Below are positions 1 to 64,000 of a DNA stretch of 64,000 nt, piece after piece; position 1 is the stretch's first letter, and each line of letters begins with the position of its first letter. Where the stretch lies: NCBI RefSeq assembly GCF_900095135.1, contig NZ_LT605205.1:4278001-4342000 (forward strand). The letters run 5' to 3'. The translations under genes and the position numbers were made by a program. Under the pieces are notes generated by a model. The model worked only from the letters and a program-made list of their open reading frames with translations. It ran no database searches and was not told the origin of the DNA. The stretch is from Proteiniphilum saccharofermentans. Its GTDB lineage: Bacteria > Bacteroidota > Bacteroidia > Bacteroidales > Dysgonomonadaceae.

Positions 1-63
1 TCTCTTGCTTGACCTGCCTTCTAAACGAGCGGAATAAACCACTTATATTCTTTGATTAGATCT

Positions 64-1332
64 CTAAGGATAAAGGGTATTAATTATTGTCTCCAAATCG
101 ATATAGATTTTTTCTGTATTGCCCAATATTATGGGATTGTCCAACTTGTATAGATTCCAATCCTCCATAGTGGGATCTGACCCTTTAAAAATATGGGTAA
201 TAATGCGTCCGTCGGGTTTGATAGTACATTCACCATCATTATTGAAGTTGATTTCCTGCAATTTGGGCGTGCCATTCAAAGAGCCGTCTTCCGTCAACTG
301 ATTATCGTAATAGAAATAATAAGTCTCATTTTTCGGACCTTTAAACGTTGGATAAGCCGTGACCGCCACATACTCTCCCAAAACCGGCTCACCGGTGACC
401 CAATTAATGACAGACACGGGAGATATTGTCATCTCTTTTGGAGATAAGGTGAAGCAATAGCAATTATTGCTTCCGAGTGCTCCGGTTATACCCAAGTTCA
501 CCTTATGCTTATATTCGATCGGCAGTAGAAGATCATTACCAACGGTCACATACTCCACAATGATCTCTGTTGCAGCAGGTGTAGCTTCGGGAAGTATCAG
601 CATATATTCCAGTACGCCCGCGGCTCTTACACTATATGGCGTATAATCCGTTCCTCCTACCTTTACCTTAACCGTTACCTCATTGATATCCTCGCGTACA
701 ATGTCTTGGAATTTGAAATTAAGCATCGCCCGTTGATGGCTCAATTGGACAGATAGTTTCTTGCCAAACGATTCTGTGGCATTTCCCGGAAGCACCGATT
801 TCGCCCTGTGCAATATATCCTGAGCTATCAGTTGCTCTTCTGTAGATTGATCAGTTGCAACTGCGGCATCTTTTGTGCTTGGATACAACCACGCCTCCAC
901 ATGCGGCTTGAAATAGTTGGGGAAAAGGAGCTGCTTGTCTGGAGATGGTTTCCAAGTATTGTTCGTGTCATCATACACACCTGCGGTAAAGGAAGCAGCG
1001 TCATATGGTGTTCCATCAACACTTCCGGATGCGTTTCCATTATACAGGGAAAAGTCCAACTTCCAGTCTTCCCGAATATTATTACTGCCAAGGAAAAAAA
1101 AACTACTAGTAGGGTCTTCATTCGTATTCACGGCATAATCAATGCCAGCTACTGTTGCCCTGGTAGTAGCTGCGGTTCCTGATGAAAGGTCTACACCCCC
1201 CAATTGCAATGCGACACCATCGATCTCCACCATATCGCTGTTGACTTCAATATTGTCATTCTTGTCGCATCCCGCCACATTGAAGCCCAATATAAGGACA
1301 ACTGCGTATATATATAAAGTTTTATGTTTCAT
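64..1332 (-). CDS. Fimbrillin family (Mfa-like) lipoprotein
   Basis: This 422-residue protein is probably a surface fimbrial subunit or tip component. The N-terminus is a lipoprotein signal ending in VAGC (Cys22), followed by a polar linker and a TTRA motif with Arg58. In type V fimbriae, fimbrillins are lipidated, exported and cut after an Arg at about this place, so Arg58 is a candidate maturation site (inference). The middle (about 195-320) has the SHQRAMLNFKF-type strand and the short W-containing closing strand typical of Mfa-like domains. The last 100 residues, rich in Y, N and D, match nothing I recognise. It is the last gene I can see in the operon, 31 bp or more after its upstream neighbour. 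The start ATG at 1332 is directly before the signal peptide. Confidence 0.75.
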   Translation of the reverse strand: MKHKTLYIYAVVLILGFNVAGCDKNDNIEVNSDMVEIDGVALQLGGVDLSSGTAATTRATVAGIDYAVNTNEDPTSSFFFLGSNNIREDWKLDFSLYNGNASGSVDGTPYDAASFTAGVYDDTNNTWKPSPDKQLLFPNYFKPHVEAWLYPSTKDAAVATDQSTEEQLIAQDILHRAKSVLPGNATESFGKKLSVQLSHQRAMLNFKFQDIVREDINEVTVKVKVGGTDYTPYSVRAAGVLEYMLILPEATPAATEIIVEYVTVGNDLLLPIEYKHKVNLGITGALGSNNCYCFTLSPKEMTISPVSVINWVTGEPVLGEYVAVTAYPTFKGPKNETYYFYYDNQLTEDGSLNGTPKLQEINFNNDGECTIKPDGRIITHIFKGSDPTMEDWNLYKLDNPIILGNTEKIYIDLETIINTLYP

Positions 1333-1363
1333 TTTTATTCCTGTTTATAAGATTATCCCGTTA

Positions 1364-2563
1364 TCAGTTAAACACATTCGTCCCATCAGAATAAGTGACC
1401 TTATCAGCATTGGAAAATTGATTCTTGTAATTGTTCAACGTAGAAATATTCAGATAACGATCTCCCTCTGCCTTTATCCTGTCGGATACTTCTATATCAT
1501 TCACGATGTCGAATGTACGAGTACTCCAATCCGATTGCAACTCCCCATTCAGGTCTCCGGTCAGCAACCATGATACGGTTACCAATTGTGCGATAGTACT
1601 TATCTCATAGCGCTCTGTTTCTTCATTCAATACCGGAAGCTGGAAGGGCACACCCACGTGATCCCCATCGGGTTGAGGGAATCCGGCTATAGAGATAGTT
1701 GCCATCAAATCATAACCTTCGGGAGTAAGGGTGACCAAGTAATCGTGATTTTTTTGTAACTCAATATGCGTGCTATTAGGGATATACATAATCCCTTCGT
1801 AGTCATTATCGGTAGTTCCTTCAGCACCCACTTTCACCAATCCAATTTCCATTCTCTTTCCGTCATTTATGCCTGGGCCAAAGACAACTCCGGCCGGCAC
1901 AATCACTTCGGCATTGAGGGTTCCCGTCCCTTCACAGTACGCCCAAAAACCGACTTGCCGCTCTCCTTGTCCATCATCAAGATCAACATTTTCAAGCTCA
2001 AAAAGGAGTGATTTGATGATTAATCCACTGGCATTTTGCCCTGCAAGTCGGAAAGTGATCTTACTTTGTTCATGTTGGAAAACCAATGGAACGGGATCTG
2101 CCGTAGGCATGATATTGGCCTCGGTGACATGGGCAGTAAGGCGGTTGGCAAGTTTGAACTGATCCAAGTCGCGTTGATCGGTAATAACCGCGCCCCTGTT
2201 CTCAAACGACGGCCAAAAGGCTTTCAACTCAGAAATAAAAGTCTGGTCTGCAGGAAAAAAGAAACCCTGACCTTGAGCCTTTTCGGCAAAAGTACCGTTG
2301 TTATAAGTATAGGGGTACGAAACAAAATCGCTTCCCGTCCTGCTTGTCTTGACCTGGACAGTGATATCGTTCCCGTTCTCGAAAAACGGTATATTTCCTG
2401 CGGCGCGAACTTCCACTTTGTTCCTATCTGCCACGGAAGGAAGCAATGTTAATTGTTGTCCTTCCCCCACAGGAAGAGGATCGTTGACATCGTTTTGGCA
2501 CGAACCCAAAGAGACCACCCCTCCAAAGATCAACAGCGAATATATCAATGATTTTATCTTCAT
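1364..2563 (-). CDS. Fimbrillin family (Mfa-like) lipoprotein
   Basis: This is a 399-residue fimbrillin-like lipoprotein. The ATG at 2563 is preferred to an in-frame TTG six bases upstream because it places MKIK directly before the hydrophobic stretch. The lipobox is SLGSC (Cys22), followed by VRAAG with Arg53 as a possible processing site. The stretch about 140-280 holds FQHEQSKITFRL, the usual Mfa-like core strand, and a closing segment ending in a putative donor strand. The C-terminal ~90 residues resemble the short tail seen in GLUG-carrying family members (an STIAQL sequence then SDWS), but no GLUG repeat follows. It sits 13 bp after the GLUG-bearing fimbrillin gene and belongs to the same minus-strand operon. 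Its exact place in the fimbria is unknown. Confidence 0.75.
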   Translation of the reverse strand: MKIKSLIYSLLIFGGVVSLGSCQNDVNDPLPVGEGQQLTLLPSVADRNKVEVRAAGNIPFFENGNDITVQVKTSRTGSDFVSYPYTYNNGTFAEKAQGQGFFFPADQTFISELKAFWPSFENRGAVITDQRDLDQFKLANRLTAHVTEANIMPTADPVPLVFQHEQSKITFRLAGQNASGLIIKSLLFELENVDLDDGQGERQVGFWAYCEGTGTLNAEVIVPAGVVFGPGINDGKRMEIGLVKVGAEGTTDNDYEGIMYIPNSTHIELQKNHDYLVTLTPEGYDLMATISIAGFPQPDGDHVGVPFQLPVLNEETERYEISTIAQLVTVSWLLTGDLNGELQSDWSTRTFDIVNDIEVSDRIKAEGDRYLNISTLNNYKNQFSNADKVTYSDGTNVFN

Positions 2564-2576
2564 AATCAAATTCTTA

Positions 2577-4574
2577 TTATTGTAAACGAGACTCCCACAC
2601 TAAAGTAGGATAGTTGGAAGGAGTACTTCCCATATTTCCCCAATAGTTATCCAAAGTGCTATTTGCTTTCGGCCACTCGTCACTGGTACCCCAGGAAGGC
2701 CATTCGGAAGGGCCGAATTCTTTTACCCCATCCACCGTATTACCTTTCAAGGTTTTCGTAAAGCTATCGGTAACACCTGTTCCTGCCGGTACAGGATCTA
2801 CTACATTGGTGAATCCTTGTGCCACCTCCACGGGATCAGTGTCGGGTGGAGTTGGTTGCATATACCCTTCAGCCGAAGAGGTTGTGTAACTACGCGATAT
2901 GGAACCTCCATTGACCAGGCCGGCAAAGGCTCCAACCCATACCTTCTCGTAAGTGTTGGGGTCCACATCTTTATTCACCTCAATACTGCCCTCAGACACA
3001 TAAGAATCTTTTATCTCTCCCTTATAACTCTGGTCATCACCAACAATTCCTGCGAGGCCACCCACAATCACGTTCTCTCCCGTGACTTTAATCGTGGGTT
3101 GTGAAACCTTACAGCCCTGCACGCTACTGGTTCCTTGTCCGGTGTCTTCTTTCAAGAGTTCGGACAATAGAGCTTGGATCACCGACTCGGGGAGCCCGGG
3201 GGGAAGACTTTCTCTTAAATTATTTTCAATAGCTTGTATTCGGGCTGCCTCCTCTTCTGGAGTCAAAGCCCTGTTCAGCTGCCCTACCAGTCCCCCTATG
3301 TTAAGAGTCTGATTGGGATCAGTATTCTCTACCTCAATCTCCGGACTCTCCAAATGCAGGTTCTTGATGACGCTGCTGCCGGTAACACTTCCAAACAAGC
3401 CAACATTCCCGTCAACCGGCACTTGGGTTATTTTCATATTTTTTACCGCATGGCCTCCACCATCGTAGGTACCGGAAAAATTTACCGGGGTCCAGTCGCC
3501 TTTATCTGTCAAATCTATATCACACACTTGGTATCCCCCACTCCCACCGGCCAAAGTGGATGCATCATATATCAGGTTATCGGAAGTGGGAATAAACATC
3601 TCACCGGTTGTTAAATTGTATCCGTAACGATATACGTTACCCTCCCGTATCTCCAAGTCCTCAGGGAAAAACAAAGTCAACTTATCACTTTGAAGCAATA
3701 CATCCCCTTTTTTGAAGGTATTGTCGTAGTGGTTAGGATTGTCGCCATGATGGGGATTATCGGTTCCCTTTTGCTCATTATTTTTCCATATATAGGAGGT
3801 AAATCGTTGCACATGCATTCCACTGGAGGTGGGACTCGGCGCAGAGCCGTAGGGTTGCTCAATGATATCCACCCAATTCTCCCTCTTATCCTCACCGCTG
3901 CCGGCATCCTGTGGATCTATAGACGGCACTATCTTCACTACTCCATCTGTCTTTGTCGTAGCATCAGGAAATAGGTCCGGATCGTCAGACACCAATACCA
4001 CCTGTATTTTCACTGTTTGCTGAGGCACCAAATGCAATCTTACAAGATAAGCATTGGTAGGATTCACATTAGTTTGTGCCCGGTATGGGATATAATACTG
4101 GTAAGAATAATCGTTCTCGGTGATGGGATATCTTTTCTCATCATCTTTCGAAGTGAATGTATAATCGTCAGCCGCACTATTATAAGGATAAAAAGCCACA
4201 ATAGTCATCCGGTCGTAAATATAAATATCACTCCCATCTACCGGCACGATTTTACCGTCCTTCACTTCACACTCCAAGTTACGCACATAGGGTTTCGTAA
4301 GAATATCAGCTTTATAATCATCTTCATAATAGATATACAATCCGATATTCTTTTTGTCGTCACCATTTGTGGGATGCGTTCCCTCGCTGATACTTCCGGC
4401 TCCCCCTAATTCGGCAAGACGGGTTCCGGGCGTTACGATATCTCCCACGTATAGGTTTAGCAAGGTCCCCTCGGCAGCAGGTTCGGAATTGTTTACCACC
4501 TCATCCGAACAGCCATACAGGATCACCGACAAAAGGGCCACACACACATACGTGATATATTTCATAGTCTTCAT
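2577..4574 (-). CDS. Fimbrillin-like lipoprotein with GLUG-type repeats
   Basis: This 665-residue lipoprotein has its lipobox at ILYGC (Cys22) and a TRL motif at Arg52, in the same place as the processing-site Arg of its neighbours. Residues ~50-345 form the fimbrillin-like part, with FYPYNS and VRLHLVPQQTVKIQVVLV strands. From ~355 the protein changes to a repeat domain: GLFGSVTG, GGLVGQL, GGLAGIVG and GAFAGLV recur at intervals of about 40-75 residues, each near an SYV/SYT-type strand. These resemble GLUG motifs, which form beta-solenoid repeats in secreted bacterial adhesins and proteases. A proline- and acid-rich insert lies near 435-480. An adhesive tip or surface-decoration role is plausible but is an inference. 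The gap to the next upstream gene is 18 bp. Confidence 0.75.
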   Translation of the reverse strand: MKTMKYITYVCVALLSVILYGCSDEVVNNSEPAAEGTLLNLYVGDIVTPGTRLAELGGAGSISEGTHPTNGDDKKNIGLYIYYEDDYKADILTKPYVRNLECEVKDGKIVPVDGSDIYIYDRMTIVAFYPYNSAADDYTFTSKDDEKRYPITENDYSYQYYIPYRAQTNVNPTNAYLVRLHLVPQQTVKIQVVLVSDDPDLFPDATTKTDGVVKIVPSIDPQDAGSGEDKRENWVDIIEQPYGSAPSPTSSGMHVQRFTSYIWKNNEQKGTDNPHHGDNPNHYDNTFKKGDVLLQSDKLTLFFPEDLEIREGNVYRYGYNLTTGEMFIPTSDNLIYDASTLAGGSGGYQVCDIDLTDKGDWTPVNFSGTYDGGGHAVKNMKITQVPVDGNVGLFGSVTGSSVIKNLHLESPEIEVENTDPNQTLNIGGLVGQLNRALTPEEEAARIQAIENNLRESLPPGLPESVIQALLSELLKEDTGQGTSSVQGCKVSQPTIKVTGENVIVGGLAGIVGDDQSYKGEIKDSYVSEGSIEVNKDVDPNTYEKVWVGAFAGLVNGGSISRSYTTSSAEGYMQPTPPDTDPVEVAQGFTNVVDPVPAGTGVTDSFTKTLKGNTVDGVKEFGPSEWPSWGTSDEWPKANSTLDNYWGNMGSTPSNYPTLVWESRLQ

Positions 4575-4592
4575 ATCTCTTTCGTTATTAAA

Positions 4593-6767
4593 TTAAGGAT
4601 TCGGTACTGCTATTGGCCAAGAGAACCTATTCTCATCCAGTTCGTACTTCCAAGCAGAAGAACCCAATGCGCTATTTAATTTATCAATCGTATTGTTACT
4701 ACGAATTACCGAAGAAGCCAAATCGGCACTTTCTCCATCTACTGCATATTCAGGGTTATTGCCTACGGCCAATTCCGCACTGACAGCCTGGTCTTTTCTG
4801 GCTGTACCGGTCAACCAAAATCCGGTGACGACAACAGGCTGGGAAGTACCGGCTACCGAAGTGCCGATGATTCCACCCAAGACATTGGCACTCTTATCGA
4901 GCATTCCCGTATTGAGACAGGCGGTAACAGCGCCTCCACTGGAATTCTTATTTTCACCGACAATACCTCCTACGGCTCCAGAAGAATCACCGAATACGTT
5001 TCCGCTATTCACCGAAGCGATGATTGTACCGCCAGCCTCATTTGTCCCCGCAATACCACCGGCAACCATTTGTCCTGAGGCAGCCTGCACGTTGGCCTGG
5101 TTGGCTACCGCCTCTATCGTACCGGAGTTGGATTGACAGATCGCCCCGATAGCTCCGGAGCCGTTTCCTGTTATCTCTCCCGACGCGATACGGAAATGTT
5201 TCAAGATTCCCTTATTTTCGGTGAAAAGGCCGTTACCAGTGATGTACAGGTTTAAAATATCGAATCCTTTACCGTCCAACACTGAATTTTCGGGAAATGC
5301 CTGAGGAACGATCTCCACTGAAACACCATTCATATCAAGGTCTCTCATCACTTCATATTTCGCACCGTCAGGTTTAGCGGCATCGTTGAGCATCAGTGCA
5401 AATTGCAAGGGAGTGGAAATTTCCAATATATCACCCCTTTTCTTCATTCCATATCTGCCCAGATTGTCCACCGCAAGCTCTGTATCACCGGAAGGAGTGA
5501 TCGTGACATCTTTTGCCAATAGTCCGTCTTTAGTATATAAATCGGCCGTGAGTTTGCCCCCTAACGTTGAGAGGTTTGGGGGTAATGAAACAAAATCTAC
5601 ATTGTAACCAGATCCATCCAACTCTGCCTTACCGATATATTGATATACCTTTCCATCCGTATGTTCGTACTTCAGTAACATCTTGGAGATATCACCACTA
5701 TCATAGTCATCAGTGGAGAGTGAGATAATTTTCGGTTCGTAACCCCATTCGGTATCACCCGGTTTAACATCCCAAGGTTTCACGGTCACTTCTATCGAAG
5801 TAATCTTCAACCGATTGATTTTAAACACCAAGTCATAAGCAAGACCCGGTTTAAGAATAAAATCGGTTTCGACTCCCGTACTCCCTAATTTAGCTTTTGA
5901 GAATTTCAATGCCACCAAGTCTTCTGTTGTGGCCACATAGTCATCAATTTTCAGATAGGAAAATATCTGCCCTGGATATGTGGTCAAGTTCATGCCGTTT
6001 GGCACCAGATAGTGAGTGGTAGGGGTTGTCGTGATATTTGAAAAACTATAGTCCCCATTTGGACTATTTGTTGCATAACCCTCACTATTTCCACCGGTAA
6101 ATATGTTGTAAGTGCCTTTATTAGCAATAGGTGCCGTATTTCCGGAACGGTAGAAATTCATTGTCACGCTCTGCGGTTTCGTTTCTTCCACATCACCTGC
6201 CACCTCTATCCTCACATCCACCCGGGTCATCAGGTGCTTGTAGGTGATGTACTCGACCGGATCATCCGACTTGCCGGATTTCAGTGTAGTCCCATCGGCT
6301 TCGGTCCCTACGCCCAACAGATAGTCATTATTGATACCTGTACCGGAAGTCAGGGTGATATTTCCATTTTCACTTATCGTCGATCCTGTATAAGAAAACA
6401 AATTAATCGCTTTCTTACCGAGAGGATAATAGACAGTACCATCCAGCTTATTCCGGCCTTGGTCTGTTGTATTTTTCGCACCAATAAAGATTTCCTGGTT
6501 TAGCAAGTAGTTTGATACCGGCGCGTCGACTGTCCTTGCGGACAGGTAAAACTTCACCCCGGAATAGGCTTCCAATGGATACCCTGTAGTGATCAACTCC
6601 CCATCACCTGGGTCATCAGCATCACCCAACGACCTCAGCATTCCATTCAGTTGTACCGGCACATCTCCTTCCACAGGCGGGTTTTCCACCGGAAGGTCGG
6701 AAGTACAACCAACGATGGTTCCACCAATGAGGAGTGCCGTCATATATTTATAGAATTGTTTCAACAT
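4593..6767 (-). CDS. Fimbrillin-like lipoprotein with GLUG-type repeats
   Basis: This 724-residue lipoprotein (lipobox TIVGC, Cys21) is the longest of the operon's smaller subunits. Residues ~30-335 are a fimbrillin-like module, with VEYITYKHLMTRVDVRIEV as the core strand and VTVKPWDVKPGD as the closing strand. A linker of ~130 residues leads to a GLUG-type solenoid at about 530-660, with successive GAIGAI, GGIAGT, GGIVGE and GGIIGT units separated by ~30 residues, each carrying an A(N/S)-x-G-N/M strand. Arg45 (MLRSLG) is the only Arg near the usual processing position, and it is not a TRA site as in its relatives. It shares the fimbrillin-plus-GLUG plan with the next gene downstream, so the pair may be a duplication with divergence. 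Confidence 0.75.
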   Translation of the reverse strand: MLKQFYKYMTALLIGGTIVGCTSDLPVENPPVEGDVPVQLNGMLRSLGDADDPGDGELITTGYPLEAYSGVKFYLSARTVDAPVSNYLLNQEIFIGAKNTTDQGRNKLDGTVYYPLGKKAINLFSYTGSTISENGNITLTSGTGINNDYLLGVGTEADGTTLKSGKSDDPVEYITYKHLMTRVDVRIEVAGDVEETKPQSVTMNFYRSGNTAPIANKGTYNIFTGGNSEGYATNSPNGDYSFSNITTTPTTHYLVPNGMNLTTYPGQIFSYLKIDDYVATTEDLVALKFSKAKLGSTGVETDFILKPGLAYDLVFKINRLKITSIEVTVKPWDVKPGDTEWGYEPKIISLSTDDYDSGDISKMLLKYEHTDGKVYQYIGKAELDGSGYNVDFVSLPPNLSTLGGKLTADLYTKDGLLAKDVTITPSGDTELAVDNLGRYGMKKRGDILEISTPLQFALMLNDAAKPDGAKYEVMRDLDMNGVSVEIVPQAFPENSVLDGKGFDILNLYITGNGLFTENKGILKHFRIASGEITGNGSGAIGAICQSNSGTIEAVANQANVQAASGQMVAGGIAGTNEAGGTIIASVNSGNVFGDSSGAVGGIVGENKNSSGGAVTACLNTGMLDKSANVLGGIIGTSVAGTSQPVVVTGFWLTGTARKDQAVSAELAVGNNPEYAVDGESADLASSVIRSNNTIDKLNSALGSSAWKYELDENRFSWPIAVPNP

Positions 6768-6784
6768 ATTCTTTATCCTTTATA

Positions 6785-7903
6785 TCATTCAATCGTAACG
6801 GTACTTTCACCTTTATAATCCCATTCCACCAACTGTCCTTCAAGAATGACATCTGTATCGGGATCCGGAATAGGCACATATTTCACCTTAATGGTCAGCA
6901 ACGTGGTTTTACCCATTTCGAGTTTGGCGCCTACCCCACTGGAGACCTCAAACTCTGTGATTTTAGCCTCTCTCAAGACTTCATTGACAACAGTGTTGGT
7001 AGTTGGGTGTAGTTCCTGAATCTTGATCGACACATAACTCTTTTCCTCCGTACCCGGCAGCAAGAAACAGTTTGTATAAGTGGGAAGTGTCGCCGTCAGT
7101 GTTATTAACGAACTGATGTGAGTACGCACTATCTCTTTAGGACCTGTCGCATCCAGGTTCGTCCATGCTTTGGGAGATGTTGTCTGAAGTAAATCGAACT
7201 CCCCGTTTTTCACCTCCGTCGATACTCTCAGCTCCGCAATCCTCAATCGGTTCGGATTAGGGAAATTCGCTGCCGGAATTTCTACCCCATCTTTATCCAC
7301 CAATTTCACCTGTATATCGAGCTTTGCCATGGCGTGTTGAAATTCCCCTAAGCCGATGGCTTTATCTGTTGCCGCCTTTGCTGTTTCTTTGTTATACGGG
7401 CCAACCGGCTCGGTATAAAGAAAATCGGGAAAAGAATTTCCATTGGCTGTGACCTTTAATGTGTTGGTCCCGCTCACTCGTTCTACCCTGCTATCACCGT
7501 TAGTCCCATGGTACGGACTGTAAGCCACGAAAGCCAGGTATTCGGCGGGATTGAACGGCCAATATTGGGCAGGAGAAAAAGCGACCTCTTTCTCTCCGTT
7601 CAATGTTGTATTTGTACCGCTTGCCTTTACATGATCGAGATAGTAATCGAACCAATCGACGGATGTAAGAGGGGTTGTTTCATCCGTATTTGCGGCGACC
7701 ACCCCAATGGTTCTTCCATCGATCGTCTCCGCCCTTGTCTGCACATCTACCGATACCGGAAGGGAAGACGCGGAGAGGGTGATTGGCACCTTCTCCGTCT
7801 CCGTGCCGGGGATATCGATGGCTTCTTTGTCGCAACTCGCAAAAATGAGCAGCGAACAAAGTGCCGCCATATATGTATAATATTTCCTTTTCATCTCTAA
7901 CAT
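6785..7903 (-). CDS. Fimbrillin family (Mfa-like) lipoprotein
   Basis: This single-module fimbrillin of 372 residues is close to the usual length for a fimbrial subunit. The lipobox is IFASC; Cys24 if the ATG at 7903 is used, Cys21 if the in-frame ATG at 7894 is used, and the latter gives a more typical MKRK start. A QTRAET motif (Arg57) matches the expected Arg-type maturation site. Characteristic pieces are YWPFNPAEYLAFVAYSPY, FQHAMAKLDIQVKLV and a closing LVEWDYKGE strand at the extreme C-terminus. That C-terminal W-containing strand could act as the donor strand in polymerisation, as known for type V pilins. It lies 17 bp before the GLUG-bearing subunit and 13 bp after the large repeat protein. 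Confidence 0.8.
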   Translation of the reverse strand: MLEMKRKYYTYMAALCSLLIFASCDKEAIDIPGTETEKVPITLSASSLPVSVDVQTRAETIDGRTIGVVAANTDETTPLTSVDWFDYYLDHVKASGTNTTLNGEKEVAFSPAQYWPFNPAEYLAFVAYSPYHGTNGDSRVERVSGTNTLKVTANGNSFPDFLYTEPVGPYNKETAKAATDKAIGLGEFQHAMAKLDIQVKLVDKDGVEIPAANFPNPNRLRIAELRVSTEVKNGEFDLLQTTSPKAWTNLDATGPKEIVRTHISSLITLTATLPTYTNCFLLPGTEEKSYVSIKIQELHPTTNTVVNEVLREAKITEFEVSSGVGAKLEMGKTTLLTIKVKYVPIPDPDTDVILEGQLVEWDYKGESTVTIE

Positions 7904-7916
7904 CTTTAGAAATTAC

Positions 7917-10900
7917 TTAATCAATTGTGATATCACCTTTGGTACCGAGCTCCCATTCCGCGATTGTCGCAGAGAGTTTCAATGCCGTCTTGGCAAGGGT
8001 GATATCCAACACATGGTTTTTACCTGGTTCAAAAGTGAAGACTCCTTCGTATTGGGCTTCATAGACAACACCTCCAAGCGTGATTTTCACTAACATGACT
8101 TTATTCCCGGTAGAGCCCTTCGTTTGAGGCAAGATCAACGCCTGGTAACTCAATTCGGCACCGCTATTAGGTGTAGTCAATTGAGTAGGTTCAAATGTCT
8201 GGTTATCGGATAGATTTGAAACAGTACCGTTGGATATATCCACTGTCCCCTTCTGCATGAATTCCACAAGCTCTACCACCGGACTTCCACCGCTTATCTC
8301 ATTGGGAGCAAATCCTTCGCCAGGGATAATATTCACGGTCACCTTACTCAATATGTGATCGAAAGTGAGATCCACATTGGCATCCTTGTCTTCGATCTCT
8401 CCATCGGACGCGACCAGAATATCATTGGTGCGGTCGGAAGGATCGGTCTTGCCGTTCAAATCCACATCGAAGGTCTTTTCTCCGGATGCAATCCCGGTAC
8501 GCGTTCCATCGGGATAAACCGCCACGATCTTGTCGCCGGTTGCAAAGTCGTCCCTGTACCATGGGGTTCCGTCTTCCGCCACCAACTTTTTCTTTCCTTC
8601 AACTTCCTGCACTACATATACTTTCGATTCGATTACATCTCCATTATTATCCAAACGGTGGAAAGTAATCTTGTCTCCAACTTCAAATCCTTCCACACTT
8701 GTGGGGCTCTCATTGAATGAGTAGGTAAGCTCCACAGGTGTCTGGTCGATCCAGTCGGTCACCTTCACACTTACCAGTACTTCCGATCCCTTTATGGTGA
8801 TGAACAGATGGGTGATCTCACCGGCATTGTATTCCACATCGTGATTATATGTCACATCATAAACCCGAGTGCCTATCTTCACACGGGCCACGATTTCTCC
8901 CGCCGGGATGGTCTGTGCCTGCAAATAGGAACGTGTGGAAATTTCATTGTTGTTGGGGTTATCGAGACGAATATCACCGGTATTGGCGCCCTGCACATAC
9001 ACACCCTTGTTCAAACTTCCTCCGATCGTATAACCGGGCAAAGTAATTTCAGCTGTTTTAAGCTGGTCCGCGGTATAGGTGTCGGAAGTGCGCAAAGTTA
9101 CGTTCACCTGTGATACGGCATGACTCATTTCAAAATGGACGGCCGTATTGCCTTTTCCACCTTTATTCTCTATCGGCGTGGCGACGATATAGTCTTTCGA
9201 TTGGTTATAACCCTCTGTACCATTTATCGCGGCGTTTTCAATTGAAGCGTATATATTTCCCGTACTGGGCAGAACCTCCCAGAACAAAGGATTGGAGGCA
9301 ACTGAATAACTCCAACTATCGCTCGTCGCATTGTAGGTGAAATAACCAGGTACTTCAACCCGTTCAGCTCCTACGGTCTCTTCGGTAAAAAGTCTCAATT
9401 GACTGCCATCAGGGATATTTTCATTGGTTCCTAAAGTAGGGGTACCAATCCGTACTTCCGCTTCATGATCGTCGCCATCTACCCAATCAACCAATTTGGT
9501 GGTGAGCAACACCCCCGACTTTTGAATATTCAACCGTATTTCATGGTGCTGTCCCGCTTCATACGTAAACGCTGAGGCGTCTTTCACTTCATACACGTGA
9601 CCGTTGATTTCCACTTTTACCAACACGTCGTTCGCGGCGATAGTCTGTGCGGGGAAAATGGCTACCCGCTCGGTAGCTCCCGGCGCTTCGGGGGTAATGT
9701 CTCCCTTGCCGGTCCCAACGGTATATGCTCCAGTAGTTTCATTCAAAGACCCGGTATTGAGATAATCGGGCAAAGTCACGGTAGCTCCTTGCAGGTCCGC
9801 AGCCGTGTAAATGCCGTCAGAAGATGAGAGTTTCACCGTGACTTTTGTTCCGGCATGCTTCATCTCGAGATGTACTCCTTTATATAAATCCACACCCGTG
9901 GTTTCACCCACCAGGTAATCGTCCATCTGGGTGGTATTCAGCTTCTCGGCATACACCGAAGTGGCTCTGAAATCGACCGGTCCGGTGAAGTTTTCCCAAT
10001 AAACGGGATTCTCGATGGTCCATTTGGATCCTTTGAAGATAAATGAACCACCCTTAGTATAACTATAGTCAGCATCTCCGTTATCTTTGGCATACAGCCT
10101 CAGCACGTCGTCTTCCTTGAATCCTTCGCTCTCACCTTGGGCGGTCACAACATGAACGACATCGTAATTCCTAACAGGCCCGTCCGTCCAGTCTTCAATG
10201 CTGGCGGTGATCAACGCCGGCGTGGTCTTGAGGGTGAGGTTGAAGGTGTATTTGGTTCCGCCTTTCAATTCGAGGCCGGCATCCATTTTTGCGGTATAAA
10301 CTCCACCATTGTCGGTAGTTACTTCAAATGTAACACCCTCGCCGGCTTCCCGGGGCAAGAGGATGGCTTGTCCTGTGTTGTTCGACAATGGGATGTTGAT
10401 GGCATTCACACTTGCGGCATCGGGTGTCAACACATCGGTCAACAGGTTATAACTACCTGTGGTCTTCATCCCTTTAATTGCCAACTGACTGCCACCTAAA
10501 TCAATAGGGCTTCCGGCTTCTGTGAGCAGATTGACCGTCACAAGGGTCAGGCGGTGATGGAACACCAAATGGGCTTCTTTATTATCCTTGCTATTGGCTG
10601 TGGAGCCATCCTTGTTCTCATGGACGGCTGTCATCAAATCCAAAGCGGCAATATCGCCTTGTCCCGATACATTCACCGGATAATTGGGATAATCAGTGAG
10701 TCCTGTATAGGGATAATAGGCTTTGAAGGTCACCTCACTGCCATTGATGGGATAATACATCTTCTGTCCCTCCGACTCGGGATTGAAAGCCACATCACCC
10801 GATCCGGCGGCGACAGCTTTATACTGGTTATTGGTATAGATAGGTGTCGCGGGGGTTGACGTGCTTAACATCGTGACGCCAATCAGGTCGTCGGCTGCCC

Positions 10901-11093
10901 ATGTGTCATTGGCGGCACGGGTGGTAGATTGGGCATCTACAGAGATTGTGGTGCCCCCCGTGAGCACCACGGCATCTTTCACATCGTTGGTAGAAGGAGT
11001 GAAGTCTTCGCTATTGCAACCAGTGGCCAACAGGGTCAACAAGGCTCCTCCCAACAGTGATTTACATATATTTAAAAATGATTTATGTCTCAT
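7917..11093 (-). CDS. Four-module giant fimbrillin-like lipoprotein
   Basis: This 1058-residue lipoprotein (lipobox LATGC, Cys26; STTRAAND with Arg59) is built of four consecutive fimbrillin-like modules. Each ends in a W-containing closing strand: ASIEDWTDGP (~300), TKLVDWVDGD (~550), VKVTDWIDQT (~800) and ATIAEWELGT (~1050). Modules 2 and 3 open with the same scheme (VVTAQGESEGFKEDDVLRLY and GTNENIPDGSQLRLF) and share an N-terminal YWE segment. Module 4 opens with SVEGFEVGDKITFHRL. Ordinary fimbrillins have one such unit in 300-400 residues, so this looks like a covalently linked run of four subunits. It is a clear paralogue of the gene immediately upstream. Repeated domains could form a pre-linked shaft or a long tip; neither is shown by the sequence. 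Confidence 0.8.
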   Translation of the reverse strand: MRHKSFLNICKSLLGGALLTLLATGCNSEDFTPSTNDVKDAVVLTGGTTISVDAQSTTRAANDTWAADDLIGVTMLSTSTPATPIYTNNQYKAVAAGSGDVAFNPESEGQKMYYPINGSEVTFKAYYPYTGLTDYPNYPVNVSGQGDIAALDLMTAVHENKDGSTANSKDNKEAHLVFHHRLTLVTVNLLTEAGSPIDLGGSQLAIKGMKTTGSYNLLTDVLTPDAASVNAINIPLSNNTGQAILLPREAGEGVTFEVTTDNGGVYTAKMDAGLELKGGTKYTFNLTLKTTPALITASIEDWTDGPVRNYDVVHVVTAQGESEGFKEDDVLRLYAKDNGDADYSYTKGGSFIFKGSKWTIENPVYWENFTGPVDFRATSVYAEKLNTTQMDDYLVGETTGVDLYKGVHLEMKHAGTKVTVKLSSSDGIYTAADLQGATVTLPDYLNTGSLNETTGAYTVGTGKGDITPEAPGATERVAIFPAQTIAANDVLVKVEINGHVYEVKDASAFTYEAGQHHEIRLNIQKSGVLLTTKLVDWVDGDDHEAEVRIGTPTLGTNENIPDGSQLRLFTEETVGAERVEVPGYFTYNATSDSWSYSVASNPLFWEVLPSTGNIYASIENAAINGTEGYNQSKDYIVATPIENKGGKGNTAVHFEMSHAVSQVNVTLRTSDTYTADQLKTAEITLPGYTIGGSLNKGVYVQGANTGDIRLDNPNNNEISTRSYLQAQTIPAGEIVARVKIGTRVYDVTYNHDVEYNAGEITHLFITIKGSEVLVSVKVTDWIDQTPVELTYSFNESPTSVEGFEVGDKITFHRLDNNGDVIESKVYVVQEVEGKKKLVAEDGTPWYRDDFATGDKIVAVYPDGTRTGIASGEKTFDVDLNGKTDPSDRTNDILVASDGEIEDKDANVDLTFDHILSKVTVNIIPGEGFAPNEISGGSPVVELVEFMQKGTVDISNGTVSNLSDNQTFEPTQLTTPNSGAELSYQALILPQTKGSTGNKVMLVKITLGGVVYEAQYEGVFTFEPGKNHVLDITLAKTALKLSATIAEWELGTKGDITID

Positions 11094-11197
11094 ATCTGAT
11101 CAATATTTATTGTTTGCTCGGTTTTGCTAAATTGGACTCTCCCACAACGGTATGATCCAGGGTATATCCGGCATCATACGTGCTGTGTTTCGAGAGT

Positions 11198-14100
11198 TTA
11201 ATGTAATTCAACATCGATATCGGGTTCTTTATTCCAATCCACGATGGACGCTGTGAGTTCCACTCCTGTCTTGTTTAAAGTCAGGTTCAGCATATTGTGT
11301 GCGCCGGCGGCAAAGAGCTTATCAGCGGGCAACTTCACCTGGAACTCGGCATCATTCAGTTTCACCGTAACCATCACACTATTGCCAGTAATGTTTTGTG
11401 GCATCACGAAGGCTTCGTAGCTCGACACGACGGTCTTGCCTGTCACGGAATAGACCTTGTCTAACTTCGACGGGGTGAATGCGGCAGTAGCAGCACCGTC
11501 AGGAGTGGCTGTGCCGTTGATTACATCCACAATACCCGACAATTGGAAGTTGTTCATCTCAACCTCGGCAAGCATTATCTCATCGGAAGTGAATCCTTCC
11601 CCTGCGATCAGGTTGATAGAGACTTTACTCAACACGTGTTTGAACTCAAAAGCCACATCGCCCTCGGCTTGTATTTCACCTAAATTCCTGTCTGCTACGG
11701 GAGCCGCTACCATAATATCGTCGGCATGAGCATTCGTGGTTCCAGAACTCTTTACCGTCCAGTTGAACGTATTCTCTCCGGCTGCAAGCGCGGAAGCAGT
11801 TGCGGGATATACGGCGGCTATCAAGTCGCCGGTTTTGAAATCATCCCTGTACCAGGGAGTTCCTACCGGGCTGAGCGTCCCGTTATCAGGACCGCCTGCA
11901 TATTCATATATATTACTGATAGCATCCACGGCATCACCGTGAGCATTCAGTTTATAAAATTTAATTTGATCCTCATTTTCAAAACCTGCGGAAGTTTTGT
12001 TGGATACGGAGAAGAAGAGGCCTTCGAACTCAAGGGCAGGCAATTCAGTCCATCCGGTCACATCCACGCTTACACTCAATCCTGTCTTCTCGATGGTGAT
12101 GATGAGGTTGGTCACCTTGCCCGCCTCATAAAGGATGTCGGCCGCGGTGGCTCCCCCTTGCAACTTCACATCTTCGGGTTTCACCGTATAGGTGCGTCCG
12201 TCAATTCCAATGGTCACCAGGTCTTCTCCTATGGCAACGGTCTGTGGTTGCAGGTAAGAAGCGCTATTGTAGGTAACCTCGGTAGCGTCGCCCGTTTTGG
12301 CGGGTTTAGCCAGTGCGATGGTTCCCTTGTTAGAGCCCGGCACATATACACCTTTATCCAACATACCGCCAATGGCGTAATCGGGTAAGGTGATATTGGC
12401 GCTCAGCAACTTCTCTTCGCCATACGTGTTTGAACGGAGCATCACATTCACTTTCGCCACCTGATGCGCCAACTGGAAGTTCAACGCGGTATTGTCGGTT
12501 CCGCCTTTGTTGACGATAGGAGTGGCGACGATATAGTCGGGCGATTGGTTATTACCCTCGACGGCATCTACTGCCGGCCGGGTGATGGAGGCATAGAGAT
12601 TACCGTCAGCCGGGATGTCTTCCCAGTAAAGCGGTGCCGAAGGACCGTTATATGTCCAGGTATCAGCGGCTTCGTTGTAAACAAAATTACCGGGAAGGGT
12701 GATACGGTCGGCATCATCGCCGGAGAAGAGATAAAGTTGATCACCGTCGACCAGATCGCCACTGTTATTATCAAGGCTCGCGACCCCTATGCGCACCTCT
12801 TCAAACGCTATGGTTTCTTCGACCCAGGGTTTGATGACCGTGCTCATTTCCACTTTGGCCTTACTTGCATCGAGTACCAGCATGTAAGCATATCCTTTTT
12901 TGTATTCAAAATCATCGGTTCCTTCGGCTTTCACCTCATAAAGACGACCGTTGATGGAGACGGTAAGGATATTATCTCCGTTGGCAATGGTTTGCGGCGG
13001 GAAGATGGCCACTCCCTCTTCGGGGATGATATCCCCGCGGGTGGTACCCGGCACGAATTCCCCTTTATCGTTATAAGAGCCCGAATTCAGGTAATTGGGC
13101 AGAATCACCGAAGCAGCGTCCAAGTCGGCCTTGGTGAAAGTGCCGTCGGAAGATTGCAACACCACGGTTACTTTAGAGCCCACATGCTCCAATTCGAGGT
13201 TCACACCCGTATAAGGACTCACCTCCACTTCCTTGGAGATAAGGATATCATCCATCTGCGAGTCGTTGAGTGCTTTTTCAAGGATGGTGGCACCTTTAAA
13301 CAGCGTGGGACTGCCGGTAATGCTTTCCCAATAGATGGGAGATCCGGGGGTCCATTTGTTATTTCCTTCGTATGTGAAGTTCTCAAGGAGTCCGAACTCA
13401 CCATCTGTCCCTTCTTTCAGGAACAGATCGAGAGAGTGTCCCGTCTCGAATCCTTCGGTAATGCCCAGTCCCGTAACCACGCGGATCACATCGAAATGGC
13501 GGGTGGGCCCTTCAATCCAAGGCTCAATGGTGGCGCTTATCTCAGCAGGCGATTTCAAGCGAAGGTGGAAAGTATGCACATATCCCTCTTTGAATTCGAA
13601 ATCACTGCTTAATGCCGCGGTATATTTTCCCCCGTCAGTCGTGGTGATCACAAATTCCACACCCTCACCCGCGGGACGGGGAAGGATGATCCCTTCGGCC
13701 TTCGCGTTGGCGACCGGGAAAGAGACATCCACACCCGGAAGGTTATTATCCACGATAAGGCTTTCACCCAAAAGATCATAGCTCGCTTCAGTCTTCAAGC
13801 CCTTCATCGTCACGTTCACCCCATCGAGGATGGAGATGCTCTCGTTGTCGGTAGTGAGGTTCACCACCACCTTTGCCAGGCGGTGATAGAAATGCAATTT
13901 CACGTTAGGGTCTTTGGTGGAGGTGCCCGAAAGGTGTTCCGCCGTCATCAAGTCGATTGCCGGTAGGTCGCTTTGGTCTTTGGTAGATACCGGGATTACC
14001 AAACTCGACGGGAGATCCTTTTTATAAGGGTAATAGGCTTTGAAAGCCACCTCTTCGTCGCTGGTGGGAAAATAGATGATCTGCGAAGCATTGTTGGGGG

Positions 14101-14401
14101 AGAACTTATCGTCGCCAGAAGTTGTATATCCAAAGTTACGGTAAGGAGCGATCACTTCAAGCGACTGCGGGTTGACCATCGTCACGCCAATCACATCACC
14201 CTCATCCCACACATCATTTGTTGCCCGGGTACTGCTCTTCAAATTGTCGGCTCCGGACTTCAACAGTCCCCCCGCCTCGGCGGAGATACGCGCTTCCACG
14301 CCATCCTCAGCGTTTGGTTGTATCACATCATTCGTGCAAGCCACAGCAAAAAGGGCTGCGATCGCACTCAAAAAGATAAGTTTAAAAAAAGATGTCTTCA
14401 T
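11198..14401 (-). CDS. Four-module giant fimbrillin-like lipoprotein
   Basis: This 1067-residue paralogue of the next gene downstream has the same layout. A lipoprotein signal ends at FAVAC (Cys22), then SSTRATND (Arg59), then four fimbrillin-like modules with closing strands ATIEPWIEGP (~300), TVIKPWVEET (~550), VDVTGWTELP (~805) and ASIVDWNKEP (~1055). Each module carries a histidine-containing core strand (LHFYHRLAKVVVNL, LELEHVGSKVTVVL, LNFQLAHQVAKVNVML, FEFKHVLSKVSINL). The corresponding modules of the two proteins resemble each other more than modules within one protein do, judged by eye. That points to duplication of a whole four-module gene. It is followed by a 104-bp gap, the widest inside the operon. 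Confidence 0.8.
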   Translation of the reverse strand: MKTSFFKLIFLSAIAALFAVACTNDVIQPNAEDGVEARISAEAGGLLKSGADNLKSSTRATNDVWDEGDVIGVTMVNPQSLEVIAPYRNFGYTTSGDDKFSPNNASQIIYFPTSDEEVAFKAYYPYKKDLPSSLVIPVSTKDQSDLPAIDLMTAEHLSGTSTKDPNVKLHFYHRLAKVVVNLTTDNESISILDGVNVTMKGLKTEASYDLLGESLIVDNNLPGVDVSFPVANAKAEGIILPRPAGEGVEFVITTTDGGKYTAALSSDFEFKEGYVHTFHLRLKSPAEISATIEPWIEGPTRHFDVIRVVTGLGITEGFETGHSLDLFLKEGTDGEFGLLENFTYEGNNKWTPGSPIYWESITGSPTLFKGATILEKALNDSQMDDILISKEVEVSPYTGVNLELEHVGSKVTVVLQSSDGTFTKADLDAASVILPNYLNSGSYNDKGEFVPGTTRGDIIPEEGVAIFPPQTIANGDNILTVSINGRLYEVKAEGTDDFEYKKGYAYMLVLDASKAKVEMSTVIKPWVEETIAFEEVRIGVASLDNNSGDLVDGDQLYLFSGDDADRITLPGNFVYNEAADTWTYNGPSAPLYWEDIPADGNLYASITRPAVDAVEGNNQSPDYIVATPIVNKGGTDNTALNFQLAHQVAKVNVMLRSNTYGEEKLLSANITLPDYAIGGMLDKGVYVPGSNKGTIALAKPAKTGDATEVTYNSASYLQPQTVAIGEDLVTIGIDGRTYTVKPEDVKLQGGATAADILYEAGKVTNLIITIEKTGLSVSVDVTGWTELPALEFEGLFFSVSNKTSAGFENEDQIKFYKLNAHGDAVDAISNIYEYAGGPDNGTLSPVGTPWYRDDFKTGDLIAAVYPATASALAAGENTFNWTVKSSGTTNAHADDIMVAAPVADRNLGEIQAEGDVAFEFKHVLSKVSINLIAGEGFTSDEIMLAEVEMNNFQLSGIVDVINGTATPDGAATAAFTPSKLDKVYSVTGKTVVSSYEAFVMPQNITGNSVMVTVKLNDAEFQVKLPADKLFAAGAHNMLNLTLNKTGVELTASIVDWNKEPDIDVELH

Positions 14402-14451
14402 ATGTTTTATATGTTTTTATTTTCTATCTGACCATTGAATTGCCACAATTC

Positions 14452-15348
14452 CTAGACCGGTTTCACATCTATCCATTCTTCGGGCCCCGCTTGCCAATCC
14501 TCTATATCAGCCGTGAAGTCGGCTCCGGCACGAAGTACAATACGGATAATCCAAGGGGCTGTCACCGCTTCGGTGAGGAACCCATCAAGGTCGGAAGTGA
14601 TCTCATAGTTGAAATTCCTCGTGAAACCATCCTTATAGTGAATGGTCAACACCAGATTCTGATCCGCGTTGCCATCCAATCCCAACAGGCGGTGCGAGTC
14701 GGTATAATAACCATCGGCATCTTTTTCCGCCAAGTCATAAGACATATAACCGGTAGTCAATGCGGGGTAACGGTCCTTCTCTCCCCCTTCGGTAAAGGCG
14801 TTGAGCAGTTCACGGGAGAGGGTGATACCGTCTACAGTGGCTGTCACAGATTCCACCAAATCGGCATTTTGCCCTTCAATCTTCACCTTTAGCGTAAGTA
14901 TGCGAGTTTGGATATAAGTAGGAACATCGTAATTGATGATACCCCAATCCTCTAATCCACCATCGACATTAAAATCGATATAGCCTCCTACAAAGTCACC
15001 CGGATCGCCGGCAGCTCCATCGGTGGAACTAACAGATACCACCGTTCCGAAGTGTAATCCTACCTGCTCGTTCTCTCCTTTCAGGGAAAAGGCTCTGTAT
15101 TGTCCTTTGGTCAGTTCCAGGATATTATCCGGCCCTACTTCGGTCTTGCGCCATTCTCCACCGGGATACATCACAGAGGTATTCGTATTGGGCAGAAACT
15201 CATTCTTTTTCTGTTGCAATTCCACCGGTACGATAGGAGTGATGGTGTATAATCCCGGACAGTTTTCCGTGTCGTAATCCGACTTAATGCAAGATGCCAA
15301 AAGTAAAAGCAGGGAGACGCTTGCTATTTTACAGATATTTTTCATCAT
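14452..15348 (-). CDS. Fimbrial anchor-like lipoprotein
   Basis: This 298-residue lipoprotein (lipobox LLLASC, Cys20) opens with SDYDTENCPGLYTITPIVP. An early Cys-Pro segment after the lipid Cys recalls the FimB/Mfa2 type of anchor or terminator subunit, which caps the fimbria at the outer membrane. It lacks the TRA processing motif of the neighbouring subunits, as expected if it stays as a lipid anchor. The C-terminus has a closing strand FTADIEDWQAGPEEWIDV, so the fold is fimbrillin-related. Its ATG overlaps the stop codon of the upstream DUF3868 gene in an ATGA, which implies translational coupling. The anchor assignment rests on position and motif and is not certain. Confidence 0.65.
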   Translation of the reverse strand: MMKNICKIASVSLLLLLASCIKSDYDTENCPGLYTITPIVPVELQQKKNEFLPNTNTSVMYPGGEWRKTEVGPDNILELTKGQYRAFSLKGENEQVGLHFGTVVSVSSTDGAAGDPGDFVGGYIDFNVDGGLEDWGIINYDVPTYIQTRILTLKVKIEGQNADLVESVTATVDGITLSRELLNAFTEGGEKDRYPALTTGYMSYDLAEKDADGYYTDSHRLLGLDGNADQNLVLTIHYKDGFTRNFNYEITSDLDGFLTEAVTAPWIIRIVLRAGADFTADIEDWQAGPEEWIDVKPV

Positions 15349-16667
15349 TGCTTTTCTTTCAATATTTTGATATATTCCATGTTATTTTTTCCTTCGGGTG
15401 TAGAGAGATCCGCTTTTTCCATATATTTTTCGGCAGACTCCAAATCGCCCCGTTCCAATGCCGCCGCCGCGGCGTTGAGGTTTGCGTCGGGATTGTCGGG
15501 GTAAGTCTTCACAGCCGTATCTATCAACCGGTAGTACTCATCCGACCCTTTCCCGCTCAACAAAGCGGCATCGAACATCTCCCTCAAACTCAATTGAGAA
15601 GGATCTTTTTTCACCATATCACGGGCTTCTTGGGCCGCGTAATCGCGAACGATATATTCAATCTCGTAGTTGGTATGACGTAATACCGGAAACCAGTTAC
15701 GCGTCATATGCCGGAAAGCCTCCGTCATCTGTTTCAGTTCAGCCTCTTTCGCATCGGGCGCCATGTCGCTCTTGGCAATCTCAAGGATACGTGCCTTCTG
15801 TTGTAGCTGAGAATTTTCAGCCAAACGGATAAATCCTTCCCAATTTTCGGGAGTGAAATTGGTTTGAATAATCTTTTCGGGAAGGTTGAATTTCTTGATG
15901 ATATACTCCTTCAACGCCTTGGTACGTCCGTCGGCCAAGTACACATTATGTCTGTAAACCCCTTCGGGCGAAGCAAAACCATGCAACTTGATACTTTGAA
16001 TATCGCTGGGGGCGAAGCCCTTCAAGGTACTGTCGATCTTAGCCAACTCAATTGGGTTACGCATATAATCGGGATAAATCACGATTTGGTTGATGGGAAA
16101 ATCGATATACGCCTGACCTTTGAGTATGCGACGCTTCACCGGTTCCGGTTCGGGGGCGCGGTAAAGAATGTTGGGCAGCACCACCGGCTGAGGCACGTCG
16201 ATATGGGTAAGTGCAAGGAAATCGATCTCTTCCGATTGATTCCCGCATCCGCAAAAGTCTTGTTCTAACACCAATTCCGCCTTATCCATCCAATCCTCGG
16301 AAGGAAGAGATGCAGTATATGCGATAACCTGTTCTTCACCGCTTGCTCTTCGGAATAACTGTTCTGAATCATCAGGTAAAAGATTATTCCGTTCAGATAT
16401 AATCTGACGTTTCCTGCCATACACATGAACCGACGGCAATACATTCTGATTATCATTTCCTTTTATAATAGGAGTGAATGTAACCATCCTGTTAGATGAA
16501 ACCTTGAAATTTTCCGGCAAGATGATATCCATGTCGACAGACAAGATACGATCGTCAGACAACTGTACGGAGAGGTTTTCCACCCGTACCGGATTGTCGG
16601 AAGACGACTGTCCCCGTAATGTGACGAAACTCAAGAAAAAGAGCGTGATTATGAATATATTTCTCAT
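15345..16667 (-). CDS. DUF3868 / OmpA-like fimbrial accessory protein
   Basis: This 440-residue periplasmic or outer-membrane protein has a signal peptide (about 1-20, ending TLRGQS). Its N-terminal half (about 25-170) is of DUF3868 type, with VENLSVQLSDDRILSVDMDI strands. A central stretch (about 200-340) has the IKLHGFASPEG and LADGRTKALKEYI sequences of an OmpA-like peptidoglycan-binding domain. The last ~70 residues read as a TPR-like helical pair (YPDNPDANLNAAAAALERGD). In Bacteroidales fimbrial loci this family regularly sits beside DUF3575 and fimbrillin genes. A role in anchoring or assembling the fimbriae at the cell wall is inferred from that association. The gene is 12 bp or more downstream of DUF3575 and overlaps the next gene by four bases. 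Confidence 0.8.
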   Translation of the reverse strand: MRNIFIITLFFLSFVTLRGQSSSDNPVRVENLSVQLSDDRILSVDMDIILPENFKVSSNRMVTFTPIIKGNDNQNVLPSVHVYGRKRQIISERNNLLPDDSEQLFRRASGEEQVIAYTASLPSEDWMDKAELVLEQDFCGCGNQSEEIDFLALTHIDVPQPVVLPNILYRAPEPEPVKRRILKGQAYIDFPINQIVIYPDYMRNPIELAKIDSTLKGFAPSDIQSIKLHGFASPEGVYRHNVYLADGRTKALKEYIIKKFNLPEKIIQTNFTPENWEGFIRLAENSQLQQKARILEIAKSDMAPDAKEAELKQMTEAFRHMTRNWFPVLRHTNYEIEYIVRDYAAQEARDMVKKDPSQLSLREMFDAALLSGKGSDEYYRLIDTAVKTYPDNPDANLNAAAAALERGDLESAEKYMEKADLSTPEGKNNMEYIKILKEKQ

Positions 16668-16679
16668 TTGATCTTTATT

Positions 16680-17255
16680 TTAGAATACATAAACAATACT
16701 TAGTGCCGCTTTAGTAGGACCGAAATAGTGTTTATCCTTGTCCTTGTCGAGACGCTTTCCACAGTCGCCGCACTGATACCTGTCGTAATTAATGTAAGCA
16801 TATCCTGCTCCAAGAGTTGCCTCAAGGTTCCAATGTTTTGACAGCACCCATTGATAACCATAAGAAACACCACCTCCAATAAACTCACCCTCATATCGGT
16901 GTGTCTTGAGGCCGGGATACATTCCGAAAGGAAGCTTAATTCCCGCCAGATTAAAGAGCCCTCCATGCAGATGAACCCCTAAGAATGAACCGGAGAATTT
17001 CTCACAGAACCAAAATCGGTACTCGGGTTGCAAATACAAATGTTTGATCAATTTGCCGTCACTCAACTCCCATGGGTTCCAGTGCATATAAAGCTCCAGC
17101 GTATTTTTGGGAGCTGTCCCTATCTCCGCCGCCAAACTCATCGTGGTGGTGGCATCTGCCATTATATTTGTCTTAATGGCGGCTTTTTGTGCCGATATGC
17201 CGTTAAAACTGAACAACATCACAATAGCGATAATTAATTGTTTTGATTTATCCAT
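16680..17255 (-). CDS. DUF3575 outer-membrane beta-barrel protein
   Basis: This is a 191-residue DUF3575 protein and the first gene of the fimbrial operon. The ATG at 17255 (MDKSKQL) is chosen over an in-frame TTG at 17270 because it directly precedes the signal peptide that ends at ISAQ. Recognisable family segments are KTNIMADATTTMSLAAEI, LELYMHWNPWEL, LQPEYRFWFCEKFSG and YGYQWVLSKHWNLEATLGAGYAY; the alternating pattern and final VYVF suggest a small outer-membrane barrel. An unusual CGDCGKRLDKDKDKH loop lies before the last strand. Genes of this family are found with DUF3868 proteins in Bacteroidales fimbrial clusters, but the biochemical role is not established. Confidence 0.8.
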   Translation of the reverse strand: MDKSKQLIIAIVMLFSFNGISAQKAAIKTNIMADATTTMSLAAEIGTAPKNTLELYMHWNPWELSDGKLIKHLYLQPEYRFWFCEKFSGSFLGVHLHGGLFNLAGIKLPFGMYPGLKTHRYEGEFIGGGVSYGYQWVLSKHWNLEATLGAGYAYINYDRYQCGDCGKRLDKDKDKHYFGPTKAALSIVYVF

Positions 17256-18069
17256 CTCTTTTGTTTCCAAATAGTTTTAAATAACAAAGCCGTGTATATC
17301 TTTCTATTACCTATTTACTTATTTAACTAACCTCTTTAAAAATGCTTTAACATCGATACTCCTAATGATATCTTAATTGCTAACGACCTTATGACTGTGC
17401 TTAAACGAGTTATGGTTTGGCTTCAAAATTTATATTTGATGCCAATCTTTATCATCATATGACAATGGTGGCATCGCAGTGGTCATTATCAATTATTAGG
17501 TAAGCATTAACTAAGAAAAAAATAAGCGCTATCTCTTATTTCTAATAAGACTATCTTCTTTCATAATAATTTGCTGACAAAAAAGACCCCAAGATATTAT
17601 AAAACAACATCTTATCTTTTACACAATTCTAATAAATCAATATCGATTTTTAAAGCACCACAAAAGTCATATTTTAGCCACTAATATCAAAAAAAAGACA
17701 TATCGAAAAATAAAAAGAAGATACTACATAGATACAACATATAATTTAATTATCTGTATATATGAATATTAAAAGACAACCTGCAAAAAATATACTGTGG
17801 AAAAAATCCACAGTATACAAATTTATTCATGTCTTAAATATCATATTGCCAGAATTGTTAAAAAAAATATTTAATTTCGCAATAGTTTTTTTCCGGAAGG
17901 GTGAAAATCTTTTATTTTATAAAGGAAATTCCATAAAAAATAACAGATTCCTGTTTCTTGATAATCGCTGAATCGTAAAAAACCCCTATCACTATCATAT
18001 ATAATAGATAATAGATATTACACATTTATTAAAAACAAAAAGGAGTTTGAAGAAACTAAAAAAACAATT
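17256..18069. other. AT-rich divergent control region
   Basis: This 814-bp gap separates the fimbrial operon from the divergent TPR regulator. It is strongly AT-rich and must hold both promoters. I found no TTTG-19-TAnnTTTG promoter in either direction. A TATATTTG box on the plus strand at 17431-17438 lacks a correctly spaced upstream TTTG. A perfect 11-bp inverted repeat lies at 17791-17817, and a small 7-bp one at 17534-17550. An open frame of 69 codons at 17762-17971 is probably not a gene. Confidence 0.6.
17791..17817. promoter_or_regulatory. Perfect 11-bp inverted repeat
   Basis: The arms TATACTGTGGA (17791-17801) and TCCACAGTATA (17807-17817) are perfect complements with a five-A loop. 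It lies about 250 bp before the regulator gene. It could be an operator for a dimeric regulator, a transcript hairpin, or half of an inversion site. I found no second copy in the gap, which argues against a simple invertible promoter. Confidence 0.4.
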
Positions 18070-19518
18070 ATGAAATTAATCTTCTTTGCATTTGTATTAT
18101 TGATAATTGGATCCAGCATATATGGTCAGGATATTGTACCGGAAAAAGTCAAAAAAGTAGATAGCTTATTAACGGTTGCATCAGCTGAAGTCTCTAACGT
18201 GAATCCAATAGGGGTAATTGAATCTGCAACCAAAGCTTTAACATTAAGCAGGGAAATCAATTACTCAAGAGGAAAGGCAATGTCTTCTTTTTATATCGGA
18301 CAGGTCCTTATTTATATGGGAGATTATGAAAAATCGCTGGAATACCTACAACTCTCTCAAAAAGAAAAATACACATCGAAAAATGATATCATAAAATCAG
18401 AGATCTGCAGGATCAAGGGACAAGTATTTTTCTATTTGGGATTAAAGGAAGCTTCATTTCGTGAATTCCAAAAGGCTTACGAATACGCAATACGGATTAA
18501 AGAAAAAAAAGAACGTGACCGCTATGTGAGCTTGGCTTATGAAAATCTCGGCATAGCATATACAGCAGTGAGAAATAAGCCTGACTCAGCCTTTTATTTT
18601 TATAGAAAGAATAAGGAGCTACTCGACAAAACGGACGAAAACCTTACATTCAGAAACAAAATCAACCTTTACACCCTTATTGGTAATTATTATAGGGATA
18701 AAGAGGTGTTCGACTCTGCAACCGTATGGTACAATCAGGCAAACTCACTCATTACCAAATATGATTATCCTTACTCCTCATGGCTCTGCGCACATTGGAG
18801 TGACCTCCATTTAATGAAGGGAGAACCCGACGCTGCCCTCAATTGCGTCAAAAAAGGATTGGAATGTGCAAAAAGGACAAATCTCAGAAATGAATTACCA
18901 GGATTATATCAAAAAATAACGACTATCTATTCCAAAAATGGAATGGAAGACTCCGCGCGCTTTTATCAAAACATGTACCAAGAAATCTCAGATGAGCTCT
19001 CCACCTCAAGAGAAGGAGCCACGGAGAAAGCCATGCAACTCCTTTTAGAAGAGGAACGTAAATATGCGCAGATGAGATTCAACAAGACACTCTCCATCAT
19101 CGTTTATTCCATAATCGCCACGTTGTTGGGTATCTATCTATTCTGGCAACAATGGAGAAAAAGGAAAAAAGCAATACTGGAAGCAACAGAGCGAGAAGTA
19201 TCCGTATTGCAAGACAAACTGAACGATGCCTTTGATGAGGTGATAGAATTGGCCAGAGAAAATGATCCCTCCTTTCTTGCACGGTTTAGAATGATATATC
19301 CCGAATTCATCAATAACTTGCTCAAGGCACATCCTCAATTAATTGAGTCTGAGCTGTGGCTCTGCGCGATGGTTTATTTAAATTTCTCCTCGAAAGAGAT
19401 TGCCCAATACGCCTTCATTACACACCGTTCGGTGCAAACCCGGAAGAGCCGGTTAAGAAAGAAATTGGGTATTCCTGCCGATGTCGATTTATATCAATAT
19501 ATGATATCTCTTTCCTAG
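18070..19518 (+). CDS. TPR-transmembrane-HTH regulator
   Basis: This 482-residue protein begins with a signal peptide (to about 20, SSIYGQ). Residues ~25-330 are tetratricopeptide repeats in the periplasm (SSFYIGQVLIYMGDYEKSLEYL is one unit). A single membrane helix lies at about 342-360 (SIIVYSIIATLLGIYLFW), followed by a basic stop-transfer stretch, a coiled coil (~365-400), and a C-terminal cytoplasmic helix-turn-helix (about 425-475, LNFSSKEIAQYAFITHRSVQTRKSRL) like the LuxR/GerE type. Such one-protein sensor-regulators are common in Bacteroidales. Divergent placement beside the fimbrial operon suggests it controls that operon, possibly by sensing subunits in the periplasm; both points are inference. 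No phospho-acceptor domain is present. Confidence 0.75.
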   Translation: MKLIFFAFVLLIIGSSIYGQDIVPEKVKKVDSLLTVASAEVSNVNPIGVIESATKALTLSREINYSRGKAMSSFYIGQVLIYMGDYEKSLEYLQLSQKEKYTSKNDIIKSEICRIKGQVFFYLGLKEASFREFQKAYEYAIRIKEKKERDRYVSLAYENLGIAYTAVRNKPDSAFYFYRKNKELLDKTDENLTFRNKINLYTLIGNYYRDKEVFDSATVWYNQANSLITKYDYPYSSWLCAHWSDLHLMKGEPDAALNCVKKGLECAKRTNLRNELPGLYQKITTIYSKNGMEDSARFYQNMYQEISDELSTSREGATEKAMQLLLEEERKYAQMRFNKTLSIIVYSIIATLLGIYLFWQQWRKRKKAILEATEREVSVLQDKLNDAFDEVIELARENDPSFLARFRMIYPEFINNLLKAHPQLIESELWLCAMVYLNFSSKEIAQYAFITHRSVQTRKSRLRKKLGIPADVDLYQYMISLS

Positions 19519-19648
19519 ATCAATATATCTTCCTCCCCTTTGCAAAATATCACAGCAGTAGAATTGGTGTTCTTCTGAACTATTATAGGTCATAAAATAT
19601 TGTCAATCGGAAACTTTAGCTACATACATGTAACTTACGAGAATTGAA

Positions 19649-19692
19649 AAAAGGAGAACCTTTTCTTCCGAAGAAGAGCATGTACTCCTTTT
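19649..19692. terminator. Possible bidirectional terminator
   Basis: Arms AAAAGGAG (19649-19656) and CTCCTTTT (19685-19692) can pair around a 28-base loop that itself contains a short TTCTT/AAGAA hairpin. It lies between two convergent genes (ends at 19518 and 19741), where a shared terminator is expected. The stem is weak and the long loop makes this only a candidate. Confidence 0.35.
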
Positions 19693-19740
19693 CCAGCATC
19701 TTACGCATTTGGGATAATAAAAAAGGTATAAACCGTTCTT

Positions 19741-21099
19741 TTATTCCAGTTCTTTAATCTTGATATTCTGGAACCAGACTTCATCACCATGGTCCTGCAG
19801 GAGAATCAATCCCTCCTCTGCATTGCCAAAATTAGGCCAGTCCTTATATTTACTGTAGTTTACCAGTGCTTCCCACATCTGGTTGTTACGTTGGTATTCA
19901 ATGATCTTAACACCATTCAGCCAATGCTCCACATGATTCCCCTTGACAACTACCATGGCGGTATTGAAGAATCCGCCACGGAAAGGTTTGTCTTTGGGTG
20001 CCGGTATCAGGTCGTAGAGCGAACCCAATGTCCGGTTCCCCTCAACGCCCAGCTTCGCGTCGGGGTGCCGCCTGTCGTCCAGTATCTGGAATTCACAACC
20101 GATAGCCGATCCTTCCCCTTTATTCAGGTTGGTATCCACAAAATATTTGATGCCGCTGTTAGCACCTTCGGTAATCCTGAAATCTACCTTCAGGATAAAG
20201 TTCTTGTAGGGGCGGGTAGTGACAATATCGCCACCGTTGGTGGATTCGCCTCCGCCACTCTTATGTACTTTCAGAATACCATTTTCAAAAGACCATCCTT
20301 TTTCGGGGAAATTATCCAGTTTAGCTCCACGCCATCCGTTAGTAGTCTTGCCGTCCCACAACAATTTCCAGCCCTCTGCCGCTTCACGTCCGGAAATGGT
20401 ATTGGCAATTGCATTGATCTGTTTCACTTTATTATCCTCCGGGGTTTTGAATTGTCCCAGATCTTGCGTAAGTATCCTGATATTACGCCAGGCAACTGTC
20501 TTTCCTTCCAGTTCGGCTTTGCCGATAGAATGTACCTGCAAAGCGATGAAACCCGACATGGTGGTGTTATCCAGCAGGTCGGCGCACGGAACACCGTTCA
20601 CCCATGTACGGATAGTGCTTCCGATTGCTTCGATACGGGCTTTGTTCCACTCTCCATTTTTAAATGCTTTCTGCCCCTCGGGATTGTAGTTCATCGGATA
20701 GAGCCATCCCCGACGAGCTTCGTCGTAGATACCTCCGGTCCATGCCCTTGAAGATGGATCAATTTCGAACTGATAACCATGCACACGGCCATTCATATAA
20801 TCTTTCAGACTATTACTCCGGAATTGGACACCGGAATTCAGACCATCGTCGACCTTGAATTCAAATTCCAGGATAAAATCACTATACATTTTTTTTGTGG
20901 CAAGGAATGTATTGGGGGTATTCATTTTTGAAATACCGACGATGGCGTTGTCCTCTATTTTGTATTCCGCAGTACCGTTCAGTTTTTCCCATCCCCGCAA
21001 GTTACGACCATTGAACAGATTTTCCCATTTCGGTTCCTGTGCCCATGCAGAAATGGTTACTATCGCTGCCATAGCTGTTATTACTATTTTTTTCATCAT
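19741..21099 (-). CDS. DUF1080 protein, two 3-keto-glycoside-hydrolase-like domains
   Basis: This 452-residue exported protein (signal peptide to about 20, ISAWAQ) contains two DUF1080 domains in tandem. The first (about 23-215) has [22 protein letters not shown] and GYQFEID; the second (about 240-450) has [23 protein letters not shown] and [12 protein letters not shown]1080 is a concanavalin-like lectin/hydrolase fold. Some members cleave 3-keto-glycosides made by a Gfo/Idh/MocA-type dehydrogenase. An oxidoreductase of that class lies 24 bp upstream, so the two genes may form a 3-keto oxidation and cleavage pair. Substrate is not evident. It is the last gene of this minus-strand cluster, convergent with the TPR regulator. 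Confidence 0.75.
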
Positions 21100-21123
21100 T
21101 TTTTCTTGTTTTTAATATAGAAG

Positions 21124-22545
21124 TTATATCTTATAAAAATCTTCCCATCCTTTTCTCGGAGGCTCCCCGGTGAGATATGCATTCGCAAAGGTATCGTTGG
21201 TAACCCGTTTGGTATTGCGGTCGAACACAATCTTGCGGTTTAGCCGCTGTGCAGCTACACCCAGGCAGAACACCTGACTCAGAGGAGCGGATATTTCAAA
21301 CGGAGAACGTGTTTTCTCCTTGCCCTGGCAAGCCAACAGGAAGTTTGCAAAATGGTCGGATGGACTCTTCGGCACTTCGGGAAGGTCTTTCTCCATCGCT
21401 TTTGCCTTCTCTTCAGGGATAATGCTCAGTGTACTACCATGCGATCCTCCCTTGAAGGTAAGTTCCTTGCTATAAATCTCTTTCCCGGGATTCAGTTTGG
21501 CCGGCTGTATCTGTCCACCTCCCACAGATGGAATATTAGGGTCAAGTTCCGAAACACCGTATCCTTGGGGAACTGACGGAATATTGTCCAGACCATCATA
21601 CCAGGTGATAACCAGCGGCGGCATGTTGCCCCGTGCCGGAAATTTGAATTCTATGGTGCTCGACATCGGGAAGAAATAATCGTTATGATCTTTCAGTTTC
21701 AATGGAGTGACTTCTTCCGGTAGACCCAGATCGAGGAATTCGTGCACCGTGTCGATAATATGTGCACCCCAGTCGCCCAAGGCACCCATTCCAAAATCGT
21801 ACCAGCAGCGCCACTGCCCGTAATGGAAATCTTTGTTGTAGTCATGGTATCGCTGTGCCATCAACCATATGTCCCAATCCAGCGTTTCGGGGATAGGTTC
21901 GGCAGCGGGGAATTTTTTGATATTGGGATCCCATCCGTGCCAGCGACGCGGGTTGTTCATATGCGCCGTGACAGCCGTCACATCTTTGATAATACCTGCC
22001 TCTTTCCAGGCTTTAAACTGGAAATAGTTGGCCTCCGAATGGCCCTGGTTACCCATCTGAGTGACTACATTCGGATACTTCTTTGCCGCTTTCAGGAGCA
22101 GTTCCGATTCATGAAAAGTACGTGTCAAGGGTTTTTCCACGTAAACATGTTTGCCTTCGGCCATCGACATCATTACCGCCGGGAAGTGAGCAAAGTCGGG
22201 AGTAGCAATAGCCACTGCCTCAATCTCGTTACCCATTTTGTCAAACATTTCCCTGAAATCTTTGAACCGTTTTGCATTGGGAAACTTGTCGAGTGCCTTC
22301 TTTGTATGTTCAGCTCCCAAATCAACATCACAAAGGGCAACTACGTTGGCTAATCCCGTCTTGTCGAAATCGTTGATGATTTCCCATCCCCTGTTTCCAA
22401 TACCGATATGGGCCAGATTCACCTTTTTATTGGCACCTGCAACCCTACTGTAACTGGCAGCATTCATTTTGGTAGATATACCGCCCATGGCCAACCCTGC
22501 TGACGCCAGAGCTGTGTTTTTGATAAATTCTCTTCTCGTTGTCAT
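21124..22545 (-). CDS. Gfo/Idh/MocA family oxidoreductase, Tat-exported
   Basis: This 473-residue NAD(P)-dependent oxidoreductase opens with a twin-arginine signal (TTRREFIKNTALASAGLAMG), so the folded, cofactor-loaded enzyme is exported to the periplasm. The Rossmann part shows HIGIGNRGWEIINDF near 47-60, ALCDVD, and the family signature YVEKPLTRTFHESE at about 135-148. The C-terminal substrate domain includes WRCWYDFGMGALGDWGAHIID, typical of the secreted subgroup in Bacteroidota. It is 24 bp upstream of the two-domain DUF1080 protein. A joint role in oxidising a sugar at C3 before cleavage is an inference from characterised DUF1080 systems. It differs in length and sequence from the other Gfo/Idh/MocA protein at 57.5 kb. 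Confidence 0.85.
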   Translation of the reverse strand: MTTRREFIKNTALASAGLAMGGISTKMNAASYSRVAGANKKVNLAHIGIGNRGWEIINDFDKTGLANVVALCDVDLGAEHTKKALDKFPNAKRFKDFREMFDKMGNEIEAVAIATPDFAHFPAVMMSMAEGKHVYVEKPLTRTFHESELLLKAAKKYPNVVTQMGNQGHSEANYFQFKAWKEAGIIKDVTAVTAHMNNPRRWHGWDPNIKKFPAAEPIPETLDWDIWLMAQRYHDYNKDFHYGQWRCWYDFGMGALGDWGAHIIDTVHEFLDLGLPEEVTPLKLKDHNDYFFPMSSTIEFKFPARGNMPPLVITWYDGLDNIPSVPQGYGVSELDPNIPSVGGGQIQPAKLNPGKEIYSKELTFKGGSHGSTLSIIPEEKAKAMEKDLPEVPKSPSDHFANFLLACQGKEKTRSPFEISAPLSQVFCLGVAAQRLNRKIVFDRNTKRVTNDTFANAYLTGEPPRKGWEDFYKI

Positions 22546-22622
22546 GATATATATGGAGTTTATATTGAAATTTAAAAATATAGTATTTATTCGTGCCGAC
22601 TGATACCTACTCTCAGGAAAAA

Positions 22623-23906
22623 TTAAGCAAACCGGTCTTTATGTGCCCATAAACCAAGAGCAGGACTCGAGATATAGTAGACCTCCTCTCCATCGTCAAG
22701 CCTGTTAAAGCCCTCTTTGAGGCGCAAGGGATCATACTTCTGCATAATCTCATCGATATCGCCCCAATGGAACCCGACGCTCTCTATCTCTTCCCGCGTA
22801 AGATTCCAGGCCTCTTTACCGGGACAGTAGGTGACAGAAAAACGCCCTTCAGAAGATCCGTGAATAAGATGTGCTGCTGCACCCAGATTATTCCTGAGTT
22901 CCTGGTTTTCGGATACCGCTTTCAAAGTATAATCCGTTCCGAAATAGCCATATTTACGGATCAGCAAATCAATAGCTTTGTCTTCTCCGAATTCTTTCAA
23001 TGCCGGAGCCAGTACGATCAGTTCACCTCGGTCGGCAATAGCCATCCGTGTGCGGTAGATCGATTTATTCCCTAACCATGTGCTTTTAAATTCGGTAGGA
23101 TCGAGCCATACAATCACCTTCTTCAATGGTTTTTCCACCATCACGAAGTTGACCTGCAAAGAGAGCCGGGCTGCACGGTCGAATACCTCTAAGTCGTCCC
23201 CCACAAACAGACCGTAGGTCTGCTGCACTCCTTCGGAATTTACCCCTACCACAGTCAGGACATAAACGATAGGCAGCTCTTTTAAATAGTTTTCGGTAGC
23301 ATAGTTAAATACACGCCTGACCGGAGTATCAGATTTTCCCATCATCCGTTCCATACCGTAAACGGCTCCTATATAATGACTCTTATTGATCCCTTCGCTT
23401 CCACCGGTACCAACCAGGATATTCTTGTTGTAGTTGGCCATCCCCACTACTTCATGAGGAACTACCTGTCCGATGGAGAGGATAAGGTCGAAACCGCCTT
23501 CTACCAATAATTTATTTACTTGTGCCGGCCAGGCGAAATCCACTTTACCTTCCGAGATATCACGAATGTACTCAGCCGGCACCTCACCCAACGTAATTAC
23601 ATCATTCCTCCAGTCATGGTCGCGAAAAAGTGTTTTAGGCGTCTTTCCAAACATATGGTCGATCTGCCCTTCAGTCATGGGGGTATGTGTCCCCAATGCC
23701 GGGAGAATATCAGTCAGTTTGTCACCGTAATATTCCCATGTGATTTCGGTAAGTTCACCGGCACGGCTGGGCAGGCGGGTATAATCAGGCGGAACGGCAA
23801 GAACTTTTTGCCGTTCGCCCAATTTATCCAATGCTTCATACAATCCCCTCCTCATATCCTCATGAGAGAGAGCGGTCGTGGGAGAACCATTTTCGTAATA
23901 AATCAT
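22623..23906 (-). CDS. LarA-like nickel-pincer hydroxyacid epimerase
   Basis: This is a 427-residue member of the lactate racemase (LarA, DUF2088) family. The residues that hold and use the nickel-pincer nucleotide cofactor in LarA appear conserved: His74 (in GTHTPMT), His151 (in VVPHEVVG), Lys161 and His177. The last three have the same 10- and 16-residue spacing as H174, K184 and H200 of Lactobacillus LarA. A DYTR motif (41-44) also matches. Family members invert C2 of 2-hydroxyacids, and some act on aldonates such as gluconate. It sits among genes for 6-phosphogluconate dehydrogenase, a PfkB kinase and mannonate formation, so mannonate/gluconate 2-epimerase is a reasonable guess. No LarB, LarC or LarE cofactor genes are in the window. 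Start: ATG at 23906. Confidence 0.8.
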   Translation of the reverse strand: MIYYENGSPTTALSHEDMRRGLYEALDKLGERQKVLAVPPDYTRLPSRAGELTEITWEYYGDKLTDILPALGTHTPMTEGQIDHMFGKTPKTLFRDHDWRNDVITLGEVPAEYIRDISEGKVDFAWPAQVNKLLVEGGFDLILSIGQVVPHEVVGMANYNKNILVGTGGSEGINKSHYIGAVYGMERMMGKSDTPVRRVFNYATENYLKELPIVYVLTVVGVNSEGVQQTYGLFVGDDLEVFDRAARLSLQVNFVMVEKPLKKVIVWLDPTEFKSTWLGNKSIYRTRMAIADRGELIVLAPALKEFGEDKAIDLLIRKYGYFGTDYTLKAVSENQELRNNLGAAAHLIHGSSEGRFSVTYCPGKEAWNLTREEIESVGFHWGDIDEIMQKYDPLRLKEGFNRLDDGEEVYYISSPALGLWAHKDRFA

Positions 23907-24023
23907 CCTTTTTAAGTGAAAAGTGAATAATTAATAATGAAAAATTGGGGATATCGGATGTGGGAACTTCCAGACTTTTCACTCTCCCTAGTCCCCGGTC
24001 TTTCCACCTTTTTACACCAAATA
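23907..24023. repeat. Spacer with heptanucleotide repeats
   Basis: The spacer between the 6-phosphogluconate dehydrogenase and LarA-like genes contains four head-to-tail 7-mers at 23914-23941: AAGTGAA twice, TAATTAA, TAATGAA. The part nearer the dehydrogenase gene (about 23975-24005) reads, on the minus strand, AAAGACCGGGGACTAGGGAG, the same wording as the linkers after both PfkB kinase genes. Confidence 0.6.
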
Positions 24024-25478
24024 TCAAACATCATACGTCGTAGAGGCAGTGTTTCCGCCACGTCCGGTCCAATCGGTATGGAAGAACTCGCCACGTGCTT
24101 TGTCCACCCTTTCATACTGATGGGCACCGAAATAGTCACGCTGCGCCTGCAACAGGTTAGCCGGGAGTCGTGCGCTTCTGAAACCATCGAAATAGCACAA
24201 AGCTGAAGTAAGTGCCGGTACAGGAATTCCATTCTGTAAAGCTGTTGCACAAACTCTGCGCCAGCTCTCTTCTGCTGATAACACTGCTCCTTTGAAGAAG
24301 TCGTCAAGCAAGAGATTTTCCAATAAGGGGTTGTTATCAAACGCTTTCTTGATATCACCCAGGAAACGGGAGCGGATAATACATCCACCGCGCCACATCA
24401 GGGCGATCCCCCCGTAATTAAGGTTCCAGTCATATTCTTTGGCTGCTTCCATCATCAGGTCGTAACCCTGTGCATAGGAGATAATTTTGGCGCCATAAAG
24501 CGCTTTCTCCAGGTCATTGACGAATTGCTGTTTATCTCCTTTGAAACCGGATTTTTTTCCGGAGATGACTTCCGAAGCTTTTACCCTCAGATCTTTTTGA
24601 GCCGAGAGACAACGCGAAAAGACCGACTCGCCGATCAGTGTAAGCGGAATACCCAGATCGAGCGCTGTCACAGCAGTCCATTTACCGGTACCTTTCTGGC
24701 CTGCGGTATCAAGGATTTTTTCTACCAATGGACTTCCATCCTCATCCTTATACGCCATGATATCTGTGGTGATCTCGATCAGGTAGGAATCCAGCACGCC
24801 GCTGTTCCACCTTTTGAATACTTCATGCTGCTCAAAAGCATCCATGCCGAGCAGTTCTTTCATCAGGTGATATGCTTCGTTGATAATCTGCATATCGCCG
24901 TACTCGATGCCGTTGTGGACCATCTTCACGAAGTGGCCGGCACCGTTCTCTCCCACCCAGTCGCAGCAGGGAACACCCCCATCGACTTTAGCAGCAACCG
25001 CCTGAAAGATCTCTTTCACATGAGGCCACGCTTCCGGCGATCCGCCCGGCATCATGGAAGGCCCTTTGAGGGCTCCCTCTTCACCACCGGAAACGCCAGT
25101 ACCGATATAGAGCAATCCTTTACTCTCTACATATTTCGTTCTGCGGATGGTGTCGGGGAAATGGCTGTTCCCGCCGTCGATAATAATATCACCCGGTTCA
25201 AGCAGCGGGATGAGTTGTTCGATAAAATCGTCCACAGGCTTACCCGCTTTTACCAGCATCATCACTTTGCGTGGCCGCTCTAAGGATTCTACCAACTCCT
25301 GCAGGGAGTGTGCACCGATAAAATTTTTCCCTTTTCCCCGTCCGTTGACAAACGCATCTACTTTGTCAACCGTACGGTTGAACACGGCTACCGTATAGCC
25401 CTTACTTTCCATATTTAAGACCAGATTTTCACCCATCACGGCCAATCCGATCAATCCGATATCTGCTTTTTTATTCAT
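24024..25478 (-). CDS. gnd: 6-phosphogluconate dehydrogenase, decarboxylating
   Basis: This enzyme oxidises 6-phosphogluconate to ribulose 5-phosphate and CO2 with NAD(P)+. The 484-residue protein is of the long dimeric type. It has the Rossmann motif GLAVMGENLVLN, VFNRT for coenzyme ribose binding, IIDGGNSHFPDT, the catalytic HFVKMVHNGIEYGD segment, DTAGQKGTGKWT and the substrate-binding WRGGCIIRS. The ATG at 25478 (MNKKADIGL) is preferred because family members begin there; an ATG at 25499 and a TTG at 25505 are in frame but extend into repeat-derived spacer. It lies between a LarA-like epimerase and a PfkB kinase in a uronate gene cluster, which is unusual for an oxidative pentose-phosphate gene and suggests gluconate 6-phosphate is made locally. 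Confidence 0.9.
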   Translation of the reverse strand: MNKKADIGLIGLAVMGENLVLNMESKGYTVAVFNRTVDKVDAFVNGRGKGKNFIGAHSLQELVESLERPRKVMMLVKAGKPVDDFIEQLIPLLEPGDIIIDGGNSHFPDTIRRTKYVESKGLLYIGTGVSGGEEGALKGPSMMPGGSPEAWPHVKEIFQAVAAKVDGGVPCCDWVGENGAGHFVKMVHNGIEYGDMQIINEAYHLMKELLGMDAFEQHEVFKRWNSGVLDSYLIEITTDIMAYKDEDGSPLVEKILDTAGQKGTGKWTAVTALDLGIPLTLIGESVFSRCLSAQKDLRVKASEVISGKKSGFKGDKQQFVNDLEKALYGAKIISYAQGYDLMMEAAKEYDWNLNYGGIALMWRGGCIIRSRFLGDIKKAFDNNPLLENLLLDDFFKGAVLSAEESWRRVCATALQNGIPVPALTSALCYFDGFRSARLPANLLQAQRDYFGAHQYERVDKARGEFFHTDWTGRGGNTASTTYDV

Positions 25479-25499
25479 TTCTATATTATTATATTCCAT

Positions 25500-25527
25500 A
25501 TTCAAAATTCAAGATTCAAGATTTGTC
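25500..25527. repeat. Heptanucleotide repeat block
   Basis: Four 7-mers in a row: ATTCAAA, ATTCAAG, ATTCAAG, ATTTGTC. They lie directly before gnd and run up to its possible upstream start codons. Confidence 0.65.
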
Positions 25528-25541
25528 TTACGGCGATTGTT

Positions 25542-25736
25542 AATTGACTACGTCGAACGTTGTTTCAATTCAGATTTGGGATGTTGGATTTGGATATTAG
25601 GAATCGTTTCAGACTGATCCATTGGTAATTAGTAATTGGTAATTAAAATCACCTTCCCTCTGTTCCCGTTCTCCCCAGTCTCCCGATCTCCTCAGTCTTC
25701 CTACTTTCCTCGTCTCCCCGGTCTTCAACGGACCAC
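25542..25736 (-). repeat. Duplicated kinase-tail linker, copy 1
   Basis: On the minus strand this block starts in the last codons of the PfkB kinase gene (AGAGTGGT.CGTTGAAGACC) and runs most of the way to gnd. It matches 63056-63227, after the second PfkB kinase, with only scattered substitutions, one ~27-base insertion here, and one fewer heptamer (GGTAATT, AGTAATT, GGTAATT at 25624-25644 on the plus strand). The two copies are inverted relative to each other. The two kinases themselves are far less similar, so the linker is a repeat in its own right or was copied recently. Confidence 0.75.
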
Positions 25737-26804
25737 TCTCGCGTTACCTTTCCAGATGCTCCATATCACTTCCTCATCGGCCGGCTGGGCATAATCTGTC
25801 AGGAAGGTAGTAGCCAGTGCACCACTCGCCCAGGCAAACTGCACCCATTTTTCGGGTTCCATCCCTTTCAGGATGCTATAGAGCAATCCCCCCACAAAAC
25901 CGTCACCACCACCAATCCGATCCATCACGTTGATCCTCCGTAATGGAGCTTCGTACCAGTTCCCATTTTCATACACAATAGCACCCCAGAGATGCTCATT
26001 GGCGCTAATCACCTCACGCAGCGTATTGGCAAAAACCGAAACATGAGGAAACGCTTTATGCGCATTCAGGATCATCCCTTTGAAAGCATCCAGCGTTCCA
26101 CCAATATTTTCACCTCCTGCTTTCGGACCTTCAATACCGAGGCAAAGCTGAAAATCTTCTTCATTACCTATAACTATATCGGAAAGAGAAACAATCTCCG
26201 TAAATGCTTCTTTCAACTCCTTTTCCCGACCCTTCCAAAAAGTCGCGCGGTGATTCAGGTCGAAAGAAATTAGGGTATCATGCTTTTTGGCATAACGCGC
26301 TATTTCGAGACAGAAGTTGCTTGTGTCAGGAGAAAGTGCCGCAATAAGGCCGGAAAGGTGTACCACTTGTACGCCTTCCTTACCGAAGATCCGTTCCAGA
26401 TCAAAATCTTTTACATTCAGCGTTTTTCCCACTTCACCTGCCCGGTCGTTCTGTACCCGCGGACCACGCAATCCAAAACCGCTGTCGGCAATATTGAATT
26501 GATGCCGATATCCCCAGGGATCGCCCTGAGGCACCTCAGGCCCCTCATACTCCATATTGCGTGCCTTCAGGTCAGCCTTGATAAAAGCAGCGATCGGGCT
26601 ATCTTTCACAAAAGTTGTGAGTACCTTTACAGGGAGACCGAGATAAGAGGAGATACTTGCCACATTGGTCTCTGCGCTGGTTGCCTGCATCCGAAACATA
26701 TTGGTACTCTGCACCGGCTGTGCATCTACCGGCGTAATGCGTACCCCCATACTGGTAGGTACCACCAATGAATATTTGAATTCTTTTCTTAATACTAAAG
26801 ACAT
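25725..26804 (-). CDS. PfkB-family sugar-acid kinase
   Basis: This 359-residue carbohydrate kinase is of the ribokinase/PfkB fold. The C-terminal signature DRIGGGDGFVGGLLYS holds the catalytic Asp and anion hole, and SFDLNHRATFWKG with IVIGNEEDF matches the 2-keto-3-deoxygluconate kinase subgroup. The N-terminus is longer than in the second kinase at 62.0 kb and lacks its GEIMLRL opening, so the two are diverged paralogues. Default substrate would be 2-keto-3-deoxygluconate. The neighbours (gnd downstream, a LarA-like epimerase, a mannonate-type SDR upstream) also allow gluconate as substrate, giving 6-phosphogluconate for gnd. The two cannot be separated from sequence alone. The last residues, ARVVR, match the end of the other kinase (GRVVR). 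Confidence 0.8.
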   Translation of the reverse strand: MSLVLRKEFKYSLVVPTSMGVRITPVDAQPVQSTNMFRMQATSAETNVASISSYLGLPVKVLTTFVKDSPIAAFIKADLKARNMEYEGPEVPQGDPWGYRHQFNIADSGFGLRGPRVQNDRAGEVGKTLNVKDFDLERIFGKEGVQVVHLSGLIAALSPDTSNFCLEIARYAKKHDTLISFDLNHRATFWKGREKELKEAFTEIVSLSDIVIGNEEDFQLCLGIEGPKAGGENIGGTLDAFKGMILNAHKAFPHVSVFANTLREVISANEHLWGAIVYENGNWYEAPLRRINVMDRIGGGDGFVGGLLYSILKGMEPEKWVQFAWASGALATTFLTDYAQPADEEVIWSIWKGNARVVR

Positions 26805-26843
26805 TTTGATTGATGTGATAATTTATTAATTTGATGATGTGGC

Positions 26844-26909
26844 GATTGAGAATTGACGATTGACAGTTAACCACATCCCATATTTTAAATTTTGAATTTT
26901 GAATCTGAA
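26844..26909. repeat. Heptanucleotide repeat blocks
   Basis: Two runs of 7-mers lie between the SDR gene and the PfkB kinase gene: GATTGAG, AATTGAC, GATTGAC, AGTTAAC at 26844-26871, then ATTTTAA, ATTTTGA, ATTTTGA, ATCTGAA at 26882-26909. Confidence 0.65.
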
Positions 26910-26915
26910 ATCCAA

Positions 26916-27728
26916 TCAAATACTGAACGAATCGAAGCCTCCGTCAACGATGGCTACCGTTCCCGTCACAAATTTCGAAGCATCGCTTACCAGATAATGG
27001 AGCGTTCCCAACAAGTCTTCAGGATTCCCGAATCGGCGGAAAGGGGTGTGTGCAATAATGGTATTTCCCCGTGCGGAATAGGATCCATCGGGATTAGTGA
27101 GTAATGCCCTGTTCTGCTCTGTAATGAAAAAACCGGGACATAACGCATTCACTCGAAAATCTTCACCGAATTTAATAGCCAGCTCTCCTGCCATATATTT
27201 GGTGAAGTTAGTAACTGCCGCTTTGGCTGCGCCATATCCTGCGACACGCGTTAGCGGACGCAAAGCCGATGCAGAAGAGATATTTACGATATTACCCTTC
27301 TTCTCTCTGACCATATATTCAGCAAAAACCAGTATGGGGATAACCGTTCCCATCAGATTCAGATCGACCACCTTCCGGAAATCGTCAGCTTTCAAATCGA
27401 AGATAGTATTATCGGGACCGATAGTCGCACCCGGCATATTTCCACCGGCACCATTGATCAGCACATCTATCTTGCCGTATTTGGCAGCGATTTCTTCAGC
27501 ATTTCTCTTCAGCACTACCTCATCAGTCACATCAGTTTGAAGGAACATGGCATCTCCTCCGGCAGCTTTTACTTTTTGTATCAGTTCGTCGCCTTTTTCC
27601 TTGTTTCGCGCCAGTACTGCCACTTTTGCACCGTGTGCGGCCAGATACTCTACCATTGAAGAACCCAATACTCCGGTTCCACCCGTGATAACAATCACTT
27701 TTCCTTTAATATCAAATAATTCGTACAT
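26916..27728 (-). CDS. SDR oxidoreductase, probable D-mannonate dehydrogenase
   Basis: This is a 270-residue short-chain dehydrogenase. It has the coenzyme motif TGGTGVLGSS (about 15-24), NGAGG in place of NNAG, the active-site Ser in NISSAS and the YGAAKAA catalytic pair. The C-terminus VTGTVAIVDGGFDSFSI is typical of the sugar-acid SDRs. In Bacteroidota and Thermotoga, SDRs of this kind reduce fructuronate to D-mannonate in place of the classical UxuB. The next genes upstream, uxaE and uxaC, would supply fructuronate from galacturonate. Gluconate 5-dehydrogenase activity is the main alternative. It probably begins its own transcript: a promoter-like sequence lies just upstream at 27752-27782. 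Confidence 0.75.
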   Translation of the reverse strand: MYELFDIKGKVIVITGGTGVLGSSMVEYLAAHGAKVAVLARNKEKGDELIQKVKAAGGDAMFLQTDVTDEVVLKRNAEEIAAKYGKIDVLINGAGGNMPGATIGPDNTIFDLKADDFRKVVDLNLMGTVIPILVFAEYMVREKKGNIVNISSASALRPLTRVAGYGAAKAAVTNFTKYMAGELAIKFGEDFRVNALCPGFFITEQNRALLTNPDGSYSARGNTIIAHTPFRRFGNPEDLLGTLHYLVSDASKFVTGTVAIVDGGFDSFSI

Positions 27729-27751
27729 AATTTATTGATTTAATGATCCGG

Positions 27752-27782
27752 CAAAAATAGGCTACCTGTTTTATTTTTCAAC
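27752..27782 (-). promoter_or_regulatory. Probable Bacteroidota promoter for the SDR gene
   Basis: On the minus strand a TATTTTTG box (27759-27752) matches the -7 consensus TAnnTTTG. It is preceded after exactly 19 bases by GTTG (27782-27779), one base from the -33 consensus TTTG. It lies 24 bp before the SDR start codon. Confidence 0.5.
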
Positions 27783-27823
27783 CTTATTTCCCGTAAAATC
27801 TTCTTCATTAAAACTAGCTTACT

Positions 27824-29074
27824 CTATATATTAAACAGTCTCCTGAGATGCCTGTCGTAGATATTCTCTTCCACACATCTACCGATTACGTCGGCATATT
27901 TGACGAGCAGGTCGGTATATTCGCTTCCCATTTCCGCAGCTACTTTATACGCCACATGAATGAGTTGACGGAAATTGGGATTGTAGTCGGGATGTCCCGG
28001 GATATGCCGGAGCGTATTGGCAAACTTCTCCCCCGTCCAGCTATTGACCTCCTCCACGGAAGGGAGTTGTGAGCCATCTATATTGATCACATCGGCATAG
28101 GGAGCGCACAGTTCCTCCTGCCTGTTATATGAATTCTCATAAATCTTTTTTGCCAGCTCAAGCCCTTCTCCGCCAGCTACGGCCAGGCCGATCACCTCCT
28201 CGAGCCAGGTGGTACCGGCGGTTTTCAGATGGAGCCCCTTGTCGTGTCTTGCGATAATGTCTGCCATGATCGGGTAAATGGAGAATTTATCACTCCCCGA
28301 GTGAACGCTCAGCTTCAACTCTTCAGGCAGTCCAAATTCTTTCACTGCAAAATCGATCACAAGCACATCTTCTTCAAACTCTTTGGCAAACTGTACCAGA
28401 TCGCCTACGTAATCGACGCCCTTATTAAAGCGGCCTGTAAACTTAGGAGCAATTGTCTGGGCAGGTACACCCTTGTCGGCAAGCATTTTCAAAATAAAAA
28501 GCAACTCGACCGGAGTCTGAGGAGACTCTACTTCGTCCATAGAAACTTCCGTGATGAAGTTACCTTCACCCTTTTCTTTTCTCAGATAGGCATAGATTTC
28601 CGATGCATGTTGTGTGGCGGCAAGGAACTTGGCTGCGATATCACGCAATAACTCTTCAGTTACATTCAAAGGCTCCTCCATACCGGGAATTTGCAACCTG
28701 CCCATATATTTCTGACAGGAAGCTACAAAAGCGGCTACTTCTTCCGGACTGCTCTCATTACCGATAAATGCAGCTACATCCAACGTGAAGAAGTCAGATA
28801 CCTCTACATATTTAGCAACCGTGCTGAGATTGATATGATCGGCATCCACAAAATAGAGCCCTTTGAAATCCAGGGCATTGACAGCCTCGTCAGCCTCCCT
28901 GCGGGTATCTGCCGGTTGTGTACCAACATAAATATGTTCCCTGTTAGATTTATTCCATACCGGACTGATATCCAATCCTCCTTTTTCATTCGCCTTCATG
29001 ATAGCACGCAGCTGCGCTTTTCCCTGATGAGTGAACCTATCTCCTACTCCTATACTGTATTTTCCTAATTGCAT
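27824..29074 (-). CDS. uxaE: Tagaturonate epimerase
   Basis: This 416-residue protein is recognised as the UxaE family, which epimerises D-tagaturonate to D-fructuronate and so merges galacturonate breakdown with the glucuronate branch. Family stretches visible are YSIGVGDRFTHQGKAQL at the N-terminus, HIYVGTQPADTR, GLYFVDADHIN, APKFTGRFNKGVDYVGD, LKLSVHSGSDKFSIYP and HLKTAGTTWLEEVIG. The His, Asp and Glu residues in these are plausible metal ligands. The gene lies between uxaC (51 bp upstream) and an SDR that would use its product. With UxaE present, the UxaB/UxaA branch through altronate is not needed, which fits the broken uxaB at 53.2-53.5 kb. Confidence 0.85.
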   Translation of the reverse strand: MQLGKYSIGVGDRFTHQGKAQLRAIMKANEKGGLDISPVWNKSNREHIYVGTQPADTRREADEAVNALDFKGLYFVDADHINLSTVAKYVEVSDFFTLDVAAFIGNESSPEEVAAFVASCQKYMGRLQIPGMEEPLNVTEELLRDIAAKFLAATQHASEIYAYLRKEKGEGNFITEVSMDEVESPQTPVELLFILKMLADKGVPAQTIAPKFTGRFNKGVDYVGDLVQFAKEFEEDVLVIDFAVKEFGLPEELKLSVHSGSDKFSIYPIMADIIARHDKGLHLKTAGTTWLEEVIGLAVAGGEGLELAKKIYENSYNRQEELCAPYADVINIDGSQLPSVEEVNSWTGEKFANTLRHIPGHPDYNPNFRQLIHVAYKVAAEMGSEYTDLLVKYADVIGRCVEENIYDRHLRRLFNI

Positions 29075-29125
29075 ATGATTATTATTTTTCTTGTTGTTTA
29101 CTTGTAAATAAATGGATAGTAATTT

Positions 29126-30532
29126 CTAAAATCTAAAAAACTCTCTTGCATTGTTATAAGATATATTCTCTACCATCTCCCCAAGGAATTTCATTTCGGA
29201 AGCAGGCAACAGCCCCTGCTCGACGTCATTCCCAATGAGATTACATAATATCCGCCGGAAATATTCGTGACGCGGATAAGAGAGGAAACTGCGTGAATCG
29301 GTCAACATTCCTACAAAGCGACTCAGCAGTCCCAGATTAGAGAGAGAGTTCATCTGCGCCTCCATCCCTGTCTTCTGATCAAGAAACCACCATCCTGAAC
29401 CAAACTGTATCTTTCCTGCCACTGATCCATCCTGGAAGTTGCCGATCATAGTAGCGATGAGATCGTTATCCCTGGGGTTCAGGTTATAAATGATGGTCTT
29501 GGCCAACCGGTTGTCTTTGTCCAGTTGATCGAAGAAACGGCTCATCGCTTTTGCTACATTAAAATCACCGATAGAATCGAAACCGGTATCAGGACCGAGT
29601 TGTTTGAACAAGCGGGTATTGTTGTTACGGATAGCTCCATAATGGAATTGTTGTGTCCATCCTTTTTCCCAATCCATTATGGCACCTTCATAAAGCATGG
29701 CCGATTTGAATTTCAGTATCTCCTCTCTTACCAGTTCTTTTCCACCATACACTTTATTGAAGATCTGTTCAATTTCGGCCTGTGTATAGGGTTCGGCATA
29801 GAACTCCTCGATACCGTGGTCGGAAAGTTTACAACCCACACCGGCAAAGAAGTCGTGTCGCTTACGAAGTGCTTCGATCAGGTCGCTGAACCGGTTGATG
29901 GCCACTCCCGACACATCAGAAAGTTTTTCCAGGTATGCACGGTACTCTTGCGGATTCTCCACCGCCATCGCTTTATCGGGACGCCAGGTCGGCAGGACTT
30001 TGATCTCAAATTGCTCCTCTTTAAGCGCCAGATGATGCTCTAAACTATCGGCAGGATCATCGGTGGTACAGACCACCTCCACTTTAAATTTTTTCATCAA
30101 TCCCCGGGCAGAAAATTCAGGAGTACGCAACTGCTCTGTACATTTGTCGAATATCTCTTTCGCCGTTTCAGGTTTCAGAAGCTTGTCCACACCAAAAGCA
30201 GTCTTTAATTCCAGGTGAGTCCAATGATACAATGGGTTCCGCATGGTGTAGGGTACCGTTTCGGCCCATTTCTCAAATTTTTCCCAATCGGAGGTATCTT
30301 TTCCGGTGCAGTACCTCTCTTCCACTCCATTGGTACGCATGGCACGCCACTTATAGTGGTCTCCTTCGAGCCATATCTGACCCAGATTATCGAAAGCATG
30401 ATCCTTGGCGATATACTCAGGGTTCAGGTGACAATGGTAGTCAATAATAGGTTGCATTTTTGCATGTTCATGATACAACTCTTTCGCTGCATCCGTCTGA
30501 AGCAAAAAATCTTCATGAATAAAACTTTTCAT
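29126..30532 (-). CDS. uxaC: Glucuronate/galacturonate isomerase
   Basis: Uronate isomerase, 468 residues, the usual length. It converts D-galacturonate to D-tagaturonate and D-glucuronate to D-fructuronate, the first step for saturated uronates. The amidohydrolase-fold metal motif YHCHLNP has His33 and His35; WRAMRTNG, VVCTTDDPADSLEHH, GWTQQFHYGAIRNNN and MLTDSRSFLSYPRHEYFRR are family signatures. It is the first gene of the uxaC-uxaE pair. Its upstream region contains a TAACTTTG box on the minus strand (30705-30698) without a good -33 element, and an inverted repeat TGTTCT-N6-AGAACA at 30587-30604 that could be an operator. Confidence 0.95.
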   Translation of the reverse strand: MKSFIHEDFLLQTDAAKELYHEHAKMQPIIDYHCHLNPEYIAKDHAFDNLGQIWLEGDHYKWRAMRTNGVEERYCTGKDTSDWEKFEKWAETVPYTMRNPLYHWTHLELKTAFGVDKLLKPETAKEIFDKCTEQLRTPEFSARGLMKKFKVEVVCTTDDPADSLEHHLALKEEQFEIKVLPTWRPDKAMAVENPQEYRAYLEKLSDVSGVAINRFSDLIEALRKRHDFFAGVGCKLSDHGIEEFYAEPYTQAEIEQIFNKVYGGKELVREEILKFKSAMLYEGAIMDWEKGWTQQFHYGAIRNNNTRLFKQLGPDTGFDSIGDFNVAKAMSRFFDQLDKDNRLAKTIIYNLNPRDNDLIATMIGNFQDGSVAGKIQFGSGWWFLDQKTGMEAQMNSLSNLGLLSRFVGMLTDSRSFLSYPRHEYFRRILCNLIGNDVEQGLLPASEMKFLGEMVENISYNNAREFFRF

Positions 30533-30586
30533 ACGATTAAAATTATTTATTTTCTAATGTATCGTATGGAACTCGCTTATCGAAAA

Positions 30587-30604
30587 TGTTCTTGTGTGAG
30601 AACA
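30587..30604. promoter_or_regulatory. Inverted repeat before uxaC
   Basis: TGTTCT (30587-30592) and AGAACA (30599-30604) are separated by six bases, 55-72 bp before the uxaC start. The size and spacing suit a dimeric repressor site or a small hairpin in the 5' leader. A second imperfect palindrome, TTGTCGTACACAA, lies at 30671-30683, just downstream of a minus-strand TAACTTTG box. Confidence 0.35.
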
Positions 30605-30712
30605 GTTATCATGCTCGTTTCATACTAAAACTATTTTAAAAATGGATATTTTCCGCGCTAGGACTCACTGTTGTCGTACACAATCCATACAAGTCCCCAA
30701 AGTTATATATTT

Positions 30713-31942
30713 TTATTTGATAATTACCGATACAGAATGATTTAATTTTCTTACCATCTCATCCAGACATTTCCGAAATTCTTTTTCATTTTTTACGGGT
30801 TGCCAGTCAAGTTCCCAGGTAGGCATAAAATAATATTCCACACATCCGTTTTGGGGAGAGAGCACCACCAGATGATTCAGCGCATCTTCGGTGATCTCTT
30901 TCAACTGGTCATTCCTATAAAAAACAGCAAGCCCCATCATATCGTTATTCAGACTTTGTTTGCCGAAAGTAGCGATATAGGACCATCCTGTCTTACTATT
31001 ATTTTCTTTAGCGGGCATAATGAGTTCAGCATCTTTACTCTTAATAATGCCTGTGGCAATATTATCAATCGGACGATCTACTTTCAATTCCATGTGAGAA
31101 GCACGGTTCCCGGCATCGATCGATATAAGAGACTCCAGATTACATTTGACACCGTTTGCATCCCAACCGTAATAGGTAGTCATCACCTGCGCACGGATTT
31201 TCCCATCGGCAGGGATATAGCAAGTCACACTGTCCCGTTTTTCTATCCTCACAGCTTTGGTTCCGTCCCATACTGCAATGGAACCCAAACCAAGGGTATT
31301 TCCCACTTTCATATTGTCCATTCCCCATTCAGCCATCTCATGATAACTGTCATATCCGTCCACCCCAACAAAAGGCAGCACGATCCCGGATGTCTTCTTC
31401 CCGAAGACATCTACCGCATTTCGTTGATCAAGGTAAAACCGGAACCCGACTATATCACTTTCCCAACCAGGGCCTTCATATTTAATATAGTAGGCGTGGT
31501 CTCGGAAAGTACCGTCGACCGTAAGACGGTTAGGCTTTACCCATGAATAGCCCCCTTCGTACTTCGGCCCGACGAATTTTCCTCCGATCTTATGGGCCAA
31601 TTCAGCATAGGCACGTTTGGGATACTTATCGGCGGCCCCCTTCTTCACCTGAAAAACCTTTTTACTGTTACCTTCGAGGCAGGCCACCGGAAAGATTGCT
31701 TTGTGATTACCATTGATATCGGTTACGACCTCCAGGGGAAGTTCTTCACCACCTTCAGCCACCATCATATATTGGCCGTAAGGCAATGAAAGTTCTTCCA
31801 CCGGTATCTCCACGGTATAGTGGCGTATCTCTTCTACCGATCTGTTCTCCACAATTATACTTTGTCCGTAGCCTTGTACTGCGAACAGAAAGAAAAACAC
31901 TGCCGGGAATAAGCGATTTCCCAAAAATGATATTACTTGCAT
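30713..31942 (-). CDS. DUF4861 family exported protein
   Basis: This 409-residue protein with a signal peptide (about 1-26, ending VQGYGQ) belongs to DUF4861. It opens with IIVENRSVEEIRHYTVEIP, a beta-sandwich-like segment, and contains SYHEMAEWGMDNMKVGNTLGLGS at about 195-220 and a GYSWVKPNRLT loop. The paralogue at 60.9 kb carries the same YHE...G.D..KVG.TLGLG motif, so those residues are likely functional. Family members occur in polysaccharide loci that handle uronic acids, but I know of no assigned activity, and a lyase or hydrolase role is a guess. It is the gene nearest the divergent susC and may share its control region. Confidence 0.75.
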   Translation of the reverse strand: MQVISFLGNRLFPAVFFFLFAVQGYGQSIIVENRSVEEIRHYTVEIPVEELSLPYGQYMMVAEGGEELPLEVVTDINGNHKAIFPVACLEGNSKKVFQVKKGAADKYPKRAYAELAHKIGGKFVGPKYEGGYSWVKPNRLTVDGTFRDHAYYIKYEGPGWESDIVGFRFYLDQRNAVDVFGKKTSGIVLPFVGVDGYDSYHEMAEWGMDNMKVGNTLGLGSIAVWDGTKAVRIEKRDSVTCYIPADGKIRAQVMTTYYGWDANGVKCNLESLISIDAGNRASHMELKVDRPIDNIATGIIKSKDAELIMPAKENNSKTGWSYIATFGKQSLNNDMMGLAVFYRNDQLKEITEDALNHLVVLSPQNGCVEYYFMPTWELDWQPVKNEKEFRKCLDEMVRKLNHSVSVIIK

Positions 31943-32512
31943 ACTATTCTATTTATTATTTCTTTGAAAAATGTCAATAATTCGATCTATATGTATCTAT
32001 TACAAAATCATTGTCATCCAAATGTTTCTCAATAAAAGAGTCGACAGACCGGATAAAATCAAAATGCTTAAAGTAGGCCGGAGACCCGGCATCAATCAAC
32101 CCGCCGTAAAAAACAATGAGAGAAGAAAGGATTGTATTTCCGGCATTTTATTCATGTACGAGAGCGCTCATTAACTACTCACAAATATAGCTTTTTTATG
32201 GGGTAAAAAGGAAGGTTTTTATAATTAAAAACAATTTAACACCCTTTAAAAACCAATTCGTCACCCACCATTTGGTAAGATTTGATTAAAATTGCTGTCG
32301 GATTAAGTTCCATGGCACTCGAACGACAAGGGACAAGGAAGTGAGGTAATTATTATTTGGTTTTAAGGATATATAAAACTAACGATTGTATTAAAATAAC
32401 TAAACTTACATTACACAAGAACAACACATTAAACCTAAGGAATCAAAGCAAATCAGGAAATATCCAAATTTGAAATGAATTAGTATTTAATCTAAACAAA
32501 TTGAAAAATGAG
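31943..32512. other. Divergent control region with gene relic
   Basis: This 570-bp gap lies between the DUF4861 gene and susC. It holds an HTCS gene fragment (31996-32064), a TATATTTG box for leftward transcription at 32182-32189 (minus strand) without a good -33 element, and an AT-rich leader before susC. No consensus promoter for susC was found, which is usual for HTCS-activated operons. Confidence 0.6.
31996..32064 (-). pseudogene. Fragment of an HTCS gene
   Basis: About 70 bases match 38041-38109 inside the intact HTCS gene, on the same strand, with only a handful of substitutions (about five in the first 62 bases). It encodes the piece DFIRSVDSFIEKHLDDNDFV, which in the intact gene links the response-regulator domain to the AraC-type HTH. 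Flanking DNA does not match, so this is a remnant of a former regulator copy or of a rearrangement. Confidence 0.8.
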
Positions 32513-35500
32513 ATGAAAAAGAATTTTCTAAATCTAATGAAAAGATGGTTGTCTTTATTGATATGGACAATATCCGTATGTGCATCTGCCCAGAATGTCA
32601 CAGTAAGAGGCACTGTATCGGACACCTCCGGGGAAGCGCTGATCGGGGTAACCGTTCTGGTGCAAGGGTCCTCCGAAGGAACGATTACGGATGTCAATGG
32701 CTCCTATATTATAAATGTGTCCCCGGATGCGTTTTTGCAATTTTCCTATGTGGGATATATATCCCAAAGCATTGAGGTCGGAAACCTCAGGGAGATTAAT
32801 GTGGTTTTAGAAGAAGACCTCCAGACGCTGGACGAGGTCGTGGTTGTGGGGTATGGGGTTATGAAACGCCGCGACTTGACAGGAGCCGTATCTTCAGTGA
32901 AAGCCGCCGACATTGAAAAAGTTGCGTCAAGCAATGCGATGCAGGCGCTACAAGCACAAGTGCCCGGGCTAGACATTACCCAAAACGACGGGCAGGCGGG
33001 TTCAGCACTTTCAATGACGGTACGAGGAACCCGCTCCATTTCGGCAAGTAACAGTCCTTTGGTTTTAGTTGACGGCGTTGAATACGGTTCCACCATCGAT
33101 ATCAACGCCTCGGACATTGTATCCATTGATGTACTCAAAGATGCCGCTTCAACAGCAATTTATGGGACAAAAGGGGCCAACGGGGTTATCATCATTACGA
33201 CCAAGCGGGGAGAAAAAGGTAAAACGCGTGTTAATTTCAATTCTTACCTTTCTTCAAATATCGCCACGAGTTACGCAAAACCCTTGTTTGGCGTAAAAGA
33301 GGTACAAGCATGGGTAGATAAGGAAAACTACGCAAAAGACCTGGCATCGGGAAATTGGGGCACGTCGAATCTACAGCCGACCGATCTCGACGCCATGAAC
33401 CAGATTCCGGATAATTTGCCAGATGGCCAGCAATTCACTACCGGCGACATTTATGCATCGGGGAACTATGTAGACTGGCTCGACCACATCCTTCAAGGTG
33501 GACTGACACAAAATTACGATATCTCCGTTTCGGGGGGATCAGAAAAAACCAATTTCAGCCTTTCGTTGGGCATGATGAACGAGCAAGGATTACTGAAAGG
33601 AGATGAGATGACCCGTTACAACGGTAAAATCACCCTTGACCATGCCATCAACAAATATGTGAAGGTAGGAGCCAATATCATGTATGCCCTGCGCAGTCAG
33701 GATTCACGCAATTCAAGCGTATTCGGACAGGCATTGAAGATGACCTCGGTTTCACGCGCTTACAATGAAGACGGGTCACTGGTCTATACACCCAACGCAC
33801 TCTATAAAGCGCACGTTTCGCCGTTAGCAGATGATGTAGAGGGTGTTTGGAGTAAGAACAACCAAAGTACAAGGTTCTTCGGCAACGTTTATGGTGAAGT
33901 CAGTCCAGTCAAAGGATTACTGTTCAGAACCATGATCAATCTCAGCAGACGCAACGGCCGTGTAGGCAATTACAACGACTACATGAGTGTGGCAAACTAC
34001 CAGTCACCCAAAACAACCATGTCTTTGGAATACAGCATGAATACCAGCTATGTATGGGATAACACGTTGACATATAACACAAAAATCGACATGCACGAGA
34101 TTACGGCCATGGTTGGCACAAGTGCGCAACAAAGCATAAGCGAAGGCATGAGCGCGTCGGGACAGGCAGGGATTGAACACTACTACGCCAGTTCCTTCTA
34201 CGACATTTCGAAAGTCGGGATGGTAACACCCTCCAGTAGCTATACCAAAACGTCACAGTTATCGTTCTTCGGGCGTGCCGTTTATACTTACGCGGACAAA
34301 TACACCTTGATGGCGACCATGCGCCGCGACGGTAATTCAACACTCTCTGCGGGTAACAACAAATGGGGAAATTTCCCCTCCGTCGGGGCAAACTGGCGCA
34401 TCAATGAGGAACATTTTATGGAAGGGACAAAGGATTGGATGTCAAACCTGAAAATACGGGCAACATGGGGTATCAGTGGTAACCCGGCAGTGGATGCTTA
34501 CGGAACCTTGCCAAATCTGAGCAGTCAAGCCCTCTATTATTATTACGGCGGCTCCGACAGCAAAGCAGGCTATCTGCCTTCTAAAATGGGAAACCCGAAT
34601 TTGAAATGGGAAACGACCAAAGCTTCCAACTTCGGTCTCGATTTCGGATTCCTGAAAAACCGCATTTCGGGAAGCGTAGACTACTATATTACGCATACCG
34701 ACGATTTGATTTATCTGAAGACCGCACCGGCATCTTCCGTATTCCCATCGGTAATGTCAAACGTGGGATCCACCAAGGGTAGCGGGCTGGAGATCGCCAT
34801 AAATACCACCCCTGTGCTGACAAAAAATTTTACATGGAACGCTAATTTCTCTTATTCAACCAGTACCGACGAAGTAGTTTACCTGACTGATGGACTTAAC
34901 CGCAATATTGTGGGCACAGGCGGGCAAATTGTAGGAGAACCTGTCAATATTTTTTATAATTACAAAGCCGAGGGTACATGGAACGTAGGCGAATGGGAAG
35001 AATACCAAACCGCTTGGGAAGCACGCCATCCGGGCGAATCAATGGAATACATGAATGGTTACGGCACGCCCGGGACTATCAAAGTGGCCGATCTCGACGA
35101 CAACGGTAAAATTGACGACAATGACAAGATCGTGTACAACCGTTCTCCTAAACATATCTTTGGCATGAACAATACAGTTACCTATAAGAATCTCTCGCTT
35201 TCGGTGCAACTGTATGCACGCCTCGGCGGATATATGAGTTACGGACTGAACGGACAGATGTACTTCGAACCGCAATGGCAAAACTGGGGCGATTTGGATT
35301 ACTGGATTCCTGATGGCAAAAGCCACCGCTTTCCGAATCCTGGCGCAACCACAGACCCTTACAAGAGTGTCAATACAACTTATGCCTCCGCGCTGCTCTA
35401 CGAAAAGGCTGATTTCTTCAAGATAAAAGATATCACACTGACATACAACTTGCCCAAAACATGGATCAGCAATCTGCATATCGACAATGTGCGGATCTAT

Positions 35501-35623
35501 GGGCAATTGAAGAACTATCTGACGTGGAGCAAAGTGGGTGACGGTTACGATTCCGAACGTGGAGGATCCACCTCTTTCCCGTTGGCCAAACAGGCTGTTA
35601 TCGGATTAAATATCCAATTCTGA
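32513..35623 (+). CDS. susC: SusC/RagA family TonB-dependent transporter
   Basis: This 1036-residue outer-membrane transporter imports oligosaccharides together with its SusD partner. The ATG at 32513 (MKKNFLN) is chosen over an in-frame TTG at 32501. After a signal peptide ending at CASAQ come a carboxypeptidase-regulatory-like domain (about 27-110, VRGTVSDTSGEALIGVTVLV), a TonB-box-like LDEVVVVGYG, and the plug (about 120-230, with TVRGTRSIS, DVLKDAASTAIYGTKGANGV). The rest is the beta-barrel, ending in QAVIGLNIQF. Its position next to susD and a convergent HTCS in a pectin locus implies import of pectin fragments. The second SusC at 49.8 kb shares the plan but differs widely in sequence. 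Confidence 0.95.
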   Translation: MKKNFLNLMKRWLSLLIWTISVCASAQNVTVRGTVSDTSGEALIGVTVLVQGSSEGTITDVNGSYIINVSPDAFLQFSYVGYISQSIEVGNLREINVVLEEDLQTLDEVVVVGYGVMKRRDLTGAVSSVKAADIEKVASSNAMQALQAQVPGLDITQNDGQAGSALSMTVRGTRSISASNSPLVLVDGVEYGSTIDINASDIVSIDVLKDAASTAIYGTKGANGVIIITTKRGEKGKTRVNFNSYLSSNIATSYAKPLFGVKEVQAWVDKENYAKDLASGNWGTSNLQPTDLDAMNQIPDNLPDGQQFTTGDIYASGNYVDWLDHILQGGLTQNYDISVSGGSEKTNFSLSLGMMNEQGLLKGDEMTRYNGKITLDHAINKYVKVGANIMYALRSQDSRNSSVFGQALKMTSVSRAYNEDGSLVYTPNALYKAHVSPLADDVEGVWSKNNQSTRFFGNVYGEVSPVKGLLFRTMINLSRRNGRVGNYNDYMSVANYQSPKTTMSLEYSMNTSYVWDNTLTYNTKIDMHEITAMVGTSAQQSISEGMSASGQAGIEHYYASSFYDISKVGMVTPSSSYTKTSQLSFFGRAVYTYADKYTLMATMRRDGNSTLSAGNNKWGNFPSVGANWRINEEHFMEGTKDWMSNLKIRATWGISGNPAVDAYGTLPNLSSQALYYYYGGSDSKAGYLPSKMGNPNLKWETTKASNFGLDFGFLKNRISGSVDYYITHTDDLIYLKTAPASSVFPSVMSNVGSTKGSGLEIAINTTPVLTKNFTWNANFSYSTSTDEVVYLTDGLNRNIVGTGGQIVGEPVNIFYNYKAEGTWNVGEWEEYQTAWEARHPGESMEYMNGYGTPGTIKVADLDDNGKIDDNDKIVYNRSPKHIFGMNNTVTYKNLSLSVQLYARLGGYMSYGLNGQMYFEPQWQNWGDLDYWIPDGKSHRFPNPGATTDPYKSVNTTYASALLYEKADFFKIKDITLTYNLPKTWISNLHIDNVRIYGQLKNYLTWSKVGDGYDSERGGSTSFPLAKQAVIGLNIQF

Positions 35624-35635
35624 TCATCTAATAAA

Positions 35636-37615
35636 ATGAAAATAATTATGAAAAATAAATTTGCTATCTTTATGATAATCGTTGCACTTACCAGTGCGCT
35701 CACGATGCTTTCCTGTTCCGATTTTCTGGAAGAGGATAATAAGACCGGGCAGACAGCGGACCTGACCTATTCCACCAAATCAGGGATCGAGGGTTTGTTG
35801 AACTCATGTTACACTTTCGCTCGCGGATTTTACGGTAAAGAAGCAGGTGTGGGATTTACGGAGGGAGGTACCGACCTCTTTTATCCCGGTCAGGACAACA
35901 AACAAACCTCATTGGTAAACTACCTGCTTACCCCTGAAACCTTTGAACCGTCGCTGGCTTCGTCAAAAGCAAACAATCCTTGCCTCGACCAGTATTGGGA
36001 ACTGTTTTACACCGGCGTGGACGCCTGCAACAACGCACTGAAGTATATCCCCTTATGTCCGGCGATCGACGACAGATACAAGCAACAGTTGATGGGAGAA
36101 GCGTATTTCCTCAAAGCGTTTTATAATTTCCACATCGTGAATATATGGGGAGACGCGCCTTACAATGACGCAGCCATCGAAGAAACAACCACTGCCCCCA
36201 CGCGAGAAGACGAAACCGTAATTTACGACAAGATACTGGCGGATTTGGGACTCTCCATTGCGGCATTTGAAACGGCTGATTACAAGAAAAAAGAAGGAAA
36301 GGCCGATTATTGGGCAGCCAAAGCATTCCGCGCGCGCGTATTGCTTTACAAGGCATCATGGCTGAAAGACAATGCCTCTTACGCATTGGCCAAACAAGAT
36401 GCGGAAGATGTCATCAATAGTGGCAACTTCTCTTTTTACGATGACTACGCAGAAACATGGTATATGGAAAACGAAGACGTGTCCTTGAACAAGGAAGCCA
36501 TCTTCGGCATTACCTACTCCTCGGACCTTAAAACCTCTGTGAACTGCATTCCCAAACGTTACCGCACCGATTCCGACGGCAACGCGATGGATTATGCCGA
36601 ACAACTTACCCGCACAGGTTATTCACGTGGCGGTAGTGCCATGTTGCTGATGTTCGTCTCTCTCTGGAATAATGGATGTCCCGATATCTCCAGCGATATC
36701 TTCAAACGTGTGACGAAACAGGATGGAAGTAATAATGTAATAAGCGGGGTGGATATCTCCTGGTATTCACGCTATGGCCGTGGTTTCACACGCTACCTTC
36801 CTTCGCTCTACCTGTGGCAGACCCTCGAAAAATACCGTGCTACCGACCAACGTACCGACGCCACCCTGCTCTCAGCTTATACCATCGTTCCCGGTCTTGA
36901 AGGTAAGTCCAAGTATTACAAGCAAATGACCGATACGGCTATTTACTACAGCCCTTTGAATGGAGATTCGCCTGAAGGGCGGGCATTACAGGAATGGGCA
37001 AAGAACAGGTACCGCCTGCAGTTCGCATACGGCGGGGAAATCCCGGTCTATTCGTCGGGAGACCCCGCATCGGCAATTCCTACATCCGCGGCAGTCCCTA
37101 CCTCAAGTGTCTATAACGATGACCGTTATAACAATACAAAAATCGGGGGAAAAACATCATATCCGGGCATTAAAAAATTTCTGGATTGGTTTGATACAAA
37201 AGACGCTGACGTGGATTACCTCACACATGATATTTCCTATCGCGATGCCGTGGTCATCCGTTTGGCGGAAATGTATCTCATCAAAGCCGAGTGCGAACTG
37301 GCTACAGGAGGAAACGCCCTGAGTACAATTAATCAGCTTCGTGCCGTTCGAGCCATTGAAGGCAAGGACAACAGCCGTAAAGGCACTTTGACCATTGACG
37401 ATATCCTGGAGGAACGCGCCATCGAACTCTGCGGTGAACAACAACGATGGTTCGACCTGAAACGCACCGGCAAACTAGTCGAATACGTAAAAGCACGCAA
37501 CAAACTGGCTGCCGACAACATTGCAAATTTCCATGTATATAGGCCGATACCACAAATACAAATGGATGCAATCACAAATCCCGGCGAGTTCAAACAAAAT
37601 GAAGGTTATAATTAG
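35636..37615 (+). CDS. susD: SusD/RagB family glycan-binding lipoprotein
   Basis: This 659-residue surface lipoprotein captures glycan fragments and lids the SusC channel. The signal peptide ends in TMLSC (Cys27 from the first ATG), followed by SDFLEEDNKTG, the usual SusD start. TPR-like helices follow (LMGEAYFLKAFYNFHIVNIWG near 150), and the C-terminal SusD signature reads ERAIELCGEQQRWFDLKRTGKL near 600, ending with YRPIPQIQMDAITN. It begins 12 bp after susC and is cotranscribed with it. It is longer than many SusD proteins (about 500-600 residues). A strong bidirectional terminator lies 59 bp after the stop codon. Confidence 0.95.
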   Translation: MKIIMKNKFAIFMIIVALTSALTMLSCSDFLEEDNKTGQTADLTYSTKSGIEGLLNSCYTFARGFYGKEAGVGFTEGGTDLFYPGQDNKQTSLVNYLLTPETFEPSLASSKANNPCLDQYWELFYTGVDACNNALKYIPLCPAIDDRYKQQLMGEAYFLKAFYNFHIVNIWGDAPYNDAAIEETTTAPTREDETVIYDKILADLGLSIAAFETADYKKKEGKADYWAAKAFRARVLLYKASWLKDNASYALAKQDAEDVINSGNFSFYDDYAETWYMENEDVSLNKEAIFGITYSSDLKTSVNCIPKRYRTDSDGNAMDYAEQLTRTGYSRGGSAMLLMFVSLWNNGCPDISSDIFKRVTKQDGSNNVISGVDISWYSRYGRGFTRYLPSLYLWQTLEKYRATDQRTDATLLSAYTIVPGLEGKSKYYKQMTDTAIYYSPLNGDSPEGRALQEWAKNRYRLQFAYGGEIPVYSSGDPASAIPTSAAVPTSSVYNDDRYNNTKIGGKTSYPGIKKFLDWFDTKDADVDYLTHDISYRDAVVIRLAEMYLIKAECELATGGNALSTINQLRAVRAIEGKDNSRKGTLTIDDILEERAIELCGEQQRWFDLKRTGKLVEYVKARNKLAADNIANFHVYRPIPQIQMDAITNPGEFKQNEGYN

Positions 37616-37673
37616 CAAAGGGATATAAGATAATATACATTTAATCAGCAACTTATCCCAAATACATGAGTTA

Positions 37674-37713
37674 AAGAGCAAAGTGCTGACGCAAATGTTC
37701 GCACTTTGCTCTT
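37674..37713. terminator. Bidirectional intrinsic terminator
   Basis: Perfect 13-bp arms AAGAGCAAAGTGC (37674-37686) and GCACTTTGCTCTT (37701-37713) flank a 14-base loop. A CTTT follows on the right and AAA precedes on the left. The position, between the convergent susD and HTCS genes, fits a shared transcription stop. Confidence 0.8.
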
Positions 37714-37760
37714 CTTTATGAGGAGCATCCTCTTTACGTTAGTTCGACCTAAGCAAAAGT

Positions 37761-40700
37761 CTACATATCTTTTTTAAAAATGTCATTTAGCATATATGAC
37801 TTTTTGTATTCGCTGGGTGTCATATTAAATTTCTTTTTAAAGCATTTGGTGAAATATTTGGCGTCATTCATACCAACTTTGTAGGCAACCTCCTTTATGG
37901 TATAGTCCCCGTTTTGGAGAAGTTCTGCCGCATGTTGCATCAAAAAGTCCCGTACATATTCGATAGGTGCCAACCCTGTAAGCCCTTTTAGTTTCTTAAA
38001 GAATACCGTACGGCTCATACCCATTTCCACAGCCATATCTTCTATTACAAAATCATTGTCACCCAAATGTTTCTCAATAAAAGAGTTGACAGATCGGATA
38101 AAGTCAATATCTTTCTCATTGACAGGCGTATTGGCGACGTTTTCTTTCCTTAACGGAATTTGGGATGTTACATTGGCCCTGTTCCTGTAATATTTCTGTA
38201 ACTCGTATCTCCGTTGCAACAGGTTTTTCACCCTCACTTTGAAATAAGAGACGCTGAAAGGCTTGGTAATGTACTCATCTGCACCATGTTCAAATCCATC
38301 CAGTTTACTGTCCAATGTAGTTTTTGCTGTTAGGAGCAGGAAGAGCACATGGCTTGTCAGGACATTTTTCCGTATATTCCCCAGGAACTCGATACCATTA
38401 ATTTCAGGCATCATAATATCACTTACAATAAAATCAGGGATAAGCTCCAATGCTTTTTCAAAACCCTCTTTTCCATTCGAGGCTTCATGTACTTCGTATT
38501 CATCTTCGAGGATGGACCGGATAAATTGCCGGAGATCCTCATCATCTTCCACGAGCAGTACGCAGGGGGTATCACTGATCTCTTCGTGGACTTGCGTGAA
38601 TTCATCAGCAACTACCTGCAAACCTTTGGTTTCGTCTGACAACATGGAACCGGAAGTCTCGTCAATGATCACATCGGCTCCAAAATGGGAAGTGCCTGTT
38701 TTAAACAAAATGGTAAAAGTGCTCCCCTTCTGCTCATCACTCTCCACTACTATCCTGGCCCGGTGTTTATCGGCCATCTCTTTCACGATAGACAACCCTA
38801 TCCCGGTACTGGGTTTACTTGGATCTTCATTAAAGGACTCAAATCTTCTGAACAGCCGCTCCTGTTTATCTTTCGAAATACCGATCCCCGTATCTTTTAT
38901 CCGTATGGCGACCTCACTGTTTTCATTGTATACAGATACCCGGATGGTTCTTCCGGAAGGAGTATATTTAAAAGCATTGGAAAGCAGGTTGACAATAATC
39001 TTTTCCACTGCCTCCGTATCAATCCATACCGTTTGAATACCGGCTCTGTTTTCGAAACTATAATCGATTCCTTTTATCTCTGCATTTTTGATATAATTGC
39101 CATATATATTTTCCACAAAAGAGGCTATTTCCACTTTGCTCACCTTTAGCGGCGATTGTTCCATCTTTTGGAAGTCGAGGATCTGGTTCACCATTTTCAG
39201 CAACCTATTGGTGTTTTTCGACACAAGCGAAAGTTGATCTTTTACCGGTTGCGGTGTGGTTTTACTTTGTAACAGGTTTTCGATAGGGGAGACGATCATT
39301 GTCAACGGAGTGCGTATCTCGTGCGAAATATTGGTAAAGAAGCGTGTTTTGATCTCCGACTCCTGCTTCTCCAGCACGATCTTGTTCCGCATTTTATAAA
39401 ATGTGTAGAGTATTTTGAACGTGACATATAAAAGCAGGATTATCACCAAAGTGTAAATAAGATAAGCCCATCCGGTGGCCCAAAACGGGGGTAATACCTC
39501 AATGGAGAGCATCCTCTCGTTGTCGGCCCATACCCCGTCACTGTTGGTCGACTTCACACGGAACAGGTATTTTCCCCGCGAGAGGTTAGTGTAATTGGCA
39601 GTCCGTTGATTGCCGGAAAAGATCCACTCTTTGTCGAATCCTTCCATTTTGTACATATAGAGTATATTTTCAGGATCAGTATAGTCCAATGCAGCGAAAT
39701 CAATACTGATAAAATTCTGGTTATGTTTAAGGACAAGATTATCCGACTCGTCGATATTTTGTTTGAGAAGCCCGTCAGGGGAAACCGGAACATTCCGGTT
39801 GAACAGCTTGAATTGTACTAACGCAAGATAGGGATTGAAAGTATTGTTTTTCACTTCCCGGGGATCAAACACCACCATTCCATTAAGAGAACCGAAGATC
39901 ATTCTTCCATCCTGTAAGCGCCACCTTGAATTTTCGGAGAAATTGGATCGCTTCATTAAGCGCTTGATCTCGCTGAAATTTTCAAATGTTTGCTTATCCC
40001 TGTTAAATTTAGTGAGCCCGCCTTCACTGCCGATCCATAAATTGCCATTGTTATCTTCCTGAATGGACAAGATGATGTCTGAAGGCAATCCGTCGATGGT
40101 GCTATAGATTTCAAAAGCGACCGGAAATCCTTTGTGGTCCGTACTATCAATCCGGGTAATCCCACCGCCGAAAGTCCCGATAAAAGTCTCGCCCGATTGT
40201 GTAGTACAGATATCCATGATATCATTGGCTCCGATACTGTTCGAATCGCTGTTATTTCTCGTATATATTTTAAAATCTATATCCTGAGGCCTTTTAAAAT
40301 CGGCATCGAACATGATAAACCCGAATGTAGTACCCACGCAGATATTTCCATGTTTGTCTTCCGATATGATCCTTACCCGGTCAGCATGGTTGAAGGGAAA
40401 CCGGGTAAGATCGTTGAGATGGTTGATAACCCGCCCTTCACCGGAAGAGAGGATCAGATTAAGCCCTCCCCCGTAAGTGCCTATCCATATATTTTTGTTT
40501 TTATCTTCGAAGATGGAATATACATCATTGCTGTTCAATGAGTATCTGTCGGAAGGATCATTACAGAAATGGTGTACTTCAAAACTGTTCCCTCCATTTC
40601 TGCGGATAAGCTTATAGACACCCTCCCCTTTTGTGCCAATCCATATATTTTGCTCCGAGTCTTCAGTAATACAATAAGCTATTCCGTTCAGGGGCGTACC

Positions 40701-42191
40701 TCTCCCAATTTCTCCCTGTTGCGTGAGAATACCTTTCTCATTCAATCCGGCATCATAGACATGTATCTTACCATCTTTCGTGGCTGCCCAGATATTCCCG
40801 TAAGAGTCTTCAAAGATGGGACGGACTTCGTTACTGATTGTCGAATTATCGTTATCACTGATTGATAAGGCTTTGAAGCTGGAATCATCATAGAAGATCA
40901 CTTTCTCCAAGCCGGGTGAGCGGGTGCACATCCACAAATTGCCCTGCCTGTCGGAATAGGCAGAATGCAACATATTGGAAAACAGAGATCGGGGAGAAGA
41001 GGGTTCATTATAGAAGGGGATAAGCTTCTCTTCCGTTTTGTCATACAGGGAGAATCCCCCTCCTCTGGGATGAACCCATAAACGGTTTTCCCTGTCTTCG
41101 AAGATAAAAAAATTAGGCAGGAAAACAGAGGAAACAGCGCTTTCCACATAAGGTGTGTAATGAAAATATTTTCCGGTATAGGGATTGAATTTTGAAACAC
41201 CCAGCCTATCGGTCTCCAACCAGATATTTTTTGAACTATCGACATAGGCTGTCATTATTTCATCGAATTGCATTGCCGGAAAAGTTCTGCTATTGTACAC
41301 ATCCATTCTGCCGTCGTGAGTAGTGTATATAACAAAGCCGCTGTGGTTGGAGAGGATAAGGATCTTCTCGGAAGAGAGCTCCTGTATGGAAATAATATCG
41401 GATGTCAGTTCGGTGGGAAGTTCCTCAAATGTACCCCGTTTTTGGTCATATACCCATACAACTCCTTCTCTTGAACCGAACCAGAGTTCATCGCCGAATT
41501 CCATTACACTGAAAAAGGGAGTCTCCTCTTTCAAGCTGCCATCGGACAATGAATGGAAATAAAAGAGGGAGCCGGCACCATCTGCAGGTAGACAGGTCAA
41601 TCCTTTATCGGTGAGGATCCACGAGTTCTGGTGCATATCTTCATAGATGGTATGCACAAAATCTCCGCTGAGATTACGATCCCGGATACTATATACCTCT
41701 GCATTGAACAGGGAATCCATGATTGAAATACATCCTTCTTTTTCCGATAAAAGCCAGACCTTTCCGCTTTCGGTAGGAATAATCTGGGATACGTAATAGT
41801 TTTTATCTTTATAGGCTTCTATGGAGTTTGTCCCCATAAAAGATTCCGTATCTACATTAAACCGGTATGCCCGGTTATCATAAGAGAGAACCCATATATT
41901 GTTGTATTTATCTTCATACAATCTGTCGACCCTGCTGCTTCGCGATTCGAATTGACCCGATGGTAAATGGTATGTGGTAAATGTGTAACCGTCAAATTTA
42001 CTCAATCCATCCCAGGTACTGAACCACATAAAACCTTTACAATCCTGCAGGATATCAGTGACGGTATGTTGGGGAAGTCCGTCCTCAGAGCCGTAATGCA
42101 CGAAGTAGGCAGGGGGTTGGGACATGACGGTTCCTGTACCGAGAAGGAATATTGATAAAAAGAGGAATACTATTTTCAACTTTGTTTTCAT
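37761..42191 (-). CDS. Hybrid two-component system sensor/regulator (HTCS)
   Basis: This 1476-residue one-protein sensor and transcription activator has, in order: a signal peptide (to ~25), a periplasmic two-propeller region of repeated regulator-propeller units (about 30-825, e.g. IWVLSYDNRAYRF, NLWMCTRSPGLEK), a Y_Y_Y domain (about 830-895) and a membrane helix (about 905-930). The histidine kinase follows, with its phospho-acceptor His near 957 in NISHEIRTPL and an ATPase domain with SNAFKYTP and KDTGIGISKDKQERLF. Then come a receiver domain (phospho-acceptor Asp near 1258 in VSDIMMPEINGIEF) and an AraC-type HTH at the C-terminus (about 1365-1470). HTCS proteins bind an oligosaccharide directly and switch on the neighbouring glycan locus. 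Here the inducer is probably a pectin fragment. A piece of a near-identical gene remains at 31996-32064. Confidence 0.95.
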   Translation of the reverse strand: MKTKLKIVFLFLSIFLLGTGTVMSQPPAYFVHYGSEDGLPQHTVTDILQDCKGFMWFSTWDGLSKFDGYTFTTYHLPSGQFESRSSRVDRLYEDKYNNIWVLSYDNRAYRFNVDTESFMGTNSIEAYKDKNYYVSQIIPTESGKVWLLSEKEGCISIMDSLFNAEVYSIRDRNLSGDFVHTIYEDMHQNSWILTDKGLTCLPADGAGSLFYFHSLSDGSLKEETPFFSVMEFGDELWFGSREGVVWVYDQKRGTFEELPTELTSDIISIQELSSEKILILSNHSGFVIYTTHDGRMDVYNSRTFPAMQFDEIMTAYVDSSKNIWLETDRLGVSKFNPYTGKYFHYTPYVESAVSSVFLPNFFIFEDRENRLWVHPRGGGFSLYDKTEEKLIPFYNEPSSPRSLFSNMLHSAYSDRQGNLWMCTRSPGLEKVIFYDDSSFKALSISDNDNSTISNEVRPIFEDSYGNIWAATKDGKIHVYDAGLNEKGILTQQGEIGRGTPLNGIAYCITEDSEQNIWIGTKGEGVYKLIRRNGGNSFEVHHFCNDPSDRYSLNSNDVYSIFEDKNKNIWIGTYGGGLNLILSSGEGRVINHLNDLTRFPFNHADRVRIISEDKHGNICVGTTFGFIMFDADFKRPQDIDFKIYTRNNSDSNSIGANDIMDICTTQSGETFIGTFGGGITRIDSTDHKGFPVAFEIYSTIDGLPSDIILSIQEDNNGNLWIGSEGGLTKFNRDKQTFENFSEIKRLMKRSNFSENSRWRLQDGRMIFGSLNGMVVFDPREVKNNTFNPYLALVQFKLFNRNVPVSPDGLLKQNIDESDNLVLKHNQNFISIDFAALDYTDPENILYMYKMEGFDKEWIFSGNQRTANYTNLSRGKYLFRVKSTNSDGVWADNERMLSIEVLPPFWATGWAYLIYTLVIILLLYVTFKILYTFYKMRNKIVLEKQESEIKTRFFTNISHEIRTPLTMIVSPIENLLQSKTTPQPVKDQLSLVSKNTNRLLKMVNQILDFQKMEQSPLKVSKVEIASFVENIYGNYIKNAEIKGIDYSFENRAGIQTVWIDTEAVEKIIVNLLSNAFKYTPSGRTIRVSVYNENSEVAIRIKDTGIGISKDKQERLFRRFESFNEDPSKPSTGIGLSIVKEMADKHRARIVVESDEQKGSTFTILFKTGTSHFGADVIIDETSGSMLSDETKGLQVVADEFTQVHEEISDTPCVLLVEDDEDLRQFIRSILEDEYEVHEASNGKEGFEKALELIPDFIVSDIMMPEINGIEFLGNIRKNVLTSHVLFLLLTAKTTLDSKLDGFEHGADEYITKPFSVSYFKVRVKNLLQRRYELQKYYRNRANVTSQIPLRKENVANTPVNEKDIDFIRSVNSFIEKHLGDNDFVIEDMAVEMGMSRTVFFKKLKGLTGLAPIEYVRDFLMQHAAELLQNGDYTIKEVAYKVGMNDAKYFTKCFKKKFNMTPSEYKKSYMLNDIFKKDM

Positions 42192-42232
42192 TCTATTGCC
42201 AGAATCACAAGGATTAACAACAACTGATTCAA

Positions 42233-42271
42233 TTTTCCGAGACGCATCTTATATTCTCCAAAATAGTGAAA
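42233..42271. repeat. Direct repeat upstream of HTCS, unit A
   Basis: This 39-bp unit beginning TTTTCCGAGACGCATC recurs 67 bp further on at 42300-42339 with about four differences. Both lie in the gap just upstream of the HTCS start codon. They could be paired binding sites or a small tandem duplication. Confidence 0.7.
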
Positions 42272-42299
42272 GCCGAGAGAAAAACTAAACTTGCTTAAG

Positions 42300-42339
42300 T
42301 TTTCCGAGGCGCATCTTATATTCTTCAAATGTAGCGAAA
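42300..42339. repeat. Direct repeat upstream of HTCS, unit B
   Basis: Second copy of the 39-40 bp unit (TTTTCCGAGGCGCATC...). It contains a TACATTTG box on the minus strand (42333-42326), which fits the -7 element for HTCS transcription, but the -33 element is not evident. In unit A the corresponding bases no longer fit the box. Confidence 0.65.
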
Positions 42340-42348
42340 ATAATAGCA

Positions 42349-42368
42349 AACCCATGTTAGGATGGGTT
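42349..42368 (-). terminator. Weak hairpin after the esterase-CE8 gene
   Basis: AACCCA and TGGGTT pair around an eight-base loop, 26-45 bp after the stop codon of the esterase-CE8 gene, and the transcript then enters an AT-rich stretch. A weak terminator is possible. Confidence 0.3.
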
Positions 42369-42393
42369 AAAAACTCGTTAAAGTATAGACACC

Positions 42394-44262
42394 TTACTCC
42401 CAAAAATCGGAACCTAACACTTTTTCCTTGGAATAATTTTGAGTTTTTGTATCTGTGAGTTGATGTGACCACTTTACCCGTGCCCCCGTAGGAGCACCTT
42501 CCCCGCGATTGCCATATTCCACAAAACGGGCTGTGGATTCATTCTCCTCGTTATTCCAGTTATTCCACCCTTCGGGTTTAATGACATTGCCAAGTTCACA
42601 TTCTATAAAAGCCACATGGGCATAAGGCCGCCACGGACGACCGAGATAGAATGAATTTGCCTGCTCTCCGGTTACCCTGCATTTATGGAAAACATATCCA
42701 AAAGGAGCATTTTGCGGTGTGGAGGCAGCTGTCACATATCCGTTCCCCTTACATACAATTTCACACTCTTCGAACCAGGCTGTAGAAGCACCGAAAATAA
42801 AGTCAACCGTCCCCTCTATGTAACAATTGGAATAGTACTGACGGCTGAACGCTTTATGTGTATAAAGCGTATCCTGAAAACCGAGAAATCGGCAATTGTG
42901 AAAACGTGCCCGGTCACTTCGGACGATAATCGCTACTGCCTGTCCGACGGGTCCCGCGGCATTTTCGAATGTTATATTTTCCGCCCTGAAGAGATCGGGA
43001 CAAACATACACGCTTGCCGAACCCGACGTGCCTATTTCATCGCCGAAAGGACTCTTCTTCGATGCATAGTTATTATACGACAGAATGGTTCTGTACCTGT
43101 TCTCTCCAACAAGGGTAAGATCCTGCTTCGTATCGGGAATAATGATCTTTTCGCGATAGATGCCATTGCGGATAAAAATGCGGGTAGGCCGTTTCCGGAA
43201 ATCAGGAACGGCATTGACCGCCTCCTGTACCGTCCTGAAGTCACCTGTCCCATCCCGGGCTACAACGATATCATAATCGGACCTGTAGATGACAGCCGGT
43301 TCGTCAAAGAGCTTCCACAAAAAGTTGGCCATCAGGTTGACAGTAGAGAGATGCCACGGGTGAAAAAGCCAGAATGTGTGGGGCGTATCTTCGAAAGTAT
43401 GTTTCTCGGAATAGATGCCAAGGCTGTCCAGACGGCGAATATGCTCATCACGCCCGTTGTGGAACCGGGGGATGGAACTATTGATAAAACAGACCGGTGC
43501 GGAATGGCTGCCTACCCAATAGAGTGCCGAAGCATCTTTCCAGGCTTCCGGTTTTTCGCTGTATGTCCCGTTTAACCATAATGCATCTGCCGGCACCTTA
43601 TTTCCTTCGCTTTTTACCTTTTCCGCCCTGACGACGGTTTCTTTTTCAATAAATGTAGAGATACCATCGATATTAATGATGGCTTTGATAAGATTATCCC
43701 TGTTCTTTGTACCTATCAGCGCTGCCAGTTGTCCTCCGGCAGAACATCCCGATACCGCAATTTTACCGGCATCGAAACCATACTCTTCGGCATTGCGGCT
43801 TATCCATGAAACGGCATCGTTCAGATCATCCACAGCAGCGGGATAGAGCTGCTCCGGCGAAAGTCGGTATTCTACCGTAACCGTTGCAAATCCTTTTTGT
43901 GACAGATGTATAGCCAATGCCTCCTGCATATCGGGAGAACCGGAGTTCCATCCACCACCATGAATCATCAGTACTACCGGATAATTATGCTCATCTGCAG
44001 GGCGATACACCGACAACCGCAATTCCCGGTCGCCATATTTCGTATCCCGGATAGTCTTGTAAATGATATCCGGATAGACAACCATTTCGTGGGTACTCTT
44101 TGCCTCCGCTATCCGGATAAAGGGAAACCGTTTCACCTCTTTTTGATACGAACTTTGAAGGGTGTAGCCCGTGTCACGTGGCAGCCCGTTTATCACTACT
44201 GTCTGAGCAGTGAGGGGCAAAGTGCTGAAAACAACGAAAAACAGTATCCGGATTATCTTCAT
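42394..44262 (-). CDS. Esterase fused to pectin methylesterase (CE8)
   Basis: This 622-residue exported protein (signal to ~20, LPLTAQ) has two enzymes. The N-terminal alpha/beta-hydrolase (about 55-315) has the oxyanion motif MIHGGGWNSG near 104, the nucleophile Ser in GCSAGGQ near 171, and a late His in TPHTFWLFHPWH, like acetyl- or feruloyl-type esterases. The C-terminal half (about 325-600) is a right-handed beta-helix pectin methylesterase with GPVGQAVAI, FLGFQDTLYTH, EGTVDFIFGAS and LGRPWRPYA, which hold the catalytic Asp pair and Arg. The fusion would remove acyl groups and methyl esters from pectin before polygalacturonase and lyase attack. It follows GH43 after 9 bp. Confidence 0.9.
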   Translation of the reverse strand: MKIIRILFFVVFSTLPLTAQTVVINGLPRDTGYTLQSSYQKEVKRFPFIRIAEAKSTHEMVVYPDIIYKTIRDTKYGDRELRLSVYRPADEHNYPVVLMIHGGGWNSGSPDMQEALAIHLSQKGFATVTVEYRLSPEQLYPAAVDDLNDAVSWISRNAEEYGFDAGKIAVSGCSAGGQLAALIGTKNRDNLIKAIINIDGISTFIEKETVVRAEKVKSEGNKVPADALWLNGTYSEKPEAWKDASALYWVGSHSAPVCFINSSIPRFHNGRDEHIRRLDSLGIYSEKHTFEDTPHTFWLFHPWHLSTVNLMANFLWKLFDEPAVIYRSDYDIVVARDGTGDFRTVQEAVNAVPDFRKRPTRIFIRNGIYREKIIIPDTKQDLTLVGENRYRTILSYNNYASKKSPFGDEIGTSGSASVYVCPDLFRAENITFENAAGPVGQAVAIIVRSDRARFHNCRFLGFQDTLYTHKAFSRQYYSNCYIEGTVDFIFGASTAWFEECEIVCKGNGYVTAASTPQNAPFGYVFHKCRVTGEQANSFYLGRPWRPYAHVAFIECELGNVIKPEGWNNWNNEENESTARFVEYGNRGEGAPTGARVKWSHQLTDTKTQNYSKEKVLGSDFWE

Positions 44263-44271
44263 ATACTTCTA

Positions 44272-45888
44272 TTACTCTACCTCAAACCAATCGATAATGG
44301 CTCTTCCGCCATCGTTATTCTTTACAGGACGCGAACAGACAAATCCCATTTTTGCCCCTATCCATTTGCCTTCTTTCGCAGTGAACGGTTTCCCGAGCGC
44401 ATGGAAGGATCTGCCATCAGTACTGTAGCTAAACAGGCACAGTGCGTCGGGCGTCACACTAACCCTGAAAAACAGGGTAGAATCATTCAACGACACCTGT
44501 TCGTTCACCGTTTCCTTACCTCCTCTATCGGCCTTTAAGCATTCATTCTGGGAAAGGACAAATCCTTGTTCCGTTTTCTCGAAGGACAACAGAGCATAAT
44601 CCATCCCCATCACTACAAAGCCGAATCTCTCACCGCTGATCGAGACCGACGGACGGAACGTTACCCTGGCGGTGGCTGTAAACCGGTTCGAAGGGAATTT
44701 TTGCAACAACAGGTTAGGAATATCCCAGAGACTGACATAATCATCGGGTACAGGAACGGAATACAACTGCAACGTCCCGGTACCGGCATCTGCGAAATGC
44801 CACCAGTCCATAGGATTGGCATGCCATTGCCATTGCAATCCCAACATGCCTGAGTCGAATTGATCGCTCTCGGCAGGTGTTACGATTGGATGGTTTCCGC
44901 CCACACGCGGCTTACGATAAGTGCCAACGGGCTCTCCCCAACCCTTGTTATCTCTATCGATCCCGATGACCGGCCAGTCATTTTTCCAGACCATGGGTTG
45001 CAAATGGACAATACGCCCGACCGCACCGGCATCCTGAAAATGGTAGAACCAATCTTCCCCCAGAGGCGTATCTACCCAGGCACCCTGATGTGGGCCGTTG
45101 ACATCGGTATTTCCTTGTGCCATGACCACCTTACGCTCATACGGGCCAAATACATTCTTTGAACGCAATACAATCTGCCAGCCGGTCGCGACACCGCCCG
45201 CAGGAGCAAAAATATAATAATAACCATTCCGTTTATGGAATTTAGGCCCTTCCACAGTAGGATCATTTTCATGTCCATCATAAATGATCCTGCCGGGAGA
45301 AACAGCCTTGGTTCCTTCGCTGTTCATCTCCGCAATAGAGAGTACACTCTTTATCCCTGCCCGGCTTCCTGCATAGGCATATACCAGATAAGCGTTCCCG
45401 TCATCGTCCCACAGCGGGCATGAGTCGATCAATCCTTTTCCGGCCTTTACCAATACCGGATCACTCCACGGACCCGCAGGATTTTTCGTCTTAAGCATAT
45501 AAATTCCGTAATCGGGATCACCATAATAGATATAAAACTCACCGTTATGGTGACGGATCGACGGTGCCCACACCCCATTCCCATGCTGAGGAAGGGAAAA
45601 AACGGAATCCGGTTTCAACCGGTCTATGGCATGGCCTATGATTTTCCAGTTCACCATATCCTTCGAATGCAGTATGGGTAGCCCCGGAACAGCATTAAAA
45701 CTCGATGCGGTCATATAATAATCATCTCCGACACGACATACGTCGGGATCAGAATAATCGGCAAACAGAATGGGATTGTTATAGGTTCCATCCCCTAAAT
45801 CGGCTACCCAGGATTTCGATATATCCTGCTGACCGTATGATGACATCACCAAACAGCACAGAATAAATACCAAAGCACTATTTCTCAT
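44272..45888 (-). CDS. Glycoside hydrolase family 43 protein
   Basis: This 538-residue exported hydrolase (signal to ~19, SSYGQQ) has a five-bladed GH43 propeller at about 30-340. The catalytic base lies in NPILFADYSDPDVCRVGDDYY, the pKa-modulating Asp in GKGLIDSCPLWDDDGNAYL and the acid in NDPTVEGPKFHKRNGYYYI. The C-terminal third (about 345-535) is a beta-sandwich that completes the active site in several GH43 subfamilies. Likely activities are arabinofuranosidase, xylosidase or galactosidase trimming side chains of rhamnogalacturonan or arabinan; the sequence does not settle which. It is 9 bp upstream of the esterase-CE8 gene. A TACTTTTG box 42-49 bp before its ATG may start this two-gene transcript. 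Confidence 0.9.
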   Translation of the reverse strand: MRNSALVFILCCLVMSSYGQQDISKSWVADLGDGTYNNPILFADYSDPDVCRVGDDYYMTASSFNAVPGLPILHSKDMVNWKIIGHAIDRLKPDSVFSLPQHGNGVWAPSIRHHNGEFYIYYGDPDYGIYMLKTKNPAGPWSDPVLVKAGKGLIDSCPLWDDDGNAYLVYAYAGSRAGIKSVLSIAEMNSEGTKAVSPGRIIYDGHENDPTVEGPKFHKRNGYYYIFAPAGGVATGWQIVLRSKNVFGPYERKVVMAQGNTDVNGPHQGAWVDTPLGEDWFYHFQDAGAVGRIVHLQPMVWKNDWPVIGIDRDNKGWGEPVGTYRKPRVGGNHPIVTPAESDQFDSGMLGLQWQWHANPMDWWHFADAGTGTLQLYSVPVPDDYVSLWDIPNLLLQKFPSNRFTATARVTFRPSVSISGERFGFVVMGMDYALLSFEKTEQGFVLSQNECLKADRGGKETVNEQVSLNDSTLFFRVSVTPDALCLFSYSTDGRSFHALGKPFTAKEGKWIGAKMGFVCSRPVKNNDGGRAIIDWFEVE

Positions 45889-45929
45889 TATTTTCAGTTG
45901 TTGTTTAATTATTATTCAAATTTACTTTG

Positions 45930-45937
45930 CAAAAGTA
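45930..45937 (-). promoter_or_regulatory. Possible -7 promoter box for GH43
   Basis: TACTTTTG on the minus strand fits the Bacteroidota -7 consensus TAnnTTTG and lies 42-49 bp before the GH43 start codon, but no TTTG is found at the expected distance upstream. An activator such as the HTCS could replace the -33 contact. Confidence 0.35.
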
Positions 45938-46031
45938 GATGTTTGCTGCGCCCGACATAGTAAAAACAAGTTTTTCATCTGTACTCGCTTATCGCAAGCA
46001 TTCAATTGAGTAAACGATCCAAATAGGGTAA

Positions 46032-47705
46032 TTACTGATATTTTATCTCCGATTTATCCACTTCAGATGCTATTTCAATCCGGTTTTCCGGCAGACCGGA
46101 GAGATATATGCCGGCGTTCTTGCTACCGGTTATCCGGGCTACCTTACCCGATTCATTGAGTTCAAAAACGAGATTCTCACTTCTGAAATTCTTCACATTG
46201 TTGAATAAGTAGGCAGACCCCTCTTCCGGAATTACTGTCACATCCTTGAAAGTGATGTCTTTTGATTCTGAAAACTCAGCGCCGTAACGTGCGGTAATAA
46301 ATGCATTTTCAAGATTGATGTTCTCTATATTCATCTCGGGAAGCCCGTTGAAGAACATCGCCCTGCGGGCATTCCTCGACACGAGATTTTTCACATAAAT
46401 ATTCCTGAATACGGGAGTTTCTTCGTTGACCGGGAAAGCCTGTCCACCGGTAGGTGTTGTATCGCCATCAGCCAACGATTCGGATGCCGATTTACCGCCG
46501 TAATAAAGGTCGAACAAAAACGACTCGGTTACGATGTTATACATATATATATCTGAGATGTATATATTCTCCACAACACCACCCCGTCCACGGGTACTCT
46601 TGAACCTGAGCCCGACATCAGTACCGAGGAACTGGCAATTTTTCACAGAGATATTTTTTACTCCTCCCGACATTTCACTGCCGACGATAAAACCGCCATG
46701 TCCATGGAATACTTTACAATTGTCCACGATCAGGTTTTCAGTGGGACGGGCGCGACGGCGACCATCTTCGTCCTTCCCCGATTTGATACAAATAGCATCA
46801 TCCCCCACATCGAATATGCTATTCACAATAATTGAATTGATGCATGACTCCAGGTCAATGCCGTCTCCATTTTGGGAATAGTTGGGATTTTTCACATATA
46901 CACCATCGATGATCACATTTTCGCACATCAACGGGTGAATATTCCATGCCGGGGAATTCTCAAACAGCACGCCCTGAAGGTAGACATTTTTACATTCAAT
47001 AAAACTGACCATCACCGGACGCAGAAAATCCTTTATCTCAAGCCATTGTTCTTCAGTCATATCCTGGCGCGGCACATTCATATCGCTCATCAGGTACCCT
47101 TTCAACGACCCTTCGGTTGGGAACCAATAATTTCCGTTATGCACAAAACCTCCGGAGGTAACCACCTGTTTCCACTGCCTTTCGGTTACTTTTTCTTTTT
47201 TCAGCGGGCGCCATGCTTCGCCGTATCCGTTGATGGAACCCTGGCCCGTAATAGCGATATTCTCTAAGTTCCTTCCTGAAATAGGCGACTGGCAACGGCG
47301 TGTATCCAATCCTTCGAATATGGTTTCTACCAGGGGGTAAAGATCGAAATCGGGCGAGAAAAGGATCAAAGCCCCTTTTTCCAAATGCATATTTATATTG
47401 GATCGAAAGACAATAGGACCGGAAAACCAGACTCCTTTAGGGACGACCAGCGTACCTCCGCCTTTTTGTGAAAGTGCCTCCATCGCTTTCTCAAACGCTT
47501 CGGTATTCAGCGCTATACCATTGGGATTTCCACCGAAATCGGCTACATTCACCTGATTATCGGGAAATACCGGTACATGCACGTAAGGCATTTCAAAAGG
47601 AAGATCCTCGTATAGGTAGGCATATTTGTAGTTTTGTGACTGCTGTGCATTGCAGCCATATGTCAACAGAAGTGCAAACAATACAAGGAAATTAATTTTC
47701 TGCAT
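46032..47705 (-). CDS. Glycoside hydrolase family 28 polygalacturonase-like
   Basis: This 557-residue lipoprotein (lipobox LTYGC, Cys18) belongs to GH28, inverting pectinases with a beta-helix fold. The catalytic set is in place: NGDGIDLES and GDDAICIKSGKD supply the three Asp residues, GHGGFIVGSEMSGG the His, and RFKSTRGRGG the substrate-binding Arg/Lys. An insert of about 60 residues (roughly 170-230, WRPLKKEKVTERQWKQ) before the catalytic core is typical of exo-acting or rhamnogalacturonan-type members in Bacteroidota. Cleavage of polygalacturonan or rhamnogalacturonan at the cell surface or in the periplasm is inferred. It is separated from GH43 by 143 bp, and a terminator lies upstream, so it may start a transcript. 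Confidence 0.9.
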   Translation of the reverse strand: MQKINFLVLFALLLTYGCNAQQSQNYKYAYLYEDLPFEMPYVHVPVFPDNQVNVADFGGNPNGIALNTEAFEKAMEALSQKGGGTLVVPKGVWFSGPIVFRSNINMHLEKGALILFSPDFDLYPLVETIFEGLDTRRCQSPISGRNLENIAITGQGSINGYGEAWRPLKKEKVTERQWKQVVTSGGFVHNGNYWFPTEGSLKGYLMSDMNVPRQDMTEEQWLEIKDFLRPVMVSFIECKNVYLQGVLFENSPAWNIHPLMCENVIIDGVYVKNPNYSQNGDGIDLESCINSIIVNSIFDVGDDAICIKSGKDEDGRRRARPTENLIVDNCKVFHGHGGFIVGSEMSGGVKNISVKNCQFLGTDVGLRFKSTRGRGGVVENIYISDIYMYNIVTESFLFDLYYGGKSASESLADGDTTPTGGQAFPVNEETPVFRNIYVKNLVSRNARRAMFFNGLPEMNIENINLENAFITARYGAEFSESKDITFKDVTVIPEEGSAYLFNNVKNFRSENLVFELNESGKVARITGSKNAGIYLSGLPENRIEIASEVDKSEIKYQ

Positions 47706-47761
47706 AATATCTATCTGAGTTAATAATTAGTAATCAAAAAGACTCTTTAGTTCTATATTCA

Positions 47762-47769
47762 CAAAACTA
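47762..47769 (-). promoter_or_regulatory. Possible -7 promoter box for GH28
   Basis: TAGTTTTG on the minus strand fits TAnnTTTG and lies 57-64 bp before the GH28 start, downstream of the terminator of the preceding susC-susD operon. No matching -33 element is visible. Confidence 0.3.
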
Positions 47770-47868
47770 TAATTTATTGAGTAATAAAGTAGAGTATAAA
47801 TTGGTTTTATAAGGCAGACAGATTGACTTATCACTGAAATATCGGTGTTAATGCTAAGGTCAGAAATT

Positions 47869-47915
47869 AAAAAAATCTACTTGCCCATTCAACAAATAGG
47901 CAAGTAGATTTTTTT
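47869..47915 (-). terminator. Intrinsic terminator after second susD
   Basis: Perfect 17-bp arms, 47869-47885 and 47899-47915, pair around a 13-base loop. The core is CTACTTGCC/GGCAAGTAG, with an A-run on one end and a T-run on the other. On the minus strand it lies 28 bp after the susD stop codon and ends in a T-tract. Confidence 0.9.
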
Positions 47916-47942
47916 GTGGAAAGTTACTCTAAAGAGACACTA

Positions 47943-49757
47943 TTAATATCCTGGATTCTGATCTTCGGAACTCAAACCTTCATTGATATCAATAGCCGAC
48001 TGGGGAATCGGTCTGTAAAGTTTCTCACCGATAGGATCTGATCCCAGGTTGCCGGAAAGATAGTCATAGTTGTAGGTATAGAACATATCTTTCAGCATGC
48101 CTGTACGTCGCAGTTCGGGCCAACGTCCGGAATACTGGCCGGCCAGTTCTTTTCCGGACTCTTTCAGGTACGCTTCCAACGCACCTTTCTGCGAAGTAGG
48201 CAACTGAACGGTTAAAGGAGTACCATCTTTGGAATTACCCGGACGGGCAAGCACGCTGTTGATATATGTTTGTGCTTCCGAATAATTTTCTTCGCCGATG
48301 CACGCTTCAGCATATAATAACATTGTTTCGGAGAGGGAAGCAAGTACAATATCCCTGTAGCTCTGAGTCTGACTAAAGACCACTAACCGGTCCATATCGA
48401 ACTTCTTAATCCCCGGCTGACTAAAGTCATTATTGAATCCTGAACGCCAGTAGGTCTCATTCTCTTTTTGGGTTGGAAAATGTTCGAAAAAGGGATATAT
48501 CCTCAAATAATTACCCCCGTTCGGGTTCAATGCATTCACAGGAGGCACGTTCGCATACTCGGGGCACCATTTCTGTAAGAATTCCTTCGCACCGGGGATC
48601 AGATTATTGTTGTTATCTGTCATGGTCACATCGTTAAACTGGCCATTCGATACGCCATTGGTCAGCTGGATATAATCTTCGAACATCTCTGCCGATCTGT
48701 CCCAGGCACGCGGGTAAATAGCGGTAATAGCATTTACCCCGGGAATATTTTTACCCTGATAGTAGTCATAGTAATATTCCCAGATTGATAACATGAAAGT
48801 GGCTTCATAACGTGCATCATTCTTGCCAAACCATGAATTTAAGGCCCAACTGGGATATAGGCTGCCAGCCATGTATTTGTGACCTCTTTCGTTACCCCCC
48901 AGATAAGGACCAAATACGGACTCCTGGTTGTTACCGTTAGTGGTACTTGTTATGGATTCAGCATCGTATTGTATGGAAAAGATAAATTCTTCGTTATTCT
49001 CATTCGAAGGGCTCCACAGTTCTTCCATGCTGTATTTCAATCCTCCTCTGCTCGAGATCACACTTGATGCATATTCTTTTGCTTTCGTAAAGTCACTCTG
49101 GTTCTTTAAATCCCATCCACGGGTCAGATAAACTTTTGCCAGATAATGATTGACAGCATCTTTGCATATCTGTCCGTCTGTTTTCGTTTGAGGCAGAGGA
49201 CCGGCCAGGGAACTTTCCAGCTTACCAATCACATAATCGTAGGAAGCCTCTAAAGACATTCTCGGCATATCCATCCGGGGGGATTGTGTATATTCATCAT
49301 TGACCACGATACCTCCAAACTGTTCAATTAATAGAAAATGCAGAAATCCCTTAAGGAAATCATATTCTGCCTGATACAGATTTTTATCGGCTTCGCTGAT
49401 ATCGGCTATAGAGAGATAATGTTCGGCAGTATTTACCTGTTGCAAAACATTATAACAATTCGAATAGAAACTGCTTACATCGCCATTGGTATCATATAAA
49501 CGCACATAGTCATAAATTCCGTTCTCCGTCATACCTCTCGGCATTTGGTAAAGGTCGGTACCGGCCAATAAAACCAACGGTGCTTCCCTGTAAATATTTC
49601 TCAGGCTGCTGTACACATTCACTCTCAGCGTTTGGTATCCCTCTGCCGTTGAGTATAAATCAGTATTTGAAATACCCGCTTTATTATCTTCATCAAGGAA
49701 TCCGCTACAGCTATAGAATGAGATTACTAAGATAATTGAATAAATTATTGGTTTCAT
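47943..49757 (-). CDS. susD: SusD/RagB family glycan-binding lipoprotein
   Basis: This 604-residue lipoprotein has its signal ending at SFYSC (Cys18), followed by SGFLDEDNKAGIS. SusD features are ADKNLYQAEYDFLKGFLHFLLIEQFGG near 130, the SETMLLYAEACIGEENYSEAQTYINSV helices near 490, and a C-terminal YRPIPQSAIDINEGLSSEDQNPGY. It is 5 bp after its susC on the minus strand and is followed by a strong terminator, so this pair forms a two-gene operon. It differs clearly from the SusD at 35.6 kb in length and sequence, so the two pairs probably take different fragments of pectin. No regulator gene adjoins this pair. Confidence 0.95.
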   Translation of the reverse strand: MKPIIYSIILVISFYSCSGFLDEDNKAGISNTDLYSTAEGYQTLRVNVYSSLRNIYREAPLVLLAGTDLYQMPRGMTENGIYDYVRLYDTNGDVSSFYSNCYNVLQQVNTAEHYLSIADISEADKNLYQAEYDFLKGFLHFLLIEQFGGIVVNDEYTQSPRMDMPRMSLEASYDYVIGKLESSLAGPLPQTKTDGQICKDAVNHYLAKVYLTRGWDLKNQSDFTKAKEYASSVISSRGGLKYSMEELWSPSNENNEEFIFSIQYDAESITSTTNGNNQESVFGPYLGGNERGHKYMAGSLYPSWALNSWFGKNDARYEATFMLSIWEYYYDYYQGKNIPGVNAITAIYPRAWDRSAEMFEDYIQLTNGVSNGQFNDVTMTDNNNNLIPGAKEFLQKWCPEYANVPPVNALNPNGGNYLRIYPFFEHFPTQKENETYWRSGFNNDFSQPGIKKFDMDRLVVFSQTQSYRDIVLASLSETMLLYAEACIGEENYSEAQTYINSVLARPGNSKDGTPLTVQLPTSQKGALEAYLKESGKELAGQYSGRWPELRRTGMLKDMFYTYNYDYLSGNLGSDPIGEKLYRPIPQSAIDINEGLSSEDQNPGY

Positions 49758-49762
49758 TTTGA

Positions 49763-52700
49763 TTAGAATTTTAAATTAATACCTACTTGATATGTGATAG
49801 TGGAAGGCCCGTTCCCGTTTTGGAGAGAGGTCGTTGCATATTCCGGATCCCAACCTATATAATCGGTAAAAGTAAAAGGATTCAACACGTTCACATAAAC
49901 ACGGGCATATGAAATACCGGATCTGTGAAGCAGACTTGCGGGGAGTGAGTAACCCAGCGTAATATTTCTTACTTTCACGAATGAAGCATCCTGGTATCTT
50001 CCGTTGCCACCATAAAAATTACCTGTAAACCCGTTTATGGGGTATTTGGCATTCGGCGTTTCAGTGGAAGTTCCCCATGGCGCCCATGCCTGGCCGTTCT
50101 CATCGATGGTGAATGGCATACTCCAATCGAAACGGGGTACATCGCCCGGAATATAATAATCCATATTCACTTTGGGGCGTCCCCGTTGATTATTACCTGC
50201 AGGACTGAACTCAGCCAGAAAATTATCGTCAAGAAAGACTCCCTGTCGGGTATATATATTAAATCCGAAATCGAAGTTCTTGTAAGTCAGGCTTGAGTTG
50301 ATACTACCGGTCCATTTCGGATCAACCTGTCCCAGAATAATCCTGTCTTCGGTTGTCATTTTACCATCGCCATTGGTATCTATCGCCCTGGCATAACCGG
50401 GTTGGAGAGCTCCCATATCGGTACGCTGCTGTGCGCTCATCGCACTCCATTCAGCATGACTGTATACACCATCTACCAAATAATCGTATATCACATTGAT
50501 CGGTTTACCAATAAATCGGGCTTCATTGACCACATCTTCCTTTCTACCGTATAAGCTCCGGATAGCATTTTTATTCATTGCAAAAACAAGTGTGGTTCTC
50601 CAGTCCCAATCTTTTGTCTTTACGTTGAGGGTATTCAAGGTAACTTCAAAACCTCTGTTATTTACAGAACCTATGTTATCCACCATGCTCGATACTCCTG
50701 ACTCAATCGTGAGCGTTCTGTTCATTAGTAATCCGTCTGACAGTTTATCATACAAGTCGATAGTCCCGTTAACCCTGCTATTAAAAAAAGCAAAGTCGAT
50801 CCCAAAGTTAAGTTCTCTGGTCTTTTCCCAGGTCAGGTTTGTATTCACCGGCGCTCCGGTACCAAAACCGGAAACAATATTCCCGTTGAAATCATAATAA
50901 ACAGTATTGCCTGTATTAGGAGCTGCCTGCGTACCATACGCCGAAACCCCGTTATTATTCCCTGAAAATCCATAACTCAAACGCAGTTTCAGGTTGTCTA
51001 ACCAGCTTTGCTGTTGCAGGAACGACTCCTCAGAAATCCTCCAGGCCGCAGCCACCGACGGGAATGCCGCCCACTTGTTCGCCAGCTTTGAACTTCCATC
51101 ATAGCGAACTGTACCTGTCAACATGTATTTACCTGCAAAATCATAATTTGCCCTGGCGGCATACGACAGCAAAGAGGTTTGTGAGTAGGAACTGTTACTG
51201 TTTCCATACTGCACCGTACCGTTAAAGATATTATACCATTCCGAGTTGTAGGGGAAATCTTCGGCATACACGTTGAGCCTCTCATACTGAGTTTTATACA
51301 TAGAACTGATCAGTGTAAGATTCAAATTATGCAAGCCGGCAAAACTCTTTTGATAATTCACCACATTGTCCCATGTCCAGTCAAAATATTCCCTGTTGTC
51401 ATTGGCAGCCTGGTTTCTTGTACGATTAGCATTGGCTTCCCTGTAGTAACCAATCCGGGTGCGGTTGAAACGGGGTGAAAGAGTGGTTCTGAACGAGAGG
51501 TCCTTTATTGGCCTGAACTCCAGAAATGTACTTGCCAGCACATCAAAACGACGGGTCTCATTAGAACCTGACTCAATCTCGATGAGCGGGTTGGCCGATG
51601 AGGTAAAATTACCGTCTCCCTGTATCTCTGCTGCAATTCCCGGTTGTTCGATCAATTTCCCTTCATCATCATAGGCTTTCAACACATTGGGCAAGCGTAA
51701 CAAATCCCTGTAACCATACTGGGAACCGGTATTCACTATTTGATGTGAAAGGATGAAATTGGCACCGGCAGAAAATTTATCATTTATCTCATGGTTTATA
51801 GATCCGTTAAGGGAGTACTTATCCATCTGTTCCAGGAGGAAGTTTCCGACTTCATTTTGAAATCCCATACCTATATTATAGGTGATATTTCCTCCCATTC
51901 CCATTATATTTAAATAATGGTTCTGCTGCGATCCGCTCTTGGTCCCTAAAGAAAGCCAATCGGTATAATCTTCATTATAAAGGGCTGTGTTGACTATCTT
52001 GGAGTTCTGTGTAACAGCATTTCTATCTGAGGCGGTAAGAATATATTTATTATTGGTGCCGTCCCATGTATAATACCTTGAAGTACGAAAATCTATCCAT
52101 TCCCTTCCATCCATAAAGTCGGGAATCCTGGCAATATTCCTTACTCCATAATATCCGTCGTAGGAAACGGTAGTTCTGGTAACCTGCGCAGCACTGCCTT
52201 TTGTCTGGACAATGACCACACCGTTGGAGCCACGCGAACCATAAATCGCTGTAGATGAAGCATCTTTAAGCACATCGATCTTTTCTATATCCGAGGGATT
52301 AAGAAAGTCGATATCTCCCACTATAACCCCGTCGACGACATACAACGGGTTGCCTCCCTGTAATGAGTTTTGTCCACGAATCTGAATGTTGAACGAAGCT
52401 CCCGGTCTGGTAGAATTGGTAATAATATCCACACCGGCTGAAGCTCCTTGTAAAGCGCCCATTACAGAACTTGTTCCTATCGAAGTAATCCTGTCAGAGG
52501 AAACAGAACTGATGGAACCCGTCAGGTCACTCTTTTTCATTGTACCATACCCTACAACCACCACTTCTTCGAGGCTGGCAACATCTTCTTCCATTGTAAT
52601 ATTCACAACACTACCGGTAACAGGTACTTCAATATCCTTCATACCGATGTAAGATACCTGCAGTACATCGGCCGGGCCCGGCACGGAGAGTGTGTAATTT

Positions 52701-52897
52701 CCGTTGATATCAGTAGCTGAACCGATACCGGTACCCTTTACCATCACATTGGCACCAATAATAGGTTCGCCCTGTGTATCTCTCACTACACCACTGATTG
52801 TTCTATCCTGAGCAAAAACACTCAGGGAACAAAAAAACAGCAGTAGCAATCCGACTGAAAATCTCAGCCTCATCTTAAATTCATTTTTCTTGTTCAT
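49763..52897 (-). CDS. susC: SusC/RagA family TonB-dependent transporter
   Basis: This 1044-residue outer-membrane transporter starts with a signal peptide ending SVFAQ, then a carboxypeptidase-regulatory-like domain (about 32-115, ISGVVRDTQGEPIIGANVMV), the TonB-box-like LEEVVVVGYG, and the plug (about 125-230, with IQIRGQNSLQGGNPLYVVDG and DASSTAIYGSRGSNGV). The barrel runs to the C-terminal ITYQVGINLKF. It is partner to the SusD gene 5 bp downstream. A second in-frame ATG (MRLRFSV) lies eight codons in and might be the real start. The upstream gap to the broken uxaB carries no clear promoter consensus. Confidence 0.95.
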   Translation of the reverse strand: MNKKNEFKMRLRFSVGLLLLFFCSLSVFAQDRTISGVVRDTQGEPIIGANVMVKGTGIGSATDINGNYTLSVPGPADVLQVSYIGMKDIEVPVTGSVVNITMEEDVASLEEVVVVGYGTMKKSDLTGSISSVSSDRITSIGTSSVMGALQGASAGVDIITNSTRPGASFNIQIRGQNSLQGGNPLYVVDGVIVGDIDFLNPSDIEKIDVLKDASSTAIYGSRGSNGVVIVQTKGSAAQVTRTTVSYDGYYGVRNIARIPDFMDGREWIDFRTSRYYTWDGTNNKYILTASDRNAVTQNSKIVNTALYNEDYTDWLSLGTKSGSQQNHYLNIMGMGGNITYNIGMGFQNEVGNFLLEQMDKYSLNGSINHEINDKFSAGANFILSHQIVNTGSQYGYRDLLRLPNVLKAYDDEGKLIEQPGIAAEIQGDGNFTSSANPLIEIESGSNETRRFDVLASTFLEFRPIKDLSFRTTLSPRFNRTRIGYYREANANRTRNQAANDNREYFDWTWDNVVNYQKSFAGLHNLNLTLISSMYKTQYERLNVYAEDFPYNSEWYNIFNGTVQYGNSNSSYSQTSLLSYAARANYDFAGKYMLTGTVRYDGSSKLANKWAAFPSVAAAWRISEESFLQQQSWLDNLKLRLSYGFSGNNNGVSAYGTQAAPNTGNTVYYDFNGNIVSGFGTGAPVNTNLTWEKTRELNFGIDFAFFNSRVNGTIDLYDKLSDGLLMNRTLTIESGVSSMVDNIGSVNNRGFEVTLNTLNVKTKDWDWRTTLVFAMNKNAIRSLYGRKEDVVNEARFIGKPINVIYDYLVDGVYSHAEWSAMSAQQRTDMGALQPGYARAIDTNGDGKMTTEDRIILGQVDPKWTGSINSSLTYKNFDFGFNIYTRQGVFLDDNFLAEFSPAGNNQRGRPKVNMDYYIPGDVPRFDWSMPFTIDENGQAWAPWGTSTETPNAKYPINGFTGNFYGGNGRYQDASFVKVRNITLGYSLPASLLHRSGISYARVYVNVLNPFTFTDYIGWDPEYATTSLQNGNGPSTITYQVGINLKF

Positions 52898-53221
52898 GTT
52901 TATTCACGTTTAGTAAATCAATTTATCAATAGTATTAACTCTCTAACAATAATTCATCTTATCAACAATATCGTTTTGTACGATTTTCAATCTCGCCGGA
53001 TCATCACTTGGAAGAGCGTAAACTTTTACCCGACCCTACTATTCTGTTAATCTAACTCTCCGCATCAGATTAAGAGATATTACATTTCATAAATATCATA
53101 TTTACTTTTTTAACTTATGGCAAATTAAATAATAAACCACAAGACAGAGGGCGACAGATTGTTTTTTAAAGGGTGGTATTTTGATTTATCAGGTATTCAG
53201 ATCGTATCACAGCGTAACATC
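52898..53221. other. Gap upstream of second susC
   Basis: This 324-bp AT-rich stretch lies between susC and the uxaB remnant. It must hold the leftward susC promoter, but I see no TAnnTTTG box with a spaced TTTG and no open frame resembling a protein. Confidence 0.5.
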
Positions 53222-53536
53222 TGTCTTAAAGATAGCAATAGGGGTTCACGATACTATCAATACAACGTACCAACGAAACTTCTTTCACTGCCTGTTTATT
53301 TTTAATTCCTTCGAGATACACATGGTACATACAATCCTGCTCTTCAAACAGTCTTTTGATGGTCTCTCCCTCAGGAATAGGCTGCACCACAGCAATGCCA
53401 TGATTCATAATCCCCTCATCATTGGCCTTGTTGATCATCCAGTCCACAAAGGCCCTCAAGAAGTTTCCTTCACCAAATTGAAGGATTCTTACCGGTATAC
53501 GGGTTTCTGCACAGTTGTTTTGTTGAGTTCTTTCAT
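53222..53536 (-). pseudogene. uxaB: Truncated, frameshifted tagaturonate reductase (uxaB)
   Basis: The minus strand encodes the first ~100 residues of altronate oxidoreductase (tagaturonate reductase), and nothing more. The start at 53536 gives MKELNKTTVQKPVY, then a one-base frame change near 53490 leads into RILQFGEGNFLRAFVDWMI, the hallmark N-terminus of UxaB, followed by VVQPIPEGETIKRLFEEQD, YHVYLEGIKNK and VKEVSLVR. The reading frame stops at 53226 and the rest of the ~480-residue protein is absent. This gene would have reduced tagaturonate to altronate. Its loss is consistent with the UxaE route in region 2 having taken over. Confidence 0.85.
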
Positions 53537-53871
53537 TTGATTGTTTTAAATATATTATATTGAATAATTATCTTACGTGAATTACGTTTCGAAAAAACAT
53601 TATAAAAGCCCGATAATCAGTATTATTTAACACTTCATATCAATAACCCAACAATCTATAAATAAATATAAGCTTGTTTATGCCGGCAAAGCTACAGATT
53701 TTTTATTAATCTGTAATCGATAAAACAATCTGTCCACCCTATAAAACCAATTTATACCATCATTCATTTATAAATAAATAGTAATATTGCAAACTGTAGA
53801 TCTAAACTGTCGATTCACTAAATCGAAAAACAAGGACGAATTAATTTAATCGATTAAAAATAAAAATAAGT
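53537..53871. other. Control region upstream of GH105 operon
   Basis: This 335-bp AT-rich stretch precedes the rightward operon that runs to the end of the window. A TAATATTG sequence around 53780 preceded by AATAAATAG resembles the kduI promoter (AATAAATAG TAACTTTG) but differs from the -7 consensus by one base and has no -33 TTTG. Confidence 0.45.
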
Positions 53872-55056
53872 ATGAAGAAAACGTCAGTACTGCTTTTAAT
53901 GCTTATTCCCATTTTCATGATAAATTGTAACGGCGGGAAAGAAACACCGGCCGATCCCTACTATGTGAGAATGGCCGACTCGGAAATGCAAAGGAATCCG
54001 GAAAGCTGGATGATTGACTTTGTGAAAACCATCAAATGGAACTATACACACGGCCTGGAATTACAGTCTATCCTCCAGGTATGGGAAAAGACCAGCGACG
54101 AAAAATATTTTAACTATGTCGAAAATTATGCAGACACCATGGTCAATGAAGACGGTACCATCAAGACATATAACCTGGAGCGATACAATATCGATCACAT
54201 CAACCCCGGGAAAATATTATTCCCTGTGTATAAAAGAACAGGAAATGCCAAGTATCTGAAAGCGTTGCAATTGCTCAGAAGCCAGATGGAAACACATCCG
54301 CGCATTTCCAACGGAGGTTATTGGCATAAACAGATTTACCCACACCAGGTATGGCTGGACGGATTGTATATGGCATGTCCCTTTCTTGCCGAATACGGAC
54401 AAACATTTAACGAACCAGCCCTATTTGATGAGGTAGCACTGCAGCTAACCACTGCCTGGGAAGACCTGATCGACGAAGAGACCGGACTGTTGTACCACGG
54501 ATGGGATGAAAGCCGTGAACAGCGTTGGGCCGATCCCGTAACGGGAAAATCGCCTAACTTCTGGTCGAGGAGTATCGGGTGGTACATGATGGCGTTGGTA
54601 GATGTACTTGATTTTATGCCGGAAAATCATCCGAAAAGAAATGATATTATTGATAAACTGAACAAACTATCTTCTACGATTGATCAATATCGCGATCCCG
54701 AAACCGGTATGTGGTATCAGGTAACAAACCTGCCCGACAGAGAAGGGAACTATCCGGAGTCTTCCGGTTCCATCATGTTTATCTATACATGGGTGAAAGG
54801 GGCTCAAAAAGGTCATTTGCCGAAGGAATTTGCCGAAAAAGGTGCAACCGCTTACAACCAGTTCCTGAAACAATTTATCCGTGAGAACAGCAATGGCACC
54901 ATTTCCGTCACCAGCGTATGCTCTGTGGCCGGATTAGGCGGAGAGAAGGTGTACCGCGACGGCAGTTTCGAATACTATATTTCAGAGCCGGTAAGAGATG
55001 ACGATCCCAAAGCAGTAGGCCCGTTTATCATGACAAGCATACTGCTGGACAGGTAA
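53872..55056 (+). CDS. GH105 unsaturated galacturonyl/rhamnogalacturonyl hydrolase
   Basis: This 394-residue lipoprotein (lipobox MINC, Cys19) has the (alpha/alpha)6 barrel of GH105. It hydrolyses the unsaturated uronic acid left at the non-reducing end by pectin lyases, by a hydration mechanism. Family signatures are the YPHQVWLDGLYMACPF segment near 155-170 with the catalytic Asp, WSRSIGWYMMALVDVL near 232, and TGMWYQV with SSGSIMFIYTW later. It opens a rightward operon and is followed after 11 bp by a pectate lyase fusion that would generate its substrate. A lipoprotein form is less common than cytoplasmic GH105 enzymes and suggests periplasmic or surface action. Confidence 0.9.
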   Translation: MKKTSVLLLMLIPIFMINCNGGKETPADPYYVRMADSEMQRNPESWMIDFVKTIKWNYTHGLELQSILQVWEKTSDEKYFNYVENYADTMVNEDGTIKTYNLERYNIDHINPGKILFPVYKRTGNAKYLKALQLLRSQMETHPRISNGGYWHKQIYPHQVWLDGLYMACPFLAEYGQTFNEPALFDEVALQLTTAWEDLIDEETGLLYHGWDESREQRWADPVTGKSPNFWSRSIGWYMMALVDVLDFMPENHPKRNDIIDKLNKLSSTIDQYRDPETGMWYQVTNLPDREGNYPESSGSIMFIYTWVKGAQKGHLPKEFAEKGATAYNQFLKQFIRENSNGTISVTSVCSVAGLGGEKVYRDGSFEYYISEPVRDDDPKAVGPFIMTSILLDR

Positions 55057-55067
55057 AAAATTCAACG

Positions 55068-57467
55068 ATGAACTTACAATCATCCACAATCACACTAGTG
55101 CTGATGCTTCTGCTTATTTCAGCCGGAGTATCAGCACAGGTTCCTGCCTTCCCCGGTGCAGAAGGTGCCGGTAAATACACTATCGGCGGCAGAGGAGGCA
55201 AGGTATTGTACGTCACCTCCCTGGAAGATTCTAACGAGCCTGGCACATTACGGTGGGCTGTTGCACAGAAAGGTACACGGACTATTCTTTTTCAAGTATC
55301 CGGGCAGATTCGCCTGAAAAGCCCCCTGAGAATCAATAACGGCTATCTCACCATTGCCGGCCAGTCTGCTCCCGGCGACGGTATCTGTATCAGCGACTAT
55401 GAAACAATCGTCAGCGCTGATAATGTGATCATCCGTTTTCTCCGCTTCCGCCTCGGTGATGAAACGAAACGGGCTGTGGATGCCCTTTCGGGATACAGAA
55501 ACGAGAATATCATCATAGACCACTGCAGCATGAGCTGGGCTATCGACGAGTTATCCTCTTTCTACGATAATAAAAACTTCACTATGCAGTGGTGTTTCAT
55601 CACCGAAAGCCTGAAAAACTCTGTACATGGAAAAGGCAAACATGGCTACGGAGGTATTTGGGGAGGTCACAACGCTTCTTTTCACCACAATCTCTTTGCA
55701 CACAACGATAGCCGGAATCCGCGTTTCTGCGGCAGCCGTTATTCCAACCAATCTGATCAGGAAAGGGTGGATTTCAGGAATAATGTGATCTACAACTGGG
55801 GTTCGAACAATATTTACGCGGCCGAAGGGGGCAGTTATAATGTTATCAATAACTATTATAAATATGGGCCTGCTTCCAATAACCGTTCCAAAAAACGCCT
55901 TATAAATCCGGATGCGGACAATGGTGAAAACAAACAACCGGCCGGCACCTATGGTCGTTTTTTTCTCACAGGCAACTATCTGGACGGGAGCCCGGAAATA
56001 ACTGCAGACAACAGCATGGGAATTGAAATGGGTAGTACATTCACAAAGTTTGCCCCGGATGTCACGTTGAAAGATATTATAGCCAGGGAAGAATTTTCAT
56101 TCTTACCGGTCACTACGGACAAGGCGGAAGAAGCCTATGAAAAAGTGCTGGAATATGGAGGATGTGCTCTGGTAAGGGATGTGCATGATCTACGGTATGT
56201 GGATAACGTAAAAAACCGCTCCTACTCATTCGAAGGGTCGGCAGGAAGCACCCACGGGCTGATCGACAGCCATACCGATGTGGGTGGATGGCCTGAATAT
56301 AAGACTTACAACAGCTATACCGATTCTGACAATGACGGTATTCCTGACGGATGGCTCGAGAAAAATTATCCCGGAAAAAAGTCCAATGAACTACACAGTA
56401 GTGGATATACCTATCTCGAGATATATCTCAACAGCCTGGTCAACCATCTGATGGGTGGAAATTCAAAGGTATTCCCTTTTTGTACGCGGAGTGAAAATGA
56501 GAAAGCGGAGGTAGAATTCAAGGAGGATAGAACCGGTGAAAAAATAGATGTTTTCATCAATAATCTCTTTTTCACCTCATTTATTTATCCAGAGACACTT
56601 AAGAAACCGTGTCTTTATCCCATTCTCACACCGTCAGGAAAATTTATTACAAGAGGGTATCCCCTGGATCCGAGACCTTATGAGAGGGTTGACCACCCCC
56701 ATCATGTGGGATTATGGTTTAACTTCGGCAATGTGAACGGACTCGACTTTTGGAATAATTCATCTGCCATTGCACCGGAAAGAAAAAAAGAATATGGCTC
56801 CATCAGGCTCGACTCCATCATAGAATTAAATTCCCAAAAGGGTAAACTGACAACCCTCTCGTCATGGGTCGACTACCAGGAAGAAAAGCTGCTCTCAGAG
56901 AAGACAACCTATATCTTCAGCGGAGTTGGCAACGAGTACCGGTTTATCGAAAGAACATCGCAGTTGACGGCCGAGCAGGAAGTTACATTCAGGAGCAATA
57001 AGGAGGGATTTTTCGGCTTACGGGTAGACAGGGCGTTTGAGACTCCTGAGGATAAGCCGGTAAAAAGATTGGATGTGTCAACGAAACTGGCTGAAGAACC
57101 GTTTATATATAATGAGGGTGTCAATGGTGTGTACCGGAACCGTGAGGGATTAACCGGCGAAGCCGAAGTATGGGGTAAAAGAACACCCTGGGTTGCATTG
57201 CGTGCCCAAAAAGAGGGAGAGATCATTACCCTCGTTATTTTAGATCACGAGCAAAACCCCAATTATCCGGGATGGCCACATGCACGCGGGTACGGATTAT
57301 TTTCGATGAACAACCTGGGCGGTGACGGAATGGACAAGAGTGCCGATCCAATCGAAATCCGATTAGAATCGGGAGAGTCTATCTCTTTCAGACACAAACT
57401 GGTGATAGGTGGCGATTTGAGCGACGAGGAAATCAATAATCTAATGTATCGTTTCAACAAACAATAA
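55068..57467 (+). CDS. Pectate lyase (PL1) fused to DUF6807 (PmoA-like) domain
   Basis: This 799-residue exported protein (signal to about 24, GVSAQ) joins two domains. Residues ~27-465 form a PL1 pectate lyase beta-helix: FPGAEGAGKYTIGGRGG, TLRWAVAQKGTRTILFQVSG, IIDHCSMSWAIDE near 150 and HHNLFAHNDSRNPRFCG near 205-217 with the catalytic Arg. A DSDNDGIPDGWLEKNYPG segment near 420 is the usual calcium-loop ending. Residues ~480-799 are a DUF6807/PmoA-like domain: LYPILTPSGKFITRGYPLD, DHPHHVGLWFNFGNVNGLDFW and TPWVALRA. DUF6807 proteins are normally separate and often pair with Gfo/Idh/MocA genes, as in the next gene here. The reading frame is open throughout, so the fusion appears real. Confidence 0.85.
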   Translation: MNLQSSTITLVLMLLLISAGVSAQVPAFPGAEGAGKYTIGGRGGKVLYVTSLEDSNEPGTLRWAVAQKGTRTILFQVSGQIRLKSPLRINNGYLTIAGQSAPGDGICISDYETIVSADNVIIRFLRFRLGDETKRAVDALSGYRNENIIIDHCSMSWAIDELSSFYDNKNFTMQWCFITESLKNSVHGKGKHGYGGIWGGHNASFHHNLFAHNDSRNPRFCGSRYSNQSDQERVDFRNNVIYNWGSNNIYAAEGGSYNVINNYYKYGPASNNRSKKRLINPDADNGENKQPAGTYGRFFLTGNYLDGSPEITADNSMGIEMGSTFTKFAPDVTLKDIIAREEFSFLPVTTDKAEEAYEKVLEYGGCALVRDVHDLRYVDNVKNRSYSFEGSAGSTHGLIDSHTDVGGWPEYKTYNSYTDSDNDGIPDGWLEKNYPGKKSNELHSSGYTYLEIYLNSLVNHLMGGNSKVFPFCTRSENEKAEVEFKEDRTGEKIDVFINNLFFTSFIYPETLKKPCLYPILTPSGKFITRGYPLDPRPYERVDHPHHVGLWFNFGNVNGLDFWNNSSAIAPERKKEYGSIRLDSIIELNSQKGKLTTLSSWVDYQEEKLLSEKTTYIFSGVGNEYRFIERTSQLTAEQEVTFRSNKEGFFGLRVDRAFETPEDKPVKRLDVSTKLAEEPFIYNEGVNGVYRNREGLTGEAEVWGKRTPWVALRAQKEGEIITLVILDHEQNPNYPGWPHARGYGLFSMNNLGGDGMDKSADPIEIRLESGESISFRHKLVIGGDLSDEEINNLMYRFNKQ

Positions 57468-57494
57468 ATTATTCACCCTTTAAATTGTAATAAA

Positions 57495-58862
57495 ATGAAT
57501 AACAAAGAGCATTCAATGTCGAGAAGAAAATTTCTGGCAGTTTCCGGAGCTATCGCCGGAACAACTATCATGGATCCCAAATCGAACATTTTTGCAGCAA
57601 ATGTGACCAACATGCAACAGAGTGGAAAGTCGAAGGTCGCACTCGTCGGACTCGGCAGCAGGGGTACAGGTATGTGGGGAAGTAGTGTCATCAGGAATTA
57701 TTCAGATTATGTGGAATTTGTAGGGCTATGCGACCATAACCCGGGAAGGCTGGAAACGGGAAAACGGCTGGTTGGAGCGGATTGCCCCGGTTTTACTGAT
57801 TTTGAACTGATGATGCGTGAAACCAAACCCGACGTACTTATCGTAACTACCGACGATAATACACACGACTATTTTATCGAGAAGGGGATGGAAATGGGGG
57901 CAAACATCATCTGCGAAAAGCCGATGGCCATCGACGAAAAAAAAATTCAGAAGATCATCGACGCAGAAAAGAGGACAGGCAAAGAGTGCAGGGTCACCTT
58001 CAACTACCGCTACTCACCCCATCGCGCAAAAATGTGGGAAGTCCTCCGTTCGGGTGAGATCGGAGAACTCACATCGGTTGATTTCCATTGGTACCTCGAC
58101 ACCTCCCACGGCGCCGATTACTTCAGAAGATGGCACCGGCTGGTGGAAAAAGGGGGTTCACTGTGGGTTCATAAGGCCAGCCACCATTTCGACCTGCTCA
58201 ACTGGTGGATTGAAAGTGATCCCGAAAGCGTATATGCGCTGGGCGATTTAGAATTCTATGGAAAAAACGGACCATACAGGGCGGAGAACTGCAGGAAATG
58301 CTCCCACACCAAAGAATGTAACTTCTTTTTCGATATAACCCAACACAAGAGAATGATGGAACTCTATGTCGAGAATGAAAAGTACGACGGTTACCACCGC
58401 GACGGATGCGTCTTTAGAAACGATGTCAATATCTTCGATAAGATGGCGGCCACCATCAAATACAAAAACGGTGTACAGGTATCTTACTCACTGACCACCT
58501 ATTCTCCTTACGAAGGATACAGAATTGCCTTTAATGGAACCAAAGGAAGAATGGATGCATGGATACAGGAGTCAAACCCCACGACGGATGGAAATTACGA
58601 TGAGATCGTTGTCTACAAGAATTTCCAAAGAAGGGAGTATATCCACATACCGCAGGGAGTAGGACATGGGGGTGGTGACAAACTGCTACAGGATCAGATA
58701 TTCATCCCCGGAACGTCCGATCCGCTAAAACAGGCTGCAGGAGTGAGAGACGGAGCACTGGCCTGCCTGGTGGGAATCGCTGCCAGAAAAAGTATCGCCT
58801 CGAAAGAGCCGGTGATGATCAAAGATCTTACATCCATCCAGCCCATGGAGAAAAAGGCATAG
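57495..58862 (+). CDS. Gfo/Idh/MocA family oxidoreductase, Tat-exported
   Basis: This 455-residue NAD(P)-dependent oxidoreductase has a twin-arginine signal (MSRRKFLAVSG) for export. The Rossmann domain shows VALVGLGSRGTGMWG near 49-63, GLCDHNPGR, and the family signature IICEKPMAIDEKKI near 138-150; RVTFNYRYSPHR follows. Cysteines near 264-273 (CRKCSHTKEC) plus a later DGC could bind metal, a trait of a subset of secreted members. It follows the PL1-DUF6807 gene by 27 bp, and DUF6807 and Gfo/Idh/MocA genes are recurrent neighbours. The substrate is unknown; a sugar or uronate derived from pectin is likely from context. It differs from the homologue at 21.1 kb. Confidence 0.85.
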   Translation: MNNKEHSMSRRKFLAVSGAIAGTTIMDPKSNIFAANVTNMQQSGKSKVALVGLGSRGTGMWGSSVIRNYSDYVEFVGLCDHNPGRLETGKRLVGADCPGFTDFELMMRETKPDVLIVTTDDNTHDYFIEKGMEMGANIICEKPMAIDEKKIQKIIDAEKRTGKECRVTFNYRYSPHRAKMWEVLRSGEIGELTSVDFHWYLDTSHGADYFRRWHRLVEKGGSLWVHKASHHFDLLNWWIESDPESVYALGDLEFYGKNGPYRAENCRKCSHTKECNFFFDITQHKRMMELYVENEKYDGYHRDGCVFRNDVNIFDKMAATIKYKNGVQVSYSLTTYSPYEGYRIAFNGTKGRMDAWIQESNPTTDGNYDEIVVYKNFQRREYIHIPQGVGHGGGDKLLQDQIFIPGTSDPLKQAAGVRDGALACLVGIAARKSIASKEPVMIKDLTSIQPMEKKA

Positions 58863-58916
58863 AAGTGTATTTTCAGAAAACTGATATTTTATTTTATTCA
58901 TCAAAGTGATGATTTT

Positions 58917-58947
58917 TTTGATATAATTAGAATAAATAGTAACTTTG
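58917..58947 (+). promoter_or_regulatory. Bacteroidota promoter for kduI
   Basis: TTTG (58917-58920), 19 bases, then TAACTTTG (58940-58947): an exact match to the -33 TTTG and -7 TAnnTTTG consensus with ideal spacing. It sits in the 157-bp gap between the oxidoreductase gene and kduI, so kduI and later genes can be transcribed separately from the upstream lyase genes. Confidence 0.85.
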
Positions 58948-58949
58948 TG

Positions 58950-58959
58950 CGTGTACACG
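58950..58959. promoter_or_regulatory. Palindrome at the kduI transcription start
   Basis: CGTGTACACG is a perfect 10-bp palindrome starting three bases after the -7 box, where transcription should begin. A dimeric repressor bound there would block the promoter. The regulator is not identifiable from this window. Confidence 0.5.
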
Positions 58960-59019
58960 GGCTCTATTGTAGAGGGTGTTCTCCATCGCAAACAACAGAT
59001 TATCAAAAAACAAACATAT

Positions 59020-59862
59020 ATGAAGACAAATTATCAATTACGTTATGCAGCACATCCCGAAGATGCAAAATCTTATGACACGCAGCGTTTGCGAAGAGAT
59101 TTTCTCATAGAAAAAATATTTGCTCCGGATGAAGTGAATATGGTTTATTCGATGTACGACCGTATGATTGTAGGGGGAGCGATGCCGGTAAACGAACCGT
59201 TACACCTGGAAGCGATAGACCCGCTGAAGCAACCTATTTTTTTATGCCGCAGGGAACTGGGTATCTTTAATGTAGGTGGCAAGGGAAGAGTAAAGGTAGG
59301 AGAAACTGTTTTCGATCTCGATTATAAGGAGGCGCTCTATCTGGGTTCCGGTGAACGTGAGGTTTATTTTGAGAGCGACGACGCAGCCAAACCGGCAAAA
59401 TTCTATTTCAATTCGGCTACGGCCCACCGTAACTACCCCGACAAGAAAGTAACCAAAGCCGATGCGGTAGTCGCTGAAATGGGTGCGTTGGAAACCTCCA
59501 ACCGAAGGAATATCAATAAGATGATCGTGAACCAGGTACTACCTACCTGCCAGTTGCAGATGGGGATGACAGAACTGGATCCCGGAAGCGTATGGAATAC
59601 CATGCCGGCACATATCCACTCCCGCCGGATGGAGGCCTACTTCTATTTTGAAGTGCCCGAAGACCAGGCGGTATGCCATTTTATGGGTGAACCCGACGAG
59701 ACACGTCATATCTGGATGCATAATGACCAGGCGGTACTCTCTCCCGAATGGTCGATCCACTCCGGTGCAGCCACCAGCAACTATACTTTCATCTGGGGTA
59801 TGGCGGGCGAGAATCTCGACTATGGCGATCAGGATTTTTCAAAAATAACAGATCTACGATAA
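59020..59862 (+). CDS. kduI: 5-keto-4-deoxyuronate isomerase
   Basis: KduI isomerises 5-keto-4-deoxyuronate, formed spontaneously from unsaturated galacturonate, to 2,5-diketo-3-deoxygluconate. The ATG at 59020 ([17 protein letters not shown]) gives 280 residues, the standard family length; a longer frame from 58945 would begin inside the promoter. Conserved segments are [40 protein letters not shown], and a metal-binding cluster with [18 protein letters not shown] and [13 protein letters not shown]. It is followed after 70 bp by kduD, the next step in the pathway. Confidence 0.95.
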
Positions 59863-59932
59863 AAATAACAGCCCGGAACTACACGGATATGATGTGAAAA
59901 ATCTCGGGACTATAAATTAAGAAAGAAATAAT

Positions 59933-60724
59933 ATGGTTAATTTTTCATTAGAAGGAAAAATAGCACTGGTAACAGGTGCATCTTACGGTATCGGGTTTTC
60001 CATGGCCTCTGCTTTTGCAGAAGCAGGAGCAAAAATCGTATTTAACGATATCAATCAGGATTTAGTGGACAAGGGCCTTGCGGCTTATAAGGAGAAAGGG
60101 ATAGAAGCCCACGGTTATGTATGTGACGTTACAAATGAAGGAGCGGTGAACCAATTCATTGCCCGGGTAACGGAAGAAGTTGGGGTCATAGATATCCTGG
60201 TGAATAATGCCGGTATCATTAAACGTATACCGATGCACGAGATGAGCGCCGCCGAATTCCGCCAGGTGATCGATATCGACCTGAACGGGCCGTTTATCGT
60301 TTCAAAGGCGGTCATTCCCCACATGATCAAAAAAGGGCACGGAAAAATCATCAATATCTGCTCCATGATGAGCGAACTGGGACGTGAAACCGTTTCTGCC
60401 TATGCGGCCGCAAAAGGCGGATTGAAGATGTTGACGAAAAATATCTGTTCCGAGTACGGGGAACATAACATCCAGTGCAACGGTATCGGTCCGGGGTACA
60501 TCGCCACACCGCAGACCGCTCCCCTAAGGGAAAGACAACCCGATGGATCACGCCATCCATTCGATTCCTTTATCATCGCCAAGACACCCGCAGCACGGTG
60601 GGGAACACCTGAAGACCTGGCAGGGCCTGCCGTCTTCCTTGCTTCGGAAGCATCTAATTTTGTGAACGGACATATACTGTACGTTGACGGGGGTATTCTG
60701 GCTTATATCGGAAAACAACCATAA
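59933..60724 (+). CDS. kduD: 2-keto-3-deoxygluconate oxidoreductase (SDR)
   Basis: This 263-residue short-chain dehydrogenase has LVTGASYGIGFSMA for coenzyme binding, NNAGII, the catalytic Ser in NICSMMS and YAAAKGG. The C-terminal FVNGHILYVDGGILAYIGKQP is typical of the KduD/gluconate 5-dehydrogenase group. Directly after kduI, reduction of 2,5-diketo-3-deoxygluconate to 2-keto-3-deoxygluconate is the natural reading. Gluconate 5-dehydrogenase is the closest alternative and cannot be ruled out by sequence. It is related to, but distinct from, the SDR at 26.9 kb. Confidence 0.85.
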   Translation: MVNFSLEGKIALVTGASYGIGFSMASAFAEAGAKIVFNDINQDLVDKGLAAYKEKGIEAHGYVCDVTNEGAVNQFIARVTEEVGVIDILVNNAGIIKRIPMHEMSAAEFRQVIDIDLNGPFIVSKAVIPHMIKKGHGKIINICSMMSELGRETVSAYAAAKGGLKMLTKNICSEYGEHNIQCNGIGPGYIATPQTAPLRERQPDGSRHPFDSFIIAKTPAARWGTPEDLAGPAVFLASEASNFVNGHILYVDGGILAYIGKQP

Positions 60725-60775
60725 GTAGGAAGGTGGATAAGTGGTTTGGAGACTGGGGAAGCAAGGAGACTGGGG

Positions 60776-60854
60776 CAATCTCATTCAATCTCCCATCAAT
60801 CTCCCATCAATCTCATTCAATCTCATTCAATCTTTCTCAATCTCATTCAATCTC
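60776..60854. repeat. Decamer tandem repeat array
   Basis: Seven and a half units of CAATCTCATT or its variants (CAATCTCCCAT, CAATCTTTCT) run head to tail between kduD and the DUF4861 gene. Just before it, GGAGACTGGGG occurs twice (around 60748 and 60765), the same wording as the linkers after the PfkB kinases. Not a CRISPR array: units are directly abutting. Confidence 0.85.
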
Positions 60855-60891
60855 TTAGCGAATAAAAATCAACAAATCAAAATAGTTGGTA

Positions 60892-62031
60892 ATGCAAACA
60901 AAATTTTTCGTGCTAATTCTGGCAGCAACAATCTTTATCGGATGTGGCCCCTCAAAACAAGCGTTGACAGTGGAGGTAAGCAACCCGGGAGCAATAGATA
61001 GAGAAAATGAGATGGTAGAGCTCACCTGGGAAACGATACAGCAAAAACTATCGCTTTCTGCAGAGGAAACGATCATCATAAACGGTGACGACGGGAAACA
61101 ACTCCCCTATCAACTTGTAACCAATGGAACGGGAAACAAGGAAACTCTCATCTTCCCGGTCTCCCTGCAGGCAGGACAAACAGCCTCTTTTCAGATTGCA
61201 GTAGGCAAACCAGAAACATTTACACCTCTTGTATACGGACGCCTGGTACCCGAACGGAAAGACGACTTCACATGGGAAAATAACCGTACCGCATTTCGGG
61301 TATACGGTCCAGCGCTAAAGGCAACCGGTGAAATCAGTAATGGGATGGACTTCTGGGCCAAGAAAACGGGATCATTGATCATCGACAAGTGGTATAAAGA
61401 CGATCTGGCAGGTGTGGCCTCATACCATGAGGATCATGGGGAAGGACTGGATTTTTACAAGGTAGGAAGGACCCTTGGCCTTGGAATGACTGCTCCTGTT
61501 GATAACGATACATTATGCTTAGGCGACAATTTCGTAACAGCAGAGATCCTCGATAACGGACCGCTTCGTATTACTTTTAAACTCACTTACGATCCTTACC
61601 AAGCAGGAGACAAGACAATAACGGAAACCCGCGTCATCTCCCTGGATGCATATGAACTCTTCAACAAGGTGACCAATATTTTCGAGGTAGAAGCCGATGG
61701 ACTGACTGTTGCTACCGGAATTGTAATGGAAAAAGGTAAACCGGAAATAACCTTTGGCGACAACTCCGGCATTATTGCTTACGAAACCCCTGCCGATAAC
61801 GTCAACGGGACCATTTATACCGCTGCTATCCACCCCAACGGATTCACTGATATCAAAGTGGCAAACGGACATTACCTGGGATTGAACAATTATAAATCCG
61901 GCACATCCTATACCTACTACGCTGGTGGAGGATGGAGCAAAGCCGGATTCGACAGCTTTGATTCCTGGGTCCAGTTTGTAAAACTGGAGAAAGAAAAAAT
62001 AGATCAACCTTTAACCATTCAGATAAAATAA
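60892..62031 (+). CDS. DUF4861 family lipoprotein
   Basis: This 379-residue lipoprotein has its lipobox at IFIGC (Cys18 from the ATG at 60892, preferred over a TTG six bases earlier). It is a paralogue of the DUF4861 protein at 30.7 kb: both open with a VSN/VENRS-type strand followed by W/Y-rich segments, and both carry a SYHE...G.D..KVG.TLGLG motif, here at about 175-202. The lipid anchor here and plain secretion there suggest different locations. It overlaps nothing but ends one base before kdgK, so the two are tightly coupled. Function is unassigned; its link to uronate loci suggests action on a uronic-acid-containing oligosaccharide. Confidence 0.75.
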   Translation: MQTKFFVLILAATIFIGCGPSKQALTVEVSNPGAIDRENEMVELTWETIQQKLSLSAEETIIINGDDGKQLPYQLVTNGTGNKETLIFPVSLQAGQTASFQIAVGKPETFTPLVYGRLVPERKDDFTWENNRTAFRVYGPALKATGEISNGMDFWAKKTGSLIIDKWYKDDLAGVASYHEDHGEGLDFYKVGRTLGLGMTAPVDNDTLCLGDNFVTAEILDNGPLRITFKLTYDPYQAGDKTITETRVISLDAYELFNKVTNIFEVEADGLTVATGIVMEKGKPEITFGDNSGIIAYETPADNVNGTIYTAAIHPNGFTDIKVANGHYLGLNNYKSGTSYTYYAGGGWSKAGFDSFDSWVQFVKLEKEKIDQPLTIQIK

Positions 62032-62032
62032 A

Positions 62033-63070
62033 ATGCAGAAAGTGGTAACTTTCGGCGAGATCATGTTGCGTCTTGCCACACCTGATTATAAAAGATTCAT
62101 CCAGTCGGATCATCTTACGGCCACCTTTGGCGGTGGCGAAGCCAACGTAGCTGTTTCCCTGGCAAACTACGGTATCCCCGTGGAGTTTGTCACCCGCCTG
62201 CCCGAAAACGATATTGCAGCATGGTGTATCTCCGACCTCAGGAAAATGAATGTCGGAACACAGCATATCCTGCACGGCGGAGAACGGGTAGGGATTTATT
62301 TCCTTGAGACCGGTGCCGTGGCACGTCCCTCAAAAGTAGTCTACGACAGGGCCCATTCCTCCATCGCGGAAGTGGAAAAAGGGATGTTCAACTGGAAAGA
62401 GATACTCAAAGATGCATCATGGTTCCACTGGACAGGTATCACTCCCGCACTCTCACAGGGAGCTGCCGATGCCTGCCTTGAAGCGATCCGGACAGCCAAT
62501 GAACTGGGAGTAACCGTTTCATGTGACCTCAACTATCGGAAGAATCTCTGGAAATACGGAAAAAAGGCATCCGAAATCATGCCTGAACTGGTAAAGGGAT
62601 GCGATATTATCCTTGGGAATGAAGAAGATGCAGAGAAAGTGTTCGGCATCAAACCGGAGGGGTTCGAGGTAGAGCATACGTCAGGAGAGGTAGATGCAGC
62701 GGAATTCGAATCGGTTTGCCAACAGCTTATGCAGAAATTCCCGCGTGCGAAGAAAGTGATCATTACGTTGCGCGGTTCTATCAATGCCAATCACAATACC
62801 TGGGGCGGATGCCTCTATTCAGATAAACTCTATCAATCCAGAAGATATGATATTACCCATATCGTGGATAGAGTGGGTGGAGGCGACTCTTTCATGGGAG
62901 GACTCATTTACGGATTACTGACTTATACCGGTGACGACCAAAAGGCGCTCGACTTCGCCGTAGCAGCTTCCTGCTTAAAGCATACCATCTATGGCGATTT
63001 CAACCTGGTTACCGTAAAGGAAGTGGAAACACTGATGAAAGGCGACGGATCAGGAAGAGTGGTACGTTGA
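62033..63070 (+). CDS. kdgK: 2-keto-3-deoxygluconate kinase
   Basis: This is a 345-residue PfkB-family kinase. The N-terminal VVTFGEIMLRLATPDYKRF and GGGEANVAVSLANYG, the mid-region CDLNYRKNLWKYG and IILGNEEDAEKVFGI, and the C-terminal DRVGGGDSFMGGLIYG with the catalytic Asp are all typical of KdgK. It phosphorylates 2-keto-3-deoxygluconate to KDPG, the step between kduD and eda in this operon. It begins one base after the DUF4861 stop codon. Its last residues GRVVR and the DNA beyond match the end of the PfkB kinase at 25.7 kb. Confidence 0.9.
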   Translation: MQKVVTFGEIMLRLATPDYKRFIQSDHLTATFGGGEANVAVSLANYGIPVEFVTRLPENDIAAWCISDLRKMNVGTQHILHGGERVGIYFLETGAVARPSKVVYDRAHSSIAEVEKGMFNWKEILKDASWFHWTGITPALSQGAADACLEAIRTANELGVTVSCDLNYRKNLWKYGKKASEIMPELVKGCDIILGNEEDAEKVFGIKPEGFEVEHTSGEVDAAEFESVCQQLMQKFPRAKKVIITLRGSINANHNTWGGCLYSDKLYQSRRYDITHIVDRVGGGDSFMGGLIYGLLTYTGDDQKALDFAVAASCLKHTIYGDFNLVTVKEVETLMKGDGSGRVVR

Positions 63071-63227
63071 AGACCGGGGGATCGGGAGATTGGGGGGAAC
63101 GGAAACAGAGGGAAGGTGATTTTAATTACCAATTACCAATTACTAATTACCAATGGATCAGTCTGACACGATTCCCAATATTCAAATCCAACATCCTACA
63201 TCTCAATTGGAAATCGACGTAGTCAAA
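63056..63227 (+). repeat. Duplicated kinase-tail linker, copy 2
   Basis: This block starts in the last kdgK codons and matches 25542-25736 in inverted orientation. Landmarks shared are GTTGAAGACCGGGG, ACAGAGGGAAGGTGATTTTA, the AATTACC heptamers, CAATGGATCAGTCTGA and GACGTAGTCAA. This copy has four heptamers (63124-63151) against three in copy 1 and lacks a ~27-base stretch. Confidence 0.75.
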
Positions 63228-63260
63228 TCTTACATCCTAAATCCAAAATCTAAAATTAAA
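63179..63260. repeat. Heptanucleotide repeat blocks before eda
   Basis: Two runs: TATTCAA, ATCCAAC, ATCCTAC, ATCTCAA at 63179-63206, and AATCTTA, CATCCTA, AATCCAA, AATCTAA, AATTAAA at 63226-63260. The second ends three bases before the eda start codon, so the leader of eda is made of repeat. Confidence 0.75.
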
Positions 63261-63263
63261 AAA

Positions 63264-63932
63264 ATGGCTAAATTTACAAGACTACAAGTCTATCAGACCA
63301 TAGTAGATACGGGTATTGTACCTGTATTTTACCATTCCGATACCGAAGTGGCAAAAAAAGTGTTGAAAGCATGCTATGAAGGAGGTATCAGGGCGTTCGA
63401 ATTTACCAACAGGGGTGATTTTGCGCATGAGGTGTTTGCCGAACTGGTGAAGTGGGCAGACAAAGAATGCCCGGAGATGATATTGGGTATCGGATCCGTA
63501 GTAGATGCACCTACCGCGGCACTCTATATTCAATTGGGGGCAAACTTTGTAGTAGGCCCGTTGCTGAATCCGGAAGTATTTAAAGTATGTAACCGCAGGC
63601 AGATAGCCTATTCACCCGGTTGTGCCACTGTATCCGAGATTGGTCTGGCCCAAGAGCTGGGTGCCGAGATCGTAAAAGTATTTCCGGGTGGTAATGTAGG
63701 TGGGCCGTCATTCGTGAAAAACATCAAAGGACCTATGCCCTGGTCCAGGATTATGGTCACAGGCGGGGTAGAGCCTACCGAAGAAAATCTCTCGGCATGG
63801 TTTCGTGCAGGTGTAACAGCAGTCGGTATGGGTTCCAATCTATTTCCAAAAGAGGTGCTAAAGAACGGAGAATGGCATAAAATCACCGAATTATGTAGGG
63901 TGAGCTTGTCAATTGTCAAGAAATATCAGTAA
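63264..63932 (+). CDS. eda: KDPG/KHG aldolase
   Basis: Bifunctional 4-hydroxy-2-oxoglutarate / 2-dehydro-3-deoxy-phosphogluconate aldolase, which cleaves KDPG to pyruvate and glyceraldehyde 3-phosphate. The ATG at 63264 ([17 protein letters not shown]) gives 222 residues, the usual size; an in-frame ATG at 63153 would add 37 residues translated from spacer repeats and is rejected. Class I aldolase features: [19 protein letters not shown] with the catalytic Glu, [21 protein letters not shown], and the Schiff-base Lys in [15 protein letters not shown]. It closes the kduI-kduD-kdgK-eda pathway. Confidence 0.95.
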
Positions 63933-63983
63933 AACAGAGATATTGATAAACACAGGACAAAAATAATCCAAATTATAAAAATC

Positions 63984-64000
63984 ATGAGTAAATTACAAGA
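63984..64000 (+). CDS. Partial CDS at window end
   Basis: An ATG at 63984 opens MSKLQ and runs off the window, 51 bp after eda. The product cannot be identified. By position in the operon a hexuronate transporter or another catabolic enzyme would be expected. Confidence 0.35.

Follow-up and report, generated by a model that had tools for sequence, protein, structure and literature searches.

We propose that six neighbouring genes of Proteiniphilum saccharofermentans probably convert galacturonate into ribulose 5-phosphate with the help of a nickel-pincer nucleotide (NPN) enzyme, whose cofactor would come from outside or from an as yet undescribed route. This reading was drawn from sequence, and the genes lie in a window of 64,000 nucleotides (the whole stretch of DNA that was analysed). 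In the proposed pathway, UxaC would convert galacturonate to tagaturonate, UxaE would convert tagaturonate to fructuronate, and an SDR would yield D-mannonate as its likely product. A PfkB-family kinase and a LarA homolog would jointly turn mannonate into 6-phosphogluconate, the kinase substrate and the C2 inversion both being predicted, and Gnd would decarboxylate 6-phosphogluconate to ribulose 5-phosphate. In the LarA homolog, C2 would be inverted by hydride transfer to the NPN tethered to Lys161, with His74 and His151 serving as acid/base. Functions of UxaC, UxaE and Gnd were assigned by family membership. The pathway as such is not new. A galacturonate pathway in T. maritima, comprising UxaC, UxaE, UxaD, GntE, GntK and Gnd with its UxaR regulon (PMC3750489), was proposed by Rodionova 2012, as cited in PMC6978723, a paper that calls the conversion of galacturonate into ribulose 5-phosphate redox neutral. 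The variant found here is that the cofactor genes are missing.

The six genes, uxaC, uxaE, SDR, PfkB, gnd and LarA-like, follow each other in this order on the minus strand at the positions first noted (Table 1), with intergenic gaps of 51, 95, 111, 219 and 117 bases. Coordinates and family profiles run over the operon genes confirmed the earlier description of a one-strand cluster without a mannonate dehydratase (uxuA). A T. maritima-type gene set (uxaC, uxaE, mannonate-forming reductase, epimerase, hexonate kinase and gnd) is found together here, the substrates of the SDR, kinase and epimerase being predicted ones. The two systems share the same reactions, and T. maritima keeps gnd within its uronate cluster and has a separate kdgA-kdgK-uxuB-uxuA operon (PMC3750489). 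They differ in the kinase, which is GntK in T. maritima and of the PfkB family (PF00294) in Proteiniphilum, where a GntK-type gluconate kinase was not found in the operon, and in the LarA homolog, which belongs to group 20 in the former and to group 18 (LarAH18) in the latter.

Table 1. Features of the uronate gene block and related genes, with positions in the window
Feature	Position	Strand	Evidence and remarks
uxaC, glucuronate/galacturonate isomerase	29126..30532	-	NF002794 671 bits (cut-off 387); PF02614
uxaE, tagaturonate epimerase	27824..29074	-	PF16257 184 bits (cut-off 27); no NCBIfam match
SDR reductase, fructuronate to mannonate (predicted)	26916..27728	-	NF006132 'D-mannonate oxidoreductase' 368 bits (cut-off 281), subfamily-level model
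PfkB-family hexonate kinase, mannonate or gluconate (predicted)	25725..26804	-	PF00294; clade K1; NDR motif
gnd, 6-phosphogluconate dehydrogenase	24024..25505	-	TIGR00873 753 bits
LarA homolog group 18, putative nickel-pincer hexonate C2-epimerase	22623..23906	-	NF052594 650 bits (cut-off 500); best solved relative 4nar
Gfo/Idh/MocA oxidoreductase	21124..22545	-	PF01408; downstream of LarA-like, same run
DUF4861 protein, upstream of uxaC	30713..31942	-	PF16153 281 bits
kduI, kduD, DUF4861, kdgK, eda (canonical KDG branch)	58945..63932	+	kdgK at 62033-63070

The first-pass annotation had placed a kdu/kdgK/eda branch in another operon, and kduI, kduD, the PfkB kinase KdgK and eda were indeed found there. 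Its suggestion that this branch serves only unsaturated uronates was not borne out. An intact uxuA in the same regulon had been named beforehand as an argument against the proposed route; one intact copy is present at 2689417-2690595 of the genome, but outside the operon, and could feed kdgK too. The idea of gnd as a uronate-dedicated copy was also rejected: a single PF00393 match makes it the sole gnd of the genome, and zwf is present, adjoined by a pgl-like gene (judged by eye), so gnd would also serve glucose 6-phosphate.

The arrangement was kept in relatives, as expected of a cluster that did not form by chance. Of 102 LarAH18 loci, the 71 flanked by 4 kb or more in each direction were counted. 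A same-strand gnd lay within 5.5 kb of LarAH in 69/71 (absent at L103 and L108), an SDR within 6 kb in 69/71, and in 68/71 there was a kinase no farther than 5.5 kb away (54 of clade K1, 12 of clade K2 and 2 PPi-PFK-like; absent at L095, L108 and L109), related genomes counting many times in these tallies. A uxuA gene was found within 5.5 kb in 7/71 loci. In the phylum sample, 16 of the 23 LarAH18 genomes were without uxuA, 7 without zwf and 6 without both. Gene order, the kinase tree (see below) and this absence of uxuA favour the passage from mannonate through 6-phosphogluconate to ribulose 5-phosphate suggested at first pass, but as a proposal it was already made for T. maritima.

The LarA-like protein belongs to NF052594, the family 'nickel-dependent putative hexonate epimerase' (LarAH group 18). 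Alignment with T. maritima GntE (4nar) bore out the earlier reading that His74, His151, Lys161 and His177 are kept, and Asp41, Arg44 and Lys281 are likewise retained. The catalytic residues D41, H74, H151 and K281 (D72, H108, H174 and K298 in LarA numbering) and the NPN-binding residues R44, K161 and H177 (R75, K184 and H200) are therefore all present; their equivalents in GntE2 (4nar) are named in PMC7583248. Loop E152-V153, next to the catalytic His, and W277 match the E-V/S and W features given there for groups 18, 19 and 20. All eleven scored positions were invariant in the window's protein and in 78 named, 6 LarBCE-positive and 15 LarBCE-negative group-18 proteins, usable LarAH rows being missing for L015 and L054 of the 80 named and for L108 (G014) of the 7 LarBCE-positive ones. 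A345-H346, placed by motif, is also invariant and agrees with the GntE signature of PMC11770544 (A and H at LarA W358/T359), whereas in PMC7583248 the residue of GntE2 equivalent to W358 is N348. Foldseek gave 19 matches at E <= 0.001, all of them LarA-superfamily entries, with 4nar at the top; the AlphaFold model is uncertain (pLDDT below 50) at residues 153-159, beside a catalytic histidine. Against five Proteiniphilum genomes, dN/dS of LarAH was 0.03-0.07, like that of neighbour genes (dS >1 in 3/5), and selection on LarAH in the window's clade is purifying. The closest known epimerases are the D-gluconate 2-epimerases GntE1 and GntE2 (groups 19 and 20) and LarAH15. Mannonate is epimerised in vitro by groups 19/20, and PMC7583248, which shows GntE activity in vitro for other LarAH groups, puts forward hexonate epimerisation by group 18 as a hypothesis. 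Groups 18-20 have the same fold and catalytic residues and share the E-V loop and the W; within the LarA superfamily, group 18 forms a branch whose substrate is a prediction.

The kinase and the epimerase could act in either order. We give an even chance to PfkB phosphorylating mannonate first and the LarA homolog being a 6-phosphomannonate 2-epimerase, which would leave the overall route the same and change the native substrates. In Lactobacillus suebicus, mannonate likewise enters 6-phosphogluconate and Gnd. Its extracts formed 6-phosphomannonate from mannonate and ATP, gave no gluconate without ATP, and converted 6-phosphogluconate to 6-phosphomannonate (PMC6978723). It differs in that kinase-first was seen in extracts, the genes were not assigned there and the pathway continues into phosphoketolase (PMC6978723). 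Furthermore, characterised GntEs have high KM values for mannonate (120, 17 and 9.4 mM), so the substrate may be something other than free mannonate, and the passages of the GntE literature consulted mention no assay on the phosphorylated compound. However, GntE2 was active on free mannonate, and T. maritima gntE is associated with gntK (PMC3750489), called a gluconate kinase in PMC6978723. No sequence feature seen here settles kinase-first versus epimerase-first.

Profile searches of the complete genome found none of larB, larC and larE, so the NPN supply, a feature of the host, was not found in its known form. By contrast, the T. maritima control gave LarC and LarE over the cut-off and a LarB match. 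This genome is a single contig and 100% complete, which excludes an assembly gap; such gaps are unlikely in the phylum sample (the 51 genomes screened there were all at least 90% complete) and possible in the named draft genomes. Absence of the three genes had been set at first pass as evidence against the epimerase; they are indeed all missing, but this does not refute it, because the enzyme is intact and under purifying selection. All three were absent in 16/23 LarAH18 genomes of the phylum sample, present in 7/23, and absent in 10/18 genomes with other LarA homologs, counts in which some LarE may be missed because TIGR00268 at E 1e-20 found no LarE in control C. glutamicum either. G097 and G240 had LarC, with LarB and LarE absent. 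NF052594 matched 45 genomes in all, of which these tables leave out four with weak or partial matches (G004, G164, G254 and G322). G004 has LarC, and the G322 match is a fragment of 39 positions, maybe a cut LarAH18. Among named LarAH18 carriers, where only LarC was searched, it was found in 10/50. On the LarAH18 tree, LarC status changed at least 11 times and its label was clustered beyond chance (11 changes against a shuffled mean of 14.7; 5/500 shuffles as low); the clade that holds the window's LarAH comprises 17 proteins, none of them with LarC.

Because LarC status changed so often while the active site stayed invariant and selection purifying, our results suggest that the cofactor is imported or made by another, still undescribed route. 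As a tentative generalisation, somewhat short of an even bet, LarAH18 users in Bacteroidota may repeatedly lose larB/C/E and keep the NPN enzyme, taking up NPN or a precursor (or synthesising it in a way still to be discovered) so that galacturonate can be used via Gnd. Known NPN synthesis being missing in most carriers would mean that a nickel organometallic cofactor is exchanged between cells or that a further biosynthesis exists. Vitamin B12 offers a parallel in which the enzyme was kept, synthesis was lost and the cofactor was acquired. The converse case, genomes that have larBCE but no larA, has been published (PMC11796402); a LarA homolog kept without larBCE was not found in the literature searched. 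It is possible, though on balance doubtful, that the larB/C/E-less genomes obtain NPN from non-homologous enzymes or that LarAH18 uses a related, different cofactor. Such a source would fit the absence of all three genes in both LarAH18 and other-LarA genomes together with invariant cofactor residues. However, LarC was commoner in LarAH18 genomes (7/23) than in genomes without a LarAH18-profile match (10/347; Fisher p 2e-5, kinship ignored), and each of the 7 LarC-positive genomes matched the LarAH18 profile only once, which links this family with ordinary NPN. Moreover, the 26 LarA-bearing genomes without LarBCE showed only one LarB-profile match each, of 30-51 bits and PurE-like.

We consider it unlikely that mannonate follows the canonical KDG route, with uxuA acting in trans, the operon PfkB as a second KDG kinase and LarAH working on another hexonate. 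The uxuA of this genome and those near LarAH indicate that the canonical route can coexist, uxuA was present in 17/25 named carriers, and the nearest solved relative of the operon PfkB, which shares the PfkB fold with KdgK, is the KDG kinase 2afb. The operon PfkB cannot be the sole KDG kinase, since kdgK exists and matched 2afb with 335 bits against 107 bits for the operon PfkB. The two kinases differ, the operon PfkB falling in its own clade K1 apart from KdgK (support 100/100, with a long-branch warning). The YDR motif of the KdgK rows, which we take as a mark of KDG kinases, was NDR in 73/73 K1 rows and changed in K2 too. Besides the LarAH-side kinase, a second kinase best matching the window's KdgK was found in 15/71 loci. 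These differences, the frequent lack of uxuA and the nearness of gnd speak against the KDG route and for the one through Gnd. That the operon PfkB scored below every NCBIfam cut-off was dropped as an argument, since the window's KdgK is likewise below. A functionless LarAH relic, which the missing cofactor genes might evoke, was rejected as highly improbable on the invariant active site, the low dN/dS and the LarC-free clade. In many Dysgonomonadaceae loci, a Gfo/Idh/MocA gene comes after LarAH.

The six genes assigned to the operon by the first-pass annotation (uxaC, uxaE, an SDR, a PfkB kinase, gnd and a LarA homolog) were found in the order it gave, on the minus strand with intergenic gaps of 51 to 219 bases. 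The contig of 4,414,963 bases is single and the genome is 100% complete. Profile searches confirmed uxaC, uxaE, the kinase and gnd, and placed the SDR in the 'D-mannonate oxidoreductase' subfamily. The LarA homolog matched an NCBIfam entry for a 'nickel-dependent putative hexonate epimerase' (NPN_18); the residues named earlier (His74, His151, Lys161 and His177) were correct, and Asp41, Arg44 and Lys281 make the LarA set complete. Its AlphaFold model (pLDDT 83.5) matched only LarA-superfamily entries at E ≤0.001 (19/19), with T. maritima GntE (4nar) at the top. The protein shares 97% identity with its counterpart in Proteiniphilum acetatigenes DSM 18083. The gene set and its main reading, in which mannonate would reach Gnd by way of an epimerase and a kinase, hold. 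This pathway was already proposed earlier for T. maritima, and the one here is a Bacteroidota variant of it. LarA homologs were split into 25 groups, of which groups 19 and 20 epimerised mannonate to gluconate in vitro, while hexonate epimerisation by group 18 was only hypothesised by the authors (PMC7583248). A different order is described for L. suebicus cell extracts, a pathway presented without assigned genes: mannonate was phosphorylated first and 6-phosphomannonate epimerised next (PMC6978723). A search for papers on mannonate kinase or 6-phosphomannonate listed none beyond that one. A Gfo/Idh/MocA oxidoreductase gene comes next after the LarA homolog in the same run. The pectin-related genes nearby are consistent with a pectin utilisation locus.

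Features and their coordinates in the window or in fetched neighbourhoods (L-numbers)
Feature	Position	Placement	Basis
LarA homolog	window 22623-23906	operon	
PfkB kinase (clade K1)	window 25725-26804	operon	
KDG kinase (KdgK)	window 62033-63070		
Putative DUF1080 protein	window 19741-21099	after Gfo/Idh/MocA oxidoreductase gene	by eye
Pectinesterase/esterase fusion, GH43 and GH28 genes	window 42394-47705	near operon	
PdxB-type protein	L022:12475-13602		NF001309, 450 bits vs cut-off 434
PPi-phosphofructokinase-like protein	L096:9638-11896	kinase slot	NF010675, 365 bits vs cut-off 273
PPi-phosphofructokinase-like protein	L099:6138-8329	kinase slot	
uxuA with adjoining AraC-like and LacI-like regulators	L133:7190-10626		regulators by eye

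The gene set was conserved together elsewhere. The best 80 of a longer list of relatives from a scan of named genomes, with 22 neighbourhoods from a sample of the phylum, gave 102 loci, and the 71 that extend 4 kb or more beyond the LarA homolog in both directions were counted. Near this gene we found gnd in 69 (≤5.5 kb, same strand; exceptions L103, L108), the SDR in 69 (≤6 kb; exceptions L106, L109) and a kinase in 68 (≤5.5 kb; exceptions L095, L108, L109), and 46/71 loci held uxaC, uxaE or uxaB. The kinase belonged to K1 in 54 loci, to a second PfkB type (K2) in 12 and to the PPi-phosphofructokinase-like family in two; such swaps, even to another protein family, are consistent with one kinase role. 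A hexonate kinase of the PFK family would be unusual. The kinase slot of L096 and L099 also holds a 296-aa protein, HAD-like by eye, for which NCBIfam gave no match; in L105 the LarA homolog follows a protein of the same length that starts similarly, and in L101 it follows an ORF of 296 aa. In 35/71 loci a PdxB-type protein, called in the other 34 by similarity to that of L022, lay ≤4.5 kb from the LarA homolog on the same strand, often between it and gnd.

The known genes for synthesis of the nickel-pincer nucleotide (NPN) cofactor, larB, larC and larE, were absent from the genome, which the first-pass annotation had held would refute its proposal, and this absence raises a question of greater interest than the original one. 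Profile searches gave no match to LarC, a sole AIRC protein, PurE-like, at 51 bits to LarB (cut-off 175) and four weak matches to LarE (≤35 bits, cut-off 150). Among 392 genomes of the phylum, 23 carried a group-18 homolog (LarAH18, NF052594) above cut-off and 26 carried LarC; LarB and LarE were tested in 51, where only G097 and G240 were discordant, having LarC alone. All three genes were present in 7/23 LarAH18 genomes and none in 16/23; the corresponding counts for the 18 genomes carrying other LarA homologs were 8 and 10. LarC was found in 10 of the 50 genomes searched out of 80 named carriers, in 3/14 apparent isolates (judged by titles) and in 0/13 Dysgonomonadaceae. Since the positives of the sample other than G000 were labelled 'same phylum' and not 'same class', the pattern is not limited to a single class. 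Nor is it confined to group 18, because larB, larC and larE are also missing from 10 genomes that carry a second group of LarA homologs (L110-L118, G278), which score about 140-190 bits against the group-18 profile.

In a tree of 72 LarAH18 proteins, LarC presence needed 11 changes, nine of them forced by well-supported branches, and clustered more than in most shuffles; close relatives could differ (Mariniphaga sediminis with LarC, Tangfeifania without). All eleven scored positions were invariant in group-18 proteins with or without the three genes. In the 13 other LarA homologs scored, the catalytic and NPN positions did not vary either. In the window's clade, which is without LarC, dN/dS of the LarA homolog was 0.03 to 0.07, with gnd and the PfkB gene alike. 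LarC was also commoner with LarAH18 (7/23 genomes) than without a match to its profile (10/347). Together these results suggest that LarAH18 uses NPN, that the supply of NPN does not depend on its production by the same cell and that the ability to make it comes and goes. Most simply, NPN or a precursor would be imported, as is known for other cofactors. The main alternative would be NPN from a biosynthesis other than larB, larC and larE.

That K1 is a KDG kinase is unlikely. K1 (73 rows), K2 (13) and KdgK (17, including the window copy) were separate in the tree, which carried a long-branch warning; the T. maritima KDG kinase structure 2afb scored 335 bits to the window KdgK and 107 to the operon kinase; and YDR, at a position which we take to contact the substrate in KDG kinases, was kept in all KdgK and K3 rows but was NDR in all K1 and YNR in all K2 rows. 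Furthermore, 15/71 loci encoded a kinase best matching the window KdgK alongside K1, K2 or the PPi-phosphofructokinase-like kinase. Mannonate or gluconate would be the natural candidate substrate of K1. The AlphaFold model of the kinase (pLDDT 80.3) was nearest to 4gm6 and 2afb.

Mannonate dehydratase, reported missing from the operon, does exist in the genome as one uxuA copy, located 1.6 Mb away along the contig; no uxaC or uxaE was noticed near it in the 17 kb inspected. In 7/71 loci uxuA lay near the LarA homolog on the same strand, which suggests a branch point at mannonate in some relatives. The uxuA gene occurred in 17 of 25 named genomes searched and in 7/23 LarAH18 genomes of the phylum sample (absent from 16/23), where zwf was present in 16/23. 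Six LarAH18 genomes missed both, and gnd was near the LarA homolog in five of them, the exception being G014 (L108). In the window's genome gnd is single-copy and zwf with a pgl-like neighbour is located elsewhere, so this gnd probably serves both inputs, the uronate operon and zwf.
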